A stretch of 64,000 nucleotides of DNA from Desulfobulbaceae bacterium (GCA_020444175.1 JAHLLM010000016.1:1-64000), one strand, 5' to 3'. Shown: positions 1-64,000, numbered from the stretch's first letter. A program made the numbers and translations. Notes: generated by a model from the sequence alone, not told the origin.

Positions 1-369
1 AATCATCCCTCAAAAAACTTGACGAACCATCCATCAATTAACGTGAACGGTCTCAGTCGTGTTCTTGTAAAAAAAGTAAATAAAAATGCGAATAAAAATT
101 TTCATTACATTGCTTCTTGGGACACTTCTGTTTGCTGTTCCAATAACATCACAATCAAAAGTGACCAATGCGACTTTCCCAACTGCTACCATTACTCAAT
201 ATGGTTACTACGAATTTGTAGTAGAGACAAAAAGGTATAAGACAGATTCTTCACCCTCAGGATATGCTCAAAAAGAAGGAGAACCATTACTAGTTGAGCA
301 TGTACTGGTTCAGCGTGAATTGGAATTTTTCGATGTCTGAGTTAACATACTCAGCCAAAGGAGAATTCA

Positions 370-678
370 ATGAAAAAGAAACGACACAATTACACGCCAG
401 AAGAAAAAGTAACCATATTAAAACGTCATTTAGTCGACAAAACATCAGTATCTGATATCTGTGATCAATACAATATGCAGCCGACCGTTTTTTATAGGTG
501 GCAGAAAGAATTTTTTGAAAATGGGGCCTCAGCTTTCCAGAAATCAAAGTCTCACCAAGAAAAAAAGAAAGAGAAGCGGATTCTGGCTTTAGAACAGAAA
601 TTGCAGACCAAAAACGAAGTACTCTCAGAACTTATGGAAGAGCACGTTAAATTAAAAAAAAGTCTTGGGGAACTCTAA
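370..678 (+). CDS. IS3-family transposase OrfA (HTH protein)
   Basis: The 102-residue protein has an N-terminal helix-turn-helix of the IS3/IS911 OrfA type (residues about 8-50: 'YTPEEKVTILKRHL', 'VSDICDQYNMQPTVFYRWQ'), followed by a charged Lys/Glu coiled coil (about 58-100) typical of the OrfA leucine zipper. An AAGGAG ribosome site lies just before the ATG at 370. The last codons run through eight adenines (654-661), a plausible -1 slippage site leading into orfB, and the TAA stop is at 676-678. In this family OrfA binds the element ends and is fused to OrfB by frameshifting to make the active transposase. Confidence 0.9.
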   Translation: MKKKRHNYTPEEKVTILKRHLVDKTSVSDICDQYNMQPTVFYRWQKEFFENGASAFQKSKSHQEKKKEKRILALEQKLQTKNEVLSELMEEHVKLKKSLGEL

Positions 679-1641
679 AAGGAAGCTGGGTTCCCCATGA
701 TACGCGTGATTGCATCGTTGATTTTGTAAAATACTGGGTTGAGCAAACAGAAATTCCAGCATACCGTTATCGAGGTTGGCTGGGAATATCTGCCGGCAAA
801 TATGGTAATTGGCAACAACGCTACGGCAAAGCCAATGAGCATAATGCAAAAATTCCACGAGATTTTTGGCTTGAAAAGTGGGAGCTTGAAGAGATCATAA
901 GATTCCATAACGACCATCCTCTCGAAGGCTACCGGCGATTGACATTTATGATGCTTGACCACGATATAGTAGCCGTTTCGCCAAGCTCTGTGTATAGAGT
1001 TTTAAAGAAAGCCGGACTGCTCCAACGATGGTCACTGAAGTCTTCCAAAAAAAGGAACTGGATTCACTCAACCGCTTCGGCCTCATGCCCATTGGCATAT
1101 TGATGTTTCGTACCTGAATATCTGTGGGACTTTCTATTATCTCTGCAGCGTTTTGGATGGCTGCAGTCGATATATTGTCCATTGGGAGATCAGGGAGTCC
1201 ATGACCGAAGCAGATATTGAAATTATACTCCAAAGAGCAAAGGAGATGTTCCCAGGAGTAAAGCCAAGGATTATTTCAGACAACGGGCCGCAGTTTATAG
1301 CAAAGGATTTCAAGGAATTTATCAGGGTTTCCGGCATGAAGCATGTTCGGACATCCCCTTATTATCCACAAAGCAATGGAAAAATTGAACGCTGGCACAG
1401 GACGATAAAAAGCGAATGTATTCGTCCTGGAGTACTTCTAACTTTGGATGATGCCCGTGAAGTTGTTGGCAAATACATTCACCAGTACAATAACGACAGG
1501 TTAAACAGCGCCATTGGCTATATCACGCCGAAGGACAAACTCGAAGGCCGTGAAAAGCAAATTTTCAAAGAACGGGATCAAAAACTTGAGGCGGCACGTG
1601 AGGCCCGCCGCATAAAAAGGCAGCAACAAAGAGCTGCTTGA
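660..1641 (+). pseudogene. IS3-family transposase OrfB (DDE), frameshifted
   Basis: Read in the -1 frame relative to orfA from about 660, the product runs KSWGTLKGSWVPHDTRD and continues to about 1053. The frame then has to shift at a run of seven adenines (1047-1053); with six it would read straight into 'GTGFTQPLRPHAHWHIDVSY'. As given, the first frame stops at 1101-1103. The downstream part holds a complete DDE core: first Asp in 'HWHIDVSY' (codon 1102-1104), second in 'IISDNGPQF', Glu in 'NGKIERWH', with the usual IS3 integrase-core spacing, ending at 1641. Without the extra base this would be an intact rve-type integrase domain. It is either a decayed copy or a homopolymer error. Confidence 0.85.
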
Positions 1642-2207
1642 ACCAAAAAGAAGAACATTGCTGAAATGCTCGACCATGACCGCCCAAAAAACCGCTCCAG
1701 CAAAAGCTTGTTCCTCCGACGAGCAATCTTGCAGGCCCATTCTCGGAACAAACTTTTGCTTCCGCTACCTTGGGTGGTAGATTCGAGATCGAAAAAGTAA
1801 CACAGGATTATGAACAGACCGATTCAACTCGTTAACTCAACTGAAGAAATTTTCCGATTCCGACTGAAGCAAAACAGAGCAGACCTCGAAAATCCCTTTA
1901 AAGAAGGGTCGGTTGATGGCCTTTTACTTCAATGTTCAAGGTTTAGATCCTCTTGATAGTGCTACTTTAGAAGTAATAATAGATCATCCTGAATTTAATT
2001 TACCTGATGGTTCTAAATCGACTCAACTAAAGACAGAAAGTATTCTAAAAGTGAACAATGGCCAGGCTTTTAACGCTGAAGGGTATAGGCTTGACCATGA
2101 TTATGAACTTGTCGTAGGGAAATGGACTTTCACAGTAAAATATTTGGGCAGAGTTTTACTGGTCAAAGAATTTGAAACATATTTGCCATAAATTCTGACA
2201 CCTTTTT

Positions 2208-2822
2208 TTGTTCTTCGAAAACATAAGGTTTCCGGGCCAGTATTTTGATGCAGAGACGGGGCTGCATTACAATTGGAACAGGTATTATGATCCGAGTACA
2301 GGGAGGTATATGACTCCTGATCCGATTGGATTGGCTGGGGGGATTAATTTATATCTCTATGTAAGACAAAATCCAATCAATTTTATTGATCCAACTGGGT
2401 TGATTAGTTGGAGTAGAGTTTTTTGGGGTGGGCTTGAAGCGACTGGTGGTGGCATTGGAATAGCCCTTGCTGCAGGAGCAGAGTATGGAAGTTTTGGAAC
2501 AGCGACTGTTGGAGCTATCAGCTTGGCTGCAATCTCAATTCCTACGTTTTCTCATGGAGTGGCGGAGATGGTTGCAGGGTTTATGGAAGATGATGATACT
2601 TGTATTCCGTCCATTCCTCCTGTCTCTGCTCCAGGTTTAGCAACTTTGGCCATAACTGGTGACTTGGAAAGGGCATCAGAGGTAGACCTTATTAGTGGTG
2701 CAATATCGGGAGGTAAAAACATTGGCATGTGGTCTGCGCACATTCCAAGTAGAATTAACGTTATTGACACTGCTATTGGTGGTGCTGGATTAGTTAATAG
2801 TTCTGTCAATCAGTCAAAATAA
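2208..2822 (+). CDS. Orphan Rhs C-terminal tail, putative toxin module
   Basis: A 204-residue reading frame opens with a TTG at 2208. Residues 7-65 are the end of an Rhs/YD-repeat core ('[19 protein letters not shown]', '[11 protein letters not shown]', '[11 protein letters not shown]'), the conserved border after which Rhs proteins switch to variable toxin tails. Residues 66-204 are the variable part: a Gly/Ala-rich hydrophobic stretch (about 73-125), then a Pro/Ser-rich and a Gly-rich region. I recognise no toxin fold. The large N-terminal Rhs shell is missing, so this is an orphan tip, a common leftover of Rhs tip exchange. Expression is doubtful because no clear ribosome site precedes the TTG. 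Confidence 0.6.
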
Positions 2823-2838
2823 TTTTTCTCGGGAAAAT

Positions 2839-3024
2839 ATGTTTACAAAAAGAAACCACATAATTTTGAGTTGTTGTTTGATGCTAATTGCCTCTCTTTT
2901 AATTGGTCGTGATTTGATTTTGGATAGCGAATATAAATTGGGCAATCTTTTGGGGCATATTGGTCTTTTTGCAGTAGGTTTTTGTTATTTTATTGTTTAC
3001 CTGAAGAATTCAAAAAAAGATTAA
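2839..3024 (+). CDS. Small two-helix membrane protein, candidate Rhs immunity
   Basis: The 61-residue protein starts 16 bp after the Rhs tail. It has two likely membrane helices (residues about 8-25 and 36-56) joined by a short acidic loop 'LDSEYKLGN', and ends in a lysine-rich tail 'LKNSKKD'. Genes for immunity proteins normally sit directly downstream of Rhs C-terminal toxins and are often tiny and membrane-bound when the toxin acts on membranes. The immunity role rests on position only; no family is recognised. Confidence 0.45.
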   Translation: MFTKRNHIILSCCLMLIASLLIGRDLILDSEYKLGNLLGHIGLFAVGFCYFIVYLKNSKKD

Positions 3025-3070
3025 ACAGGTTCCAAAGCGCCTGTATTCTGCTATTCTTATTCTTTATTCT

Positions 3071-3712
3071 GGGGTCGGGCCACGCTAACCATTTAAAATT
3101 ATAGCTTAAATGTCCCATAAACAGGTGTTTTTTAGCCCTATATTGCCATTTTCTTGGTCATAATTGGCAATATAGGGCGCCATTTCTTCTCGTAACTGAA
3201 ATCCTTCAGCGGTTTCAATAATTTTCCGACCTTTAGCACGTACACCAAGTTTCTCTTTGATTGTTTCAATGAAACTTTGACTGCCTCCTGTTATGCTTTC
3301 AGTCCATTCTTTTTGTCTTTGATTATTTCCATTTACCAATGATTCATTTACCATTTTTTGGTGTGCTTCCTGGAATGTGTCATATCTTTCAAAACCAGCC
3401 AATTCCGTAAGTTTTCAATAAGCAAACGGTGTAATTCAATATAACTAAACCATACCGTTTCTTTGCTTTGAAAAGCCATTGAAGCCATCTCCGCTTATCT
3501 TGTAGCAATTTGAGCAGGAACTCTTGCTTATGGCACCTGTGAGTCAAATGCCAAATTTGTCCGAGAATATAGTGTCTTTTAGCTCTGGCCATGCTGTGTT
3601 TGTAACCCTATATTTGCATTTTTACCCCTTAAATTGCCAATATTGCCCCTGAAAAGCCCTCTTTCTGAAGATGTTTCTCCATTTTTTCAGCTACTTCGCG
3701 TGGCCCGACCCC
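3071..3712. mobile_element. Deleted REP-type tyrosine-transposase element with 15-bp ends
   Basis: A perfect 15-bp inverted repeat, GGGGTCGGGCCACGC at 3071-3085 and its complement at 3698-3712, bounds a 642-bp segment whose only gene content is a broken REP-associated tyrosine transposase on the minus strand. A 14/15 copy of the right end recurs at 60546-60560 beside another transposase remnant. The layout fits a gene flanked by palindromic mobilisation sequences, now non-autonomous. The right end overlaps the 3' end of nhaA. Confidence 0.7.
3106..3592 (-). pseudogene. REP-associated tyrosine transposase, core deleted
   Basis: The N-terminal piece (3592 down to 3389) begins MARAKRHYILGQIWHLTHRC and continues through 'RRWLQWLFKAKKRYGLVILNY', the typical start of REP-associated (IS200/Y1-like) transposases. 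The C-terminal piece (3402 down to 3106) has 'ITGGSQSFIETIKEKLG' and 'RAKGRKIIETAEGFQLREE', the typical end. The middle, which should hold the HUH metal-binding motif and catalytic tyrosine, is absent, and the two pieces are in different frames. No active enzyme can be made. Confidence 0.8.
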
Positions 3713-4922
3713 GGACTGGAGGACTGGAGACCGGACTGGTAACTGTTAATGTGTTGGCGCAACCGCTAGAAAATCTTAATATAAGGTAACCGAACAGGCC
3801 AGAAGAAAAGGATGCTATTAATATAGCGAGTCTATCGGCATGCTGGAACAAGGTATCGTCCTTGAATGCGAGTGAATCAACGAACAGGCTCATAGTGAAA
3901 CCGATACCAGTCAAAACTGATACACCATAAAGCTGTGGCCATGTGCTACCCTCGGGCAATTTTGCAAGCCCCAATTTTATAGATACCCAGCTGAAAACAA
4001 ATACACCGATTTGTTTTCCAAAAAACAGACCTGTCATAATACCAACGGGAACACTACCTGACATCGATGCAAAAGAAACCTGGCGTAGGTCTACACCTGC
4101 ATTTACGAATGCAAAAAGCGGTAGAATTAAAAAGGCGACCCAGAAATGCAGATCATGTTCAATTGACTTTGATAATGAAACCTTATTACCATTTTTATCG
4201 ACTGATCGTAGGGGAATAGTGAATGCCAGTGCGACACCGGCCAGAGTAGCGTGCACTCCCGATTTCAAAACGCTGACCCAGAGTATGAAGCCAACTATAA
4301 AGTAAGCGGCTTTTTTTATAACACCCAGACGATTCATGATTACAAGAGATAACAGGGCCATGGTAGCAAACGTTATTGATAAAGTGGACAGCTCTACAGT
4401 ATAGAAAATTGCAATGATAACGATGGCGCTCAAGTCATCAATTATGGCCAAAGCAAGTAAGAAAATTTTCAGCGATACAGGAATACGTTGCCCAAGTAGT
4501 AAAAGAATACCAAGGGCAAAGGCAATGTCCGTAGCTGTAGGAATAGCCCATCCCTGCATACCCAATGGTTCATCCTGGTTGAAATAGATATAAAAAAGTG
4601 CGGGCACCACAATACCTCCAATGGCAGCGATGCCTGGCAATGCAGCCTGGGCGAGCGAAGACAGATGACCTTCAAGAAACTCGCGTTTGACCTCCAGTCC
4701 AATCAACAGGAAAAACACTGCCATTAGGCCATCATTGATCCAGAGTAGAAGAGGTTTATTTATATGTAAGGCGCCAAATCGAATTTCGACCGGTGTATGA
4801 AGAAATTGTTCATACAATTGTGAAAGTGGAGAATTTTTTAGTAACAGCGCAAGAATGGTTACAAAAATAAGCGTAATACCTGCGGAAGATTCTTTTTTAA
4901 TAAATTCATCGATAAAATCCAT
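3687..4922 (-). CDS. nhaA: Na+/H+ antiporter NhaA
   Basis: The 411-residue integral membrane protein exchanges cytoplasmic Na+ for external protons and supports sodium and alkaline-pH tolerance. Family signatures are clear: 'DGLMAVFFLLIGLEVKRE' (about 64-81), 'PTATDIAFALGIL' with Asp132, and 'LAIIDDLSAIVIIAIFY' with Asp162-Asp163, matching the ion-binding aspartates of E. coli NhaA. GAGGAAG precedes the start at 4922 by about nine bases. The natural protein appears to end near 'GYLILRF'. The final 25 or so residues, including 'PPVRGRATRSS', are unusual, and the last eight to nine are read from the inverted-repeat end of the neighbouring transposase element, so the C-terminus has been replaced. 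The membrane core is intact. Confidence 0.95.
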   Translation of the reverse strand: MDFIDEFIKKESSAGITLIFVTILALLLKNSPLSQLYEQFLHTPVEIRFGALHINKPLLLWINDGLMAVFFLLIGLEVKREFLEGHLSSLAQAALPGIAAIGGIVVPALFYIYFNQDEPLGMQGWAIPTATDIAFALGILLLLGQRIPVSLKIFLLALAIIDDLSAIVIIAIFYTVELSTLSITFATMALLSLVIMNRLGVIKKAAYFIVGFILWVSVLKSGVHATLAGVALAFTIPLRSVDKNGNKVSLSKSIEHDLHFWVAFLILPLFAFVNAGVDLRQVSFASMSGSVPVGIMTGLFFGKQIGVFVFSWVSIKLGLAKLPEGSTWPQLYGVSVLTGIGFTMSLFVDSLAFKDDTLFQHADRLAILIASFSSGLFGYLILRFSSGCANTLTVTSPVSSPPVRGRATRSS

Positions 4923-5079
4923 GGGTGTTATCTTCCTCGCCGAACAAGTTTATTCTCTGGTTTCCTTATAGCTCCAGAGCAGAGTTAAATATTGGCAACG
5001 TAAAATCAACAAGTTAGTCTGGGTTATGCTATATATCACGCAAAAATACCTGGATACAAAGTTAACAGGATAACATTGC

Positions 5080-5652
5080 ATGCTGCAAATCCCTGCGCAG
5101 ATTACCACCCAATTAAAGACACATATCACTGGACAGGGTATTCCCGCCGATCAACAGAGGTATTACGTGAAATGGGTGAGATATTATCTTGATTTTTGCC
5201 ATAAGTATCACTTCAAACAAGGGACAGATGTAAGCTTGTCCGCCTTTCTGAATACACTCGACCAGAAGAAACAACCATTGCACTTGCAAAAACTGGCGGA
5301 ACAGGCTGTTCAGTTGTTATTCTCGTGTACTCGATCCTCAGAACTGCAACATGATTTCAACAGTAAAGACAACAAGTTCCAAGTCAGTAATATTTCACCT
5401 AACACAAACAGTGACAATCATCAAGCAAACAAAGCGTTAGAGAGTTCCCCCGGCAAACTGAAGCACATCCGGCTTGGTGCGCAAATTTCAAGCATTTACG
5501 GAAAGCAAAGACCCACACTGCTGACCACCGATGATGCGAAAAGCTATTTAACATCTCTGGCAGTAAAAAGAATCTGCACATTAACTAAATGCAGATGCAG
5601 CCGCCCTTCAACTCCGGCAGAAAACGATTCTCGACTTGCAATTTTTTTTTGA
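5080..5652 (+). pseudogene. Truncated integron-type tyrosine recombinase, N-terminal part
   Basis: The 190-residue frame resembles the N-terminal SAM-like DNA-binding part of integron integrases common in environmental Deltaproteobacteria: 'GIPADQQRYYVKWVRYYLDFCHKY' spans about residues 20-43, and about 168-182 resemble the later 'D..SYLTSLAVKR' helix before the catalytic domain. The sequence diverges right after 'LAVKR', and the whole catalytic domain (Arg, His, Arg, Tyr) is missing. I read it as a broken intI-like gene, not a functional enzyme. No attI or cassette array is visible next to it, but attC-like sites occur 50-58 kb away in this window. Confidence 0.6.
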
Positions 5653-5727
5653 TATCATGTAAATTCATAAGAATCACTTCAGAGTTTTCACTCCCCGGCA
5701 GGGACAAATGCAGGATATGAAAAGAAC

Positions 5728-5740
5728 AGGAGGGACAAGG
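5728..5740 (+). promoter_or_regulatory. Ribosome binding site that sets the cytochrome start
   Basis: AGGAGGG at 5728-5734 lies six bases before ATG 5741. This picks 5741 over the in-frame ATG at 5708, and places the basic end of the signal peptide (MKRLKRY) at the N-terminus. Confidence 0.8.
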
Positions 5741-7363
5741 ATGAAACGCCTGAAAAGATATGTGCCACAGGCAGCGGGATTCATATTTCTGCTTGCCTCT
5801 ACAAGCTCGGCTCCGTCCGCGATGGCGATGCAGGAAAAGCAAGGAAACGAAATCAACTTGGCTTCCGGCTCCTGCCTGCTCTGCCATCAGGATGTGCTTT
5901 CAAGAAATGACAGGGTGTCCATCGAGTTAGGCTGGCCTTCATCGGTTATGGCACATGCTATTCGTGATCCTGTCTGGAAGGCGCAATTGACCAGTGAGCT
6001 GGCAAGAAATCCGCAACTGTCCAAACTGATCAACAAAAAATGCCGGGAGTGTCATGCTCCCATTGATAATGCCGAAGATGCTTTCAACAGCGACTTTGCC
6101 AAGCTGCTGCTCAGGCAGACGAATCCCTTTCATGACAAACTCAAAGACGACGCCACATGCACCATGTGCCACAGGGTTAGCGTTGCTTCCGATATCGCAG
6201 CAGTTCTCGGTTTTTCAGGGCACTCCGGCGTAGAGACCTATGAGAACAAACTCGGCAGGCTGATTTACGGTTCTGCAGCAGACATCCCCGCAGGTCCCCT
6301 GCGCGAAAATATACGCTACATCTCAAATGCAACAGTCAATATCAGGGAATCGAGGATATGCGGCAACTGCCATGATCTCAAGACACCGTTCGTTGACCAA
6401 TCCGGCACCGTCATCAGCACACCGGAAACCGAGTTTCATGAACAGACGGTCTATACCGAGTGGCTGGCAAGCGACTATCTCAACAGCATGAGTTGCCGGG
6501 ATTGCCATATGTGCCGAAACGATGGACCCGCAACGAGGTCTTCCTCGGACGGACGAGCCTACAATCCACGCAACTCAAAAGAGTTGATGTTTGTCGGTGG
6601 CAATACCCTGCTGATTGATTTACTGATGTGCAATCAGGAAGAACTTGGGGCCACCACAGCCAATATGAGCGACACCTTGCTGAGAACCGAACAGATGCTG
6701 CAATCCGCTGCCTCAGTCGAAGAGGCAGGCAGCAGCCTGCAGGATGACATGCTTAGCTTCGACCTGATGCTGAACTCCTATACGGGCCACAAGTTGCCCA
6801 CGGGAATTCCCCTGCGCCGCATCATTCTGCATGTTACGGTGAGTGACAGCCAGGGAAACATCGTCTTCGAATCGGGCCGGGTCAACAGTGACGGCAGCGT
6901 GGCAGAGCTGGACAGTGATGCGAATCTGGCGCGCTTTGAACCCCACTATGATGTGATTACTTCGGCGGATCAGGTCCAGGTTTATGAGGCAATTATGGCG
7001 AACAGCAGCGGTGAAGTCACCTATACCCTGCTGCGGGCAGCGGACATGCTGAAGGACAACCGGCTGCTCCCCGGGGGTTTTGACAAGAACGGAGCCTCGG
7101 CAAACATCAGAGTCGCAGGGCTTGCAGGACAGGACAGTAACTTTGTGGGAGGAAGTGACACAATCAGCTTTCAATTGAACGGCATGAACGATTCGAGCTA
7201 TTCCGTGCAGGCCGAACTCCTCTTCCAGCCGCTGAGCCATGCTTTTCTGCAGGATATGAACACAGAAAAAACAGTGGAAATCAAGGCACTAAACCGCATG
7301 TTTCAGAAGTCTCCTGCAAAAACGAACGGCATGACAAAAGCCGCTTTCCGTATAGAGCGCTGA
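5741..7363 (+). CDS. Exported pentaheme c-type cytochrome
   Basis: The 540-residue protein has a Sec signal peptide (MKRLKRY, hydrophobic core, SAMA cut region near residue 30). It has five CxxCH heme motifs: CLLCH (45-49), CRECH (101-105), CTMCH (140-144), CGNCH (207-211) and CRDCH (252-256). The C-terminal half lacks hemes and looks beta-rich, with 'TGHKLPTGIPLRRIILHVTV' and 'DNRLLPGGFDK', a module shared by a family of large periplasmic multiheme cytochromes in anaerobes. It should act in periplasmic electron transfer; its redox partner and any enzymatic activity are not evident. Neighbouring genes are unrelated, so it seems monocistronic. Confidence 0.85.
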   Translation: MKRLKRYVPQAAGFIFLLASTSSAPSAMAMQEKQGNEINLASGSCLLCHQDVLSRNDRVSIELGWPSSVMAHAIRDPVWKAQLTSELARNPQLSKLINKKCRECHAPIDNAEDAFNSDFAKLLLRQTNPFHDKLKDDATCTMCHRVSVASDIAAVLGFSGHSGVETYENKLGRLIYGSAADIPAGPLRENIRYISNATVNIRESRICGNCHDLKTPFVDQSGTVISTPETEFHEQTVYTEWLASDYLNSMSCRDCHMCRNDGPATRSSSDGRAYNPRNSKELMFVGGNTLLIDLLMCNQEELGATTANMSDTLLRTEQMLQSAASVEEAGSSLQDDMLSFDLMLNSYTGHKLPTGIPLRRIILHVTVSDSQGNIVFESGRVNSDGSVAELDSDANLARFEPHYDVITSADQVQVYEAIMANSSGEVTYTLLRAADMLKDNRLLPGGFDKNGASANIRVAGLAGQDSNFVGGSDTISFQLNGMNDSSYSVQAELLFQPLSHAFLQDMNTEKTVEIKALNRMFQKSPAKTNGMTKAAFRIER

Positions 7364-7628
7364 TCAGCCGCTATTTCCGGACTATTGCCGGATGGCATCC
7401 AGCACAGCAGAGAGAAGAACCCCTACCGCATGACGTTGTCTGCACTTGGAGATATTCTTTTTACAATCAGTCAAGTTACACACACCCGTGTCATGTCAAG
7501 CTTCAATTGTCGTGTAGATCGCCATACCCATGGCGACTCTTCAGTGTCGGGAAGGGGTTCCCGACCTACAGACAGCAGCTTCAAAAGGCATTTGACATGA
7601 CACGAACCAATAAAGCGCAGACAGGAAA
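7364..7628. other. Intergenic region between cytochrome and pckA ends
   Basis: Convergent spacer of 265 bp. It holds one complete 116-bp structured repeat (7488-7603), and I see no gene or clear T-rich terminator. Confidence 0.6.
7488..7603 (+). repeat. 116-bp structured repeat, copy 1
   Basis: The unit begins GTGTCATGTCAA and ends with the complement TTGACATGACAC (12-bp terminal inverted repeats). The interior contains GCCATACCCATGGCG and a separated TCGGGAA/TTCCCGACC pair, so it can fold strongly. A related copy lies at 55144 and an end-only remnant at 10417-10436. No coding capacity; MITE- or REP-like. Confidence 0.75.
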
Positions 7629-9281
7629 TCATACAGGGCTTGGGCCGACCTCCATGAGTGCCATGGCCTCTTTATTGTCTTTATAGGAGGCGGCAAATTT
7701 CTCCTGGAAACTTCGCGCCAGGCGGTTTGCCGCCTGCCGGTATGCCGCCACGTTATCCCAGGCCTCCCAGGGCTTGAGGATATTCTGGGAGGAAAGTCCG
7801 CGGCATTCAGTGATCATGTCGATACCGAACTGCTCATGGGGCTGATGCCGGGCATGTTCCAGCTCACCGTCAAGTGCCGCCGCGATCATGGCCCTGCTGT
7901 CCCGGATGGCGATTCTGGCCCCCACCCCGTAGCCGCCGCCGGACCAGCCGGTATTGACCAGGTAAACCTGGGAACCGTGCTGTTCCAGCTTTCTTTCAAG
8001 CAGCTTGGCATATTCAAAAAGATCCCTCGGCATGAACGGCAGTCCGTAACAGGCGGAAAAGTTGGGCTGCGGCTCGGTGACCCCGACCTCGGTGCCGGCC
8101 AGTTTCGAAGTATATCCCATCAGGAAATGATACATGGCCTGTTTGGCGCTGAGCCGGGAGATGGGCGGCAGTGTGCCGGTGGCATCGGCGGAGAGAAAAA
8201 AGATGGTCTTCGGATGCCTGGCTGTGCCTGTTTCGCTGGGGTTGGGCAGATTTTTCAAAGGATAGGAGCCCCTGGTGTTTTCCGTGATACTGCCGTCGTC
8301 ATAGTGGAATCGTCCCTTTTTCATGAAAACGTTTTCCGCCAGCGCCCCGAATCTCTTCATGGCATTGTAAATATCAGGCTCGGCGTTCTTGTCCAGCCGG
8401 ATAAGCTTTGCGTAGCACCCTCCTTCCATGGCAAACAGACCGTTGGGTCCCCAGGCGATTTCATCATCGCCCAGCATGGCACGGTTGGGGTCAGATGACA
8501 AGGTGGTCTTGCCGGTGCCGGAAAGCCCGAAAAACAGGGCTGATTCCCTGTCATTGCCGATATTTGCCCCGCAGTGCATGGGAAAGATATCCATGATGGG
8601 ATAGATGTAATTCATAAAGGTGAAGGCGCCTTTTTTGGGCTCGCCGCAATAGTTCATGCCGGCAACAAGAATCCTTCTCTTGACAAAATCAAGAATCACC
8701 GCGCCGTCCTGCTTGAAGCCGTATTTCTCAGCATCAAGTTTCAAGTCCGGCAGGACAATGGCGGTGACGGCATCCTGCTCGATCTGGCCCTCCGCTATCA
8801 TGTCCAGCGGCGGCAGGTCGCGAAACTGGTTCAAGGCAAACAGGGCTCTGGAGGCATGGGAGGTAATGAACTGAAAGGGAAAGGCGTTGGCAAAATCAGC
8901 GCCCAGCATGCGGTTGGCAACAAATATCTCGCCTGATTTATTGATATGGCGGACCATCGCCTTAAAGATTTTCTGCGTGGTTTCCCTGGAAATGGGCTGA
9001 TTGCGCTCGGTGTTCGAAAAATCCACGCCTATGGCATCGTCGCAGATGTAGCGGGCAGCAGGCGTCCTGCCGGTGTGCCGCTGTTCTCCGAACGTATCAT
9101 CAATCCGGGTATTGAAAACCAGGGTGCCCTGCCGGCTCAACACGCCTTCACCTCTTTTGACCGCCTCTGTAACGAGCTGCGAGAAATGCAGATTTTCAAG
9201 ATCCTGGGTTTCACCGCAGTTAACCGTTACCGTCTCTTTGATGCCCAGTCTGCCGAGATCGAGAAGTTCGTGGACCGCCAT
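7629..9281 (-). CDS. pckA: Phosphoenolpyruvate carboxykinase (ATP)
   Basis: The 550-residue cytosolic enzyme interconverts oxaloacetate + ATP with phosphoenolpyruvate + CO2 + ADP, the entry step of gluconeogenesis or, in some anaerobes, an anaplerotic CO2-fixing step. The ATP-type signature is present: the PEPCK P-loop 'GLSGTGKTTLSSDP' near residue 250, 'LGDDEIAW', 'FEGGCYAK'-like 'AMEGGCYAKLIRL', and 'ENTRGSYPL'. Length matches the family (about 530-550). A longer frame opens at 9329, but AAAGGAG six bases before ATG 9281 fixes the start. It is transcribed alone, convergent to the cytochrome gene. Confidence 0.95.
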   Translation of the reverse strand: MAVHELLDLGRLGIKETVTVNCGETQDLENLHFSQLVTEAVKRGEGVLSRQGTLVFNTRIDDTFGEQRHTGRTPAARYICDDAIGVDFSNTERNQPISRETTQKIFKAMVRHINKSGEIFVANRMLGADFANAFPFQFITSHASRALFALNQFRDLPPLDMIAEGQIEQDAVTAIVLPDLKLDAEKYGFKQDGAVILDFVKRRILVAGMNYCGEPKKGAFTFMNYIYPIMDIFPMHCGANIGNDRESALFFGLSGTGKTTLSSDPNRAMLGDDEIAWGPNGLFAMEGGCYAKLIRLDKNAEPDIYNAMKRFGALAENVFMKKGRFHYDDGSITENTRGSYPLKNLPNPSETGTARHPKTIFFLSADATGTLPPISRLSAKQAMYHFLMGYTSKLAGTEVGVTEPQPNFSACYGLPFMPRDLFEYAKLLERKLEQHGSQVYLVNTGWSGGGYGVGARIAIRDSRAMIAAALDGELEHARHQPHEQFGIDMITECRGLSSQNILKPWEAWDNVAAYRQAANRLARSFQEKFAASYKDNKEAMALMEVGPSPV

Positions 9282-9780
9282 GGGGTACTCCTTTAAATTA
9301 AAGATTTTATAAAGCCAATCAAAAGGCAATCAGTAACCGACAATGCTCTCCTTTTACTAAAAACACACTCCCTAACACCCTATTTCTCGCTCTATATTGC
9401 TGCGAAACAGCATGTTTTTTTGCTCAATCGGTAATCTACCCATACTATACCTTTTGAGCAAAAAAAAGAAAAAATAGCCCCAAATTTGACGGTTTCGTAA
9501 AAACCCCCTCAACCGCCGCCGACAAGTATGTAACTTGTTGATATTTCGTTGGCGGATGGTCAGCTTGAGAGCTTTTTGCGAGACCATCAAATTTCAGTTC
9601 CATTTTCCGCTCTCCGTCCCTATTTTCTTCATAACGGTGCAATTAATTTTGCAATTGCATTGCCAGATTATTACCCAAACCCTCTGTTTACCAAAGCTTT
9701 TCCCCTGTTAAGGAAAACCTGTCTCCGCATTTTTTTTGCACCCAACCGGCCAGCCTTCCCCTTGCCCCCCACCACCATAA
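9282..9780. other. Region upstream of pckA
   Basis: This 499-bp stretch contains the pckA ribosome site, the 113-bp structured repeat (9482-9594) and otherwise AT-rich or pyrimidine-rich sequence with no convincing gene. The pckA promoter must lie here but no clear -35/-10 was identified. Confidence 0.5.
9482..9594 (+). repeat. 113-bp structured repeat with 22-bp terminal inverted repeats
   Basis: The ends AAATTTGACGGTTTCGTAAA and (complemented) AAATTTGATGGTCTCGCAAA pair with only a few mismatches. A diverged copy in opposite orientation lies at about 33467-33590, sharing long blocks such as CTCAACCGCCGCCG, GTAACTTGTTGATATT and TTGGCGGATGGTCAG. A weaker remnant lies near 20222-20285. Non-coding, MITE-like. 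Confidence 0.75.
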
Positions 9781-9884
9781 ATGTCTGATATTATACATTT
9801 TTATAAAATAAAATCTGTACATTGGTCTGTAATTTGCAAATCCTTGTCCATGAAAAGCACAATCGCAGCATCAACAAACCAGTT

Positions 9885-10434
9885 AGATGGTCTGACGGCT
9901 ACTCGCCAAATACATAATCTGTCCAGCGAGATGAAAAACGTGCCAATAATTGCCATGACCGCCCAAGCCATGGAGCATGACAGAAAGAAAAGTCATGAAG
10001 CCGGCATGAATGACCATGAAAGCAAACCTCTCAAACCTGATGTTTTACTGCAAAGCATAATGCAATGGATATCTCTGAGCCGAACAGACCATGAACCAGG
10101 GACATGCATCAAGGATTCCGATTCAGCGGGGGCACTTGAACTGCCGTCTCCATCTCTCTCCATTGATGAGGATGTGGTTGTGGATATGGAAGTGGAAGTT
10201 GCCCTGGATCGCCTTGGAGATAACAAAAAACTCTACCTGCGCCTGTTGCGTGACTTTCTCCATAACAACAGAGATCTTCATCAGCGTCTTACGGAATCAG
10301 TAACAAACAAAAGGCTTGAAGAAGCACAATATCTGGTTCATACGCTGCAAGGAGAATCAGGTTCAATCGGAGCAGTGTCGATTCAGGAAGCGGCTCAGGC
10401 CATGGAAGAGGCACTGCTAAGGCATTTGACATGA
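9885..10434 (+). pseudogene. Remnant of a hybrid kinase: receiver end plus HPt
   Basis: The frame is open from 9781, but recognisable sequence starts only near 9885. 'LDGLTATRQIH', 'VPIIAMTAQAMEHDRKKSHEAGMND' and 'SKPLKP' are the second half of a receiver domain; the first half with its phospho-acceptor Asp is missing. A linker and an HPt domain follow ('YLVHTLQGESGSIGA', the His being the phosphotransfer site). The last codons merge into AAGGCATTTGACATGATACG, the right end of the 116-bp repeat family, so the 3' end also looks reshaped by repeat sequence. I read this as the tail of a lost hybrid kinase. An isolated HPt protein is possible but no start signal is evident. Confidence 0.6.
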
Positions 10435-10436
10435 TA
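10417..10436 (+). repeat. End remnant of the 116-bp repeat family
   Basis: AAGGCATTTGACATGATACG matches the right terminus of the repeat at 7488-7603 with one change and provides the stop codon of the kinase remnant. No left end or body is seen. Confidence 0.45.
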
Positions 10437-10573
10437 CGAGCGCCAGGTGTCTTTGCACCGTCACTTATATTTTTTCTTCAGCGCTAAATGGTTGCATGGT
10501 TATTCTGGAGCTATGCGTCTTCTATTCTCCTTAATCACCCTATATATCTACATAATTTTTTCTCCATTCCAAG

Positions 10574-10589
10574 TGGCATGAAAATAGCT
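10574..10589 (+). promoter_or_regulatory. Sigma-54-like promoter upstream of hybrid kinase
   Basis: TGGCATGAAAATAGCT has the diagnostic GG-N10-GC spacing of -24/-12 promoters and lies about 65 bp before the kinase start at 10655. The TGGCA block is good; the -12 block (TAGCT instead of TTGCA) is imperfect. Confidence 0.5.
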
Positions 10590-10654
10590 TTATTTGACTG
10601 AACATAGTTACAAGGAAACTCCGTTTTTTTGAACCGATTTATCAGGAGAACACT

Positions 10655-12724
10655 ATGAAATCGCAAGGAAAATTGTTGCTTGTTGATGACGAGCCTGAAA
10701 TTACCTCTTATCTCCAGATATTTTTGAATGACCTTTCATATTCTTCTCAAACGGCCACATCTGCCGACGAAGCCCTTAAAATTATAGAACAAAATGAGAT
10801 TGACATCCTGATCACGGATATCCGGATGCCAGGTATGAATGGCCTTGAATTAATGGCCAGGGCAAAAGCAAACAATCCCAATATGCAATGTATGATTATT
10901 ACCGGCCATGGCGATCTTGACCTGGCCCAAAAAGCCATTCGTCAAGGAGCACTCGATTTCATCTGCAAACCCATTAAATTTGAAGAGGTAGAATCTGCTG
11001 TTATTGAAGGGATGACAAGAGTGCAGCTCTATAAAAAATTGAACGAAAGACAGGCTGAACTTGAAAAAACGAACAGGCTTTTAGCCATAGCAAAAAAGGA
11101 AGCTGAACTTGCCAACCATGCCAAATCGGAATTCCTGGCCAACATGAGCCATGAGATCAGGACTCCTTTAAATGGTGTAATCGGCATTACGCAACTTTTT
11201 TGCGAAGGCGAACTTACCCGAAAGCAGCAGCACCTCTGCAAAATGTTGTCTACCTCCGGCAACACGCTGCTTTCTTTGATAAATGACATTCTTGATATCT
11301 CAAAAATCGAATCCGGCAAAATGGAACTGGAGTGCATTTGTTTTGATGTGGAGAAGCTGATTCATGACTGTGTAACCTGTGCGGTCCCAGCAATCAGAGA
11401 GAAAGGGCTGGAAATAATTGTCAATATAGATCCAGATGTCCCGCTCCAACTCAAAGGGGATTCACAGCGTTTCAAACAGATAGTGCAAAATCTCATCAGT
11501 AATGCCGTCAAATTTACTGATCATGGCGAGATCAGGATTTCCCTCAGCCTACTGGAGGAAGAAGGAGAATCTGTTTTCATAAACTGCACGGTTGAAGACA
11601 CAGGTTTAGGTATTGACAATAATGCACAGGAACATATCTTTGACTCTTTTGCTCAGGCCGACAATAGTGTAACGAGAAAATTTGGAGGAACCGGCTTAGG
11701 CCTAAGTATTGTTCAACATCTGGCAGCAATAATGGGAGGGGAAGTCGGGCTGAAAAGTGACCCCGGAAAAGGCTCCTCTTTCTGGTTTACCGCAAAAATT
11801 GCCAAACAGACTCCCGAAGATTGCTGCCGACGTATTTGCCGCTCCAGGGACACAGCAGCCATTCAAGATGACCCATTTGAGCAGGATCATAGCCAAAAGC
11901 CCACAGATGAAATATCCTCGCAAACAAGCGAAAACAATCTTGCCGGCAAAAATGTTCTTCTGGTTGAAGATAATTTTATTAATCAACAGGTCTCTATTGA
12001 GTTGCTTGAAAGGTTTCATTGTCAGGTTCGTTTGGCTGAAAACGGCCTGCAAGCCTTGGAAATGCTTGAAGATCAGAATTTTGACCTGGTGCTTATGGAT
12101 TGCCATATGCCGGAAATGGACGGATTTACAGCAACACGCCTGATCAGGCGCAAGGAAAGCTTTTGCAAGGAAAACAAAAAACACATACCCATTATTGCCA
12201 TGACCGCCAGAGCCATGCAAGGCGACCGGGAAAAATGCCTTGAAGCCGGAATGGATGAGTATTTAAGTAAACCCGTTCAACACAGAGATCTACAAATGGC
12301 CATGTCTCGTTGCATGTCAAGATCAACGCATATTATAAATTCTACCCGGAGCACGGCAAAGAAGAGCAAAACAAAAATTGACAAAAATGTCCTCCGCCGT
12401 TTATTGGGGAAAAAAAGAAACGGCCAAAACTCATTAGTGGAAAAAATCGGTAATTATTTTTTGGGGGAGGCTCCGCGGGTGTTTGCCCTGCTCAATAAGG
12501 CAATTTGCCAAAATGACACAACCGCAATTTTTGATTGCGCCCATAGATTCAAATCCAGCTGCGTCAATCTCGGGCTCAACGGACTGGCTGAAAAGTGCGG
12601 AGAACTGGAACTGCTTGCCCCAAAAAACTCCATCGAGCATGCCATGAAAGTGCTGATTGACTTACAGGGAGAATATGAAGATGCAAAGTCGTACCTGCTT
12701 CACGAACTAAATACAGGACAGTAA
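10655..12724 (+). CDS. Hybrid histidine kinase REC-HisKA-HATPase-REC-HPt
   Basis: The 689-residue soluble kinase has an N-terminal receiver (1-120, Asp55, Lys105), a coiled linker (about 122-157), HisKA (His166 in '[10 protein letters not shown]'), HATPase (Asn283, 'EDTGLGI', '[10 protein letters not shown]'), a second receiver (about 432-550, Asp482 in '[11 protein letters not shown]') and a C-terminal HPt domain (His630 in '[13 protein letters not shown]'). With no membrane helix or sensory domain, its input is probably phosphorylation of the first receiver by another kinase. The His-Asp-His chain can then pass phosphate to a separate regulator. CAGGAG lies seven bases before the start and a sigma-54-like site is upstream. 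The convergent neighbours at 12743-15027 are a kinase/receiver pair. Confidence 0.92.
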
Positions 12725-12742
12725 AAAAGAGCCTTCCCTTAT

Positions 12743-13099
12743 TCACATTTCTGAAATCGTTTCAAGCAGATTATCCAGGGAGATCGGTTTGTAAAGAAAG
12801 CCATCTGCCCCAGCCTGCATAATTTTTTCTTTTTCTGCCAGGTCAGCATACCCTGTCATAATTATAACTTTAAGCTGCGGGTATGTGCTTCTGGCCTGCT
12901 TCATGAGCTCAATTCCGGTCATACCTTCCATGATATAATCGCTAATCAGCAGATCATACGGTTGTTTTTTTAAGGCAGTCAAAGCCATGCCTCCAGCTTC
13001 CGCCGTCTCTACTGACAGTCCTTTTCGCTTCAGATTAATTTCAAGGGAAAGACGAAGCAACGCTTCATCTTCAACAAGCAATATTCTTGGATTTTTCAT
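12743..13099 (-). CDS. Single-domain response regulator (CheY-like)
   Basis: The 118-residue stand-alone receiver has the acidic pair Glu10-Asp11, phospho-acceptor Asp54 ('LLISDYIMEGM'), Thr82 and Lys104 ('FLYKPI'), all canonical. It has no output domain, so it should act by protein contact or as a relay partner. Its ATG overlaps the stop of the upstream kinase by one base (TGATG), giving translational coupling. The pair is therefore very likely cognate. Confidence 0.9.
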   Translation of the reverse strand: MKNPRILLVEDEALLRLSLEINLKRKGLSVETAEAGGMALTALKKQPYDLLISDYIMEGMTGIELMKQARSTYPQLKVIIMTGYADLAEKEKIMQAGADGFLYKPISLDNLLETISEM

Positions 13100-15027
13100 C
13101 AGGCAACTTGCATCTCGTAATTATTGACAGGCAAAATAACAGAAAAAGTCGTACCGTTACCTGGCGAACTTGCAACATTTATATCACCGCCATGGTTTTT
13201 TATAATACCATAAGAAATCGATAAGCCCAAACCAGTACCCTTCACTTGCGGCTTGGTCGAATAAAATGGTTCAAATATATGTTCCATTGCTCCTGGCGTA
13301 ATTCCTGAACCTGTATCGTGGACATGCAATGCTATGTGCTCATCGCGTAACTCCGTCCTGATCAACACCCTGCCTTCTTTTCCCTGCAGGGCGTCCCTGG
13401 CATTGTTCAAAAGATTCAGGAGAACCTGTTTAACCTGATCAGGAACAACCTTGACTAAAGGAATTTTGTCAGAAAATTCCTTTAGTACTGTGACATTACT
13501 TTTTAGCAGATCTTTTTCGCACAGGGCAATCACGTCCGCAATCAATTTATGAATATCGATGTCCTCCTGGACACCAGGTGTGGGTTTGTTGAAATCCTGC
13601 AGGGACTGGATAAGTGTCTTCAAGCGATCGCATTCATCCAATGCCATGTTAACCATCTTCAAGTCATTTTCACCAAGAGAATCACTGAGCTTGATTCCCT
13701 CAAAAACGCTTTGTATACCGTTAAGAGGATTGTTGAATTCATGGGCAATGGAGGAAGTGAGTTTTCCTATGGAAGAAAGTTTTGTGGCGTGCAACAGCTG
13801 CTGGTAGGTTCTCTCTAACTCATTACTGCGTTCTGCAACCCTCTTTTCAAGGTGTTCCCGTGAAATCTGCAGTTCGCGCTGTATCTTTTTTTGCTCACTG
13901 ATATCTCGGACAAAAACAAAGAAAACATCAGGAAATACCGGATTAAAATTACAACTTACCGAGACATCGATCAGCCTCCCGGTCTTATGGCGATGCATGG
14001 TCTCAAAACGCTCATACCCTTGTTCATGAATCTTTTTAATTCTCGACTTAATCTCTTCAGGGGTCTGAACGGCTTCAATATCATAGGCCGATAATTGGAG
14101 AAATTCCTCGCAAGAATAGCCAATCATCCGGCAATAAGCTTCATTTACCTCAAGAAACCTCCCCTCCAGATCAGTAAGAAAAAAACCATCAATTGAGCTG
14201 TTTACGTAGGTTCTGTATCTTTCCTCAGCAGATTTCAGATTCTCTCGAACATCGATGATATCAGTGATATCGGTGCCCAAAGTGCCAATGGCATACACAG
14301 TATCACTGTTAAAGAGACGAATGGGAAACTTGTTAACGACAAAAAAACGTTCCTTTCCATCAATATCAATTGTTGTCTCAAATTTATGGGAAGTATTGTA
14401 CTCCAGCACATCAAAGTCATAGGCAGACAGGGCTACAGCCTGCATGTTCGAAAAGGCCTCAAAAGCTGTTTTATTCATCACCTCCCCCGAAGTGACGTGG
14501 AAGAGGTCCTCAAGTCTTTTATTAATCATTAAATAGCGGCCCTTCACATCCTTAATACTAATAAGAGAAGAGGAATTATCAATAAAAGCCCGAAAGCATG
14601 CATCTTTCTGCTTTATCTCTTTCTGGAGTTTTCTTTTTTCCAGGCAGCGGGAAACGCCCAGTAGAATTTCATCAAAATTAAGGGGCTTTCTAAAATAATT
14701 TACCGCTCCCAGTTTCAAGGCCGCGATTGCGCTGTCAATATCATCATGCCCGCTGATAATCATGCCTTCCAGCTGTGGTTGAAGCTCTTTTGCCTTTTTA
14801 AGAAGTTCTATGCCGTCCATAGCGGGCATCCTGATATCTGTTATCAGAATATCAAACTCCTCTCGGCTGAGGAGTTCCAAAGCTTCTTTAGCAGAACTCC
14901 TGGTTTCAACCAGATACGAATTCTCTTGAAACAACTTTTCGAGGAAAAAAAGAATTGTTTCCTCATCATCGACAAGAAGCAGGCGAGCTTTCACACTCAG
15001 CAGAGAGTTTTTATTTTCCGTGTCCAT
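13099..15027 (-). CDS. Sensor histidine kinase REC-PAS-PAS-HisKA-HATPase
   Basis: The 642-residue soluble kinase has a receiver (about 14-130, Asp64), a first PAS (about 150-265), a second PAS with typical 'GFFLTDLEGRFLEVNEAY' (about 280-400), a coiled coil, HisKA with 'IAHEFNNPLNGIQS' and HATPase with 'LNNARDAL', 'DTGSGI' and 'GTGLGLSI'. The frame is open to 15138, but AAGGTGG five bases before ATG 15027 gives the better start. There are no membrane helices, so the PAS domains sense a cytoplasmic signal and the receiver integrates another kinase. It is coupled to the receiver gene that follows. Confidence 0.9.
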   Translation of the reverse strand: MDTENKNSLLSVKARLLLVDDEETILFFLEKLFQENSYLVETRSSAKEALELLSREEFDILITDIRMPAMDGIELLKKAKELQPQLEGMIISGHDDIDSAIAALKLGAVNYFRKPLNFDEILLGVSRCLEKRKLQKEIKQKDACFRAFIDNSSSLISIKDVKGRYLMINKRLEDLFHVTSGEVMNKTAFEAFSNMQAVALSAYDFDVLEYNTSHKFETTIDIDGKERFFVVNKFPIRLFNSDTVYAIGTLGTDITDIIDVRENLKSAEERYRTYVNSSIDGFFLTDLEGRFLEVNEAYCRMIGYSCEEFLQLSAYDIEAVQTPEEIKSRIKKIHEQGYERFETMHRHKTGRLIDVSVSCNFNPVFPDVFFVFVRDISEQKKIQRELQISREHLEKRVAERSNELERTYQQLLHATKLSSIGKLTSSIAHEFNNPLNGIQSVFEGIKLSDSLGENDLKMVNMALDECDRLKTLIQSLQDFNKPTPGVQEDIDIHKLIADVIALCEKDLLKSNVTVLKEFSDKIPLVKVVPDQVKQVLLNLLNNARDALQGKEGRVLIRTELRDEHIALHVHDTGSGITPGAMEHIFEPFYSTKPQVKGTGLGLSISYGIIKNHGGDINVASSPGNGTTFSVILPVNNYEMQVA

Positions 15028-15731
15028 CAATGCCACCTTAACTAAATACCGAAAAAAAGATTTCGCGTTTGACGACCTGCCGTTTATGCCCGTGAGCGTG
15101 TTATAGCCTTTGCGGGCAAAGAGCTTGCCCACCGGCAAAACGCGTGCAACGTATTAATATACATCCGTCAATTGCAACACCTCTTCCCCTGAGAAATAAC
15201 CACAAACAGCTGCTGCTGCAGTCTTTAAAGGCCTTTCTTATATTTTTAGCAGATATGATCTTTTGGTTGCAAGGTTTCCCTACCTGTTATTTTTCCGTCT
15301 GCTTGAATTAAATGTTTCAAGCGAAAAGGCGTTCTCAGCACCCCACTGGTTCATAGTAAAAAATAACATAATTATTCCGGAAAGATACCCATAGGATACC
15401 GATGCTTCTCATTTCCTGCCCACAAATACATGCGCATCTAAAGCAAGATTTCCTCCTTCTGGCACAAAAATGGCTTTATGACCTACTCGACGCAATCAAA
15501 ATTAAGAAAAAAATACCCATCTCTTAACAGAGATGCGGGGTCATATTTCCTGAAATCTGATTGTTGTTCCTTTGACTCAGAATCATGAGTTAAGGCCATT
15601 GCTGTAATGGAAAAGGCTGGACTGAATGGCAGGAGGCAGCTTGGCTTTTTCTACAATTTTTCATCTCAGGAACCGCATCACCGTGGAGCGAGGAATCTTC
15701 TAAATTAGTCAGTTGGTCAAAAGAGGGAACC
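15028..15731. other. Divergent intergenic region, 704 bp
   Basis: The region between the minus-strand kinase and the diguanylate cyclase is AT-rich with no convincing gene. The one notable element is a good sigma-54-like site at 15460-15475. A TGGCAGGAGGCAGC string near 15624 has the wrong spacing (N9). Confidence 0.5.
15460..15475 (+). promoter_or_regulatory. Sigma-54-like promoter upstream of diguanylate cyclase
   Basis: TGGCACAAAAATGGCT gives a perfect TGGCAC -24 block and a GGC -12 block with GG-N10-GC spacing. It lies 257 bp before the cyclase start, so a long leader would be implied. Confidence 0.5.
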
Positions 15732-16817
15732 ATGGGTTTAACCGGCAGTCTTCTCATTGTTGATGATGAACAGGACATCCTGCTTTTTCTGGAAATGATG
15801 TTCCAGCAAAGCTCCTACACGGTTTATACAGCAACAAATGGGGAAGATGCCTTACATCTTCTTCAGCAAAATAATATTGATGTTTTGGTCTCAGATATTC
15901 GTATGCCCGGCATGACGGGTATCGAGATGATGGAAAAAAGGTTTCAGGATCAATCAGATCTCCAATGTATTTTTATCAGCGGCCATAGCGACATCGATAT
16001 GGCAATAGAGGCCATGAAAAAAGGGGCTCTTAATTTTCTGCGCAAACCTGTCGATTTTGAGCATCTTGAAGCGTCTGTGCAGCAAGCCATGGAAAAAATC
16101 GCCCTGCTGCGTGAAAACCAACAAAAAAAAATGGAGATCATGGAATACCAGCAGAATCTAGAAAAACTGGTGGCAAAGAGAACTGCCGAGCTGCAACTCG
16201 CAAACCAAAAACTTCAGAAGGAAATCGAAGTACGCCGAGAAGCGCAAGATGCCGCTCTCTATCAGGCGCACCATGACCCGTTGACAGGCCTGGCCAACCG
16301 TCTTCTTTTTCGGGACCGCATGGATATGGCCCTTCGACTGGCACAAAGAAATAATAAAGGTTTAGCCCTGCTTCTGATCGATTTAAACGGATTAAAGGCC
16401 ATAAATGATGCATTTGGTCATGTTAACGGCGATCTGCTTCTTACCGAAGTCGGTCAGCGCTTGAAAGAGTCGACACGGGAAAGTGATACGGTGGCCCGCA
16501 TGGGAGGAGACGAATTCATCCTTATATTGCAAGAGGTTAATTGCTTTGATAATGCGACTCTGATCTCCCGCTATGTCTGCAAAGTTATAGAGCAACCATT
16601 CATACTTAAAGGCCGGCTGGTGAGCATTACGGCAAGTATAGGTATCGCACTCTTTCCAGATGACGGTGCTGAAGTTGACATTTTATTGCGTAAAGCGGAA
16701 GGCGCCATGTATGATGAAAAAAAGAAAGGAAAACCAGATTATTTTTACACGTCTTTTTTCGATGGAGAGGCCACTGAAAAGAACAGCAGCCTGCCAAAAG
16801 GAGCTAAAACCGACTGA
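15732..16817 (+). CDS. Response regulator diguanylate cyclase (REC-GGDEF)
   Basis: The 361-residue protein should make cyclic di-GMP from two GTP when its receiver is phosphorylated (a WspR/PleD-like layout). The receiver spans 1-120 with Asp55 and Lys105, a coiled linker covers about 125-175, and the GGDEF domain covers about 180-345. The catalytic motif MGGDEF is intact (258-262). An RxxD inhibitory site, Arg249-Glu-Ser-Asp252, sits five residues before it, so product inhibition is expected. AGAGGGA precedes ATG 15732. It probably supplies the c-di-GMP read by the PilZ domain of BcsA further downstream (inference). Confidence 0.93.
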   Translation: MGLTGSLLIVDDEQDILLFLEMMFQQSSYTVYTATNGEDALHLLQQNNIDVLVSDIRMPGMTGIEMMEKRFQDQSDLQCIFISGHSDIDMAIEAMKKGALNFLRKPVDFEHLEASVQQAMEKIALLRENQQKKMEIMEYQQNLEKLVAKRTAELQLANQKLQKEIEVRREAQDAALYQAHHDPLTGLANRLLFRDRMDMALRLAQRNNKGLALLLIDLNGLKAINDAFGHVNGDLLLTEVGQRLKESTRESDTVARMGGDEFILILQEVNCFDNATLISRYVCKVIEQPFILKGRLVSITASIGIALFPDDGAEVDILLRKAEGAMYDEKKKGKPDYFYTSFFDGEATEKNSSLPKGAKTD

Positions 16818-16925
16818 GGGAACCTACCCCACTCAAGCGGAATAAAATATCAAAATTTTCAGGTAACAGCTCACAGGGTACCGAATCCGCTGTGTTATCG
16901 CCCTGCTCACATACCGGGGTATAAT

Positions 16926-17837
16926 ATGCGACAATTACTTGTTTTTTTTATTTTTTTCATGACGGCTGCAAATTCTTATGCACCACCTGCGGCTGCAACC
17001 GATGCCAGGGACCTCCCGGCAATCAGACAACAGGGCGTACTGCGGCACCTCGGCGTTCCTTATGCCAGATTTGTAACAGGAGCCGACAAGGGACTTGATG
17101 TGGAGATAATGAAGATGTTCTGCGACCACATCGGGGTAAGGTATCAATTTGTTAAGACAAGCTGGGCAAATGTATTTGCCGATTTAACAGGACGCCAGTA
17201 TTTGAAGGAGGGAAAAACGGTAGACATTAAAGGGGATATTGCCGCACATGGCATAACCATACTTCCGTGGCGGGCAAATATTATAGATTTTTCCTATCCC
17301 CTCTTTCCTACTCAGGTATGGCTTGTTGCCCGTGCTGATTCGGCCATGAAACCCATAGTGCCCAGTGGAGATATTGAGTCGGATATCGCTGCGGTCAAGA
17401 CCGTGCTCATGGGCAGGGAAGTCCTTGGCAAAATCAGCACCTGTCTTGACCCAACCCTTTATAATCTCGAAAAAAACAACTCAAAGATCGTCTGGTTTGA
17501 CGGCAGCTTAAACGAACTCGTGCCGGCAATTATTAACGGTGAAGCGGAAACCACTCTTATTGAGGTGGCGGATGCCATGATTGCCCTGGAAAAGTGGCCG
17601 GGACAAGTAAAGATAATCGGCCCCGTTTCTCCCCGACAAGCGATGGCCTGGGCATTTCCCAAGGAAGCCCCTCTCCTGAGAAAGACATTTAATAATTTTT
17701 TTGTCACTCTTTTAAAGAATGGCACCTATGAAAAAATTGTTAAAAAATATTACCCCCTTGTTTTTCAATTCTACCCATCTTTTTTCCATCCCCAACAGGC
17801 TCTGGTAAAAAATGAAAAACCAACAGAAAATCAGTGA
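16926..17837 (+). CDS. Periplasmic solute-binding protein (SBP_bac_3-like)
   Basis: The 303-residue protein has a cleavable signal peptide (MRQLLVFFIFF..., cut near residue 24) followed by a bacterial type-3 solute-binding fold: 'GVLRHLGVPYARFV', 'GLDVEIMKMFCDHIGVRY' and 'IIDFSYPLFPTQVWLVARAD'. Such proteins bind amino acids or related small molecules. No ABC transporter genes are adjacent. Instead the 3' end overlaps the next gene, a membrane histidine kinase, by 26 bases, so it more likely serves as the kinase's periplasmic signal receptor. Confidence 0.8.
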   Translation: MRQLLVFFIFFMTAANSYAPPAAATDARDLPAIRQQGVLRHLGVPYARFVTGADKGLDVEIMKMFCDHIGVRYQFVKTSWANVFADLTGRQYLKEGKTVDIKGDIAAHGITILPWRANIIDFSYPLFPTQVWLVARADSAMKPIVPSGDIESDIAAVKTVLMGREVLGKISTCLDPTLYNLEKNNSKIVWFDGSLNELVPAIINGEAETTLIEVADAMIALEKWPGQVKIIGPVSPRQAMAWAFPKEAPLLRKTFNNFFVTLLKNGTYEKIVKKYYPLVFQFYPSFFHPQQALVKNEKPTENQ

Positions 17838-20055
17838 GACAGGATTAAAACATCGTTTAAAGGCCGGGGGTTGGGAGATAGTCTTCGGAGGCTGCCTGCT
17901 CTTGATATTCTCCAGTCTTCTCTATATTGACTATACCTCCCAAATAAAGCTGCAACAAAATATCCAGAATGTATGGAAAAATGATTGCGAGCAGTATGCC
18001 ATTGCTCTCACCCGCTCTTTAACGGAATTATCTCATGAATTAGAACGTCTTATAGAGGACAGGGCCGTTCTCTCCTATTTTGAAAGCAAGTCCCTGGGCA
18101 TGTCCCGGCAATATGGACTTGGCCTCAGCTTTCTAAGCTTAAGGGATAATTTTGATTCGTATTGGCAAGAAAAAAATGCGGGGAATGCCCCTTTTTTATC
18201 TTATCTTATTTTCTCAGGATCAGACGGCATTTTACTCTATGAAAAAATGTTGCCGGGATCCTCACTTTTAGAAATTTTCTCAGATACGGCATCATGCAAA
18301 AAAAAGAAAAATCCCCATATTCACATTACAGAAGCCCAAAACCGTTTCCAGCTTTCATTTACCATCCCTTTATTTATTAACAACAACATGGCAGGCATCC
18401 TCCATGCCGGTCTGAGTCAAGAGAAGGGGCAAAAACTCCATGACATCATGCATCAATATTGGAAGGATGAAGAGACTATCACCATATTATCTGAAGGGAC
18501 GAAATCAATTGCCTTCCCCGAAAGTCTTACTCCAGAGCAAATTCATTCCCTCTTCTACTCTATAAAAAGCGCGCAAACACCGTTTACGATTCACCATGCA
18601 CGCTTGAATGGGGAACAATATACCGTTACCCAGACCCCTATCCACCTTTTACACGACAAGATGCAGATAACCATTGCGGTTCCCGCCAAATCCCTTGGCC
18701 TCAACACAAAATCATCACCTCTTTTTTTAGCAATGGGTTTGCTTTTCCTTCTAGTCTTTTCCGGGCTCTTAATCAGCTTACGCAACAGGACACGATATCT
18801 CATCCTTGAAAATCGTCTTGAGGAATCTGTAAAACGCAAAAAAGAACTCACCCAGCAGATTCAGCAAAGAATCAAGGCCCAGAACTCTTTGATGCTGGCC
18901 CAAAAAAATACTGAAGCAATTCTGGATGCCTTACAGGACGCCATGTTCGTCATCAGACAAGACGGAACAATTATTGAAACAAACCAAGGTGTTACCTCCA
19001 TCCTTGGCTATACGGGACAAGAACTGAAAGATAAAAACATACGATCTATCTGCCTGGAACCGGAACACGCGAACTGTTTCTTCAATTCAAGCACATTGTC
19101 AGTCAAGATGATCATGAACATGGAAACCTCTTTCAGGCATAAAAACGGAAGTAAGGTTACTCTTCTTCTTTCAGCCAACCCCATTAACACTTTTGAAAAC
19201 GACATTGAGATAAAAATAATCTGCCTGGGTAAGGACGTCACCAGGCTGCGGGAAACCGAATTACGTTTGGAAAAACAGGCCAGACTGGCCCATAGCGGGC
19301 GCCTCACGGCTTTAGGCGAGATGGCCACTGGTATCGCTCACGAAATCAACCAGCCCCTGACCATCATCCATCTTGCGGCCCAGTTTCTCCTAAAACCTGC
19401 CGGCAAGGGCAAGATTGAGGAACAAAAAGAGGCTGCTGTCAAAATCATGGACCAGGTAAAACGCGCCACAAAAATTATTACAAACATGCGTTTCTTTGCC
19501 AGGGCTTCAAACGACACAATAAATGCCATTAATCTCTGTGAGAGCATAGAGGTGGCGCTGTCTTTTTTTTATGAACAGTTTCGCCTGCATCAGATCAAAT
19601 TTTCCGTAACCCTGGACCAGGAACTCCCCAAGGTAAAAATTGATCCTCAGAAATTTCAGCAAATCGTTGTCAATCTTCTGTCAAATGCCCGATATGCTGT
19701 TGAAAAAAGGAGAGAGACTTCTGAGGACAACAATTTCCAGCCGCATATAGAAGTACGACTTTTCAGACTAAAAACAGAAAGACTCGGGTGCTTTGAGGTG
19801 AATGACAACGGAGTGGGAATGTCTGAGAAAGTGCTTGATAAGTGCCAGGAACCATTTTTTACAACAAAGGAGGTTGGACAGGGAACCGGTCTGGGGTTGT
19901 CCATCATCCAGAACATTATAAGAGAATTCGACGGCAAAATGATGATCACAAGCAAACCTGACCAGGGTTCATGCTTCCGGATAAGTTTCCCCATATATTC
20001 CGACAAAACGATTCATGGTGAAGAAAAAATCAACACTCAGGACAAGAAAACCTGA
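17812..20055 (+). CDS. Membrane sensor histidine kinase with PAS
   Basis: The 747-residue inner-membrane kinase has membrane helix 1 (about 21-40), a periplasmic domain of about 260 residues, helix 2 (about 303-323), a coiled coil, a PAS domain (about 365-480), HisKA with His510 in 'GIAHEINQPLTII', and HATPase with Asn625 ('NLLSNARYA'), 'DNDNGVGM'-type 'NDNGVGM' and '[10 protein letters not shown]'. The start overlaps the binding-protein gene, which implies coupled translation and a shared signal. No receiver is attached and no cognate regulator follows directly; nearby single receivers are candidates. Confidence 0.9.
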   Translation: MKNQQKISETGLKHRLKAGGWEIVFGGCLLLIFSSLLYIDYTSQIKLQQNIQNVWKNDCEQYAIALTRSLTELSHELERLIEDRAVLSYFESKSLGMSRQYGLGLSFLSLRDNFDSYWQEKNAGNAPFLSYLIFSGSDGILLYEKMLPGSSLLEIFSDTASCKKKKNPHIHITEAQNRFQLSFTIPLFINNNMAGILHAGLSQEKGQKLHDIMHQYWKDEETITILSEGTKSIAFPESLTPEQIHSLFYSIKSAQTPFTIHHARLNGEQYTVTQTPIHLLHDKMQITIAVPAKSLGLNTKSSPLFLAMGLLFLLVFSGLLISLRNRTRYLILENRLEESVKRKKELTQQIQQRIKAQNSLMLAQKNTEAILDALQDAMFVIRQDGTIIETNQGVTSILGYTGQELKDKNIRSICLEPEHANCFFNSSTLSVKMIMNMETSFRHKNGSKVTLLLSANPINTFENDIEIKIICLGKDVTRLRETELRLEKQARLAHSGRLTALGEMATGIAHEINQPLTIIHLAAQFLLKPAGKGKIEEQKEAAVKIMDQVKRATKIITNMRFFARASNDTINAINLCESIEVALSFFYEQFRLHQIKFSVTLDQELPKVKIDPQKFQQIVVNLLSNARYAVEKRRETSEDNNFQPHIEVRLFRLKTERLGCFEVNDNGVGMSEKVLDKCQEPFFTTKEVGQGTGLGLSIIQNIIREFDGKMMITSKPDQGSCFRISFPIYSDKTIHGEEKINTQDKKT

Positions 20056-20221
20056 CACAACACATTTTTTTCCGTCAAAATTACGTTGCAGAGGATCAAT
20101 ACAGGCAGCAAAACCCTGCAACTTTATTTGCACACGCCCAAGAAACAAAAAGTCAGTCCAGACAACTTCATGTCCGCCTTCCCCCAACCGCCCTGCTGTA
20201 TCCTGCAGATTTATTACGTTT

Positions 20222-20285
20222 TCACGCCGCAACAATTTTGACGTTCCTGTAAAAGAACCGCTCAACCGCTGCAGGTGCTGATGTA
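20222..20285 (-). repeat. Degenerate copy of the 113-bp repeat
   Basis: On the minus strand GCGGTTGAGCGGTTCTTTTA followed by CGTCAAAATTG resembles the right half of the copy at 33467-33590. The outer ends are not preserved. Confidence 0.35.
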
Positions 20286-20337
20286 TCATTTTTCATTTTG
20301 TTGCAAGGTTTTGAAAAAACCTGATTTTTGTAACCCC

Positions 20338-20353
20338 TGGCAAAAGTCAAGCA
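20338..20353 (+). promoter_or_regulatory. Weak sigma-54-like site upstream of CheW-like gene
   Basis: TGGCAAAAGTCAAGCA keeps GG-N10-GC spacing but the -12 block is poor. It is the upstream member of a tandem pair. Confidence 0.3.
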
Positions 20354-20393
20354 TACAGACACCTCCTCGCTACTCTTGAAGGCCATGGGCTCA

Positions 20394-20409
20394 TGGCACA
20401 TTGTCTGCA
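20394..20409 (+). promoter_or_regulatory. Sigma-54-like promoter of CheW-like/kinase/activator operon
   Basis: TGGCACATTGTCTGCA is close to the TGGCACG-N4-TTGCA consensus with exact GG-N10-GC spacing, 58 bp before the start at 20467. The operon it would drive encodes a sigma-54 activator, so autoregulation is possible. Confidence 0.6.
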
Positions 20410-20466
20410 ATGACCAACAGTCTGCATATGAAGCATTGGTCTGTCGCCCCAAGGAGAGAGAAAGCA

Positions 20467-21018
20467 ATGAAACATGCTAAAAAATCCCACCAATACCAGT
20501 TTTTCAAACGGACAGATTTCCTATTCGCAGTGGAAACGAAACGTATTCTTGCCATCAAGGATGACACCACAATTTTACGGGTTCCGGACATGCCGGATTA
20601 TCTTCTTGGCTTTATAAATCTGCAGCGTGACAGGGCCGCAATTATTGACATCAGCAATTTCTATTGTACGTCAAATCCTCAGCTCCCGCCCAATCCTCTT
20701 ACTATCATAATGGAAACGGACAGCGCTGAGGAAACAGGCCTTTTCTTCGGGGTTATCGCCGATTGTTTTATTGAGGATACAGACCATTGTTTTTTTACCA
20801 TGCAGCCTGTTCCTTCAAATGGTACAAAAAATTACTCCCCTGCTTCCCCTGAACAAGAAAGACTCCGGTTCAATACCGAAATAAATTTTGAAGAATTATT
20901 GTCCGAAAAGGATCAAAAAAAGATTTGGGCCTGTTCAGAGTGGTTTGGATCAGCCAGTCAGGGCAATTTCCTGTGGACCCGGGAGATAAGCAAGTTTTCA
21001 AAAAATTTTTCACACTGA
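20467..21018 (+). CDS. CheW-like scaffold protein
   Basis: The 183-residue protein carries a CheW-type domain: 'FLFAVETKRILAIKDDTTILRVPDMPDYLLGFINLQRDRAAIIDIS' (about 16-62) follows the strand pattern and the 'GxIxxRG...PxxDL' region of CheW. The C-terminal 50 residues are extra and rich in charged residues. AAGGAGAG upstream favours ATG 20467 over an in-frame TTG at 20401. It is the first gene of a three-gene set with a GAF/PAS histidine kinase and a sigma-54 activator, not next to CheA, so it may link that kinase to a scaffold. Identity as a CheW homologue is likely but divergent. Confidence 0.65.
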   Translation: MKHAKKSHQYQFFKRTDFLFAVETKRILAIKDDTTILRVPDMPDYLLGFINLQRDRAAIIDISNFYCTSNPQLPPNPLTIIMETDSAEETGLFFGVIADCFIEDTDHCFFTMQPVPSNGTKNYSPASPEQERLRFNTEINFEELLSEKDQKKIWACSEWFGSASQGNFLWTREISKFSKNFSH

Positions 21019-21033
21019 GGGCAAGACAACTTT

Positions 21034-23328
21034 ATGCCGTTAAGACCATATCCTTTTCTGAATATGAATACATCATCTCCGCAACAACAATTTCGAGATA
21101 TTGTTAAATTCCAGAATGAAGAGCTGGCAACGCAGACTCAATTTCTGCAACAGACCTGCAAGGAACTGGAGAAACGAGAAAATATTCTGAAAGTTGTCAG
21201 TTTTGCCTGCGAAAAACTTTTGCTTATTTCTGACTGGAATAAATGCCTGCCGGACATCCTGGCTCGTCTGGGTCATGTTCTCGGCATAACTTCTGTTACT
21301 GCTCTGGAGAATGCCCCGTGTGGATTTTCCTGCTACTGGAACGATATTTCGTCCATCCAACCTGATTTCAGCCCGTTACTTACGGAAGTGATTCCCCAAG
21401 AGAAGGAACCATGCCAGGGGGGTCCTGTGCCTCCAGCAGAAATTTATGGACCGCTTGACACCCTGCCCTCGCCAATAAAAAAAATCGTGGCAAATTTTCA
21501 GATCAAATCAATTGCAATTATTCCTGTTTTCCTGGCAGAAAAATCAACATGGGGAATCCTCATTTTTGCTGACAGCTTGACAGAACGGGAATGGAGTCCT
21601 CTGGAAATCCAAACCTTGAAAACAGCTACTTCGGTTATAGGGGCAACGATTTCAAGGGAAAGAATTTTATCAGACAGAGACCAAAAAAGAATCCGGCAAC
21701 TCAAACAGGCCCATATAGCACTCAATGAGAGCAGCGCCCATTTTGAATTAATCACCATGCTTGCCAAAGACGCAATTGTTATGCTTGACGGAAGCGGCAA
21801 GGTCATTTTCTGGAACCCTGCAGCAGAAGAAATTTTTGGTTATTGTACCTGTGAAATAATGGGAAAAAATCTCTCCTGTCTCTTTCCGGGAAAAGATCAA
21901 TTTAATTCATTTCAAAAAAGATTTACTTTTTTTATCAATACAATTCTGTCCGGTCAGGGAAAAATTATCGGTAATACCAGGAAATTTTCCGTTATCCATA
22001 AAAACGGGTCACCGCTTACCGTAGAAATAGCCCTTTCGGGAAAATATAACAAGGAAGGCTTCTTTGTAGTCGGACTCTGTCGGGATGTTACATTGCGGCA
22101 ACGCGCGGAACAGGCAAGAAAAGAAAGTGAAAAAAAATACAGAATACTTTCCTCCCGGTTTGAAAATTTCTTAAATGCCATTCCGGATGCGCTCTATGAA
22201 GTAAATGCCAAAGGTGCTATTATCTGGGCAAATTCAGGCTGTGAAAAGCTATTCGGCCTTGAGACCAAACATCTTATAGGCAAAAACTGCCAGGATTTTT
22301 TACTCGCTGATCCAGATGATAAATCCATTGCGCTTCAAACCCTGGCAACAGGAAAATCAAAGACAAAAGAGGTATCCTATGTCGATGGACACACCTGGAA
22401 GCTCCGCTCTTTTCCCATAAAGAAAACAGATGATTCAATAAATACCGTTGTTATATGCGGCCAGGATTTGACAGATCAAAGAGCCTATGAGGCCTCGGCA
22501 GCACGCAATTCACATCTTGCCGCTCTGGGTACGCTGACAGCAGGAGTGGCCCATGAAATCAATAACCCCAATAATTTTATCATGCTCAACTCTCCGATCA
22601 TTGAAGAAATATGTAAAGACAGCCTTTCACTTTTAGAAACAGAAGAGGGCAAGGCAATAAATCTGGCAGGGTTTACCATAGAAGAGGCCAAAGACCTTCT
22701 GCCTCTACTCATGGAAGGGGTGAGAGAAGGAAGTGAACGAATAAAATCAATAGTGCAGGATCTCAAAGAATTTTCCAGCCAGAACAACCGGGAACAATTC
22801 ACAACCTGCAGCCTGAATGATATAGTGAAAAAAACAATGGTACTTTGTCAAAGTCTTATGAACAAATTTACCCACAATTTCACAGTGGTATATGATGAGG
22901 ATTGCCAACCAGTATTTTGCAATCCGGGTCAGATTGAGCAGGTCATCATTAATCTGCTCATTAATGCCGGGGAATCTCTCCCCTCAACCGACAAAAAAAT
23001 CACTTTGCAAACATTCACTGACCTGAAGAAAAAACAGTCCATGGTCATGATAAAGGATGAGGGCTGCGGTATCACCCCGACAAATCTAGATAAAATCTTC
23101 ACCCCCTTTTACACCACCAAGCTTGAAAGCGGGGGGACGGGCCTGGGATTATCTGTTTCATACTCCATCATCAAATCCCACAATGGCCGAATTTTCTTTC
23201 AATCCGATCCATGTCAGGGCACAACGGCCTATATCGCTTTACCGATTCTAAAAAATTGCCTTTCATCCGGCTCCGACAAAAAGAAAAAAAAGGATCTTTC
23301 CATTATTACACAGGGAGAACAGCAATGA
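21034..23328 (+). CDS. Histidine kinase GAF-PAS-PAS-HisKA-HATPase
   Basis: The 764-residue soluble kinase has a coiled start, a GAF domain (about 55-210), PAS 1 (about 235-355, 'DAIVMLDGSGKVIFWNPAAEEIFGY'), PAS 2 (about 375-485), HisKA with His507 ('GVAHEINNPNNFI') and HATPase with 'INAGESL', 'KDEGCGI' and '[13 protein letters not shown]'. The stop overlaps the next start (ATGA), so it is coupled to the NtrC-type regulator and is almost certainly its kinase. The HisKA region is very like that of the convergent kinase at 24742-26925 ('GTLSAGVAHEISNPNSLI'), suggesting duplication. Confidence 0.9.
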   Translation: MPLRPYPFLNMNTSSPQQQFRDIVKFQNEELATQTQFLQQTCKELEKRENILKVVSFACEKLLLISDWNKCLPDILARLGHVLGITSVTALENAPCGFSCYWNDISSIQPDFSPLLTEVIPQEKEPCQGGPVPPAEIYGPLDTLPSPIKKIVANFQIKSIAIIPVFLAEKSTWGILIFADSLTEREWSPLEIQTLKTATSVIGATISRERILSDRDQKRIRQLKQAHIALNESSAHFELITMLAKDAIVMLDGSGKVIFWNPAAEEIFGYCTCEIMGKNLSCLFPGKDQFNSFQKRFTFFINTILSGQGKIIGNTRKFSVIHKNGSPLTVEIALSGKYNKEGFFVVGLCRDVTLRQRAEQARKESEKKYRILSSRFENFLNAIPDALYEVNAKGAIIWANSGCEKLFGLETKHLIGKNCQDFLLADPDDKSIALQTLATGKSKTKEVSYVDGHTWKLRSFPIKKTDDSINTVVICGQDLTDQRAYEASAARNSHLAALGTLTAGVAHEINNPNNFIMLNSPIIEEICKDSLSLLETEEGKAINLAGFTIEEAKDLLPLLMEGVREGSERIKSIVQDLKEFSSQNNREQFTTCSLNDIVKKTMVLCQSLMNKFTHNFTVVYDEDCQPVFCNPGQIEQVIINLLINAGESLPSTDKKITLQTFTDLKKKQSMVMIKDEGCGITPTNLDKIFTPFYTTKLESGGTGLGLSVSYSIIKSHNGRIFFQSDPCQGTTAYIALPILKNCLSSGSDKKKKKDLSIITQGEQQ

Positions 23329-24749
23329 GTGCGGCATGTTCGGCAAAAAAAATCCTGGTTGTCGACGATGAACCGCAGATTCTTATCAGCGTAAAAGCAA
23401 CACTCAGTTCCGCCGGCATGAAAAGTGTGTATACCGAAAGTAACAGTAACACGGCCATGGAGGTACTGCGACAGGATTGTTTCGATATCGTAATCCTTGA
23501 TTTGCTCATGCCCGGGACAAGCGGCATGGACATTTTACGCACCATCAAAGAAGAATTACCGCAAATCTCCGTCATCATGCTCACTGCTGTAAATGAAGTT
23601 GAAAACGCGGTAACATGTATGAAGGCAGGAGCAGCTGATTATCTTGTTAAACCGATCAGGCGGGAAGAATTGGTAAGCTCTGTTGAAAAAGCGTTACATC
23701 AACAGTGCCTCCGGCAAGAAATTCTTTCACTCAAGGAGCATTTATTAAGCGATACTCTTAAAAAACCTGATATTTTCGCCTCAATCCTCACCTGTAACTC
23801 AAAAATGAAGGCAATATTCAAATATGTTGAGGCAATCGCACATTCCTGCCAGCCTGTTCTCATTGAAGGGGAAACAGGAACGGGAAAAGAACTTATAGCA
23901 AAAGCCCTGCATCAGGCTACAAATTGTACTTCTCCCTTCAAAGCTGTCAATGTTGCCGGGCTGGATGAAACAGCCTTTGCAGACACCCTGTTTGGTCATG
24001 TTAAAGGGGCGTATACTGGAGCTGACAAGGACAGAGAGGGCATGGTTACCAAAGCCGGACAGGGCTGCCTTTTTCTCGATGAAATTGGCGACCTGCATTT
24101 AAATTCACAGGTAAAACTGCTTCGCTTAATCCAGGAAAAGACATATTTCCCGCTGGGATCGGATAATGAAAAAAAAGCAGAGGCCCGTTTTGTGTTTGCC
24201 ACAAATATTGACCTGGATAAAGCGGTTCAGGAAAAAGAATTTCGAAAAGATCTCTATTTCAGGCTCAACTCCCATCGTATCAAAATTCCGCCCTTACGGG
24301 AAAGAAAGGAAGATCTGCCTCTCCTTGTTGATCATTTTCTGGAACGCGTATCAAGGGAATTACAAAAGAAAAAACCCACCCCTCCGGAGGAACTTTTTAC
24401 CCTTCTTGCCACCTACCATTTCCCTGGAAATATTCGAGAGCTGGAATCGATGATCTATAATGCGGTCAGTATCCATCAAGGCGGCAAGCTCTCTCTCAAA
24501 TCATTTAAAGAAATCATTTACAGCAACAGAGACAATGGAGAAACAGCTACAGAAAGCCAGTCCTGCTCCTCGCTTTCTCTCTCATATAAGGGACGCCTTC
24601 CAACACTGAAAGAAGCAGAAATAATGGTTGTCAATGAAGCAATGCGCCTGGCCGACAACAACCAGGGGATTGCAGCCAGTTTTCTCGGCATTACCCGCCA
24701 GGCTTTAAACAGAAAACTTCTCAAGCTGAAAGAAAAGCCAACTACTTGA
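23325..24749 (+). CDS. NtrC-family sigma-54 response regulator
   Basis: The 474-residue regulator has a receiver (1-125, Asp59), an AAA+ sigma-54 activation domain (about 155-390) with Walker A 'GETGTGKEL' (about 182), the sigma-54 contact loop as GAYTGA (about 228, Tyr variant of GAFTGA) and Walker B 'CLFLDEIGDL' (about 248), and a Fis-type HTH at the C-terminus ('AASFLGITRQALNRKLL'). GGGAGAA precedes ATG 23325; a frame extending back to 23211 lies inside the kinase and is not the start. It should open sigma-54 promoters when phosphorylated. Several matching promoter sequences occur in this window. Confidence 0.95.
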   Translation: MSAACSAKKILVVDDEPQILISVKATLSSAGMKSVYTESNSNTAMEVLRQDCFDIVILDLLMPGTSGMDILRTIKEELPQISVIMLTAVNEVENAVTCMKAGAADYLVKPIRREELVSSVEKALHQQCLRQEILSLKEHLLSDTLKKPDIFASILTCNSKMKAIFKYVEAIAHSCQPVLIEGETGTGKELIAKALHQATNCTSPFKAVNVAGLDETAFADTLFGHVKGAYTGADKDREGMVTKAGQGCLFLDEIGDLHLNSQVKLLRLIQEKTYFPLGSDNEKKAEARFVFATNIDLDKAVQEKEFRKDLYFRLNSHRIKIPPLRERKEDLPLLVDHFLERVSRELQKKKPTPPEELFTLLATYHFPGNIRELESMIYNAVSIHQGGKLSLKSFKEIIYSNRDNGETATESQSCSSLSLSYKGRLPTLKEAEIMVVNEAMRLADNNQGIAASFLGITRQALNRKLLKLKEKPTT

Positions 24750-26925
24750 CCGGAGACCTCTTCATGCGGAGAGATGCAACAGTTTCTTCCCCCTCTGTTG
24801 AGGTAAAAAGAAGTTCTCCTTTCATTTCCTTGACAAGGGAGTAACTGCTCCAGAGCCCGAGGCCACACCCTCCCTCTTTCTGTTTGGTTGTAAAAAAAGG
24901 CTCACACAGTCGTTCCAGTGTCCCGGGTGCCATGCCGCAACCATTGTCTCTTACTTCAAAAACAACATCGTGTTGCCCTTCATCATTCTGACAGACAAGA
25001 ACAATTTCCCCATCCGAGTCCGATACAGCCTCAATTGAGTTTTTTATCAGGTTGATGAGCACCTGTTCAACCTTTGCTTCATTGGCCGGCACTGAGGGAT
25101 TGCCAGTAAATTTCTTCGTCACCTTGATCCTTTTCTTTTTGAGTAAACTGCTCAAAAAAAGAAGAGCATTGTCAGCAAGCTTATTTATACTGACCGTAAC
25201 AGGAAAATCATCATCATCCTGTCTGGAAAAATCCCGCAGATGACGGACTATAAAATCAATGCGTTCGGCTCCCTGTGCAATTCCATCAAGCAGCCCGGGC
25301 GTTATCTCAAGCACTTCATCATACTGAAGTCCTCCAAATTGTATTTGCTTTGCGTTATCAAGGGAAGAAAACTGCTGCAGCATGTCATTAAAAATATCTC
25401 TGAGTAAGGGAATATTCAGTATGATCAAACTATTTGGATTACTGATCTCATGGGCCACTCCAGCCGAAAGTGTTCCAAGAGCGCTAAGCTGGGCACTTCG
25501 TAATGCTTTTGCCTCAAGCTCTTTGCGTTCCAGAAATTCCTGGTGCAATGCGGCAATGGTTTTTTGCAGATTCTGATTTTTTTCAAATACCTTTTTTTCA
25601 AGCTTTCTCTTATGAGATTGCAAAATTTCCGTTGCTTTTTTCTCTTTGGTGACGTCACGAAAAAAACTTATTCTTGCTTCAATTTTTCCGTTATTAACAG
25701 TAAGTGGTGAAGAAAAAAAAGAAAAGACCCTGCCGTCGCGCAAAACTATTTCATCCTGTATGTGCATCTCCGGATTACTGATAAGCATAGCGGCCTGCTT
25801 TTTGAAAAAAATTGGATCGGCAACCTGTTTTTCCGCGAATAAACGACACTGTTCATCATCTCCCGCCTCAACAAGGTGGGCGGGCAGCCCCCACATATCA
25901 ATAAAACGCTGATTACATAACAGGATTTTTTTCCCTTCCCCGGTTATCACCAGAATTCCATCCAGAGATGACTCTAATTGAGTCTCCAGCAGTTTTGTCG
26001 TAAATTCAAGTTTTGCCTCCGCTCTTTTCTGCTCACTGATATTCTGCAGAATACAATGAGTATGGAGCACTTTCCCGTTGGAGTCGCAAATGACCTTTCC
26101 ATGTAAGGAAAAAACTATAGTGACGCCACTTTTAGCGACCACCGGCCACACAATGCCGCTTGCTTCTCCGGCAGCAAGAAATTGTTTGTATATGGCCGGA
26201 AATGTCTCCCGGGCTTCAGCAGTTAGAAAATCACCAAACCATGAACCTATCAATTCATCTTTTTCATAGCCTAGAATTTTCACGTATTCATTATTTACAA
26301 AAAGAATATTCCCATTGCTGTCCAGTGAATGGTAGGGCAGCGGGGCTTCATTATAGAGAAGGGAAAATTTGTTCTCCAGTATGGCTTGTTTCTTCTCTCT
26401 TCTGCTTCTTAAAACGTTTGAAATGAAAACAGAAGCTGCAATTTTAAGAAGTATAATATCCTTTTCCTGCCATTGAACTTCCTCCGTCACTGCGTCAAAA
26501 ACGACAAAACCCAGGACATGATCATTCTTGTTCAGGCTCACAGCCAGCAGAGAGCAAATTCCCTGATCCTGCAGGAACCGCTTTTCCGACAACGCCTCGG
26601 TCGGCAATACAGCAACCTGCGGGATATGAATATGACCATTTTCAACAAGCTTCCCCATCCACCAGGGGAACATGGCGACTGGAAGCTCCTGCAAATTGTC
26701 TTTCCGGGGTGCAATACCTGCAGCGCGCCACTGATTCGTATTGGTCATGATTTGACGCTTTTCATCCACCAGGAAAAGATATACCCCGTCAACTCCGACA
26801 AAATTGCCCAACTCCCCTAAAACCCTCTCTATCCCCTGGTCCAGATCACTCAGGTTGACCATGTTAAAATCATCAAGAATTGAATTAATGAAAGAGGCAA
26901 ATTCATTCATGTCTTTATTTTCCAT
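24742..26925 (-). CDS. Histidine kinase GAF-PAS-PAS-HisKA-HATPase (second copy type)
   Basis: The 727-residue soluble kinase has a GAF domain (about 20-175), PAS 1 (about 190-305, 'YNEAPLPYHSLDSNGNILFVN'), PAS 2 (about 310-430), a coiled coil, HisKA with His492 ('GVAHEISNPNSLI') and HATPase with 'NLIKNSIEAV', 'VRDNGCGM' and 'GGCGLGLWSSYS'. The HATPase G2-like box reads GGCGLGL instead of GTGLGL. It converges on the NtrC-type gene and overlaps its 3' end by 8 bases. Its close similarity to the kinase at 21034 suggests both may act on the same regulator, one perhaps in opposition. Confidence 0.88.
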   Translation of the reverse strand: MENKDMNEFASFINSILDDFNMVNLSDLDQGIERVLGELGNFVGVDGVYLFLVDEKRQIMTNTNQWRAAGIAPRKDNLQELPVAMFPWWMGKLVENGHIHIPQVAVLPTEALSEKRFLQDQGICSLLAVSLNKNDHVLGFVVFDAVTEEVQWQEKDIILLKIAASVFISNVLRSRREKKQAILENKFSLLYNEAPLPYHSLDSNGNILFVNNEYVKILGYEKDELIGSWFGDFLTAEARETFPAIYKQFLAAGEASGIVWPVVAKSGVTIVFSLHGKVICDSNGKVLHTHCILQNISEQKRAEAKLEFTTKLLETQLESSLDGILVITGEGKKILLCNQRFIDMWGLPAHLVEAGDDEQCRLFAEKQVADPIFFKKQAAMLISNPEMHIQDEIVLRDGRVFSFFSSPLTVNNGKIEARISFFRDVTKEKKATEILQSHKRKLEKKVFEKNQNLQKTIAALHQEFLERKELEAKALRSAQLSALGTLSAGVAHEISNPNSLIILNIPLLRDIFNDMLQQFSSLDNAKQIQFGGLQYDEVLEITPGLLDGIAQGAERIDFIVRHLRDFSRQDDDDFPVTVSINKLADNALLFLSSLLKKKRIKVTKKFTGNPSVPANEAKVEQVLINLIKNSIEAVSDSDGEIVLVCQNDEGQHDVVFEVRDNGCGMAPGTLERLCEPFFTTKQKEGGCGLGLWSSYSLVKEMKGELLFTSTEGEETVASLRMKRSPVK

Positions 26926-27286
26926 TGCAGGTCACCCTTATCTATTCCTTTGAACTTCTTTCATTTCATTACTTTCCCATGACCGCTTTTGCAATGGTTA
27001 ATCCCCTCCATCCCAGACACTGCAATTATAGTTGCTTGCCTTTAATGCTACACATTCGGCATAACAAACTAATATCATGACACTTTTTAGAAACGAGGAC
27101 ATAAACCCCGGCAAATTCTTGCATAGATGCACGAAAAGACGTATTTGCACCAACACCTTATATCACTGATTTTAAACAAAAAAAAACACATTCACAGTTG
27201 GCATACATTTCGCTCTACCAAAAGGTATATTTTTCTGCCAGGCGGCAGGCATTCTCCGACAAACGACAAACTTCAGAGAGAACCCT
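26926..27286. other. Divergent intergenic region, 361 bp
   Basis: The region holds a sigma-54-like site for the plus-strand receiver gene (27199) and, on the minus strand near 26990-27006, a GG-N10-GC match with a good TTGCA -12 block but poor -24 block ahead of the kinase gene. No gene was found here. Confidence 0.45.
27199..27214 (+). promoter_or_regulatory. Sigma-54-like promoter upstream of receiver/CheA cluster
   Basis: TGGCATACATTTCGCT shows GG-N10-GC spacing and a TGGCA -24 block, 73 bp before the gene at 27287. The -12 block (TCGCT) is imperfect. Confidence 0.45.
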
Positions 27287-27733
27287 ATGACTCGAGTGAA
27301 GAATTATGCACTGACTACATTACTTATTGAAGATGATATTTTTTTACAAAAAGCAATCTCAGATGTACTCAATTCTCTTGGCCATAAAGTATATGCGACC
27401 TGCAGTGGACAAAATGGGCAACACATATATCAAAAACATGCTGAAGAGATCGAATTAGTAGTTACTGGAAGCGATCTGCCCGAATTTGACAGAAAAGAAC
27501 TTTTTACTTTTCTGGATTCTATTCATTGCAGGTACGGCGTTCTTATCCTGGCTCACCAGCATGAAGAAGTGGAAATCTTTCTTTCCATGCCAAAATGCTG
27601 CGGGCTCCTGATCAAGCCTTTTTCCCTTACGGACCTGGGTTGGCATATTGCTCAAATCGTCTGGAACAAGGTGTATTATCCAGTTTGGCATAATGATTTC
27701 ACTCCTCAAATTGTTTCAAACCAACACAACTGA
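27287..27733 (+). CDS. Pseudo-receiver protein lacking the phospho-acceptor Asp
   Basis: The 148-residue protein has a receiver fold: 'TTLLIEDDIFLQKAI' with the acidic pair Asp16-Asp17, and 'GLLIKPFSLTDL' with the conserved Lys. The strand that should carry the phospho-acceptor reads 'ELVVTGSDLPEFD', placing Gly61 where Asp is expected. Asp63 is two residues off and may not substitute. It probably cannot be phosphorylated conventionally and may act as a constitutive binding partner. It is the first gene of the run leading to CheA. Confidence 0.75.
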   Translation: MTRVKNYALTTLLIEDDIFLQKAISDVLNSLGHKVYATCSGQNGQHIYQKHAEEIELVVTGSDLPEFDRKELFTFLDSIHCRYGVLILAHQHEEVEIFLSMPKCCGLLIKPFSLTDLGWHIAQIVWNKVYYPVWHNDFTPQIVSNQHN

Positions 27734-27768
27734 GCCTGAAATGAAAAAGGACAAAGAAGAGGTCCATT

Positions 27769-28227
27769 ATGAAAAGTCTCATAGTTGAAGATGATTTCGT
27801 CAGCGGCCAGATTGTCTATGATATTCTCATCTCAATCAGCAGATGCGATCTCGCCACCACTGGCAGTGAAGCGATATGTGCCTTTGATCATGCATGGGAA
27901 AAAAATGATCCATATAATCTCATCTGCCTGGACATCATGCTGCCGGATTTCAATGGCTATCAGGTTCTGGACAAAATAAGGAATCAAGAAAGTGAAAAGG
28001 GAATTTACGGACTCTATGGAGCCAAAGTTATCATGATCACCAGTCTCCATGAATCAAGACACATCATCCATGCCTTTAACAGCCAATGTGAAGGATATCT
28101 GATTAAACCGGTGCTTAAAAGCAAACTGATTCGCACCTTGATTGAACTGGAATTATTAAATTCGTCCAAAAAAACGGAGAAGGAAGACCGGAAGGAAAAC
28201 GACGCAGCATTTGATTATTATTTTTAA
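27769..28227 (+). CDS. Single-domain response regulator
   Basis: The 152-residue stand-alone receiver has Glu7-Asp8-Asp9, phospho-acceptor Asp55 ('NLICLDIMLPDFNGY'), 'VIMITSLHE' and 'GYLIKPV', all intact. The C-terminal 25 residues are charged and acidic ('KKTEKEDRKENDAAFDYYF'). AAGAGG lies just ahead of the start. It follows the pseudo-receiver by 35 bp and precedes a mini-DHp protein and CheA, so it could be the CheY-like output or a phosphate sink of that system. Confidence 0.88.
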   Translation: MKSLIVEDDFVSGQIVYDILISISRCDLATTGSEAICAFDHAWEKNDPYNLICLDIMLPDFNGYQVLDKIRNQESEKGIYGLYGAKVIMITSLHESRHIIHAFNSQCEGYLIKPVLKSKLIRTLIELELLNSSKKTEKEDRKENDAAFDYYF

Positions 28228-28241
28228 GGAGCACAGCAATA

Positions 28242-28439
28242 ATGAATTTTTCTCAAAGCGCAAAAAGCACGACTCATTCTTGTCCTTTCAGACATGATTG
28301 CAACAATCTTTTAACAGTCATTCTCGGAAATATAGCCATTGCTGAAAAGCAGGCCTCCCCAAGCAAAGAAATCACAGATCGATTAGCTGATGCCAGGGAT
28401 GCCACCTATAAAATTATCGATTTGCTCAAGGCAATTTGA
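28242..28439 (+). CDS. Mini-protein resembling an isolated kinase DHp helix hairpin
   Basis: The 65-residue protein contains 'RHDCNNLLTVILGNIAIAEKQ', very like the '[13 protein letters not shown]' phospho-acceptor helix of CckA-type histidine kinases, followed by a second amphipathic helix ('EITDRLADARDATYKIIDLLKAI'), i.e. the two-helix hairpin of a DHp domain without any ATPase domain. The acceptor His is retained at about residue 18. AAGGAG lies 11 bases before the ATG, so it seems to be translated. It sits 14 bp after a receiver gene and 117 bp before cheA. It could be a phosphotransfer or dimer-disrupting protein, or a kinase remnant with a preserved frame. Confidence 0.6.
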   Translation: MNFSQSAKSTTHSCPFRHDCNNLLTVILGNIAIAEKQASPSKEITDRLADARDATYKIIDLLKAI

Positions 28440-28556
28440 ACCATTCAGGAAAGGAAATAAGCAACATAGCGGCTGATGAGGTAATTATTTTTCCCTGAAT
28501 GAGTGCATTATAATCATTTTGGATTCATTAAAGAATCCTCATAAAGGGCTCCAGTC

Positions 28557-31500
28557 ATGACGGAAAATGAAAATTTGCTGGATGAATTTGTTGCCGAATC
28601 GAGAGAACATATCGAACTAATGGAGCGCGGACTCCTTGAACTGGAAAACAACCCGAAATCAGCGGACAGAGAAGAAATTGCTGTTATTTTCCGTTCTATT
28701 CATTCCATAAAAGGCGCTGCCGGGTTTCTCGGGCAGGTACAGATCAACCGACTTTCCCATGTTATGGAAACCCTCCTGTCCCGTATGCGTGATGGAGAAA
28801 TCAATCCTGATCAGATATATATTGATGCTCTTTTTGCAGGTGTGGATCAGCTCAGTACCATGGTCAACGATATTGAACAAAGTAATGAAGTCGATATCAG
28901 TGGCATCTATAAAAGATTGGTCGAATTGGATGCAGATGAAAAAGCCTCTCTCCATTCCCCGCAGAAATCATCCGGTCAGAGCCATTTTGTTTTACAGAAA
29001 CTTCCTGAAAACCATGCCAACCTTTTTTCTCTTACCTATGATCTTGATGCCCTTTTAAAACAGGATTCCGCTTGGCCGGTAATGCATATTCAAGAGCTGG
29101 CCTCCGCCGGTGATATCCTCGCTGCCGGCTTTTCGGAAGGTGAAAACATCCCGGATGAAAGTCATGCAAAGCCGCAATTTCATCTGCTCTACTCCACAAT
29201 TATGGAGGAGGATGTGCTCCATGAAATGCCGAACATGAACGATCTTCAGATCACTCCTTTAACCCCTTTGGATATTCTTTGCGGAGGAGAGCAGAGTGAT
29301 ACTCCGCAAAGAATATCCAAAACGGAGAAAAACGACTTGCAGGCTGACAGGGCGAGCGATGCCCCGTCGTCTCAGACGGAAAAGGAGCCAAGGGGCGCCC
29401 AAGGAAAAAATATCTCTGCGCTCTCCACCTCTTCATCAAACAACGCTCCACCGAAAGAATCATCTGATACAATCCGCATTCAGGTAAGCCTTCTTGATCG
29501 TTTAATGGCACTCGCCGGGGAACTTGTTCTTGTCCGCAATCAACACATAATGGCAGTTGACAGCAATGATGCCCAGATACGGGGAATCAGCCAGCGTCTC
29601 GACATTGTCACCTCGGAACTGCAGGAGGCCATTATGCGCACTCGAATGCAGCCCATTGGCAATGTCTTTGGCAAACTGCCTAGAATGGTACGGGATTTAA
29701 GTCACAAACTGGACAAAGAAATTGATATCAAAATCAGTGGCAATGAAGTCGAAGTAGACAAAACCATCCTTGAAGCCCTTTCCGATCCTTTAACCCACCT
29801 CATTCGCAATTGCTGCGATCATGGTATTGAAATGCCGCAGAAAAGAAGAGAGTGTGGCAAAACAGGCAAAGGCTCTATTCATACCAAGGCATACCATGAA
29901 GCCGGCAAAATAAATATCGTCATCCAGGACGATGGCCAGGGTATTGATCTTGAAGCGGTAAAAAACAAAGCCCTGACAAGTGAACTAAGAAGCGAAGAAG
30001 AGCTGGAGCACATGAGCGATAAGGAGCTGCTGTCCCTGGTTTTGCTGCCCGGATTCTCAACTACTCAAAAGGTAAGTGATGTCTCCGGTCGAGGAGTGGG
30101 AATGGATGTGGTCAAAACCGGACTGGAACAATTTGGCGGCATCCTGGAACTCGATTCCTTCCCCGGCATCGGCACCACTGTAAAACTGCAACTCCCGCTG
30201 ACCCTGGCAATAATCCCATGTCTGGTTGTCATTGTTGACAACCATCGATATGCCATTCCGCAAGTGAATCTGAAAGAACTTGTTTGTCTTTATGATGATG
30301 ATGTACGCAACAAGGTGGAATGCGCCGGCAACCAGGAACTTTACCGATTGCGGGACAAACTTCTTCCCCTGGTTCGGTTCAAGGAAGTGCTGCAACGACA
30401 GAAGCCTTTTACTGAAAACACCCGCACTGAAATCACCGACAAGTACTGTAAACTTCAAACTGATGATGGGCAGCACTCTTGTCTCAATTTTGCCGTGGTT
30501 AAATCAGGCAACAGCGCCTTTGGTCTTATAGTTGACCAGGTCCTGGGCACAGAAGAAATTGTTGTAAAACCCATGCACCAGACGGTTAAACATCTCTCTA
30601 TTTACAGTGGGGCTACAGTAATGGGGGATGGCCAGGTGGCTTTGATTCTTGATATTGAGGGCATAGCAAACCATGCAGGCATGGAAATATCGGCGGAACA
30701 ACAGGAAGATTCACTTGAGAGACAGATACAGGAAAATATCACTGATGAAAATGAGCAGGTGCTGCTTTTTAAATATGGCTCTCAGGAACGATTTGCCGTA
30801 TCGCTGCCTTTGATAAAACGCATAGAACATCTCCCGTCTTCACGTATTGAAAAGGTGGGGGATAAAGAATTCGCCACCATCGACAATGTCTCAACACGAA
30901 TTCTCAGGCTTGACCAGCTCCTTACTGTTTCACCGGGGCAACTGCAGGACAATATTTTTCTGCTGCTGCCAAAGTATGTCCGCCGCCCATTTGGAATAGT
31001 CATTAATGAGCTCCTTGACATTGAACAGACTCCGCTGGCCATGAATGGAGATGGCTACAATGAGGATGGCCTGCTCGGTTCAGCCATAACAGACGACCAC
31101 CTTACTCTTTTTCTCGATGTGTATCGCCTTATTGAAAAGGCAGAGCCGGACTGGTTTGAAGAACGACGCCGGGCTACTCCTCCCCCGGAAGAGCAGAAAA
31201 GCATCCTCCTGGTGGAAGATATGCCCTTTTTTCGCAAAATGATCAAAGGCTACCTTGAGGCGGACAATTACAAGGTACTGACAGCTGAACACGGTCTGGC
31301 CGGCCTGGAAATTTTAAGTAAAAATCATATTGACCTGATCGTTTCCGATCTTGAAATGCCGGAAATGGACGGCTGGACATTTATCAGTAAAGCGCGAAGC
31401 AACGGTTATGGATGCGACCTGCCGGCCCTCGCCCTTTCCTCCCTGACCTCTACACATGATCGCACCCGGGCTATGGCCGCCGGTTTCAACGAATACGAAG

Positions 31501-31577
31501 TTAAGATCAATCGAGAAGATTTACTGACAGTTGCCGCCAGACTCCTGCAGAACGACATAAGCAAATCCGTGAATTAA
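28557..31577 (+). CDS. cheA: CheA-type chemosensory histidine kinase with receiver
   Basis: The 1006-residue kinase has an N-terminal HPt domain (His49 in 'IHSIKGAAGFLG'), a long variable linker (about 110-300), the dimerisation domain ('LLDRLMALAGELVLVRNQ'), HATPase ('HLIRNCCDHGIEMP', 'QDDGQGID', 'GRGVGMDVV'), a CheW-like domain (about 550-700), a second CheW-like segment (about 735-865) and a C-terminal receiver (Asp931 in 'IVSDLEMPEMDG'). It should phosphorylate its own receiver and separate ones in response to chemoreceptors held by CheW. Neighbours include an HD-GYP protein, CheW and a chemoreceptor, but no CheR, CheB or CheD. This fits an alternative-function pathway more than flagellar chemotaxis. 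Confidence 0.93.
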   Translation: MTENENLLDEFVAESREHIELMERGLLELENNPKSADREEIAVIFRSIHSIKGAAGFLGQVQINRLSHVMETLLSRMRDGEINPDQIYIDALFAGVDQLSTMVNDIEQSNEVDISGIYKRLVELDADEKASLHSPQKSSGQSHFVLQKLPENHANLFSLTYDLDALLKQDSAWPVMHIQELASAGDILAAGFSEGENIPDESHAKPQFHLLYSTIMEEDVLHEMPNMNDLQITPLTPLDILCGGEQSDTPQRISKTEKNDLQADRASDAPSSQTEKEPRGAQGKNISALSTSSSNNAPPKESSDTIRIQVSLLDRLMALAGELVLVRNQHIMAVDSNDAQIRGISQRLDIVTSELQEAIMRTRMQPIGNVFGKLPRMVRDLSHKLDKEIDIKISGNEVEVDKTILEALSDPLTHLIRNCCDHGIEMPQKRRECGKTGKGSIHTKAYHEAGKINIVIQDDGQGIDLEAVKNKALTSELRSEEELEHMSDKELLSLVLLPGFSTTQKVSDVSGRGVGMDVVKTGLEQFGGILELDSFPGIGTTVKLQLPLTLAIIPCLVVIVDNHRYAIPQVNLKELVCLYDDDVRNKVECAGNQELYRLRDKLLPLVRFKEVLQRQKPFTENTRTEITDKYCKLQTDDGQHSCLNFAVVKSGNSAFGLIVDQVLGTEEIVVKPMHQTVKHLSIYSGATVMGDGQVALILDIEGIANHAGMEISAEQQEDSLERQIQENITDENEQVLLFKYGSQERFAVSLPLIKRIEHLPSSRIEKVGDKEFATIDNVSTRILRLDQLLTVSPGQLQDNIFLLLPKYVRRPFGIVINELLDIEQTPLAMNGDGYNEDGLLGSAITDDHLTLFLDVYRLIEKAEPDWFEERRRATPPPEEQKSILLVEDMPFFRKMIKGYLEADNYKVLTAEHGLAGLEILSKNHIDLIVSDLEMPEMDGWTFISKARSNGYGCDLPALALSSLTSTHDRTRAMAAGFNEYEVKINREDLLTVAARLLQNDISKSVN

Positions 31578-31604
31578 ACAACTTAGGGATTGAGGAAATA
31601 TATC

Positions 31605-32981
31605 ATGGCACCCTATCAAATTCTACTCATGAAGGGACGTTCTTTGACAGGAAACCTTGTCAAAGGGCTCTTATCCTCACTCAAGATAGAATTAACCATG
31701 ACGCAGGGCCTTCACAATAATCTCGAACAAATCTTGATGAGGAAGAAACCGGATCTCGTCATTGTTGACAGTCATAACATTCGACATGATCTTGAGAAAC
31801 TGAACAAATGCCTTGGGATGCGAAGCTGCAACCACAAATCGACTCCCTTTATATTTGTTGGCTCAGACATATCAGAAAGAGACAGAAGCTTCTTATTTGA
31901 TATGGGAGCTTCAGCATATATTTTAAATGACGAGGTCAATAAACGCTTAAAAAAAGTGGTGCATCAAACATTGAATCACGCGTCTTTTTGCCGGGAGAGA
32001 TTAATCCTCGTAACAGACAATTCAGCTTTGGTTCGTAAATTTATCCGCCAAGGCCTGGAAAAGCATTATTTCCAGGTTGTAACTGCGGAAAACGGCAGGC
32101 AGGCTCTGTCCATGCTGGCCGACATCGAACCGGATCTCATACTGAGCGCCATTGAAATGCCGGTTATGGATGGTTTTACCTTTTGCGAGGCTCTTCAGGC
32201 CGATTCTACATGGTGCCAAATACCGTTTGTGGTCATGAGCGCCCGCGAAAAACGGGCTGATTTCCGTCGCATGATCAACCTGGGAGCAACGTCTTATATT
32301 GTCAAACCATTTTCCATAGAGGAACTCTCCTGTCTCATTGAAAACATCCTTTGCAATCAATTCCACCGGCTGCAGCAGGAAAAAAAACATCTGCGATCAG
32401 AAAAGAAAACCCTGCTGGCAACGATTACCAGTCTGGTTTCCGCCCTGGAGGCCAGGGACTCCTATACCCGAGGCCACTCATTGTCGGTGGCCAAACTGTC
32501 TGCGGATATGCTGAAAATAGCCGGTGGCAGTCAAAAAGATATCAGACGCATATACATGGCAGGCACTCTGCACGATATTGGAAAAATAGGCATCCGTGAC
32601 CACCTTTTGCTTAAACCGGGGAAGCTGACCAAAAATGAATTCGATATTGTCATGAAACATCCCGGTATTGGCGCCCACATTTTGTCGCCCATTCAAAGTC
32701 TATCCGATCTCATCCCCTTGGTCGAACAGCACCATGAGCGATTCGACGGCAAGGGCTATCCCAAGGGAATCCGTAAAGATGCTATCCATCCCTGGGCCAG
32801 ACTCACCTCCGTGGCCGACACCTATGACGCACTGACAAGTAACCGCCCTTATCGACCGGCATTGCAAAAGGAAAAAGCACTGCAGATTATTGATGATGAA
32901 CGCGGCAGGCAACTCTGTCCTGATTCCGTTGAACTCTTTTTCAGCTGGCTCAACAAAGTAAGCTACAAGGAGGAATTATGA
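31605..32981 (+). CDS. Two-receiver HD-GYP protein, putative c-di-GMP phosphodiesterase
   Basis: The 458-residue protein should hydrolyse cyclic di-GMP. It has a degenerate receiver-like domain (about 1-125), a second receiver (about 130-250) and an HD-GYP domain (about 270-455) with 'HDIGKIGI', 'HHERFDGKGYPKG' and 'DTYDALTS', all intact. In the second receiver the acceptor strand reads 'DLILSAIEMPVMDG', with Ala182 where Asp should be, while 'YIVKPF' keeps the Lys. Signalling through it is therefore probably not by normal phosphorylation. AGGAAA before ATG 31605 favours this start over TTG 31590. It overlaps cheW by 4 bases. Confidence 0.9.
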   Translation: MAPYQILLMKGRSLTGNLVKGLLSSLKIELTMTQGLHNNLEQILMRKKPDLVIVDSHNIRHDLEKLNKCLGMRSCNHKSTPFIFVGSDISERDRSFLFDMGASAYILNDEVNKRLKKVVHQTLNHASFCRERLILVTDNSALVRKFIRQGLEKHYFQVVTAENGRQALSMLADIEPDLILSAIEMPVMDGFTFCEALQADSTWCQIPFVVMSAREKRADFRRMINLGATSYIVKPFSIEELSCLIENILCNQFHRLQQEKKHLRSEKKTLLATITSLVSALEARDSYTRGHSLSVAKLSADMLKIAGGSQKDIRRIYMAGTLHDIGKIGIRDHLLLKPGKLTKNEFDIVMKHPGIGAHILSPIQSLSDLIPLVEQHHERFDGKGYPKGIRKDAIHPWARLTSVADTYDALTSNRPYRPALQKEKALQIIDDERGRQLCPDSVELFFSWLNKVSYKEEL

Positions 32982-33469
32982 GAAGCGAACGAGACGGCAA
33001 TCCCGGGCAATCTGCCTGTCGGTATCAGTTCAGCACTTTTTATCTTGCAGGGCGCCTTTTCGGGGTCAATATTCTCGATGTCAAGGAGATTACCCCGCAA
33101 ACCACAGTCACCCCTATTTTTCATGCCAGGCCCGAGGTAAAAGGCTATGTCAACATCCGCGGTCAGGTTCATCTTGTCCTGAACCTGCGACTTTTGCTTG
33201 GACTTGATGAACGTGAAGTTGACCCGCAAAGCAGGATCATTCTTTTCAAAGCCGAGGTCGGGGAAGATTTTGGTGTACTCGTAGACCAGGTCAGTGATGT
33301 CCTTGCTGTTGAAGAAGACATGATTGACGAAAGACGCCAGGAACTTCAGGAAATGAGTGAGCAATCGGAACGCAGGATCGCCCATCTTGGCAAAGGAGTC
33401 TGTAAGCTTGATACCGATTTGATGGTTATTTTGGAGAGTCGAAGATTTTTAAAAGCTGTCAAAGTCTGA
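32978..33469 (+). CDS. cheW: CheW chemosensory coupling protein
   Basis: The 163-residue protein has one CheW domain: 'FSTFYLAGRLFGVNILDVKEI', 'PEVKGYVNIRGQVHLVLNLRLLLGL' and 'FGVLVDQVSDVLAVEEDMI'. It bridges chemoreceptors to CheA. Its ATG overlaps the stop of the HD-GYP gene (ATGA), so the enzyme and adaptor are co-translated. The chemoreceptor gene follows after a 113-bp-family repeat. Confidence 0.93.
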   Translation: MRSERDGNPGQSACRYQFSTFYLAGRLFGVNILDVKEITPQTTVTPIFHARPEVKGYVNIRGQVHLVLNLRLLLGLDEREVDPQSRIILFKAEVGEDFGVLVDQVSDVLAVEEDMIDERRQELQEMSEQSERRIAHLGKGVCKLDTDLMVILESRRFLKAVKV

Positions 33470-33590
33470 CGAACTCTCAAAAAGTCCGGAAACTGACCAT
33501 CCGCCAAGGCAATATCAACAAGTTACACACGTTCCGGCGGCGGTTGAGTGGATTTTTACGAAACCGCCGGAGTTTGACGTTTTCATAATA
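33467..33590 (-). repeat. 113-bp repeat family, inverted copy between cheW and receptor gene
   Basis: Reverse complement matches the unit at 9482-9594 over most of its length (GGTTTCGTAAAAA, CTCAACCGCCGCCG, GTAACTTGTTGATATT, GGCGGATGGTCAG) with scattered changes. It begins within the cheW stop region and ends just before the receptor ribosome site. It may attenuate or separate the two genes. Confidence 0.7.
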
Positions 33591-33604
33591 AAGGAGAAAG
33601 TGTC

Positions 33605-35851
33605 ATGAAATGGAAGAATATGAAAGTCTACCAGAAATTATCAGTGGGATTTGGTTCTGTCATCCTGTTACTTCTCTTTTTAAGCGGAGACAGTATTTTT
33701 ACTTTCAACAAACTTCAGAAACTTAATGATGAAGTAGTGGAGCATAACAAAGAGGCTGCCTTTATGCTTGAAAAAGAGATCGACCACTTGAAGTGGATGG
33801 CGGCAGTCAATGAGCTTTTCGGAAATGATCAGCTAACTTCACTCAATGTGCAGACAGATGATCATAAATGCGGCCTCGGTGCCTGGATATACAGCGATGA
33901 AACCAAGAAGATGGCGGCAGAGGATCCTGATTTTGCAGCTCAGTTAGAAGCAATAAAGGAACCGCATAAAAATCTCCACGAATCAGCCATACAGATCAAA
34001 CAAAATTATACCGCCTTTGATCTCAGTCTCCAGAATCTTATAGCTGCACGATGGATAGATCATCTGAACTGGATCAAAAACCTGCAGAACTCCCTGCAGA
34101 CAAAGTCTTCTTTTTCAGGCGGACTGGATCCCCATCAGTGTGCTTTCGGGCAATGGTTTTACGCATACCAGGGAAATAATCCGACCTTCATCGCTCTCTT
34201 GGGGGAGTGGGAGAAACCCCATAATCGCCTGCATAAATCAGGGGAAGCGATTGTCAAGCTCATGGAACAAGGAAACATCGCCGGAGCCCGGGAAATGTAC
34301 AAGAATGAAACTCTGGTTGCCCTTGCCGACCTTGAGACAAGATACACCAAAACCCTGGACTGGATTGATGCACAGGCCAATGGCCAGAAAAAAGCCAGAG
34401 CAATTTTCGCCTCGATCAGCCAGCCGGCTGCCAATGAAACCCAGCAGCACCTTACACGCTTAAAAGAATATTTCGACAAGGAAGTGGCCCTTTTTACCGA
34501 GCACTCCAAAGCATCGAATGAGAGCAGCAGTCAAATGATCTTGCTCGTGAGTTGTTTTGCTTTGCTGACAGGAGTTTTTGTCGCCTGGATTATCACCCGT
34601 TCCATTACCATTCCAATTAGAAAAACCATGGAATGCGGGCTGTTGATGGCTCAAGGTAATTTCAGCCGGAAAATTGCTGTCAATCAAACAGACGAGTTAG
34701 GACAGATGGGCCAGGCCCTGAATCAAATGATCGAAAATGTGCAGGATAAGATTACGGTTGCTGAAAGGGTTGCAAATGGCGATCTGACCGCAGAGGCGAA
34801 TATAGCTTCGGATGAGGACCAGTTAGGGATTGCTTTCCAAAAAATGGTAACAGATCTCACACGAACGGTGGGCGAAATCCAACACAGCGCCGGCAATTTG
34901 GCCGGTTCTTCCCAGGAGATGTCCGCTGTGGCCAGTCAGCTGGGCAGCAGTGCAGAGGAAATGTCGAGCCAGGCTAATAATGTTGCCGGAGCCAGTGAAC
35001 AGATGACCCAGAACATGACGACCATGGCATCATCAACTGAGGAAATGAGTTCTAATATTACTATTATGGCGTCAAGAGCAGAAGAAATTTCGCAAAGCAT
35101 GGAAACAGTTGCAGCCGCTGTCGAAGAAATGAATGCCTCTATTCAAGAAATATCATCCAGAGCCCGGGAGGGAGTTCAGGTTTCCAACCAGGCTGAAGAG
35201 ATGTCCGTGTCCGCCACAACGACGATGCGTTCTCTTGGGGAATCTGCCACGGAGATCGGGCAGGTCACAGAGGTTATTAAAAGGATTGCCGAACAGACCA
35301 ATTTGCTTGCTCTGAATGCTACCATTGAAGCTGCTTCCGCAGGTGAAGCAGGAAAAGGGTTTGCCGTCGTTGCCAATGAAATTAAGGAACTTGCCAACCA
35401 GTCCGCTCAGGCAGCTGAGGATATCGCTAACCGCATTGGCGGCGTACAGGGGAATACGGAAAATGCAGTGGAGGTGATCAGTAAGGTAGCTGAAATCATA
35501 GCACAGTTGAAACAGGCGACAACTACCATTAACCTGGCTGTTGATGAGCAGGGACGCACTGTGAGAGAAATCGCCGAAAATATTAATGAGGTGAATATAG
35601 GAACCAGGGATATTGCTTCTTCTGTTTCCGAGATGGCGACAGGGGCGGCAGATGTCTCCAAAAACACCGGTGAAACGTCAATGGCTGTGGAAGACGTATC
35701 TGTCAATATCCATCAAGTAAGTCAGGCCGCTCAGGAAACCAGCAATGGAGCCCAACAGATCAGCAGCGCATCGGAAGAATTGACCGCTATTGCGGATGCG
35801 CTGAATGAACTTGTCTCCACTTTTAAGGTGCGTATTTTTAAAGAGGCATAG
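33605..35851 (+). CDS. Chemoreceptor with two periplasmic CZB zinc-binding domains
   Basis: The 748-residue methyl-accepting chemotaxis protein has membrane helix 1 (about 13-30), a periplasmic region with two tandem CZB-type modules, helix 2 (about 310-333), HAMP and a HAMP-like linker (to about 430), and the signalling hairpin (about 440-745, tip 'AGKGFAVVANEIKELANQSA'). CZB module 1 has 'DHLKW', 'DHKCGLGAW' and 'EPHKNLH'; module 2 has 'DHLNW', 'PHQCAFGQW' and 'KPHNRLH', so the His/Cys zinc ligands are present in both. There is no C-terminal CheR-binding pentapeptide. AAAGGAG precedes the start. It should sense zinc or a zinc-modulated oxidant signal and drive the adjacent CheA. Confidence 0.9.
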   Translation: MKWKNMKVYQKLSVGFGSVILLLLFLSGDSIFTFNKLQKLNDEVVEHNKEAAFMLEKEIDHLKWMAAVNELFGNDQLTSLNVQTDDHKCGLGAWIYSDETKKMAAEDPDFAAQLEAIKEPHKNLHESAIQIKQNYTAFDLSLQNLIAARWIDHLNWIKNLQNSLQTKSSFSGGLDPHQCAFGQWFYAYQGNNPTFIALLGEWEKPHNRLHKSGEAIVKLMEQGNIAGAREMYKNETLVALADLETRYTKTLDWIDAQANGQKKARAIFASISQPAANETQQHLTRLKEYFDKEVALFTEHSKASNESSSQMILLVSCFALLTGVFVAWIITRSITIPIRKTMECGLLMAQGNFSRKIAVNQTDELGQMGQALNQMIENVQDKITVAERVANGDLTAEANIASDEDQLGIAFQKMVTDLTRTVGEIQHSAGNLAGSSQEMSAVASQLGSSAEEMSSQANNVAGASEQMTQNMTTMASSTEEMSSNITIMASRAEEISQSMETVAAAVEEMNASIQEISSRAREGVQVSNQAEEMSVSATTTMRSLGESATEIGQVTEVIKRIAEQTNLLALNATIEAASAGEAGKGFAVVANEIKELANQSAQAAEDIANRIGGVQGNTENAVEVISKVAEIIAQLKQATTTINLAVDEQGRTVREIAENINEVNIGTRDIASSVSEMATGAADVSKNTGETSMAVEDVSVNIHQVSQAAQETSNGAQQISSASEELTAIADALNELVSTFKVRIFKEA

Positions 35852-36157
35852 TTACGGCACGGACAGGGAGTTGAACAATGGAGCGAACGAAATCGCCGGC
35901 GTCATCTTCATCCCCTGCCCTGACTCTTTCCTGGTCAAATCAAAAAAAAGTATCCGCCGGGGATAACGATGCTTTCCGTTCACCTCTTCCACGACCTCTT
36001 TCTTCTGGAGAAATATAGCCAAGCATCTGTTACTGAACATTCGAGCCGAATCCGTTTACATATTTTTACGTCGCATGAACACTATATTGCACGAAATATA
36101 CAACGACTTCTTATCATTGCACATAGCTGTTTTTCACGACCATACGAGGAGTGACAT
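35852..36157. other. Intergenic region after the chemoreceptor gene
   Basis: This 306-bp stretch has no convincing gene. GAGGAG lies just before the next start. A short GCAGGGG/CCCCTGC-like pair near 35862-35920 is too weak to call a terminator. Confidence 0.5.
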
Positions 36158-36535
36158 ATGAATAAAATATTGATTGCCGAAGATGATCCTGTTGCAAGAG
36201 ATATAGTTTCTTCAATGGTAGAAACTATCGGCCAGGTAGCAATATTGAGCCACAATGGGAGGCATGCTTATGAGACACTCCAAGTGAACCAGGATATAAA
36301 ACTATTGATTTGCGATATGATGATGCCGGAAATGAATGGGAAGGATTTAGTAGCAACTCTGCGCGCCACCACAACCTTTGCAGACCTGCCTATAATAATC
36401 ATCTCGTCCATCATGGGAGTCAACGATATTGCCGACCTCCTTGATTTGGGAGCCACCTTGTTTCAGCCAAAGCCGATAAATGAAGATTTATTGCAGAAAA
36501 ACATCAGGCTTTGCCTCAAACAGGGAACAACTTGA
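36158..36535 (+). CDS. Single-domain response regulator (CheY-like)
   Basis: The 125-residue receiver has Glu8-Asp9-Asp10, Asp53 ('LLICDMMMPEMNG'), 'IIIISSIMG' and Lys109 in 'LFQPKPI'. It is complete and has no output domain. GAGGAG is six to eight bases before the ATG. It lies between the chemoreceptor and the STAS/cellulose operon, so it may carry the CheA signal to either (inference). Confidence 0.9.
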   Translation: MNKILIAEDDPVARDIVSSMVETIGQVAILSHNGRHAYETLQVNQDIKLLICDMMMPEMNGKDLVATLRATTTFADLPIIIISSIMGVNDIADLLDLGATLFQPKPINEDLLQKNIRLCLKQGTT

Positions 36536-36903
36536 AAACATGAACAACACCGAAAAAGGAAGACATTTCGTGTAAAACTTCAGTTTCAGGCCTGTAAGCG
36601 TATTATAACAATGCAATGATGTCACTCCCCCATGAAGCCATGGCCTATCGAATTTTTACCCCTAAACCATCCAAAACACGTTGACACGTTCCTGCAGAGA
36701 GGAATTGGCACAAGCAAAGCAGGTGGTTAATCAATATCTTCCAGCTTCCCTCAACCTTACTCCGGACTTTCCCCATTACTGCTTGACTAGGGAAATTCAT
36801 TTTTATTATAACTAGTTGTAGAGCATTGCAACTGTCGCTGATTTTGTTCTTCCATCTGAAACATGAATACAACATATCTATCGGGGCTCACACAAAACAG
36901 CCT
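36536..36903. other. Promoter region of the STAS-cellulose operon
   Basis: This 368-bp gap contains the sigma-54-like site at 36706-36721 and no supported gene. Short minus-strand frames here have no start signals. Confidence 0.5.
36706..36721 (+). promoter_or_regulatory. Sigma-54-like promoter of the STAS-bcs operon
   Basis: TGGCACAAGCAAAGCA has a perfect TGGCAC -24 block and GG-N10-GC spacing, about 200 bp before the STAS gene. The -12 block is AAGCA rather than TTGCA. Confidence 0.5.
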
Positions 36904-37245
36904 ATGTTGACGAAAATTGAAAATAAAGACGACATTTTTATTGTTACCTTGAATGAAGAACGGCTTGATGCTGCATTGGCCCCGGAATTTGAAGGCAAGA
37001 TGCAAGAGTGGATCCAGAGCGGCAAAACTGCCATTCTGCTTGATCTCACACCCGTAGATTTTATCGATTCAACAGGTCTCGGCACCCTTGTTTCCAGCCT
37101 GAAAGCCATTGATGGCAGCGGGCAACTTGTCCTCTGCGGTATCAGCTTGAAAATTATGAGTTTGTTTAAGCTGACTCGAATGGATCGGGTGTTTACCATT
37201 TTCCCAAACCGAGATGAGGCCCTGGCTTCCTTTCTTCCCTCATAA
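36904..37245 (+). CDS. STAS-domain anti-sigma factor antagonist
   Basis: The 113-residue STAS protein follows the RsbV/SpoIIAA pattern: 'DDIFIVTLNEERLDA', then 'VDFIDSTGLGTLVSSLKAI' with the phospho-acceptor Ser56, then 'LVLCGISLKIMSLFKLTRMDRVF'. In partner switching the dephosphorylated form binds its kinase and frees the kinase's other partner. The adjacent HATPase protein begins 17 bp downstream. A longer frame from TTG 36826 is possible but ATG 36904 fits the domain start. No strong ribosome site is seen. Confidence 0.9.
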   Translation: MLTKIENKDDIFIVTLNEERLDAALAPEFEGKMQEWIQSGKTAILLDLTPVDFIDSTGLGTLVSSLKAIDGSGQLVLCGISLKIMSLFKLTRMDRVFTIFPNRDEALASFLPS

Positions 37246-37262
37246 TCTCAAAACCTTTTCTT

Positions 37263-37745
37263 ATGGTTTTTGATAATCCGGCAAACACACTCCATCTGTC
37301 AATTATGAGCACCATTGATGAAGTGCGTCGACTGGGACTTGCCGTGCGCCGCATGTGCAGGAAGACTCCCTTGGACGAGACCGGAACCTATCTCGTTGAA
37401 CTCTCGGTTGTCGAGGCGGCCAACAACATAATCAAACATGCCTACAGGGACAAAGAGAACCAGGAGCTCGACCTTGAAATCCATGTTGATCAAGACAAAA
37501 TGCAACTGATTTTAAGGGACAATGGCGCCCCCATGCTGGAGTTCAGCCAGCCTTCCTGCCCGGTTTACGACCCTAACTGCATACAGAGTCTTCCTGAAGG
37601 GAAAATGGGCACCTTTCTTATCCATACCATCATGGACCAGGTTGAATACGCTTCTGAAAATGGCCGCAATGTGATGACCATGACAAAGTCCTTTGCAGAT
37701 CGTGCTGGGGACGAAGCCCAGGAATCTTCTTATGAACTCAAATAA
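37263..37745 (+). CDS. RsbW-like anti-sigma regulatory serine kinase
   Basis: The 160-residue protein has the HATPase_c_2 fold of RsbW/SpoIIAB: N-box 'VVEAANNIIKHAYRD', G1-like 'LRDNGAPM' and 'GKMGTFLIHTIMDQVEY'. It should phosphorylate the STAS protein at Ser56 and switch partners. No sigma factor is encoded nearby, so the third partner is unknown. Its 3' end overlaps bcsA by 14 bases, which couples a partner-switch kinase directly to cellulose synthase. Confidence 0.9.
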   Translation: MVFDNPANTLHLSIMSTIDEVRRLGLAVRRMCRKTPLDETGTYLVELSVVEAANNIIKHAYRDKENQELDLEIHVDQDKMQLILRDNGAPMLEFSQPSCPVYDPNCIQSLPEGKMGTFLIHTIMDQVEYASENGRNVMTMTKSFADRAGDEAQESSYELK

Positions 37746-39999
37746 GATTCCTCTCCCCCTTCTGCTCCTTTTCGCCATTTTATGTGCGAGTGTCTTCTGG
37801 ATGGGAGGCACGGCCTACCTCTCACCTGAAAAACAGATGATTTTTGCCTGGCTGATCGTCGGTTTTCTTATTGTGGGGCAGAGACTTTTTTCCTTCAATG
37901 CTTCCCTGCTTCGTCTCATTCTCATGGTGCTCACCCTTTTTCTCGGAGTTCGCTACTGCGTCTTTCGTTTCACCCAGACCCTGTCCTATACGAGCTTTAT
38001 AGAATTTTTCTTTGTGGTGCTGCTGTTTGTTACCGAACTCTATGCCCTCACCATCCAGCTGCTTGGCATGTTTGTCATGGCAAACCCCATTGATCGCCCC
38101 CTGCAGCCCATTGACCTCGACGATCCGAACCTGCCCACGGTTGATGTTTTGATCCCCACCTATAATGAAACGGAACAGATGGTGGCAATCACCGCAGGCG
38201 CCGCCACCTTGATGAATTACCCCAAAGAAAAACTCAATATTTATATTCTTGATGACGGCGGCACCGTACAGAAACGCACCGATCCTGATCCCCAAAAGGC
38301 TGCCGCAGCCAAGCAGCGTCATGAGACATTAAAGGTTCTGGCGGAATTTCTGGAGGTAGAGTACCGCACACGGGAAAAAAATATTTCAGCAAAGGCCGGC
38401 AATATCAACCAGGCCCTTTATGGCGATGATGACGACCAGCCCAGACCCAATGGCGAGCTTGTTCTTATTCTTGACTGCGACCACGTTCCCACCAGGGACC
38501 TGCTGGAAAATACCGTATCGCACTTTCAAAAAGACGAAAAACTCTTCCTCGTCCAGACTCCTCATTTTTTCATTAATCCTGACCCCATTGAAAGAAACCT
38601 GGGCACCTTTAAAAATATTCCCGGCGAAAACGAGGTGTTTTTCGGGGCAGTACACCTTGGCCTTGATTTCTGGAACACCTCCTACTTCTGCGGTTCAGCT
38701 GCCGTGCTCAAACGCAGATACCTGGATGAAGCAGGAGGAGTGCTGGGAGAAACCATCACGGAAGACGCGGAAACCGCCCTTTTTCTGCATGGCAAGGGCT
38801 ATAACAGCGTCTATGTCAACCGCCCCATGGTGTGCGGCCTGTCTCCCGAAACCTTTGACGACTTCATTGTGCAGCGCAATCGCTGGGCCCAGGGCATGAT
38901 TCAGATCATGCTGCTCAAAAACCCCCTGACCATGAAAGGGCTATCCGTTGTGCAGAAAATCTGCTACTGCAATTTAACCATTTACTGGTTTTTCGGCCTG
39001 GCCCGCTGCATGTTTTTCATTGCCCCTTTCCTGTATATATTTTTCGGCCTGCAGATATATCAGGCCTCCCTGTTCCAGTGTCTGGCCTACCCCATCCCCT
39101 ATGTGGCGGCCTCCATGATTTTGACCAATTATGTCTTCGGCTCCGTGCGCCACCCCTTTTTCTCGGAATTGTATGAAATGGCCCAGAGTCTCTACAACAT
39201 ACCTGCGTTTTTCAGTGTTCTTCTGCGGCCCCGCGCTCCAAAGTTTAAAGTAACGCCAAAGGACAAGAGTCTGACTGCTGATTTCCTGAGCCCCATCGCC
39301 TACCCGTTTTATTTCTTGCTGGTCCTGTCCGTTGCCATGTACCCGGTGGCCCTGGTGCGCCTGCTGATGAATCCCCTGGCCTGGAACGGTGTTGTCATCT
39401 GCCTTGTCTGGGGATCGTTCAACTTCCTCCTCCTCATGCTCTGCCTGGGCATTGTCTGGGAAAGAAAGCAGCTTCGTAAAAAACACCGCATTCCTTTGGA
39501 AGAAGCAGTGACCGTCAAACAGAAAAGCGCAGGCGGCGAAGAACAAATTCATGCCCACACCGCGGATATCTCAGAGGAAGGCATAGGCCTCGTCCTGCCG
39601 CCCTCTGTTGTTCTGCAACCAGGTGAACGCATTGCCATTGATGCCGAAGACAGTACAGGTAAAAAATATACCCTGGCCGCAGAAGTTCTCCGTACCAGCC
39701 AAAGGGAGAACGAAATGTATGTGGGATGTCAATTTATCTATGACGATGAGCTGACTTTTCTTTATCTGACAAGCTACATATACGGAGACAGCCAGCGCTG
39801 GGCTGATTTTCTGCAGAAACGCCGGGCAAACAAGGTTTCTCTGGGTCAGGGACTGGTGGAAGTACTTTCTCTGGGACTGAAAGGGACATATCACCATTTT
39901 AAAGGGTTATCAAAACTAGCCGTTCCGGGGCTGAAAAAACAATATATGACAGGTGGAGTATGGAACAGACTACGAAGCGTTTTTCAGGCACGTCCCTGA
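37732..39999 (+). CDS. bcsA: Cellulose synthase catalytic subunit (BcsA) with PilZ
   Basis: The 755-residue inner-membrane enzyme polymerises UDP-glucose into beta-1,4-glucan and extrudes it. Glycosyltransferase-2 motifs are present: 'VLIPTYNE', 'ILDDGG', 'LILDCDHVP' (DxD-type), 'ITEDAETAL' (TED) and 'QRNRWAQGM' (QxxRW). There are several membrane helices at both ends. The C-terminal PilZ domain keeps RxxxR as 'RKKHR' and DxSxxG as 'DISEEG', so c-di-GMP activation is expected. An in-frame extension to 37693 lies inside the kinase gene; AGGAA before ATG 37732 fits better. It overlaps bcsB by 40 bases. Confidence 0.96.
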   Translation: MNSNKIPLPLLLLFAILCASVFWMGGTAYLSPEKQMIFAWLIVGFLIVGQRLFSFNASLLRLILMVLTLFLGVRYCVFRFTQTLSYTSFIEFFFVVLLFVTELYALTIQLLGMFVMANPIDRPLQPIDLDDPNLPTVDVLIPTYNETEQMVAITAGAATLMNYPKEKLNIYILDDGGTVQKRTDPDPQKAAAAKQRHETLKVLAEFLEVEYRTREKNISAKAGNINQALYGDDDDQPRPNGELVLILDCDHVPTRDLLENTVSHFQKDEKLFLVQTPHFFINPDPIERNLGTFKNIPGENEVFFGAVHLGLDFWNTSYFCGSAAVLKRRYLDEAGGVLGETITEDAETALFLHGKGYNSVYVNRPMVCGLSPETFDDFIVQRNRWAQGMIQIMLLKNPLTMKGLSVVQKICYCNLTIYWFFGLARCMFFIAPFLYIFFGLQIYQASLFQCLAYPIPYVAASMILTNYVFGSVRHPFFSELYEMAQSLYNIPAFFSVLLRPRAPKFKVTPKDKSLTADFLSPIAYPFYFLLVLSVAMYPVALVRLLMNPLAWNGVVICLVWGSFNFLLLMLCLGIVWERKQLRKKHRIPLEEAVTVKQKSAGGEEQIHAHTADISEEGIGLVLPPSVVLQPGERIAIDAEDSTGKKYTLAAEVLRTSQRENEMYVGCQFIYDDELTFLYLTSYIYGDSQRWADFLQKRRANKVSLGQGLVEVLSLGLKGTYHHFKGLSKLAVPGLKKQYMTGGVWNRLRSVFQARP

Positions 40000-42248
40000 T
40001 ATTCTTTCTCGTTGCATTTATTTATTGCTTAGCAGGGAATTGCGGGCAGGCGAGGGCTCTCATGTCGTCCGAGTCGGCGTTGACCAAATTCAACACCCCG
40101 GGAACCGTCAAGCTCGAAGGAGAAAGGGGAAGCTACACGGTGAGCATTCCTCTCCCTGACCGATGGCTCGTTAAAGGGGCAACACTCCGTCTGGCCTATA
40201 CAAATTCCACGGCGCTCCTGAAAAAACGGTCGCGTATCATGGTCCACGTCAACGGCAGTCCGGTTGCCCAGGCGGCTCTGCTGCCTGAGTCGCCAGAGGG
40301 CATTATGACCGTACAGCTCCCTGCCCGTCTTCTCAAAACCGGCTACAACAACCTGTCTTTTCTGGTCAGCCAGAATTTCAGCGACAGCGGCTGTGTTCCG
40401 GCCAGTCTGCCTGAAGTATGGACATCGCTTAACCTCTTTGAATCTTCCCTGGAACTCTCCTATGAACTGCGGGATGTTCCCCTCTCCCTCAACTCCATAT
40501 CCTCCTTTCTCTTTGACTCCAGAATGTACACGGAGAATCAAGTGCATCTCATTGTGGAAAATTTATCCACGGAGAACACGAAGCTTGCTTCCCTTGCCGC
40601 ATCAGGAGTGGCGCTACGTTTTGATTATCGTCCCGTTCATTTCAGCCTGGGCCGTGACCTGCAGCAGGGTGTGGATAATATCATTATCGGTTCTTCCGCA
40701 TTCCTGCAATCGGTTCTGGACAGGGTCAAGGTTCCCATGCCTTCAGGGAATATGGGCATCCTGCATCTGCCATCATACAGGGAAAACGATCTCAAGGAAA
40801 AACAGACATTCTATGATGCGCAGCACGGGTTGCTTTACTTGACCGGTCAAAATCCTGAAAAGATTTTGCAGGCGGCAGAGGCCTTTTCGCTCCTCTCTCT
40901 TCCACTGCAGAGCAAGGCCTCTGCCGACATCGAGGCTGTGGCGGTCCCCGAGATAACGAGGTATTCAGGCAAACAAAGAGTGGCTCCCGGCAAAAAATAT
41001 CGCTTCAGGGAACTTGGCTTTCCAACCACGTCCTTTCAGGGTTTTAACCCAGGCAACAGGGGATTTTCATTTTCAATGCCCACCAGTCTGCTGCTCATGG
41101 AGAACCGCTCCCTTGCCCTTTCCTTTAATCTTTCCTATGCCTCCAACATGAGGGAGGACTCTTCTTTAAAAATCCTGCTTAACGGCCGTTTTGTCTCCTC
41201 CATTCCGGTGGGTGATGTCATGGGAGGGCGCTACCAGGGCTATAAGATCGATCTGCCTCTTTTCTACGTCAAGCCGGGCTTAAACACCCTGGAGTTCCAT
41301 GCCGTACTGACACCTTTGCATACGGGCGACTGCGAAATGCTGCAAACAGACCATCTGGCCCTGACTGTTTTTGATAACTCAATCATGAGCGTTCCCGACG
41401 TGCCCCACTGGGCCGAGTTGCCGAACCTTGAATTCCTCATGGATGACGGTTTCCCCGTGGCCCGTTATCCGGATTTTCGCGAAACAGTACTGCTGCTGAC
41501 AGACAAGACAAACGAGACGGCAACCGCTGCAGTCAATCTGATAGCCCTGCTCAGCCAGAAAAACGGCGTGCCGCCTTTCCGGCTGACAATCTCTGACACT
41601 GTTCCTGCTGACGCGGACAAAGAATTGCTGGTGGTGGGAGCAAGGGAGAGTCTGCCTGAGAAAATTATCAATGCCTCGCAGTTATCTCCCGCAATTCAAT
41701 TTCCGGTAAACGGCAGACTTGCGGGAAGCAAAGAAGAAAACAACTGGCTTGACCGTCAGAAAGAGCGTTTTTTGGCAACTTTAGAGCCCAAGCAGTCTTT
41801 TCCTCCTGACAGGGCAGGAATTACGACCGGATATGCGACGTCTCCCCGCACGGTGCTGCTTACGGAGTTTGAGTCTCCTTTCAAAGCAATGCGCTCAATT
41901 GTCCTTTTTACCGGCAACAGCGGCAAAGACCTGGTGGGCGGAGTCAATGCACTCTGGGATCACGCCCTGCGCTCAAAAATCAAAGGCGATAGGGTCTTGA
42001 TTGATTTTGGCCAAACAGAGCCCACGCTTGTCTGGGATAAAACCGGAGCCCCCTATTATTCCGGCAATATCAGCTCAATGAACTGGCTGGCAAATCTTGT
42101 CAATTCCTATCCCAAGGCGTTTTTTGCAATTATGCTTGCCGTCCTTCTGCTGACCGCTTTCATCCTGCTCCTCTTCTTGAAACGCTGGCGGCACAAACGT
42201 TTTAGCAACGACACGAAACCGACTGAAAATGACAGCAATGCAGACTGA
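39960..42248 (+). CDS. bcsB: Cellulose synthase periplasmic subunit BcsB
   Basis: The 762-residue protein has a signal peptide (MEQTTKRF..., hydrophobic to about residue 30), a large periplasmic beta-rich region with carbohydrate-binding-like jelly-roll modules (about 45-330 and 350-620), and a C-terminal membrane anchor (about 722-744, 'FFAIMLAVLLLTAFILLLFL') followed by basic residues. BcsB anchors and guides the glucan from BcsA. Family segments include 'LRLAYTNSTALLKKRSRIMVHVNG' cut here at 'MVHVNGSPVAQAAL' and 'NSIMSVPDVPHWAELPNL'. GGTGGAG precedes the start. It overlaps bcsA and bcsZ. Confidence 0.93.
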   Translation: MEQTTKRFSGTSLIFFLVAFIYCLAGNCGQARALMSSESALTKFNTPGTVKLEGERGSYTVSIPLPDRWLVKGATLRLAYTNSTALLKKRSRIMVHVNGSPVAQAALLPESPEGIMTVQLPARLLKTGYNNLSFLVSQNFSDSGCVPASLPEVWTSLNLFESSLELSYELRDVPLSLNSISSFLFDSRMYTENQVHLIVENLSTENTKLASLAASGVALRFDYRPVHFSLGRDLQQGVDNIIIGSSAFLQSVLDRVKVPMPSGNMGILHLPSYRENDLKEKQTFYDAQHGLLYLTGQNPEKILQAAEAFSLLSLPLQSKASADIEAVAVPEITRYSGKQRVAPGKKYRFRELGFPTTSFQGFNPGNRGFSFSMPTSLLLMENRSLALSFNLSYASNMREDSSLKILLNGRFVSSIPVGDVMGGRYQGYKIDLPLFYVKPGLNTLEFHAVLTPLHTGDCEMLQTDHLALTVFDNSIMSVPDVPHWAELPNLEFLMDDGFPVARYPDFRETVLLLTDKTNETATAAVNLIALLSQKNGVPPFRLTISDTVPADADKELLVVGARESLPEKIINASQLSPAIQFPVNGRLAGSKEENNWLDRQKERFLATLEPKQSFPPDRAGITTGYATSPRTVLLTEFESPFKAMRSIVLFTGNSGKDLVGGVNALWDHALRSKIKGDRVLIDFGQTEPTLVWDKTGAPYYSGNISSMNWLANLVNSYPKAFFAIMLAVLLLTAFILLLFLKRWRHKRFSNDTKPTENDSNAD

Positions 42249-43287
42249 CAGGCTTTTTTTCAAATGCAGCCTGATTCTTTTTTTCTTCTGCCTGGCAACA
42301 GGTCCGTCCTGGGCAGCCGAGGCAGGCACATGGAATTTTTTCAAAGAGCATTTTGTCACCCCTGACGGACGTATCATCGACAGGGGCCGGCAGGACATGA
42401 GTCATTCCGAAGGACAGGGCTACGGGCTTCTTCTGGCCCAGGCCAGTAATGACAGGCAGGCTTTTGAACGTATCTGGTTATGGACACGAAATAACCTGCA
42501 GGTCAGGGAGGAAGACAAACTCTTTGCCTGGAGCTGGGGAAAAAGAGAGTCCGGAGAATGGTCTTTCCTTGACCGGAACAATGCAACCGACGGTGATATA
42601 TGCATAGCATACTCTCTTCTTCTTGCTGCCCGGAAATGGCAGATAAGCTCCTATAAAGCAGAGGCCCTGGCCATCATAAACAGCATGAAAGAAGAGCTGC
42701 TTGTGGAAAAATACGGTTACGCCTTTCTCCTGCCCGGGGATGACGGTTTTGTGACGGACAAGGGATTCATCTTGAACCCTGCCTATATGATTTGTTCCGC
42801 TTTCCGGCTCTTTGCCGAAGTAACCGGGGACCCCATATGGTCAAAGGTATACGGAGACGCTTTAAAAATCATCGGCGCAAGTCTCTACTCAAGCCTTATC
42901 CTGCCACCGGACTGGCTGCTCTTGACCGACAGCGGCACACACATTTCCACAGAGAAAAGTTCCGGTTTCGGATACGAGGCAATTCGGGTTTTTCTTTACC
43001 TTGCCTGGGACCACTCCCTGGCCACTGTGCCGGGTGTTGAAAAACTGTTCCATTACTATGAGGGCACAGGGCGGCTCCCCGTTTTTGTGGATCTTGTGGC
43101 AAACTCTCTTTCTCTTGACGAAGCTCCGGCCGGATTCTACGCTATTCTGGCACGGAGCGCTGAGGCAGCAAACAAAGGGAAACTGGCCAGCCGATTATGG
43201 CAAAGAGCAAAAATGAAAATTTGCGCGGAAAAAGAAAATTATTACTCCCAGATACTTTTTCTTCTCGCCAAGATAAACAGACCATGA
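42229..43287 (+). CDS. bcsZ: Periplasmic endo-beta-1,4-glucanase BcsZ (GH8)
   Basis: The 352-residue secreted cellulase has a signal peptide (cut near 'SWAAEA', about residue 30). Glycoside hydrolase family 8 marks are 'SHSEGQGYGLLLAQ' with catalytic Glu61, and 'NATDGDICIAYSLLLA' with the Asp pair near 120. It trims or edits the glucan in the periplasm and is a normal member of bcs operons. It overlaps bcsB by 20 bases and bcsC by 4, consistent with one coupled operon. Confidence 0.94.
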   Translation: MTAMQTDRLFFKCSLILFFFCLATGPSWAAEAGTWNFFKEHFVTPDGRIIDRGRQDMSHSEGQGYGLLLAQASNDRQAFERIWLWTRNNLQVREEDKLFAWSWGKRESGEWSFLDRNNATDGDICIAYSLLLAARKWQISSYKAEALAIINSMKEELLVEKYGYAFLLPGDDGFVTDKGFILNPAYMICSAFRLFAEVTGDPIWSKVYGDALKIIGASLYSSLILPPDWLLLTDSGTHISTEKSSGFGYEAIRVFLYLAWDHSLATVPGVEKLFHYYEGTGRLPVFVDLVANSLSLDEAPAGFYAILARSAEAANKGKLASRLWQRAKMKICAEKENYYSQILFLLAKINRP

Positions 43288-46247
43288 TGAAACGTATGAG
43301 TAAAAATTGCCTACCATTGTTAGCAGCTACGGTTGCCTGCGTTGCTTTGTCAACACACGCTTACCCGCAGACAGTCAAAATGGATCATCCGGCATCTTCG
43401 ACAAAAGTGGAAAGAGGCAGACAAAGCACATCTGCCGACGCACCCCAGGCCGAGTCCGCCCCTGTTGATACCGTCCGCCAATACGACATGCTGCCGCAAC
43501 TCCTGAGCCAGGCCTGGCATGAATATCAGGAACAGCGCTTTCAGGAGGCACGCGACCTATTCCTTGAGGTTGCTGAAAGTTCCAAAACAGAGAGCAGGGA
43601 TAATGCCAGGCTGGGACTGGCCTACACCTATCTCAAGCTGGATCGGCAGGACAAGGCCATTGACCTCCTGGAAAACCTGGTACGGGAGCACTACAAAACC
43701 GAGGAAACTCTGCCCGCCCTCATCAATATCCTGCTGTCCCGTGAAGAGTGGAAACGGGCTGCCGCACTCCTGCAGCAGCAGAGCGCTTCCCGCTCTGAAA
43801 AATTGAGTGCTGCCGCCGCCCGGCGCTTTCTTTATGAGCAATTCCCCGGCGACTTTGACCTGGCCGCGCGCCTGGCCTGGAGCGCATTCCGACAAAAAGA
43901 GTATGAACAGTCCACAACTCTTTTTAAAGAACTATTGAGCCGTTTCCCTGCCTCGGAAGACTATCTGCTCGGCGCTGCATTCAGCCTGCAAAAACTCGGC
44001 AAAGACGAGCAGGCCCTGCAGCAGCTTGAAAATTTTCAAGCTCCCCTGTCGGCCAAGGCCAGGAAGACACGAGATGATTTATATGTGTCCTTAAACCGGA
44101 AGGCAGCGGATGCCGAAAACCAGCAGGAAGCCCATGCCCTTTTGCAAAGAGCTGTGCAGGCCGGCTCAAAAAACCCCGTGCTTTTAGCGCACTATGGCTG
44201 GAGCTGTTATGAACGGGCAGACTATCCCTGCGCCACAGACACCTTTACCCAACTGACACAGAGCTATCCCGACAATGAGGATTATCTTCTGGGGCTCGGT
44301 TATGCACTGCAGGCATCAGGCCAAAATGAGCAGGCCATACGCCGCTTGAAAAATTTTCAGGGCACGTTGAGTAACAAAGCCAACGAACTCTTGACCAACC
44401 TTTACAGCACAGAAGGACAGCAGGCCTTTGAGGCAGGCAAGTATGAAAAGGCCAGGCATTATTTCGGGCAGGCGCTTGGCCGCACCCCCCATGATGTTGA
44501 TTTGCGCGAATCATATGGATGGGCCTGTTTCCGCCTGGAAAACTTTGGCTGCGCTCAAATGGAATTTGAGCAGCTTTTGCGTGAGAATCCCGGTACGGAA
44601 AAATATATGACAGGGCTTGTCTCTTCCCTGCAAAAGCAGGGCGAAAACAAGGAGGCCCTTGCTGTCATTGAACAGCATCCCGCTATCAGGAGTCCTGCAA
44701 TTGCTGAGCAGCAAGTCAATCTCTACCGCAGCATGGGAAACACTGCTTATAAGGAGCAGGATTTTGCCGTCGCTGAAAAATACCTGACCCGCGCCACCCA
44801 ACTTGCTCCTGATGATGAAGAAACAAAACTGCTTCTCTTGTGGACCCGCCATCACATGGGCAATTCCAGCGGCCTCATCAGTTACCTGCAGGACAACTTT
44901 GACAGCCAGGGCTCACCGGAAACGGCAAAAACCGTGATAGGTCTCCTAGAGGCCCAAGACATGAAAGAGGAAGAAAATCAGTTTCTCGAAAAACTTGCCC
45001 AGTCAGAAGACCCATCCCTTAAAATACTTGCCGCAGAGAGCATTTACCGGGAGGTGGGACCACTTGCCGCTGCCCAGGTCTATAATGCCCCTGAAACCTG
45101 CTATCAGGGATGCGATGCCGTCCAGGTTCACGCAGTGCCCTTTTTCAGAAGCAAGAAGGGTGATAACGGCTTGTCACGGCTGGATGTCTATGGAGTGAGT
45201 ACCCGGCTTGCCGTACCCTGGCCCAACGCCAATATCTGGAGTCTTCGCCTTACGCCTTTCCAACTTTCTTATGATAATGACAAGGACCAGCCGTATAGCG
45301 GTCAATATTATAAAATGTTGCAACAACCGAACATGCCTTTTCAAAAAAATGACGACACCTTTGATGTCTGGGATATCCAGGCCGGCTGGTATCATGAAGG
45401 GAGGCGCAGTTACGACCTGAGAGTCGGCATGACGCCAGAGAATGGTCCGATTGCGTCCGCGCCCACTTTTTCCCTGCATATTTCCGACAAAAAATGGAAA
45501 CTGCATTTTGAGCATCAACCGGTGAGAGAATCCGTTCTGTCCTGGATCGGCATGGAGGATCCATATAGCGACAAGGTATGGGGCAGAGTGCTGCGCTCCG
45601 GCCTTTCGGGTGGGTATTCCTTTGATCTTCCAGGACCCTACTGGCTTTATCTCGATGCCGAATATTACAGCTATAACGGCAAAGATGTTGAAGGGAATTA
45701 CTCCCTGCATTCTTCTCTCAGCACCGGCAGAACCGACCAATGGCAGATATTTAACCGATCTATTGGCGCATTTTTGAGTGCAGCAGGCTTTGACAGGAAC
45801 AGCGATTTTTATACATTTGGTCATGGAGGATATTACAGCCCTGAATTTATGCTGGTGACCGGACCCTTTGTCAGCCTGAAAACCTCGGAATGCAAAAATT
45901 TCTGGTTAAGCGGCCACCTCTCGGCAGGCTACAGCTACCGGCAAACAGAGGATGCTCCCCACTATCACCAGACACATACCGACCCATTGTCGCTATCCCG
46001 CTCCGCCTCTCATGATTTCAGCGGGGAATACCAGGGGGACAGCAGTTCCGGCATGGGAGTGAATGCCCAGCTCAAAGGCTTGATGAGGCTGAACGACAAC
46101 TGGTTCTTCGGGGGACTTGCCAGTGTGGAAAACAGTAATGACTATCTTGACTATAAGGCGGCACTGGTTTTGAGTTATTCTTTTTCAAAAAACAGGACCT
46201 TTTGCGGAACCGAACGCTTTTTTGATTCGCTTATGTCGCTTTTTTGA
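43284..46247 (+). CDS. bcsC: Cellulose export outer-membrane protein BcsC
   Basis: The 987-residue exporter has a signal peptide (MMKRMSKN..., cut near 'THAYPQ'), a periplasmic TPR superhelix (about 70-620, repeated units such as 'ARLGLAYTYLKLDRQDKAIDLL', cut here at 'AYTYLKLDRQDKAI') and a C-terminal BCSC-type beta-barrel (about 650-987). It ends in an aromatic residue ('FDSLMSLF'), typical of outer-membrane barrels. A frame open to 43197 lies inside bcsZ; ATG 43284 overlapping the bcsZ stop is the natural start. No bcsQ, bcsE, bcsG or bcsD is present nearby. Confidence 0.92.
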   Translation: MMKRMSKNCLPLLAATVACVALSTHAYPQTVKMDHPASSTKVERGRQSTSADAPQAESAPVDTVRQYDMLPQLLSQAWHEYQEQRFQEARDLFLEVAESSKTESRDNARLGLAYTYLKLDRQDKAIDLLENLVREHYKTEETLPALINILLSREEWKRAAALLQQQSASRSEKLSAAAARRFLYEQFPGDFDLAARLAWSAFRQKEYEQSTTLFKELLSRFPASEDYLLGAAFSLQKLGKDEQALQQLENFQAPLSAKARKTRDDLYVSLNRKAADAENQQEAHALLQRAVQAGSKNPVLLAHYGWSCYERADYPCATDTFTQLTQSYPDNEDYLLGLGYALQASGQNEQAIRRLKNFQGTLSNKANELLTNLYSTEGQQAFEAGKYEKARHYFGQALGRTPHDVDLRESYGWACFRLENFGCAQMEFEQLLRENPGTEKYMTGLVSSLQKQGENKEALAVIEQHPAIRSPAIAEQQVNLYRSMGNTAYKEQDFAVAEKYLTRATQLAPDDEETKLLLLWTRHHMGNSSGLISYLQDNFDSQGSPETAKTVIGLLEAQDMKEEENQFLEKLAQSEDPSLKILAAESIYREVGPLAAAQVYNAPETCYQGCDAVQVHAVPFFRSKKGDNGLSRLDVYGVSTRLAVPWPNANIWSLRLTPFQLSYDNDKDQPYSGQYYKMLQQPNMPFQKNDDTFDVWDIQAGWYHEGRRSYDLRVGMTPENGPIASAPTFSLHISDKKWKLHFEHQPVRESVLSWIGMEDPYSDKVWGRVLRSGLSGGYSFDLPGPYWLYLDAEYYSYNGKDVEGNYSLHSSLSTGRTDQWQIFNRSIGAFLSAAGFDRNSDFYTFGHGGYYSPEFMLVTGPFVSLKTSECKNFWLSGHLSAGYSYRQTEDAPHYHQTHTDPLSLSRSASHDFSGEYQGDSSSGMGVNAQLKGLMRLNDNWFFGGLASVENSNDYLDYKAALVLSYSFSKNRTFCGTERFFDSLMSLF

Positions 46248-46359
46248 TTTGAGATTCATTTCTTGTCAAATATCTTGATCTTTCCGTCGTCCGGACAACC
46301 TTTTCCGATGCTGAAAAGTAACTGCCGGTTGCATATGATATTTTTGCCCAATAAAAAAT

Positions 46360-46544
46360 GTGATTACCACTGAAACTCAGCCAGTCCTGCAGAAGGTACT
46401 GTAATGCATTAATAATTCAAAAAATACTGTCTACATAAAAGTCATTCCCGCGAAAGCGGGAATCCAGAGTAGCTGGCTCGTCCGCCTAGATTCCCGCTTT
46501 CGCGGGAATGACGTATAAAAAGGCTGAAGATGAGTGGTAATCAT
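46360..46544 (+). repeat. 185-bp structured repeat, copy 1
   Basis: Ends TGATTACCACT (46361-46371) and AGTGGTAATCA (46533-46543) are perfect inverted repeats. The interior holds GTCATTCCCGCGAAAGCGGG paired with its complement. The copy at 52634-52818 has the same length and almost the same sequence. Flanks AATAAAAAAT and AATACAAAAA match at 8 of 10 positions, a possible decayed target duplication. Confidence 0.85.
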
Positions 46545-46582
46545 AATACAAAAAAAGACCGGTTTCATTCACAGGACTTGGC

Positions 46583-47785
46583 ATGGATTCCAACCCGGAA
46601 AAGACAAAACTGCTGGTAATTGACGACAATCCGGTCGACCGCAAGCTGATCAAATCCTTTTTTGAACAGGATGATTTTTTGCTTTTTGAAGCTGACGAAG
46701 GCAAAACCGGACTTGCCATGGCCATGCAGCATATGCCGGATATCATCCTTCTTGATATCCTGATGCCCGGCATGGATGGTTTGACCATCTGCACCAGGTT
46801 AAAAATGGTTGAATTGACCAGGTCGATCCCGGTCATTCTCATATCCTCCACCAAAGAACTGCTTGTTAAGATCAGGGGGCTTGAAATCGGGGCGGTCGAT
46901 TTCATCACCAAGCCGCCGATCAAGGATGAAGTGCGTGCTCGGGTCCGAGCCCATCTGAAGATAGCTAGGCTCACCAAGTCTCTTGAAAAGGCCAACAGAA
47001 TACTGGTCCGCAAGCAGAAGAAAATTGAACTGGATCTGCAGGCTGCGGCTGAGATTCAAAAAAATCTCTTACCCGGAAAACTTCCAGACTGTCCGGTAAA
47101 ATTTTCCTGGCATTTTGAGCCAAGTTCAAAAATCGGCGGCGATATTTTTAATATCCATCGGCTTGATGAACATCACATTGGTATTTACATCATTGATGTC
47201 AGCGGTCATGGGGTCCCGGCGGCCATGATAACAGCCTTTGTCTCCCAGGCCATGTCCCCCAGTAACAGCTTGGTGAAGCGGCAGATTTCTTCTGCGCCAT
47301 TTTATAAAATTGTGCAACCGGTTGACTTGATAAAAAAAATAGAACAAGAGTTTCCCATTGAAAGATTCAATCGTTATATCACGATGAATTATCTTGTGCT
47401 TAACTTTCAAAGCGGAGATTTCAACTATTGCTGCGCCGGCCATCCCCCGGCTGTTCTTGTCCGTCGGCAAGGGGAACCGGAGCTGCTCGATACAGGCGGT
47501 GCACTCATCGGCCTCGGGGACATGGCGCCGCCCTTGCAGCAGGGAGCTGGTCATATTGATAGCGGAGACAGGTTGTATTTCTACACGGATGGCATCATTG
47601 AACACGAAAACAGTGTGGGTGAGCAATTCGGCATCCCAAGGTTGGTTCACACTCTCATGCAGGAAAAGGAATTATCGCTCGATCACTCCATTACGGAGTT
47701 CATTGCACATTTCAAAAACTTTGAGCCAGGCAGCATTCCGATAGACGATATCAGTTTACTGGCAATAGAACTTCGCAACTCTTAG
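46583..47785 (+). CDS. Receiver-PP2C serine phosphatase (RsbU/SpoIIE-like)
   Basis: The 400-residue protein has a receiver (1-125, Asp58 in 'IILLDILMPGMDG', 'FITKPP'), a coiled linker with 'AAEIQKNLLPGKLPD' (about 155-170), and a SpoIIE-type PP2C phosphatase domain (about 170-395) with 'SSKIGGDIFNI', 'YIIDVSGHGVPAAM' and 'FYTDGIIEHEN'. It should dephosphorylate an anti-sigma antagonist, most simply the STAS protein at 36904, when its receiver is phosphorylated. It lies 335 bp after bcsC in the same direction, completing a partner-switch set around the cellulose operon. Confidence 0.92.
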   Translation: MDSNPEKTKLLVIDDNPVDRKLIKSFFEQDDFLLFEADEGKTGLAMAMQHMPDIILLDILMPGMDGLTICTRLKMVELTRSIPVILISSTKELLVKIRGLEIGAVDFITKPPIKDEVRARVRAHLKIARLTKSLEKANRILVRKQKKIELDLQAAAEIQKNLLPGKLPDCPVKFSWHFEPSSKIGGDIFNIHRLDEHHIGIYIIDVSGHGVPAAMITAFVSQAMSPSNSLVKRQISSAPFYKIVQPVDLIKKIEQEFPIERFNRYITMNYLVLNFQSGDFNYCCAGHPPAVLVRRQGEPELLDTGGALIGLGDMAPPLQQGAGHIDSGDRLYFYTDGIIEHENSVGEQFGIPRLVHTLMQEKELSLDHSITEFIAHFKNFEPGSIPIDDISLLAIELRNS

Positions 47786-48269
47786 TACGGGTTAGCTGTT
47801 TTTCCAGTTTTTATTCCTTTTCTTGTCCCGATAGAATCTCTTTGGAATTTTATTGTCGCGGGAATTATCATTCTTCATCTGATGGCACTCCATGGATCGC
47901 CACAGCATTGATAAGCGATCCTGACCGGTTACCCTTTTTCTTATTTTAAAAAAGGGTAAAGTGTCAATCCTTTCAATTCGCAGTCAGAGTGCAGACAATT
48001 AAAAAAAGACAGGCTTCTTTCCATTTCAAAGCCAAAATCCTTAAGCCGATAAAAATCGAAGAAAAATACCAAGATGCACCAAATTTTGCGATGACATCTT
48101 CCCGAAGACAGCAGACACTTCCATACATGCGACAATTTGCCTCATAGTGGGTTGAAACAAAAAAGGGTAAAAATAGAGGAATACCTTTCCCTCTAACGCA
48201 TAACTGGAGACACACAATCGGCTACCATACTCCAACGCAAAATGGATATGCAGTAGGCCTCCACGCCCC
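47786..48269. other. Intergenic region before hybrid kinase, 484 bp
   Basis: No convincing gene. It contains a perfect 11-bp hairpin at 47929-47959. A string AAAAAAGGGTAAAAA recurs near 48162. Minus-strand open frames here have no start signals or recognisable content. Confidence 0.5.
47929..47959. terminator. Hairpin with A/T-rich stem, possible bidirectional terminator
   Basis: TTACCCTTTTT and AAAAAGGGTAA form a perfect 11-bp stem around a 9-base loop, 144 bp after the phosphatase gene. The GC part is only three pairs, so terminator strength is uncertain. Confidence 0.35.
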
Positions 48270-51230
48270 ATGACTGTCAAAACAAAATCCATACTCCTGG
48301 TTACCGGAGTTATACTTACGCTCTCACTCTTCTATACCTTTCACCATATATCATCTCATTCGAGACATATTTCCTTCTGCAATAAACAAAAGGAGATAAA
48401 TCTCTACAATATGCTGCTGAAAACGCAGGAATCATACGTCTCCATTTTTGATTCCTGGCTGGCAAATTTCATTCTCTTCAACCGTCCGCAAATAGAGGCA
48501 TTTGCACATCGGGATCGGGAAAAACTTTACGAACTCACTCTCCCCAAATTTCAGTCATTACAGAATATCGAAGCATACTCGTACCATATGCATTTTCATT
48601 TACCGGATGGACGTTCCTTTCTCAGGATGCATAAACCTGAAAATTTCGGTGACGATTTACGCCAAATCAGACCGGCTGTACAGGAGGTGCAGAGAACCAA
48701 GCTCCCCATGTCCGGTTATGAAATTGGCGTCCACGGAGCCTTCTATCGTGTCATTCACCCGGTAATCTACAAGGATGAGTATATAGGCGCTCTTGAAGTC
48801 GGCATTAAGGCTGATGAAATTGTTGCCATGCTTGGCCCCAAAACAGGCATGAAAACAGCCATTTTCTTCTCAACTCCCCTCTGGGAGAAGGCCTCTGGAA
48901 ATACACAACCCAGCAAGGAATTCGGCAAATACACTATTGTCGAAGATACACCACATATTATCGATTTATTACCTGAAAATTTCGAACTGGATGAGAAAAT
49001 ACGGAAACTTGAAGCCGGCAAACTGAGCTTCAGCGTATATACGCCACATGTTCTATCAAACTGCTTTCATGAATCCATTGGTGGGATTATCGCGCTTCAT
49101 GATCTGAGCGATGACGTTTCTGCCCGGGAAAAATTTATCATCCAGTCTGTCGTTATCACGTCTTCCCTGGCAGTGATCTGCATCATCTTCCTGTCCATAA
49201 GCTTCCAGAAACTCATTGGCAATCTTGAAAATGCAAAGGAAACCCAGGACAAGCTCATCGGCAAACTGAACAGGGAGATCGAAACCAGGACCGAGGCTGA
49301 AAAGGCATTGCTGCAAAGCGAAAAACAACAGCGTCATATTTTAAACAGTCTCTCGGACACCATTTTTCTGCTTGACTGCAATTTTACAGTCAAATGGGTT
49401 AATAAATCAGCCCAGGATATGTTTCCCATTTCCCTGAACCAAAAATGCCTTCTTTGCATCCGAGAACAGAACAGACTTCCAGATGAAAACTGTCTGTGCA
49501 GAAAAGCATACAGGAACAAATCGATACAGACAGGCATAACGCATCTTCCTCCGCTTTCGACCATCTCAGCAGAAAGTTCATGGGAAACCATTTCTATTCC
49601 ACAGCTCGATGAGCAGGAAAATGTAACTGGTGTCCTTGTTGTCTTACGCAACATCACAAACCGACTTCAGGCGGAAAAACAGGTCAATGATTTAAACAGG
49701 CAGAACCGTCTCCTGCTGGAAGCAGCCGGAGAGGGAATTTACGGGGTTGATCTCGAAGGCAACACCACCTTTATGAATCCGGCGGCAGTGCGAATGACCG
49801 GTTTCTCCGAGGAAGAGATGATCGGCAACCACCAACATGACCTTCTGCACCATACTAAAATTGACGGCAGTCATTATCCATCACAGGAATGCCCCGTTTA
49901 TGCCAGTATGAAAGACAAAAAAACCTATACCGCCATGGACGAGCTGTTCTGGAGAAAAGACGGCAGCAGCTTTCCTGTTGAGTATGTTGCCGCACCTGTC
50001 CTGGAAAATGACGAGGTGATCGGTGCAGTTGTTCTGTTCAGCGACATCACCGAACGAAAAACCCTTGAAAGCCAACTGCTGCATTCCCAGAAAATGGAAG
50101 CGGTCGGTCGGCTTACAGGCGGCATTTCACATGATTTTAATAATCTTTTAACTACCATCCTCGGGTACAGCGAGATCCTTCTTTTTCAAAAGGAAAACTT
50201 CACAAAGGACGCCACAGAAAAGATCAAGATGATTCACAGGGCCGGCAAGATGGCGGCGGCACTGACCAGGCAGCTTCTGGCTTTCAGCCGCAAGCAGGTC
50301 CTTGAGATACAGCCTATAAACGTCTGCGACATCCTTAAAAAGCTGGCGAATATGCTGCGCAGGGTTATTGGAGAAGATATCATTCTCGAATTACAATACG
50401 AATGTCCTAGCTGCAGCATCCTGGCTGATACCGGGCAGTTTGAACAAATTATCATGAATATCGCCATAAACGCCAAGGATGCCATGCCAAATGGCGGGCG
50501 GCTGAACATTACCACTAAAATAATCGAAGTCACGGATGAAAAGCTCACCGACTTTGCGGATATCAAACCCGGGCCATATGTTTATATCAGCATAAGCGAC
50601 AGCGGGGAAGGAATGTCCAAAGAGACCATGGAGCTCATATTTGAACCGTTTTTCACCACCAAGGAAAAAGGCAAAGGCACCGGTCTCGGTCTTGCCACGG
50701 TTTACGGTATAATCAATCAACATAATGGCTATATTACCGTAAACAGCTCACCCGGCCAGGGAACCACTTTCCAAATTTACTTTCCACTTGCGGAAACTCA
50801 AGCAGACCAGAAAATCATTCCAATCTCCACCATACTGCCGACAGGCTCGGAAACCATCATGGTTGTTGATGATGAAACGGATATCCGCTCATTTATAAGC
50901 GACACTCTGGAACCTCTTGGATACACTGTCCTTGAAGCCGGCAATGGCGATGAAGCCCTCCGTTCCTGCCAGGACCATCCACTGGATATCGACCTTCTCA
51001 TAACAGACGTTGTCATGCCCGGCATGAGTGGCAAGGAGCTTGCCTACCGGCTTATGTCGCTTCAACCTGGAATAAAAACTCTCTTCATTTCAGGCTATCC
51101 GGATGAACAGCTATCCGACAGCAATATCCTCAAGGCGGGAATCAACTTCCTGCCCAAACCCCTTACTCCCCAAAAAGTAGCAAAAAAGGTCAGAAAGATA
51201 CTCAACAATACTGAAGATTATTCCTCATAA
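48270..51230 (+). CDS. Membrane hybrid histidine kinase: Cache-PAS-PAS-HisKA-HATPase-REC
   Basis: The 986-residue kinase has membrane helix 1 (about 7-25), a periplasmic double-Cache-like domain (about 30-285) with '[20 protein letters not shown]' type sequence (dCache_3-like), helix 2 (about 293-312), a coiled coil, PAS 1 (about 350-465) with an unusual Cys-rich loop ('CLLCIREQN', 'ENCLCRKAY'), PAS 2 (about 475-600), HisKA with His621 ('[19 protein letters not shown]'), HATPase ('[10 protein letters not shown]', '[14 protein letters not shown]') and a receiver ('[13 protein letters not shown]'). The HDFNN class often works with phosphorelays. The Cys pairs in PAS 1 could bind metal or sense redox. 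Confidence 0.9.
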
Positions 51231-51301
51231 ATAGATCTACTTCCCCAGGAACCGGGGCGAACAACAGGCTATCGCGGGCAATGTCTTGTTCTTCGGAAGT
51301 A

Positions 51302-51895
51302 TCATTCTTTTCTTCTCAATGGAAACAGACAGCCAACCCCGGCCCCCAGCAACAAGAGGGCACCAGGAAGAGGAACAGGCGCTGAATCAGAGGTTTCCAA
51401 CTGAAAAATGTCGCTTTGGGCAGGATCAAAATTAAAATAAGAAGAGGATTGGTATTTTATATATATCGAGTCCGAGGAATAACTTAAGGTGGGGGCCACA
51501 GGGATCATCCCTGTTTGTACTGCGGAAACACCTGTAATTTCGGCATCATTATCAAATTGTATGTTTTCGATCCAGGCCTCGAAAACGTGAATTCCACCAA
51601 CAGTAACCGGAATGAGGGTAAGAGTATTACTGATGGAATTCAAATCTAGATCCGCCTGGGCATGTTGCATGAACCAGCTGTCTGTTTGAATATTATCATC
51701 TTGCGTAAGTTCCGGCCCATCTATGATAGCGGCATTCAGATTTTGCCATATGTCAGAGTGTTCAGATCCGAAAAATCCTGTGGTAATGTATGTTGTTTTT
51801 GCATGAAAATCTCCTGCCACAATACCGGCACCTGCCACCTCGATATTTCCAAGCAGCAACAACCCGGTTGCGAGTCCTATGAACAATTTCTGCAT
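51302..51895 (-). CDS. Exported protein with PEP-CTERM-like sorting tail
   Basis: The 197-residue protein has a signal peptide (MQKLFIGLATGLLLLG...) and a C-terminal tripartite tail 'APVPLPGALLLLGAGVG' then 'LFPLRRKE': a VPLP motif, hydrophobic helix and Arg/Lys cluster, the layout of PEP-CTERM/exosortase substrates. The body (about 25-170) is beta-rich with no recognised domain. Such proteins are processed by an exosortase and often accompany exopolysaccharide production. No exosortase is in this window. Nearby genes are unrelated. Confidence 0.75.
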   Translation of the reverse strand: MQKLFIGLATGLLLLGNIEVAGAGIVAGDFHAKTTYITTGFFGSEHSDIWQNLNAAIIDGPELTQDDNIQTDSWFMQHAQADLDLNSISNTLTLIPVTVGGIHVFEAWIENIQFDNDAEITGVSAVQTGMIPVAPTLSYSSDSIYIKYQSSSYFNFDPAQSDIFQLETSDSAPVPLPGALLLLGAGVGCLFPLRRKE

Positions 51896-51911
51896 TTACT
51901 TCTCCTTTTTG

Positions 51912-51966
51912 AATGAATTTAAGCAAAAATTCACTATTGCTACAACGGTGAATGAGATGGCACATT
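51912..51966 (-). pseudogene. Tiny remnant of REP-type transposase N-terminus
   Basis: The minus strand encodes 'CHLIHRCSNSEFLLKF', which parallels 'WHLTHRCHKQEFLLKL' of the transposase remnant at 3389-3592 and the one at 60305-60439. Only about 18 codons are recognisable. It overlaps the leader region of the PEP-CTERM-like gene. Confidence 0.4.
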
Positions 51967-52170
51967 TGTAAAGGAATATCATGAAGTGTCAAGGTAAAAA
52001 AAGGGCAAGGTCTGACTCGTTCATTCATTCTGTCAGTATTTAGTCTTGTCTTTTTTCATACACCATGGTCTGTTTTTTGACTACTTGAAGTTTATGCCGG
52101 AGAGAAACTGAAGGGCTTGCAGCAACGTCTCTTTAAACACATTCATTTTATTGCCGTTGAAAAGAAAATT

Positions 52171-52617
52171 ATGCAGATTTGGGTTGATGCCGATGCGTGC
52201 CCCAACGTTATCAAGGAAATACTCTTTCGCGCAGCCGAGCGGGTGCAGATACCTGTCATTCTGGTTGCCAACAAACCATTACGAACCCCTCCATCACGTT
52301 ATATCAGTTCGATTCGGGTGGATGCGGGATTCGATGTGGCAGACAATACCATTGTCCGCAAAATGGAGGGCGGCGACCTGGTGATCACCGCAGATATTCC
52401 CCTGGCTTCGGCGGCGATAGGCCAAGGCGGCCACGCCCTGAATCCCCGGGGAGAATTTTACTCCAGGGAAAATATCGAAGAACGGTTGTCCATGCGTAAT
52501 TTCATGGACGAGTTGCGGGAAACCGGCGTGAACACGGGCGGTCCAGCCTCCCTCAACCCAAAAGACCGACAGGCCTTCGCCAACCAGCTGGATCGTTTTT
52601 TAACCAGACACTGTTGA
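52171..52617 (+). CDS. YaiI/YqxD-family protein (DUF188)
   Basis: The 148-residue protein matches the UPF0178 family: '[20 protein letters not shown]' at the N-terminus, '[13 protein letters not shown]', '[12 protein letters not shown]' and '[12 protein letters not shown]'. The Asp-rich pattern ([15 protein letters not shown]) resembles a PIN-like nuclease fold; no activity is established in my knowledge. Upstream frame to 52117 is possible, but Met 52171 gives the exact family N-terminus. It is single, with the 185-bp repeat just downstream. Confidence 0.92.
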
Positions 52618-52633
52618 GCAATTAAATTCTTTT

Positions 52634-52818
52634 GTGATTACCACTGAAACTCAGCCAGTCTTGCAGCAGGTACTGTAATGCATTAATAATTCAAAAAATA
52701 CTGTCTCCACAAAAGTCATTCCCGCGAAAGCGGGAATCCAGAATAGCTGGCTAGTCCGCCTAGATTCCCGCCTTCGCGGGAATGACGTATAAAAAGGCTG
52801 AAGATGAGTGGTAATCAT
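52634..52818 (+). repeat. 185-bp structured repeat, copy 2 with 10-bp target duplication
   Basis: Same length and nearly the same sequence as 46360-46544, with ends TGATTACCACT and AGTGGTAATCA and an internal GTCATTCCCGCGAAAGCGGG palindrome pair. A perfect 10-bp direct repeat AAATTCTTTT flanks it (52624-52633 and 52819-52828). This is good evidence of transposition-like insertion. Confidence 0.9.
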
Positions 52819-52865
52819 AAATTCTTTTTTCTCACAATTCATAATTTCTTGATATCTCAGCAGGT

Positions 52866-55127
52866 TTATCTTCCCTCAACCGGCAGGACAACAGTGAAAG
52901 TCGTCCCTTTGCCCACTTTACTTTCAACGCGGATTTCACCGTTATGCTTCTTGATGATGTCATGGGCTATGCTTAAGCCCAGACCGGTTCCTTTACCGAC
53001 CTCTTTGGTGGTAAAAAAAGGTTCAAACAGCTTGGCAATATCTTCTTCTGCAATACCGGAACCGGTATCGGAAATTGCCACCATAATATTTGCCCCATCC
53101 TGCCAGGTCTTGATTGTAATCACTCCCTCTTTTTCAATTGCCTGAACAGCGTTGACCAGGAAATTCATGAACACCTGGTTGAGTTGCTGGGGAAAACAGG
53201 AGATAGGCGACAGTTCGCCAAACTCCTTAATCAACTTTGCCTTATACTTCAGTTCATTCCAGATGACCTTAATAGTATTTTCAAGGCAGACATTGATATC
53301 AGCCTCTTTCCGGTCAACGTCTTCCAACCTGGAGAAATTTTTCAAGTTCTGGACTATCTCGCGGACACGCTGGGCGCCTTCCTTTGATTCATGGATCAAA
53401 TCCGTGATGTCCCGGGCAACAAAATCAATCTTTAATTTTTTTCGAAGCTGCTGCAGTTCTTCAGCGCCTAATCCGCTCGATGCGGCGTCAATGTATTCCA
53501 CCAATTTTGCAGTGTAACTTCCCAGGCTGCCAAGATTGCTGTTAATAAAGCCGATGGGATTATTGATCTCATGGGCCACCCCTGCGGCAAGCTGGCCCAC
53601 CGATGCCAGTTTCTCCTGCTGATAGAGAAAGGATTGCATTTGCTCTTTTTCGTTTTCCATCCTTTTCCGTTCACCGACATCCCGATAATCCTCAATCATG
53701 CCGATCAGCTTTCCAGCCGAATCGAAATAAGGCTTGACCGTCACAACGCAATCCCGCTTGGTCCCATCGTGACACTCTTTTTCGATTTCCAGCACAATGT
53801 TTTCTTCACCGTCAAGTATCCGGGTAAGTGTACATTCCGGGGTATTACAATGCGGCCCGTGAAAAACTTCATAGCACTTTTTCCCTTGCCAGCTGGTTTT
53901 CTCAAGTTTTGCCATTTTGAGAAAGGTATCGTTGACCCGGACAAGATTAAAATCCCTGTCCACTATGCGGATACCATCTGCAGCAATCTGAAATATCTGA
54001 TTGAGTTCAAAATGGGCTTGATTTTTCCGTCCGACCAGATCGGCAAAAAGGCGTGAAAAATAGATGGTTAACAGAAGAGCCACAATGGATACCAGACCAA
54101 TGACAAGCAGAAGATTGCGCTTCAAATTGGTGGCCAGAAGAAACAGTTGGCCGGCATCATGCTCTATAAGCGTAGTCCAGCCGAGCCCCGGATAGTCACG
54201 GTAGCCCTGAGACCGCGCATAGGCAAAAAGCTCATCGCCTTCTCCCGGAAGGTCGCCGGTCATGCGAAAAGAACCGACATTGCCCCCTTGCATGATTTTT
54301 GGGATGAATTCCTTTCCGGAAAAATCCTCATCCAGTTCATACTCAGGCTCATTTTCGTAAATAAGGCGATAGTTACTGCTGAGCAATTTGACTTGGGCGT
54401 GATCAGAATATCCATATCGGCTGTCACCGGAAAACCGCTGGACTGAGTTCTCCAAAAGAAAATGAATGGTTTCTATATTCAAAACAGCCTTTATGACGCC
54501 TGCGAATTCATTGTGCTCATCAAAGAGCTTCACTGCTACCGCACAGGCGAAAGAATCTGCACTTTCATCATATTCCAGCTCCCCCACCCATACCTTTTGC
54601 TGCACAGCCTTTTGATACCACTCTTCATCGGCCTGCATGTAATCAGAGGTCCGGTTGGTTGACGCGACGATACCTCCAAATTTATCGGAGACAAATATCT
54701 CTGGATAAACTGGTTTTTTAAGCCACTCCTTGGTATTAAATTCCTTTTTTTCTTTGAGCTCAATCGCCAGCGGACTCGTAGTCTTCGCCAACATGAACGG
54801 GCTCAATTTCCCCTCTGGAAAAGCAATCCATTCCCGGTCTTTTTGCGCAATCCATGCCTCTCTTTCCGGCATTGCCTCCATGGCAAGATTGTCCTCTCGG
54901 AGTGTCTCACGAAGCAGCACATCTCTGCCATAGGCACGTATTTCCTCAATGCGGTTGTACATCTCCCTGTCAATATCTTCCATGATTTGCAGGGTGTGAA
55001 TAACCTGATTATGGACGATTGCCCTGCGCAGGGAATTCTGGCTGGTCTGCAGAGTAATAAGGCTGCCGACTCCCACAATGAAGAAAGTTATGACAAAGGC
55101 GGTGAAGAGTTTGTACTGAATTTTCAT
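52866..55127 (-). CDS. Membrane sensor histidine kinase: Cache-PAS-HisKA-HATPase
   Basis: The 753-residue kinase has membrane helix 1 (about 8-28), a periplasmic double-Cache region (about 35-325; 'IFVSDKFGGIVASTNRTSDYMQADEEWYQKA' region, cut here at 'GGIVASTNRTSDYMQ', is typical dCache_1), helix 2 (about 335-355), a PAS domain (about 370-485, 'GIRIVDRDFNLVRVNDTF', with Cys-rich 'HGPHCNTPECTLTRIL'), HisKA with His519 ('GVAHEINNPIGFINSN') and HATPase ('NFLVNAVQAI', 'SDTGSGI', '[12 protein letters not shown]'). No receiver is fused and none follows. The Cys-containing PAS loop resembles that in the kinase at 48270. Confidence 0.9.
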   Translation of the reverse strand: MKIQYKLFTAFVITFFIVGVGSLITLQTSQNSLRRAIVHNQVIHTLQIMEDIDREMYNRIEEIRAYGRDVLLRETLREDNLAMEAMPEREAWIAQKDREWIAFPEGKLSPFMLAKTTSPLAIELKEKKEFNTKEWLKKPVYPEIFVSDKFGGIVASTNRTSDYMQADEEWYQKAVQQKVWVGELEYDESADSFACAVAVKLFDEHNEFAGVIKAVLNIETIHFLLENSVQRFSGDSRYGYSDHAQVKLLSSNYRLIYENEPEYELDEDFSGKEFIPKIMQGGNVGSFRMTGDLPGEGDELFAYARSQGYRDYPGLGWTTLIEHDAGQLFLLATNLKRNLLLVIGLVSIVALLLTIYFSRLFADLVGRKNQAHFELNQIFQIAADGIRIVDRDFNLVRVNDTFLKMAKLEKTSWQGKKCYEVFHGPHCNTPECTLTRILDGEENIVLEIEKECHDGTKRDCVVTVKPYFDSAGKLIGMIEDYRDVGERKRMENEKEQMQSFLYQQEKLASVGQLAAGVAHEINNPIGFINSNLGSLGSYTAKLVEYIDAASSGLGAEELQQLRKKLKIDFVARDITDLIHESKEGAQRVREIVQNLKNFSRLEDVDRKEADINVCLENTIKVIWNELKYKAKLIKEFGELSPISCFPQQLNQVFMNFLVNAVQAIEKEGVITIKTWQDGANIMVAISDTGSGIAEEDIAKLFEPFFTTKEVGKGTGLGLSIAHDIIKKHNGEIRVESKVGKGTTFTVVLPVEGR

Positions 55128-55143
55128 AGTGTGACTGTTCCTA

Positions 55144-55268
55144 GTGTCATGTCAAGCTTCAATAGTCGTGTAGGTCGCCATATCCATGGCGACTCTTCAG
55201 TGTCGGGAAGGGCTCGAAGTCTCTCCTTGTTCGCTATCTCCCGACCTACAGCATACGTCAAAAGGCAG
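55144..55268 (+). repeat. 116-bp repeat family, copy lacking its right end
   Basis: It starts GTGTCATGTCAAGCTTCAAT as at 7488, with GTCGCCATATCCATGGCGAC and TGTCGGGAAGG ... CCCGACCTACAG. It ends TCAAAAGGCA but then lacks the TTGACATGACAC terminus. A short insertion lies between the stem arms. Confidence 0.7.
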
Positions 55269-55519
55269 TGATGCCAATGGCTTGTCGCGGCAACGCGGAA
55301 TACAATTGTCCATGCCAGGCATAGGCATGATCTTTATGGAGCGTAATCCCCTGTATGCAAACACAGGTTACTATCAAGAAATAGTAGCGAAAACACGAAC
55401 CAATGGCAAGGCCGATTTTGTAAGGAGTCGTATGAAGGAAACCTGGGTGGTACAGGTAAGGGAGGAACGAAATTCCGAAACTATGAACCGACGAACATTA
55501 TTGAGAAATTTGCCTCTAT

Positions 55520-55658
55520 ACAATTCTCAGTAGTCAACCTCTAGACTCCCGCCTCCGCGGGAGTGACGGTGGGCTTGGTTATGTCATTCCCGCGGAGGCG
55601 GGAATCCAGTATTGGAAACTTTGCGGCAAGAAAGTGGCAATTTTTAACTGAGAATTGT
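55520..55658 (+). repeat. 139-bp structured repeat, copy 1
   Basis: Ends ACAATTCTCAGT and ACTGAGAATTGT are perfect inverted repeats. The interior has two palindromic arms (ACTCCCGCCTCCGCGGGAGT and ATTCCCGCGGAGGCGGGAAT). The copy at 58979-59117 has exactly the same length in opposite orientation. Similarity continues several bases outside (GCCTC on one side, TTATAA on the other). Confidence 0.85.
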
Positions 55659-55683
55659 TTATAAGCATATTGAGAATATTGAA

Positions 55684-56262
55684 TTACTTTTTCTCACAAT
55701 TCATAACTTCTTTGTATCTATAGCATGTGGTTATATGGTCATTGACCATTCCGACTGCCTGCATAAATGCATAGCAAATGGTTGACCCTGCAAACTTAAA
55801 ACCTTTCTTCTTGAGTGCTTTACTCATTGCATCTGATTCTTTCGTTGTTGCAGGTATTTCTGAGACTGTTTCCCAGCAATTTATAATTGGCTCATCCCCG
55901 ACAAATGACCATATGAAATTCTTAAAAGACCCGTGGTCTTTCATGACCTGCAAATAGGCTTGCGCGTTTTGCCTTGCTGCCGCTACTTTCAATCTGTTGC
56001 GAATGATACCGGGATCTTGCAACAGTTTCTGTATTTTTTTATCTGTCCATTGTGCCATTTTCTCAGGATCAAAATCATCATAGGCTTTTCTGTAGGTCCG
56101 GCGGCGTTTGAGTATTGTTATCCAGCTCAGTCCAGCTTGAGAGCCCTCAAGTATGAGCATCTCAAACAAAGCACGATCATCATAGACTGGAACACCCCAT
56201 TCCTTATCATGATAATCCAGGTATATCGCATCACTGGTTAGCCAATCGCATCTTTTTTTCAT
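55684..56262 (-). CDS. tag: DNA-3-methyladenine glycosylase I
   Basis: The 192-residue base-excision repair enzyme removes 3-methyladenine from alkylated DNA. Family marks are clear: 'RCDWLTSDAIYLDYHDKEWG' at the N-terminus, 'FEMLILEGSQAGLSWITIL', and zinc ligands Cys4, His17 and the C-terminal 'DHITTC'. 'SFVGDEPIINCW' corresponds to the Tag middle region. Length is normal. It lies on the minus strand with the accessory genes, but no attC-like site was found directly after it. Confidence 0.95.
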   Translation of the reverse strand: MKKRCDWLTSDAIYLDYHDKEWGVPVYDDRALFEMLILEGSQAGLSWITILKRRRTYRKAYDDFDPEKMAQWTDKKIQKLLQDPGIIRNRLKVAAARQNAQAYLQVMKDHGSFKNFIWSFVGDEPIINCWETVSEIPATTKESDAMSKALKKKGFKFAGSTICYAFMQAVGMVNDHITTCYRYKEVMNCEKK

Positions 56263-56404
56263 ATTTTTGGTCTTATGATCTTTCCATCAGTGGCAGTGGA
56301 CATAATTGTTGCAAAATCGCTGTAGTTAAGGTTTATTTCCAACAATAATTCGCTCTCTTTTCAGTGAATAAAGGCAACCAGACGCCGTTTCGATTCCTGT
56401 ATCT

Positions 56405-56956
56405 TTATTCCCGCCAGTGCTGAGGTTGATTCAGTACCTCAGAACAGAGTACTTTTCCTTTTACTCGCCCAATAACTCCAGAACGTAATTCCTGCACCAT
56501 CCAAGCACCTGCATGCTCTTCCGGAATATGATATGGGGCTTCGTAACCCAGTATTCCTGCGGGAGTAAAACCTGAACGAGGATAATAATCCGCATGACCT
56601 AAAACAAAGACTAATTCAACACCCGATTGTTTTAATTGATTCAATCCCTCTTGAATGAGCTTGTTGCCAACTCCTTTGCCTTGAAAATCAGGGAGCACAG
56701 CCAGCGGTGCAAGTATTTGGGCTGTAACCGGCTCAGTTGTTTGGATAATTTTTACTTTTGTAAAGAGTATGTGTCCTATGATTTTCTCATTTTCAATAGC
56801 CACCAGAGAAAGTATTGGAATTGCTGTGTTGTCGTCGAGTAATCCACGAACAAGATCGGCAATTTCTGGTCCTTTTTGCTCTCCAAATGCTTTTATATGG
56901 ATATTTTCTATTTCCGGTCTATCTGATTTGCAAGACTGTCTAATTTCCAATGTCAT
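56405..56956 (-). CDS. GNAT-family N-acetyltransferase (YhbS-like)
   Basis: The 183-residue protein has the acetyl-CoA-binding GNAT motif A 'LAVLPDFQGKGVGNKLIQEGL' (cut here at 'DFQGKGVGNKLI') and the YhbS-type 'VFVLGHADYYPRSGFTPAG' ending. It should transfer an acetyl group from acetyl-CoA to an unknown small molecule or protein. AGGAT lies before the start. GNAT genes are frequent integron cassettes, and an attC-like hairpin lies just upstream at 56978-57039. Confidence 0.88.
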   Translation of the reverse strand: MTLEIRQSCKSDRPEIENIHIKAFGEQKGPEIADLVRGLLDDNTAIPILSLVAIENEKIIGHILFTKVKIIQTTEPVTAQILAPLAVLPDFQGKGVGNKLIQEGLNQLKQSGVELVFVLGHADYYPRSGFTPAGILGYEAPYHIPEEHAGAWMVQELRSGVIGRVKGKVLCSEVLNQPQHWRE

Positions 56957-56977
56957 ATCCTACAGTTACACTGTTTA

Positions 56978-57039
56978 TGCCGCAAACAACCGGAACAAAT
57001 GGAGAGTCGCGGAATTTGCCTCCGCGTTCATTTGCGGCA
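56978..57039 (-). repeat. Hairpin, possibly an attC-like site
   Basis: Outer arms TGCCGCAAA and TTTGCGGCA are perfect; inner CGCGGA/TCCGCG pair as well, and AAC/GTT triplets sit between the arms as in attC sites. It lies between rsgA and the GNAT gene. A plain hairpin is an alternative. Confidence 0.35.
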
Positions 57040-57081
57040 TTATGTATTCTCCGATTTTCCTGCAACAACTGTAATTTCAGG

Positions 57082-57130
57082 GAACTCTGCTGCGCCAACA
57101 GAGCTTAAGACGTCAGCGCCGCAGACGTTC
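57082..57130 (-). repeat. attC-like site after rsgA-like gene
   Basis: GAACTCTGCTGCGCC pairs with GGCGCTG-complement in AGCGCCGCAGACGTTC, with single extrahelical bases as in integron attC sites. It lies about 30 bp beyond the 3' end of the rsgA-like gene on the minus strand. The inner GTCAGCGCCGC string recurs in the site at 63231. Confidence 0.5.
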
Positions 57131-57160
57131 TCGGCATCAAGCTCCCCTGTTTGCCCGTTG

Positions 57161-58243
57161 CTATCTTTGCCTTTTTTTGTGTTTCATTACGTTTTTGCAG
57201 TGTTTCCCAAACTGCTTGTCTTTTTTTCTTTTCTCCAAATATGACATTTCATTGTAAGTGGACTCTTTGGTCATTTTTATATAATTTTGATAACGCTCAG
57301 CAGGCAACAGACCCTTTTCAACAGCATCCAAAACAGCACATCCTTTTTCTCCGACATGGGCACAATCATTGAAGTGACATTTTTCAGACAGCGTTATTAT
57401 TTCGGAAAATGTCTCTTCAAGTCCGGTATCTACTGAGAAATTCCCCAGCTCACGCATACCTGGCGTGTCAACGACCATTGCTCCGGAACCCAGTTTAATA
57501 AGTTGCCTGTGCGTTGTGGCATGCCGTCCTTTACTTTCCTTCTTGCTGACCGTTTTTGTTGTATAAGCTGATTCTCCGATGAGGTTATTTATCAGCGTTG
57601 TTTTGCCAACGCCTGATGATCCCAACAAGCAGTATGTTTGTCCAGGGAGCATAATTTCTTTTACCCTGTCCAAACCGTAGTCGTTTTCATTACTGAAGGG
57701 AATAACCTGCAGGCGTGGCATAATCTTCTGAATTTCATTGATTCGGTTTGTAATATTCTCAATTGCAAGCAGGTCACTTTTGCTCAGCAGTACAACAGGT
57801 TGGATATTGCTTTCGTTGACCATGACAAGATAACGCTCAAGACGACGGATGTTAAAATTTTCATTCAGAGACTGAACGATGAATGCAACATCGATATTGG
57901 CTGCAATCAACTGATAATCTACTTTTTTCCCGGGTGTTTTTCTTTTCAGTAAAGATTTCCGCGATAAGACTTCGTGAATTATTGCGAATGTATCTTCATC
58001 ATAAAAATTAACCAAGACCCAATCACCTACTGCCGGATAATCAGTTGGGGATGACGCGCTGAATATGAGTTTCCCAACCAGTTCCGCTAAAACATCAACC
58101 TCACCATTGCTTACGGTATAGCTGTCTTTATGGACAGCGACCACTCTTGCTAAATCAAATTGTTCCAGGCTCTCAGGGGCAACTGATGCCTGTATCCCTT
58201 TGCTCAATCCTATATTTTCTAAATTATTCGCCATATTATTCAT
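57161..58243 (-). CDS. rsgA: Ribosome small subunit-dependent GTPase (RsgA family)
   Basis: The 360-residue circularly permuted GTPase helps mature the 30S subunit. It has an N-terminal OB-fold (about 30-105), then motifs in permuted order: G4 'LLSKSD' (about 152-157), G1 'GSSGVGKTTL' (208-217), G2-like Thr in 'RHATTHRQL' (about 240-248), G3 'VDTPGMRE' (258-265), and a zinc-binding 'CHFNDCAHVGEKGC' (289-302). The divergent N-terminus 'MANNLENIGLSKGIQ' marks the longer YloQ-like subgroup sometimes found as an accessory paralogue. It is followed by an attC-like site, so it may be a cassette copy, not the housekeeping gene. Confidence 0.92.
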   Translation of the reverse strand: MNNMANNLENIGLSKGIQASVAPESLEQFDLARVVAVHKDSYTVSNGEVDVLAELVGKLIFSASSPTDYPAVGDWVLVNFYDEDTFAIIHEVLSRKSLLKRKTPGKKVDYQLIAANIDVAFIVQSLNENFNIRRLERYLVMVNESNIQPVVLLSKSDLLAIENITNRINEIQKIMPRLQVIPFSNENDYGLDRVKEIMLPGQTYCLLGSSGVGKTTLINNLIGESAYTTKTVSKKESKGRHATTHRQLIKLGSGAMVVDTPGMRELGNFSVDTGLEETFSEIITLSEKCHFNDCAHVGEKGCAVLDAVEKGLLPAERYQNYIKMTKESTYNEMSYLEKRKKDKQFGKHCKNVMKHKKRQR

Positions 58244-58392
58244 GTAAAACTAAAGCACTTAACGCTAAGCGAAGACGCGCGCCTAGCCTGGGTTGGAAGA
58301 GTTTGAGTTGTGTATTGACATGACCGAAGACGATTTGAAAAAGCGCCAGTTTATGCGTTGCACTCAAGCCTGTTATTGGGTTGCAAGGTGAC

Positions 58393-58926
58393 TTATGCGG
58401 TATTTTGAGACCATTTTCTGATGTCGTTTATTTCTTCAGCGTGTAATCCGAGTGATTCAAGAAAATCTTGATGTCCTTCGGGCATTGACCGCTCAAACTC
58501 CATGTGCCACTTGCGCATACCGTTTTCATCAAGCCCCGCAGACTGTAAAAGACCAACCCACACGGCTTTTGTAATAATTTTGGTGGATTTTAACAATTCG
58601 TCATCGCCGAGAAGTTTGATAATAACATTTTGCTGCAATCTTAACTTCTGCATTTCAGTGTTAATCTGATCGATCCGTTTTTGTAAAATCCCGGCAACAG
58701 CTGTGTTGTCTGAATCAATAATGTGCCGTATGTCTTCAAGCGATATTCCTGTGCTCCGTAATGAACATATCCTCTGAAGCCTTTCAGAGTCCTTTTGCGT
58801 GTAAACCCTGTAATTGGCATCAGTCCTCAGTGTGGGCTTCAGCAAATCGACAGAGTCGTAATGCAGCAATGTACTTCGGGATAAGCCGAACTTTTTAGCA
58901 AGTTGCGAAATAGAATATTGTTTCAT
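58393..58926 (-). CDS. MerR-family regulator with C-terminal 'MRKWH...PEGHQ' domain
   Basis: The 177-residue regulator has a MerR winged HTH (1-70, 'YSISQLAKKFGLSRSTLLHYD' region, with 'GISLEDIRHII'), a dimerisation helix (about 75-110) and a C-terminal helical domain (about 122-177) with 'GMRKWHMEFERSMPEGHQDF' and 'LESLGLHAEEINDIRKWS'. The same domain forms the whole of the 62-residue protein at 59162-59350 upstream on this strand. What the domain binds is unknown. The 139-bp repeat lies between the two genes. Confidence 0.88.
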   Translation of the reverse strand: MKQYSISQLAKKFGLSRSTLLHYDSVDLLKPTLRTDANYRVYTQKDSERLQRICSLRSTGISLEDIRHIIDSDNTAVAGILQKRIDQINTEMQKLRLQQNVIIKLLGDDELLKSTKIITKAVWVGLLQSAGLDENGMRKWHMEFERSMPEGHQDFLESLGLHAEEINDIRKWSQNTA

Positions 58927-58978
58927 TTCTGACCCGCTCTCCAGACAACCGTTTCTGTATTGATCAAAATGGTTATAA

Positions 58979-59117
58979 ACAATTCTCAGTTAAAAATTGC
59001 CACTTTCCTGTCGCCAAGTTTCCAATACTGGATTCCCGCCTCCGCGGGAATGACATAATCAAGCCCACCGTCACTCCCGCGGAGGCGGGAGTCTAGAGGT
59101 TGGCTACTGAGAATTGT
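58979..59117 (-). repeat. 139-bp structured repeat, copy 2 (inverted)
   Basis: Ends ACAATTCTCAGT and ACTGAGAATTGT; reverse complement nearly identical to 55520-55658 and of exactly the same length. The two inverted copies bracket tag, GNAT, rsgA and merR (about 3.3 kb). Here it lies between the MerR gene and the 62-residue gene. Confidence 0.85.
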
Positions 59118-59161
59118 ATTGAGGCAATTTAATCAAAAAACGGTTGTTTGGAGTAAAAAAG

Positions 59162-59350
59162 TTAGTTTAAATTTTGCCTGATTTCCTTTATGCGGGATTT
59201 CTCTACTCCAAGCCATTCAAGAAAATTTTGATGCCCCTCAGGATGTTTTTTTTCAAAAACCTGATGCCATTTTCGCATATCATCATCTGACAAACCAGTT
59301 TCGGCAAAAATTTCTTTCCATTGATCTACTGTGACTCTTTCCATTGTCAT
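59162..59350 (-). CDS. 62-residue stand-alone homologue of the MerR C-terminal domain
   Basis: The small protein reads 'WKEIFAETGLSDDDMRKWHQ' then 'VFEKKHPEGHQNFLEWLGV' and 'KEIRQ'. It aligns without gaps to residues about 122-173 of the MerR regulator: shared W, GL, MRKWH, FE, PEGHQ, FLE, LG and IR. AAAGGAG three bases before ATG 59350 supports expression. It may share the regulator's ligand or form mixed dimers, either helping or titrating it; this is inference. No DNA-binding part is present. Confidence 0.8.
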   Translation of the reverse strand: MTMERVTVDQWKEIFAETGLSDDDMRKWHQVFEKKHPEGHQNFLEWLGVEKSRIKEIRQNLN

Positions 59351-59465
59351 GTTCTCCTTTAGTTAAGATGAGATGAATATTGAAAGGAAAGAGGTACACT
59401 GTCAAGCTATAGACGGGTCAATAATTTTTTTAAGTTTTTAAGATAATGATCGCTTGTATTTGATC

Positions 59466-59570
59466 CACGCAACCTGCCCGCCGACCAGTTGGCAATCACG
59501 TTTCCGAAAAGGAAAGATTTGAGTTGCCACTAAAAAAATAGCAGGGCTTGCGGGTCAGGGCCAACAAATA
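59466..59570 (-). repeat. Degenerate attC-like site
   Basis: CAACCTGCCCGCCGACCAG and AGGGCTTGCGGGTCAGG pair over CCTG-CCCGC with a bulged base, the same core as the site at 61739. Outer arms are poor (TATTTG pairing only). It lies downstream of the DUF2007-like gene on the minus strand. Confidence 0.4.
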
Positions 59571-59623
59571 AGGCCAGATTGTGAGAGTGAAGCGAACAAG
59601 AATCTAACATAGTTTGTAATACA

Positions 59624-59896
59624 TTATTCATGTTCTTCATCTTTATCGTCAAAACGCTTCAAACCGCTATATGCTGAGGATAGCACAACATCTTGTATAA
59701 TCTCTCGAGTTTTTGCCACTTCTTCCTTCTTCACCATTAACCTCATTGGCACGGAATGGAAGATATATTGTGCAACATGTTCACCTTGGACAAAATAGGT
59801 TATACCCTCGGCATCTAAAATGGATTTAAGGAAAATAAGATCTCCGGAACTCTGAGTTTCTAAAACCAACTCATATTTTACAAATTCATCTTCCAT
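59624..59896 (-). CDS. DUF2007-like small protein
   Basis: The 90-residue protein resembles the DUF2007 'putative signal transducing' fold: 'YELVLETQSSGDLIFLKSIL' (residues about 8-27), 'AEGITYFVQGEH' and 'PMRLMVKKEEVAKTREII', a ferredoxin-like alpha/beta pattern, plus a charged tail 'KRFDDKDEEHE'. Function unknown. It is probably soluble. The ribosome site is weak, and an attC-like site follows it. Confidence 0.7.
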   Translation of the reverse strand: MEDEFVKYELVLETQSSGDLIFLKSILDAEGITYFVQGEHVAQYIFHSVPMRLMVKKEEVAKTREIIQDVVLSSAYSGLKRFDDKDEEHE

Positions 59897-60024
59897 AATT
59901 CTATTTTGTATCGTTTGCTCCTTACTGCCCTGCCGGCTAGTCTATTTTTATGGCCTTTCACTGAAAACTTTTCATTTGGCCTTGTGCTCCCGCAAATTCT
60001 GCACCAATGTCCCACTTCCGGCTC

Positions 60025-60276
60025 CTATATGCCGGTATAGTTTAGCTCAGGCAACTCTTCAGGCGGAACTAAAACTCGGATAGTTCTTGCCTGTCTTGGC
60101 ACCCGCTGGATAAGTCCATTTTCTTCTAGTTTCAAAATCATTTGATGGACTGTGGGAGGAGTAACCCGGAAATATTTTTGTATATCTGCTTCAGCAGGAG
60201 GTTGACGGTTAATCTTTGTGTAATGGTAAATATAGGCCAAATACTGCCCCTGTTTTTTGGTAAATTGAAATGTCAT
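60025..60276 (-). CDS. LexA/MarR-like winged-helix DNA-binding protein
   Basis: The 83-residue protein is a single winged HTH: 'TKKQGQYLAYIYHYTKINRQPPAEADIQKYF' region with 'PPTVHQMILKLEENGLIQRVP' as recognition helix and 'RQARTIRVLVPPEELP' as wing, very like the N-terminal domain of LexA but without the protease part. It probably represses a nearby target. Its 5' end abuts the transposase remnant at 60305-60439. Confidence 0.75.
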   Translation of the reverse strand: MTFQFTKKQGQYLAYIYHYTKINRQPPAEADIQKYFRVTPPTVHQMILKLEENGLIQRVPRQARTIRVLVPPEELPELNYTGI

Positions 60277-60304
60277 TGCATTGCCAATGGTATTTTTTGT
60301 TTTT

Positions 60305-60439
60305 TCATTTTGCCTGAAAAAGCCATTGGAGCCATTTTCGCCTATCTTTTACCAGTTTAAGCAAGAATTCTCGTTTGTGGAATCGATGTGTGAGATGCCA
60401 TACTTGTCCGGGAATATAATGTCTATCGGCTCTGGCCAT
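60305..60439 (-). pseudogene. REP-type transposase N-terminal fragment
   Basis: A 44-codon frame, MARADRHYIPGQVWHLTHRF through 'RRKWLQWLFQAK' and then a stop, is homologous to the N-terminus of the remnant at 3389-3592. The rest of the gene is missing. The matching inverted-repeat end GCGTGGTCCGACCCC lies at 60546-60560 with a similar spacer, so this is a second, more decayed element. Confidence 0.75.
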
Positions 60440-60545
60440 AATTGCTACAAATTCCCTATAATCACGTTTTTGACCCCAAAATCATGACTATAAGGCCATA
60501 AAAGCATTGTTCTCAACACTTATTCTTTATATTTTCAGCTAATTA

Positions 60546-60560
60546 GCGTGGTCCGACCCC
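60546..60560. repeat. Right-end repeat of REP-type transposase element
   Basis: GCGTGGTCCGACCCC matches the 3698-3712 end at 14 of 15 positions. No left-end partner was found nearby. Confidence 0.6.
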
Positions 60561-60596
60561 AGACCGCAGACCGCCTTTTGCCTTGTGAAGGCTAAC

Positions 60597-60712
60597 GCCA
60601 AACATCACCCGCCGCCAACCAGCCGAGGAAAGACTTGGCCGTGGTAAACAACGTTGAACTACCACCAAAAACCGGCAGGGTTAAGCGGTCGGTGTGTATG
60701 TAATTGTTCGGC
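60597..60712 (-). repeat. attC-like site after Mrr-like gene
   Basis: Outer boxes GCCAAAC and GTTCGGC pair (one mismatch), and inner CACCCGCCGCCAACC pairs with GGTTAAGCGGTCGGTG leaving bulged bases. It sits about 95 bp beyond the Mrr-like gene's 3' end on the minus strand, where a cassette attC would be. Length 116 bp is within the attC range. Confidence 0.55.
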
Positions 60713-60807
60713 GATTTTTGCCGGTTTTTTTTTGATGCGAGCAATAAAAATGTTGCCATTCTCATGTATTATGGCTCCATCGCCGAGATCAGTGGAATAC
60801 GCAACCC

Positions 60808-61647
60808 TCATTGAAACTTGCGTGTATATTTACATTTGGGATACCCCGTGCATCCGTAAAATTTCCCATAAGGCCCTCTTCGTTTACGCAAAGGCAGATA
60901 ACACTTAGGGCACAAATTTGATTGGTTTGCTGGAGTAACAAAATTTGCTGGCACCACTTCATCTTCTGGATAATATTGACGAATCAGTGACGACAATTCG
61001 TCAAGCTCAATTAACCTTATAGGCTTGTTCTTCACCCACTCTCTTGCTTGTCTGGAAACTTTTCCGGTGGTGACGACTACCCCATATTGGGCTTTAAATG
61101 AGTGCATAGTCCCATACAAGTCACGGAGAATAGGCTCCCCTACAGAACCTTGTACACGCTTTGCTTGAAGAATGGTTATATCTCCATTTTTTTTTAAAAT
61201 TCCGTCAGCACCGCTGTCACCTGTATATGGAGTGGATTCAACAGTGTATCCCATTCGGCTATGGAGATCACAAGCGAGTTTCTCAAAATCTAAAGGATCA
61301 ATTTTTTTTAAAAAAGATGGTAGCCTTATATTTTGAATATACTGACGATGCTCTTGAGCTCGTTTGTCACGCTCAGCTTTGATACGTCTTTTTTCATTCG
61401 CAACATACTCAGCTTTTCTTTTTTCAACTTCAGCTACGCATTTATTGCATAGTTGATGATTATTAAAAGCCCGTTTTATTCCATGGCTGCATGGACGCAG
61501 GTGATCTTTCAGGAAAAAGAAACCTTTAATAACGACAAAAATAAATATACACCCCCCAATAACCAACCAAACAATATCTCCCCAAATATCATTAAGCCAC
61601 ATAATAACCATGGCCCAAAACAAGATACCGAGAATAAGATCAGCCAT
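60808..61647 (-). CDS. Membrane-anchored Mrr-like nuclease with C-terminal zinc finger
   Basis: The 279-residue protein has two N-terminal membrane helices (about 4-22 and 26-47), a charged coiled coil (about 70-105) with Cys53/Cys67/Cys70, a restriction endonuclease-like domain of the Mrr type (about 115-225), and a topoisomerase-type zinc finger (CPKC 246-249, Cys266, Cys272). Catalytic residues are in place: Glu122, 'SGADGI' with Asp148, and Gln161-Ala-Lys163 ('QAK' variant of QxK). It likely cleaves foreign or modified DNA near the membrane. An attC-like site follows. Confidence 0.85.
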   Translation of the reverse strand: MADLILGILFWAMVIMWLNDIWGDIVWLVIGGCIFIFVVIKGFFFLKDHLRPCSHGIKRAFNNHQLCNKCVAEVEKRKAEYVANEKRRIKAERDKRAQEHRQYIQNIRLPSFLKKIDPLDFEKLACDLHSRMGYTVESTPYTGDSGADGILKKNGDITILQAKRVQGSVGEPILRDLYGTMHSFKAQYGVVVTTGKVSRQAREWVKNKPIRLIELDELSSLIRQYYPEDEVVPANFVTPANQSNLCPKCYLPLRKRRGPYGKFYGCTGYPKCKYTRKFQ

Positions 61648-61738
61648 TATGCATCACCGGTTAGTATGGCAGTAAAATATTGGAAAACAATTTTTTGTTT
61701 ACTCCTTTTCTTGTTAACTTCAATAGTATTTTATTAAT

Positions 61739-61863
61739 GCCGAACGTCACGCGTAACCTGCCCGCCAACCAGCTGACACCAAGCCTTTCCGGGAAGGACA
61801 GATTTGAATTGCCACCCAAAAAACGGCAGGGGTTGCGGGTCAGCGTTAACGCGATTGTTCGGC
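61739..61863 (-). repeat. attC-like site after HEPN-like gene
   Basis: Outer boxes GCCGAAC and GTTCGGC are perfect complements. Inner arms CGTAACCTGCCCGC and GCGGGTCAGCGTTAACG pair with bulged bases only on one strand, as in attC. It starts 13 bp beyond the gene's stop on the minus strand. This is the best-formed site of the set. Confidence 0.65.
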
Positions 61864-61875
61864 GATCTATGCCGA

Positions 61876-62739
61876 TTATTTTATGCTGGTTGAGGAATTA
61901 AATTTATCAGTTCCAGCCTCGATCGGTTTTAACCTATGCCGCCTATACCCAAACCTTTTAGCAAAGAGATTGTCCACAAAATCAGTTAAAAGAAAGAAAA
62001 AAACAAAAAACCCATGAAAAATATTCATATCAATAACAATCAATCTATCATTTTCAAGAATACTCGATGCATGAACAATTCTGTGCCGCACTTGTGCTAA
62101 CTTATCTAAAAAATTTAAAGGGTTATTGTATTTTTCTCCCTCATACTCCATTTCAAAGCTATTAAACTGTTTCTTTAAATCTCCTGCTTTGTACTCAATG
62201 TAGAAAGCTTCACTCATCTTGCAAAACTTGCCATCCCATTTTTTTCGCATAAGTATGTCACGGGATTTATCTAAAATATTTTCAGTGATACCTACAAGAG
62301 GAAAAGATTTTTCAAAAAGTTGAAATAAAAATGTTTCAAAAGAACCATAAAACATTACAAAAGCTTGCCGCGTAAGAAGATTTATTCCATTAGTTGTCAT
62401 TCCAATGATGTGGGCAGCAGGCATAGCAATGAAGTTTCCGCCATTAATTTCAAGCTTGATGGGTGTATTTGCCTTTGATGGTAGATTCGGGATAATATCT
62501 TTGTCGTATTTTTCCTTGCAGACATCAAAAGAGTGTTTCGTTATAAAAAGAAGCGATTGTATCTCATTCATCCTTACAAAAAATTGTTTCCGTTCGTCTG
62601 TACAGTCAGTTTCTGATAATACAAACGTGTCCCCTGCGAATGGATCAGGAACCATGTTGAGAGGATTATCTAAGTTTTTAGGCATTTGTTTTTCGTTTAA
62701 TACAATTACGTCGCTGTAAAGCGGTTGGCAATATAGCAC
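61876..62739 (-). CDS. HEPN-like protein with RxxxxH motif
   Basis: The 287-residue (or 268, if it starts at Met20, 62682) helical protein has no recognised full-length family. Near the end of a helical region it has 'LDKLAQVRHRIVHASS', giving Arg218-x4-His223, the HEPN ribonuclease motif. The preceding 'FVMFYGSFETFLFQLFEKSF' resembles the first helix of the RiboL-PSP/MAE-type HEPN group. The 62739 start is a GTG and uncertain. In defence islands such proteins are RNA-cleaving toxins or effectors. Here it stands alone in a probable cassette. Confidence 0.6.
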   Translation of the reverse strand: MLYCQPLYSDVIVLNEKQMPKNLDNPLNMVPDPFAGDTFVLSETDCTDERKQFFVRMNEIQSLLFITKHSFDVCKEKYDKDIIPNLPSKANTPIKLEINGGNFIAMPAAHIIGMTTNGINLLTRQAFVMFYGSFETFLFQLFEKSFPLVGITENILDKSRDILMRKKWDGKFCKMSEAFYIEYKAGDLKKQFNSFEMEYEGEKYNNPLNFLDKLAQVRHRIVHASSILENDRLIVIDMNIFHGFFVFFFLLTDFVDNLFAKRFGYRRHRLKPIEAGTDKFNSSTSIK

Positions 62740-62784
62740 ATTGAAGTTGCTAGGGTGTCTTTAACCGGGACGTTCTGTTGGACT

Positions 62785-63204
62785 TCATTGTTCCTCGGAT
62801 AAATGCTCAGATTTTTCGGACCTCCGAATTAACTCTTTAGTTTTCATAATTGCAGTTTGAAATCCATCATCCAAGAATGCAACAATAGTTGACACAAATA
62901 TACAGGCCACAAAAAAGAGGATAATCCGAAAATTAATAATCAGTGTGATATGGCCAATGGCATATGCAATTGCCCACAGAAATAAAGTAAAAACAGTCAA
63001 ACCAAATATTTGCGAGAAAGCACGAGGCGCTTTTAAAGAAAATATCGCATAGGTTCTTGTCAACAATTGAATAAAAGATGTATTGATCATGCTGCTGGCA
63101 ATAAATAGAAGTATTATATTCAAGGGATACCAGTACCATGCCTTCCCTAAAGCACCCCAGACACCAAAAATGATATCTATGATTAGTGAAGACAGATAGA
63201 TCAT
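62785..63204 (-). CDS. Four-helix membrane protein, unknown function
   Basis: The 139-residue protein has about four hydrophobic helices (residues about 4-20, 26-45, 64-85 and 90-112) and a charged cytoplasmic tail (113-139, 'KTKELIRRSEKSEHLSEEQ'). AAGGAGA lies about ten bases before ATG 63204. It lies between the HEPN-like and Cap15-like genes. No family is recognised. It may belong to the Cap15-side cassette or be a separate cassette whose attC I could not identify. Confidence 0.65.
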   Translation of the reverse strand: MIYLSSLIIDIIFGVWGALGKAWYWYPLNIILLFIASSMINTSFIQLLTRTYAIFSLKAPRAFSQIFGLTVFTLFLWAIAYAIGHITLIINFRIILFFVACIFVSTIVAFLDDGFQTAIMKTKELIRRSEKSEHLSEEQ

Positions 63205-63230
63205 TTTGTGCGCGTCTCCTTTTTTGCACC

Positions 63231-63321
63231 GCCGAACGGCCCCGATAACCTGCCGGGCCCAAATGTTGACCGCGTCAGCGCCGCCGATGTTAACCCGGTC
63301 AGGTTAATTGGATGGTTGGGT
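63231..63321 (-). repeat. attC-like site overlapping the Cap15-like gene end
   Basis: On the minus strand the outer boxes read ACCCAAC (exact RYYYAAC) and GTTCGGC. Inner arms AACCTGACCGGG and CCCGGCAGGTT pair with one bulged base. The stop codon of the Cap15-like gene (63304-63306) lies inside it, as is common for cassette genes. Confidence 0.65.
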
Positions 63322-63948
63322 GCTGTAATTAACCTCAGCTTGTTCGTATGTGTCGTAAAGTTTTGATACCTTTCCTGATAGCTTCATGCCGCCTTTTGTC
63401 CCTCTATCAGTCCAATAATGACCTTTCAATTCGTAAACAGGGTTCCCATGTATGTCTAATGCGAATGACCCATGATGTATCTCGCTACGAACACCTTGAA
63501 GTTCAATATTTGGTTCATTCCTGTATACGCCAACAAGTTTATAAAGGTCTTCATCCTCCTGTTGATCTATGCTATGGGCAACAAGCACTGATCGAGATTC
63601 TTGTGTCATGAGCCTACAACTTAGCGAGGTTAGAGATTGCCTTATCACTGCGTAACCATATATAGGGTCAACCACTGTGCCTGTTTCGGGGTTCACCCAA
63701 CTGCTTTTTAGCTCAACTTTCCAAGTACCTCTTAAATCAGGGCGTTTGACGTACCAACCTCGAAAGCCTTTCCATGACCACAGATATTTATTAAACACTG
63801 TTACAAAAATTGTAATAGCACCAACAACAGTGCTAAATGGTTTAACAAAATCGGCGCTTAATACAGGCATCCCTTGAAGCCATAAGGCTATTAGCCATAC
63901 CAAAATGGTGAGGCCGATAAATGATGAAATATGAAGTCTTGTTAGCAT
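63304..63948 (-). CDS. Cap15-like CBASS effector (two TM helices plus beta-barrel)
   Basis: The 214-residue protein has two N-terminal membrane helices (about 7-25 and 36-54), then 'PDLRGTWKVELKSSW', 'VIRQSLTSLSCRLMTQES', 'VGVYRNEPNIELQGVRSEIH' and 'NPVYELKGHYWTDRGTKGGM', which I recognise as the SMODS-associated 2TM-beta (Cap15) cyclic-nucleotide-sensing barrel. Cap15 proteins bind a cyclic dinucleotide made by a CD-NTase during phage infection and disrupt the inner membrane. Its start follows the stop of a partial upstream gene by one base, consistent with an operon whose first gene would be the CD-NTase. Recognition is by memory of the family pattern; I could not run a search. Confidence 0.75.
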   Translation of the reverse strand: MLTRLHISSFIGLTILVWLIALWLQGMPVLSADFVKPFSTVVGAITIFVTVFNKYLWSWKGFRGWYVKRPDLRGTWKVELKSSWVNPETGTVVDPIYGYAVIRQSLTSLSCRLMTQESRSVLVAHSIDQQEDEDLYKLVGVYRNEPNIELQGVRSEIHHGSFALDIHGNPVYELKGHYWTDRGTKGGMKLSGKVSKLYDTYEQAEVNYSTQPSN

Positions 63949-63949
63949 T

Positions 63950-64000
63950 TTATTCGTATCCTATATAATCCCATGCATCGCTCAGAAATTGATGAGCACC
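63950..64000 (-). CDS. 3' end of a gene upstream of the Cap15-like gene (partial)
   Basis: Only the last 16 codons are in the window, ending '...GAHQFLSDAWDYIGYE' and TAA at 63950-63952. One base separates the stop from the Cap15-like ATG, so the two are translationally coupled. By CBASS gene order it could be a CD-NTase, but the tail alone does not show it. Confidence 0.5.
   Translation of the reverse strand, partial: GAHQFLSDAWDYIGYE

Follow-up and report, generated by a model that had tools for sequence, protein, structure and literature searches.

In partner-switching modules, an RsbW-type kinase phosphorylates the serine of a DSTG motif, and a SpoIIE-type PP2C phosphatase takes the phosphate off. 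Cellulose synthase is the textbook example of an enzyme gated by c-di-GMP. In the SiaABCD system of Pseudomonas aeruginosa the unphosphorylated partner binds its target (PMC8457831), and the same paper describes unphosphorylated STAS or STAS-like partners that bind and activate diguanylate cyclases in the pairs SiaC-SiaD, HsbA-HsbD and BgrV-BgrR. In Vibrio fischeri, it is the unphosphorylated form of the STAS protein SypA that promotes biofilm (PMC8256260, PMC4646962). The literature that we searched, mostly outside subscription journals, held no case of partner switching or of a STAS protein joined to cellulose synthase or to PilZ.

Here we describe such a locus in a 64,000-nucleotide stretch of DNA from a Desulfobulbaceae bacterium (JAHLLM010000016.1:1-64000), called the window below, from whose first letter positions are counted. 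Both of its parts, the partner-switch module and the bcsABZC cluster, are of a standard kind; their combination is a new variant. Seven genes for STAS, kinase, BcsA, BcsB, BcsZ, BcsC and receiver-PP2C lie on one strand (plus) at 36904-47785. The first encodes a STAS-only switch protein of 113 aa (36904..37245; Pfam STAS, 3.8e-19) and the second an RsbW/SpoIIAB-type serine kinase of 160 aa (37263..37745; Pfam HATPase_c_2, 6.9e-23). The 755-aa catalytic subunit of cellulose synthase is encoded by bcsA (37732..39999), which combines GT2 and PilZ domains and scores 798 bits, above the cut-off, against NCBIfam CelA TIGR03030; its PilZ domain occupies residues 580-683 (39469..39780; Pfam PilZ, 1.2e-11). 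Then come bcsB (39960..42248; Pfam BcsB, 4.6e-111), bcsZ for a GH8 endoglucanase (42238..43287; Pfam Glyco_hydro_8, 3.2e-59) and bcsC for a TPR/outer-membrane export protein (43284..46247; Pfam BCSC_C, 2e-53), the bcsZ/bcsC junction reading as a 4-bp overlap, so that the components of a Bcs operon are all present. The last gene (46583..47785) encodes a 400-aa phosphatase made of a receiver and a SpoIIE-type PP2C domain (Pfam Response_reg, 3.4e-25; SpoIIE, 1e-34). Gene and Pfam calls bear out the initial annotation, which had described STAS, an RsbW-like kinase and bcsA, B, Z and C packed together with a receiver-PP2C protein after them. Its 14-bp overlap of kinase and bcsA is exact (kinase stop at 37745, bcsA ATG at 37732), and its left boundary of 36706 moves to 36904, where the first gene begins, or to an in-frame TTG at 36826.

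The three switch proteins have all the features of an RsbV-RsbW-RsbU-type module. The predicted phosphoacceptor of the STAS protein is Ser56, as previously annotated; it sits in a DSTG motif whose serine is kept in all bcs-linked and PilZ-fused STAS relatives. Kinase residues E51, N55, D86, G88 and G116 are invariant in 11 relatives, the N and G box residues are present, and the closest solved structure is RsbW 6m36 (E 2.5e-20). Asp58 and Lys110 of the phosphatase receiver are retained in 9 relatives, as are the acidic PP2C motifs GGD, DVSGHG, TDG and DD (GGD187, D205, D336, D388/D389). On the cellulose side, BcsA has invariant GT2 catalytic motifs and an intact PilZ motif for c-di-GMP (R582xxxR586 and D612xS614xxG617, residues invariant).

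The sole wide gap in the operon, of 335 bp, separates bcsC from the phosphatase gene and is mostly filled by a MITE-like dispersed repeat of about 200 bp (46353..46555), leaving about 130 bp when the repeat is subtracted. Of 159 candidate copies of this repeat seen genome-wide, we scored 40, including the operon copy; the others are 89-97% identical. A second copy lies in the window at 52633-52820, and there are short inverted repeats inside the repeat. An Rfam scan of 30000-52000 matched no riboswitch or other known RNA element, and scans for promoter and terminator consensus sequences came out near the shuffled expectation and were uninformative. Downstream, a hybrid histidine kinase (dCache-PAS-HisKA-HATPase-receiver by Pfam; 48270..51230, plus strand) is by its position a possible input to the phosphatase receiver, and the nearest candidate for it. 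Just upstream is a chemosensory cluster (28557-35851) with a CheA-like protein of 1006 aa, carrying two CheW domains and a receiver, a receiver-HD protein, CheW and an MCP. The receiver-HD protein (31602..32981, plus strand; PF13487, Pfam HD_5 1.1e-30, Response_reg 6.1e-26) is a possible c-di-GMP phosphodiesterase, and the cluster could possibly feed into c-di-GMP or into the switch.

Conservation of gene order, which the initial annotation had named as a check, was found in two genomes of the same taxonomic order and another family. One, G017, has the identical seven-gene order in a single run (L057), and the other, G051, has the identical seven genes split over two contigs (L062 and L070) whose boundary falls within bcsA; they are separate species, with kinases 84% and phosphatases 79% identical. 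In both, 4-bp overlaps occur at STAS/kinase, kinase/bcsA and bcsC/phosphatase, the first two reading ATGA and the third joining the phosphatase start to the bcsC stop, and the kinase gene overlaps bcsA in all three bcs-linked genomes. The split layout, with STAS and kinase before bcsA and the phosphatase after bcsC, persists though the BcsA proteins are only 55-61% identical. Since the same seven-gene order recurs in two genomes of another family, the arrangement in the window is not a product of chance.

The coupling is nevertheless rare. BcsA occurs in 8 of 258 genomes of the whole order, three of which have the switch and two (G091 and G600) do not, while the contig ends at or near bcsA in the remaining three, which were left unscored; the bcs-linked switch is limited to these three genomes, which belong to two genera. 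Of 395 genomes sampled from the phylum, 14 had BcsA, and a switch lay within 1.5 kb of it only in the window, some of these 14 loci showing less than 1 kb upstream. A survey of 80 named BcsA loci drawn from many phyla, with flanks of up to 10 kb either way, found neither STAS nor kinase at any of them; the sequence before bcsA extends for at least 1 kb in 73, and a control run re-found BcsA in the surveyed loci. A wide distribution of the coupling was consequently rejected. BcsA of the window groups with those of G017 and G051 in a clade supported at 100/100, and the nearest outgroups in the tree (L078 and L074) both lack the switch; the simplest history would be that the switch was gained once, by the ancestor of this clade. 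That close BcsA relatives do without it, and that the coupling is rare, speaks against a switch aimed at BcsA.

A search with the kinase also found paralogous bcs-free modules in one genus (g14), consisting of a STAS protein of about 270 aa, a kinase and mostly a receiver-PP2C protein, which is 36-43% identical to that of the window and was not found in module L064. The long STAS protein ends in a PilZ domain that makes up its C-terminal half: all five proteins tested match PF07238 above the cut-off, and by alignment all 11 bcs-free modules (L058-L069, e.g. L058:7785-8603 and L061:1727-2533) encode a STAS-PilZ fusion in which RxxxR and [DN]xSxxG are kept. In a tree of STAS, kinase and phosphatase, the three bcs-linked and 11 fusion modules form one clade (100/100), apart from all 16 other modules tested, including three others of the window's genome. 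Every member of this clade ties STAS to PilZ, either its own in the fusion or that of BcsA next door. In the best tree the bcs-linked switches branch first and are paraphyletic, which suggests that a bcs-linked module may have been ancestral to the fusion, but the earliest branchings are not firmly ordered, and forcing the three together was not rejected (AU p 0.127). Descent of the fused PilZ from that of BcsA found no support, the best match to a BcsA having E 0.047. The full fusion was seen, within the phylum sample, in genus g14 only. The fusion modules sit among varied, mostly metabolic genes and therefore look like self-contained signalling units, and the fused PilZ might feed a signal into STAS instead of standing in for the STAS target. 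In L192, what looked like an RR-PP2C-STAS fusion was discarded, as its two matches fall in different reading frames.

Glucan enzymes recur beside related STAS genes. At each of 30 related STAS loci of the phylum sample, we mechanically took the nearest neighbours outside the module, four at most, which gave 110; of these, 104 were kept and scanned against Pfam and NCBIfam. The six left out follow STAS in L232 and L246 and are partly TPR proteins that had been scanned before. Among the 104 neighbours, glycogen phosphorylase was the most frequent family, with eight genes at eight of the 30 loci (L219, L221, L222, L223, L238, L240, L241 and L249; five family codes), followed by TPR with four. At these eight loci the STAS gene directly adjoins the phosphorylase gene, often with kinase and PP2C, an arrangement for which the literature searched held no report. 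By our own estimate one to a few glycogen phosphorylase genes are expected per genome, and against that estimate its presence at 8 of 30 loci, which are not fully independent and fall under five family codes, is far above chance. A UDPGP-type nucleotidyltransferase was found at two further STAS loci, and two GlgC-like genes at one locus. Another polysaccharide locus was seen at L226:1662-7101, where STAS, kinase and Hpt genes adjoin genes for GH2, a BcsA-like GT2 protein without a PilZ match, and DUF3131. We tentatively raise the possibility, to which we give well under an even chance, of a branch of partner switching that acts directly on glucan enzymes: STAS would set glycogen phosphorylase, UDP- and ADP-glucose pyrophosphorylases and, here, cellulose synthase, directing glucose to storage or matrix, and one lineage would have fused STAS to PilZ into a c-di-GMP-gated switch protein.

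Sigma factors are the classical output of such modules, and the initial annotation rightly reported none nearby. There is none on the contig, and the six sigma-70 region-2 matches in the genome, all on other contigs, correspond to RpoD, an RpoD-like paralogue of 443 aa, RpoH, FliA and two ECF factors. The RpoD-like protein (L205:1015-2343) scores below the RpoD cut-off. No sigma factor of the genome passes the SigB/SigF/SigG cut-off, and the classical partner-switch target is therefore missing.

Together, this evidence gives good support to the view that the switch is dedicated to cellulose synthesis, which we hold to be very probable. The connection to cellulose and not to sigma, as originally proposed, is strongly supported by the seven-gene order, the STAS-PilZ fusions, the lack of a SigB/F/G-type sigma factor and the glucan neighbours; a direct target among the Bcs proteins or c-di-GMP enzymes, proposed with it, is something that we infer. 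In the mechanism that we propose, the kinase would phosphorylate STAS on Ser56, as its family does, and the receiver-PP2C phosphatase would dephosphorylate it, being itself set by a two-component histidine kinase, a control that its receiver implies. This chemistry is taken from knowledge of the families, and the key residues are present. By likeness to SypA and SiaC, the unphosphorylated STAS protein would be the active form. Once free, it would bind cellulose synthase, most likely at the cytoplasmic PilZ/gating region of BcsA, and so set the readiness of c-di-GMP to turn BcsA on; BcsA at or near its PilZ gate is the putative target because of the STAS-PilZ fusions and the conserved operon. 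In the sister modules, the tie between STAS and PilZ would be kept, with or without BcsA, through a fused PilZ of the c-di-GMP type. We would give about an even chance to such direct, sigma-independent, post-translational action of STAS binding on BcsA and its c-di-GMP gate, a reading drawn from sequence. The suggestion in the initial annotation of a phosphorylation layer over PilZ/c-di-GMP control fares likewise: the fusions and the gene order strongly support the layer, and phosphorylation itself we infer.

Cellulose synthase might also be reached indirectly, if STAS acted as a switch on some diguanylate cyclase or phosphodiesterase whose gene lies elsewhere, with the synthase following through c-di-GMP, as with SiaABC-SiaD and HsbA-HsbD. 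The three characterised non-sigma outputs named in PMC8457831 do act on diguanylate cyclases, and the window has the gene of the receiver-HD protein 4 kb upstream of the operon. Yet the seven-gene operon contains no gene for either kind of enzyme in any of the three genomes, and what the sister modules join to STAS is a receptor domain for c-di-GMP rather than an enzyme of its turnover; we think this route rather unlikely. A different division of labour would make the kinase the effector, with free kinase blocking BcsA or BcsB and STAS merely titrating it. This is the canonical logic by which RsbW and SpoIIAB bind their targets, and it is the kinase gene that overlaps bcsA in all three genomes, but in the sister modules PilZ is attached to STAS and not to the kinase, and STAS is the binder in the known non-sigma systems (PMC8457831, PMC8256260), which leaves this arrangement quite improbable.

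Direct action of STAS on BcsA has also to be set against a classical anti-sigma system in which the kinase holds FliA or the RpoD-like 443-aa paralogue and the bcs genes are mere neighbours or members of the regulon. Both sigma factors are present, the nearest solved relative of the kinase is RsbW, and an RsbW-like kinase from an isoamylase-containing operon of Synechocystis controls SigC (PMC12329169). No sigma gene, however, is on the contig or above the SigB/F/G cut-off in the genome, sigma factors are absent from the 25 commonest neighbour families of related STAS loci, and the compact, ordered set of seven genes and the joining of STAS to PilZ indicate c-di-GMP and glucan targets; we regard a distant sigma target as unlikely even with FliA and the paralogue elsewhere in the genome. 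Finally, a mobile or randomly inserted signalling cassette without any role in cellulose synthesis would fit the rarity of the coupling (0/80 bcs loci outside this group) and a genome rich in dispersed repeats, but a split arrangement with translational overlaps, kept at 55-61% BcsA identity, already disfavours accidental co-location, and we consider it highly improbable.

If the proposed mechanism is true, a co-encoded Ser-phosphorylation switch would be a second, independently wired input to cellulose synthase, and the locus an example of partner switching directed at an enzyme of biosynthesis. To our knowledge, the Hsb and Bgr switches are not embedded in a polysaccharide synthase operon. 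The HptB-HsbR-HsbA-HsbD system of P. aeruginosa and BgrSTUWV-BgrR of Sinorhizobium resemble the window in that STAS phosphorylation gates a c-di-GMP protein, but HsbA and BgrV target diguanylate cyclases (as cited in PMC8457831), where the window's target would be BcsA. SiaABCD likewise has a phosphatase, a kinase and a STAS-like partner, with c-di-GMP and biofilm, not sigma, as output (PMC8457831). SiaC, however, is a DUF1987 protein, whereas the window STAS matches PF01740/PF13466 only; SiaABCD has its diguanylate cyclase SiaD in its own operon, and neither cellulose synthase nor a PilZ fusion, whereas no GGDEF match was found among the scanned neighbours of the window operon. Judged by its different STAS family and an operon free of cyclase genes, the window module is not a SiaABCD system.

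SypA and SypE of V. fischeri (PMC8256260, PMC4646962) share with the window a STAS protein with Ser56, control by kinase and phosphatase, and genes within a polysaccharide locus; unlike the window, SypE unites kinase and phosphatase in one protein, and the locus makes SYP, not cellulose, and has no BcsA-PilZ neighbour. The natural STAS-PilZ fusions provide a testable candidate for the binding partner of unphosphorylated SypA and proteins like it, a question still open in the field. The icfG cluster of Synechocystis (PMC12329169) also has genes for PP2C, kinase and STAS next to that of isoamylase, a glucan enzyme, with a link to carbon metabolism, but SigC is the reported target of its kinase, Slr1861, it has no cellulose synthase, and the kinship is at the family level. 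With RsbU-RsbV-RsbW and SpoIIE-SpoIIAA-SpoIIAB the window shares all three protein families, with catalytic and phosphoacceptor motifs kept; it differs from them in that the contig encodes no cognate sigma factor and the genome none above the SigB/F/G cut-off, in the receiver domain of its phosphatase, and in carrying cellulose synthase genes where the sigma gene would be.
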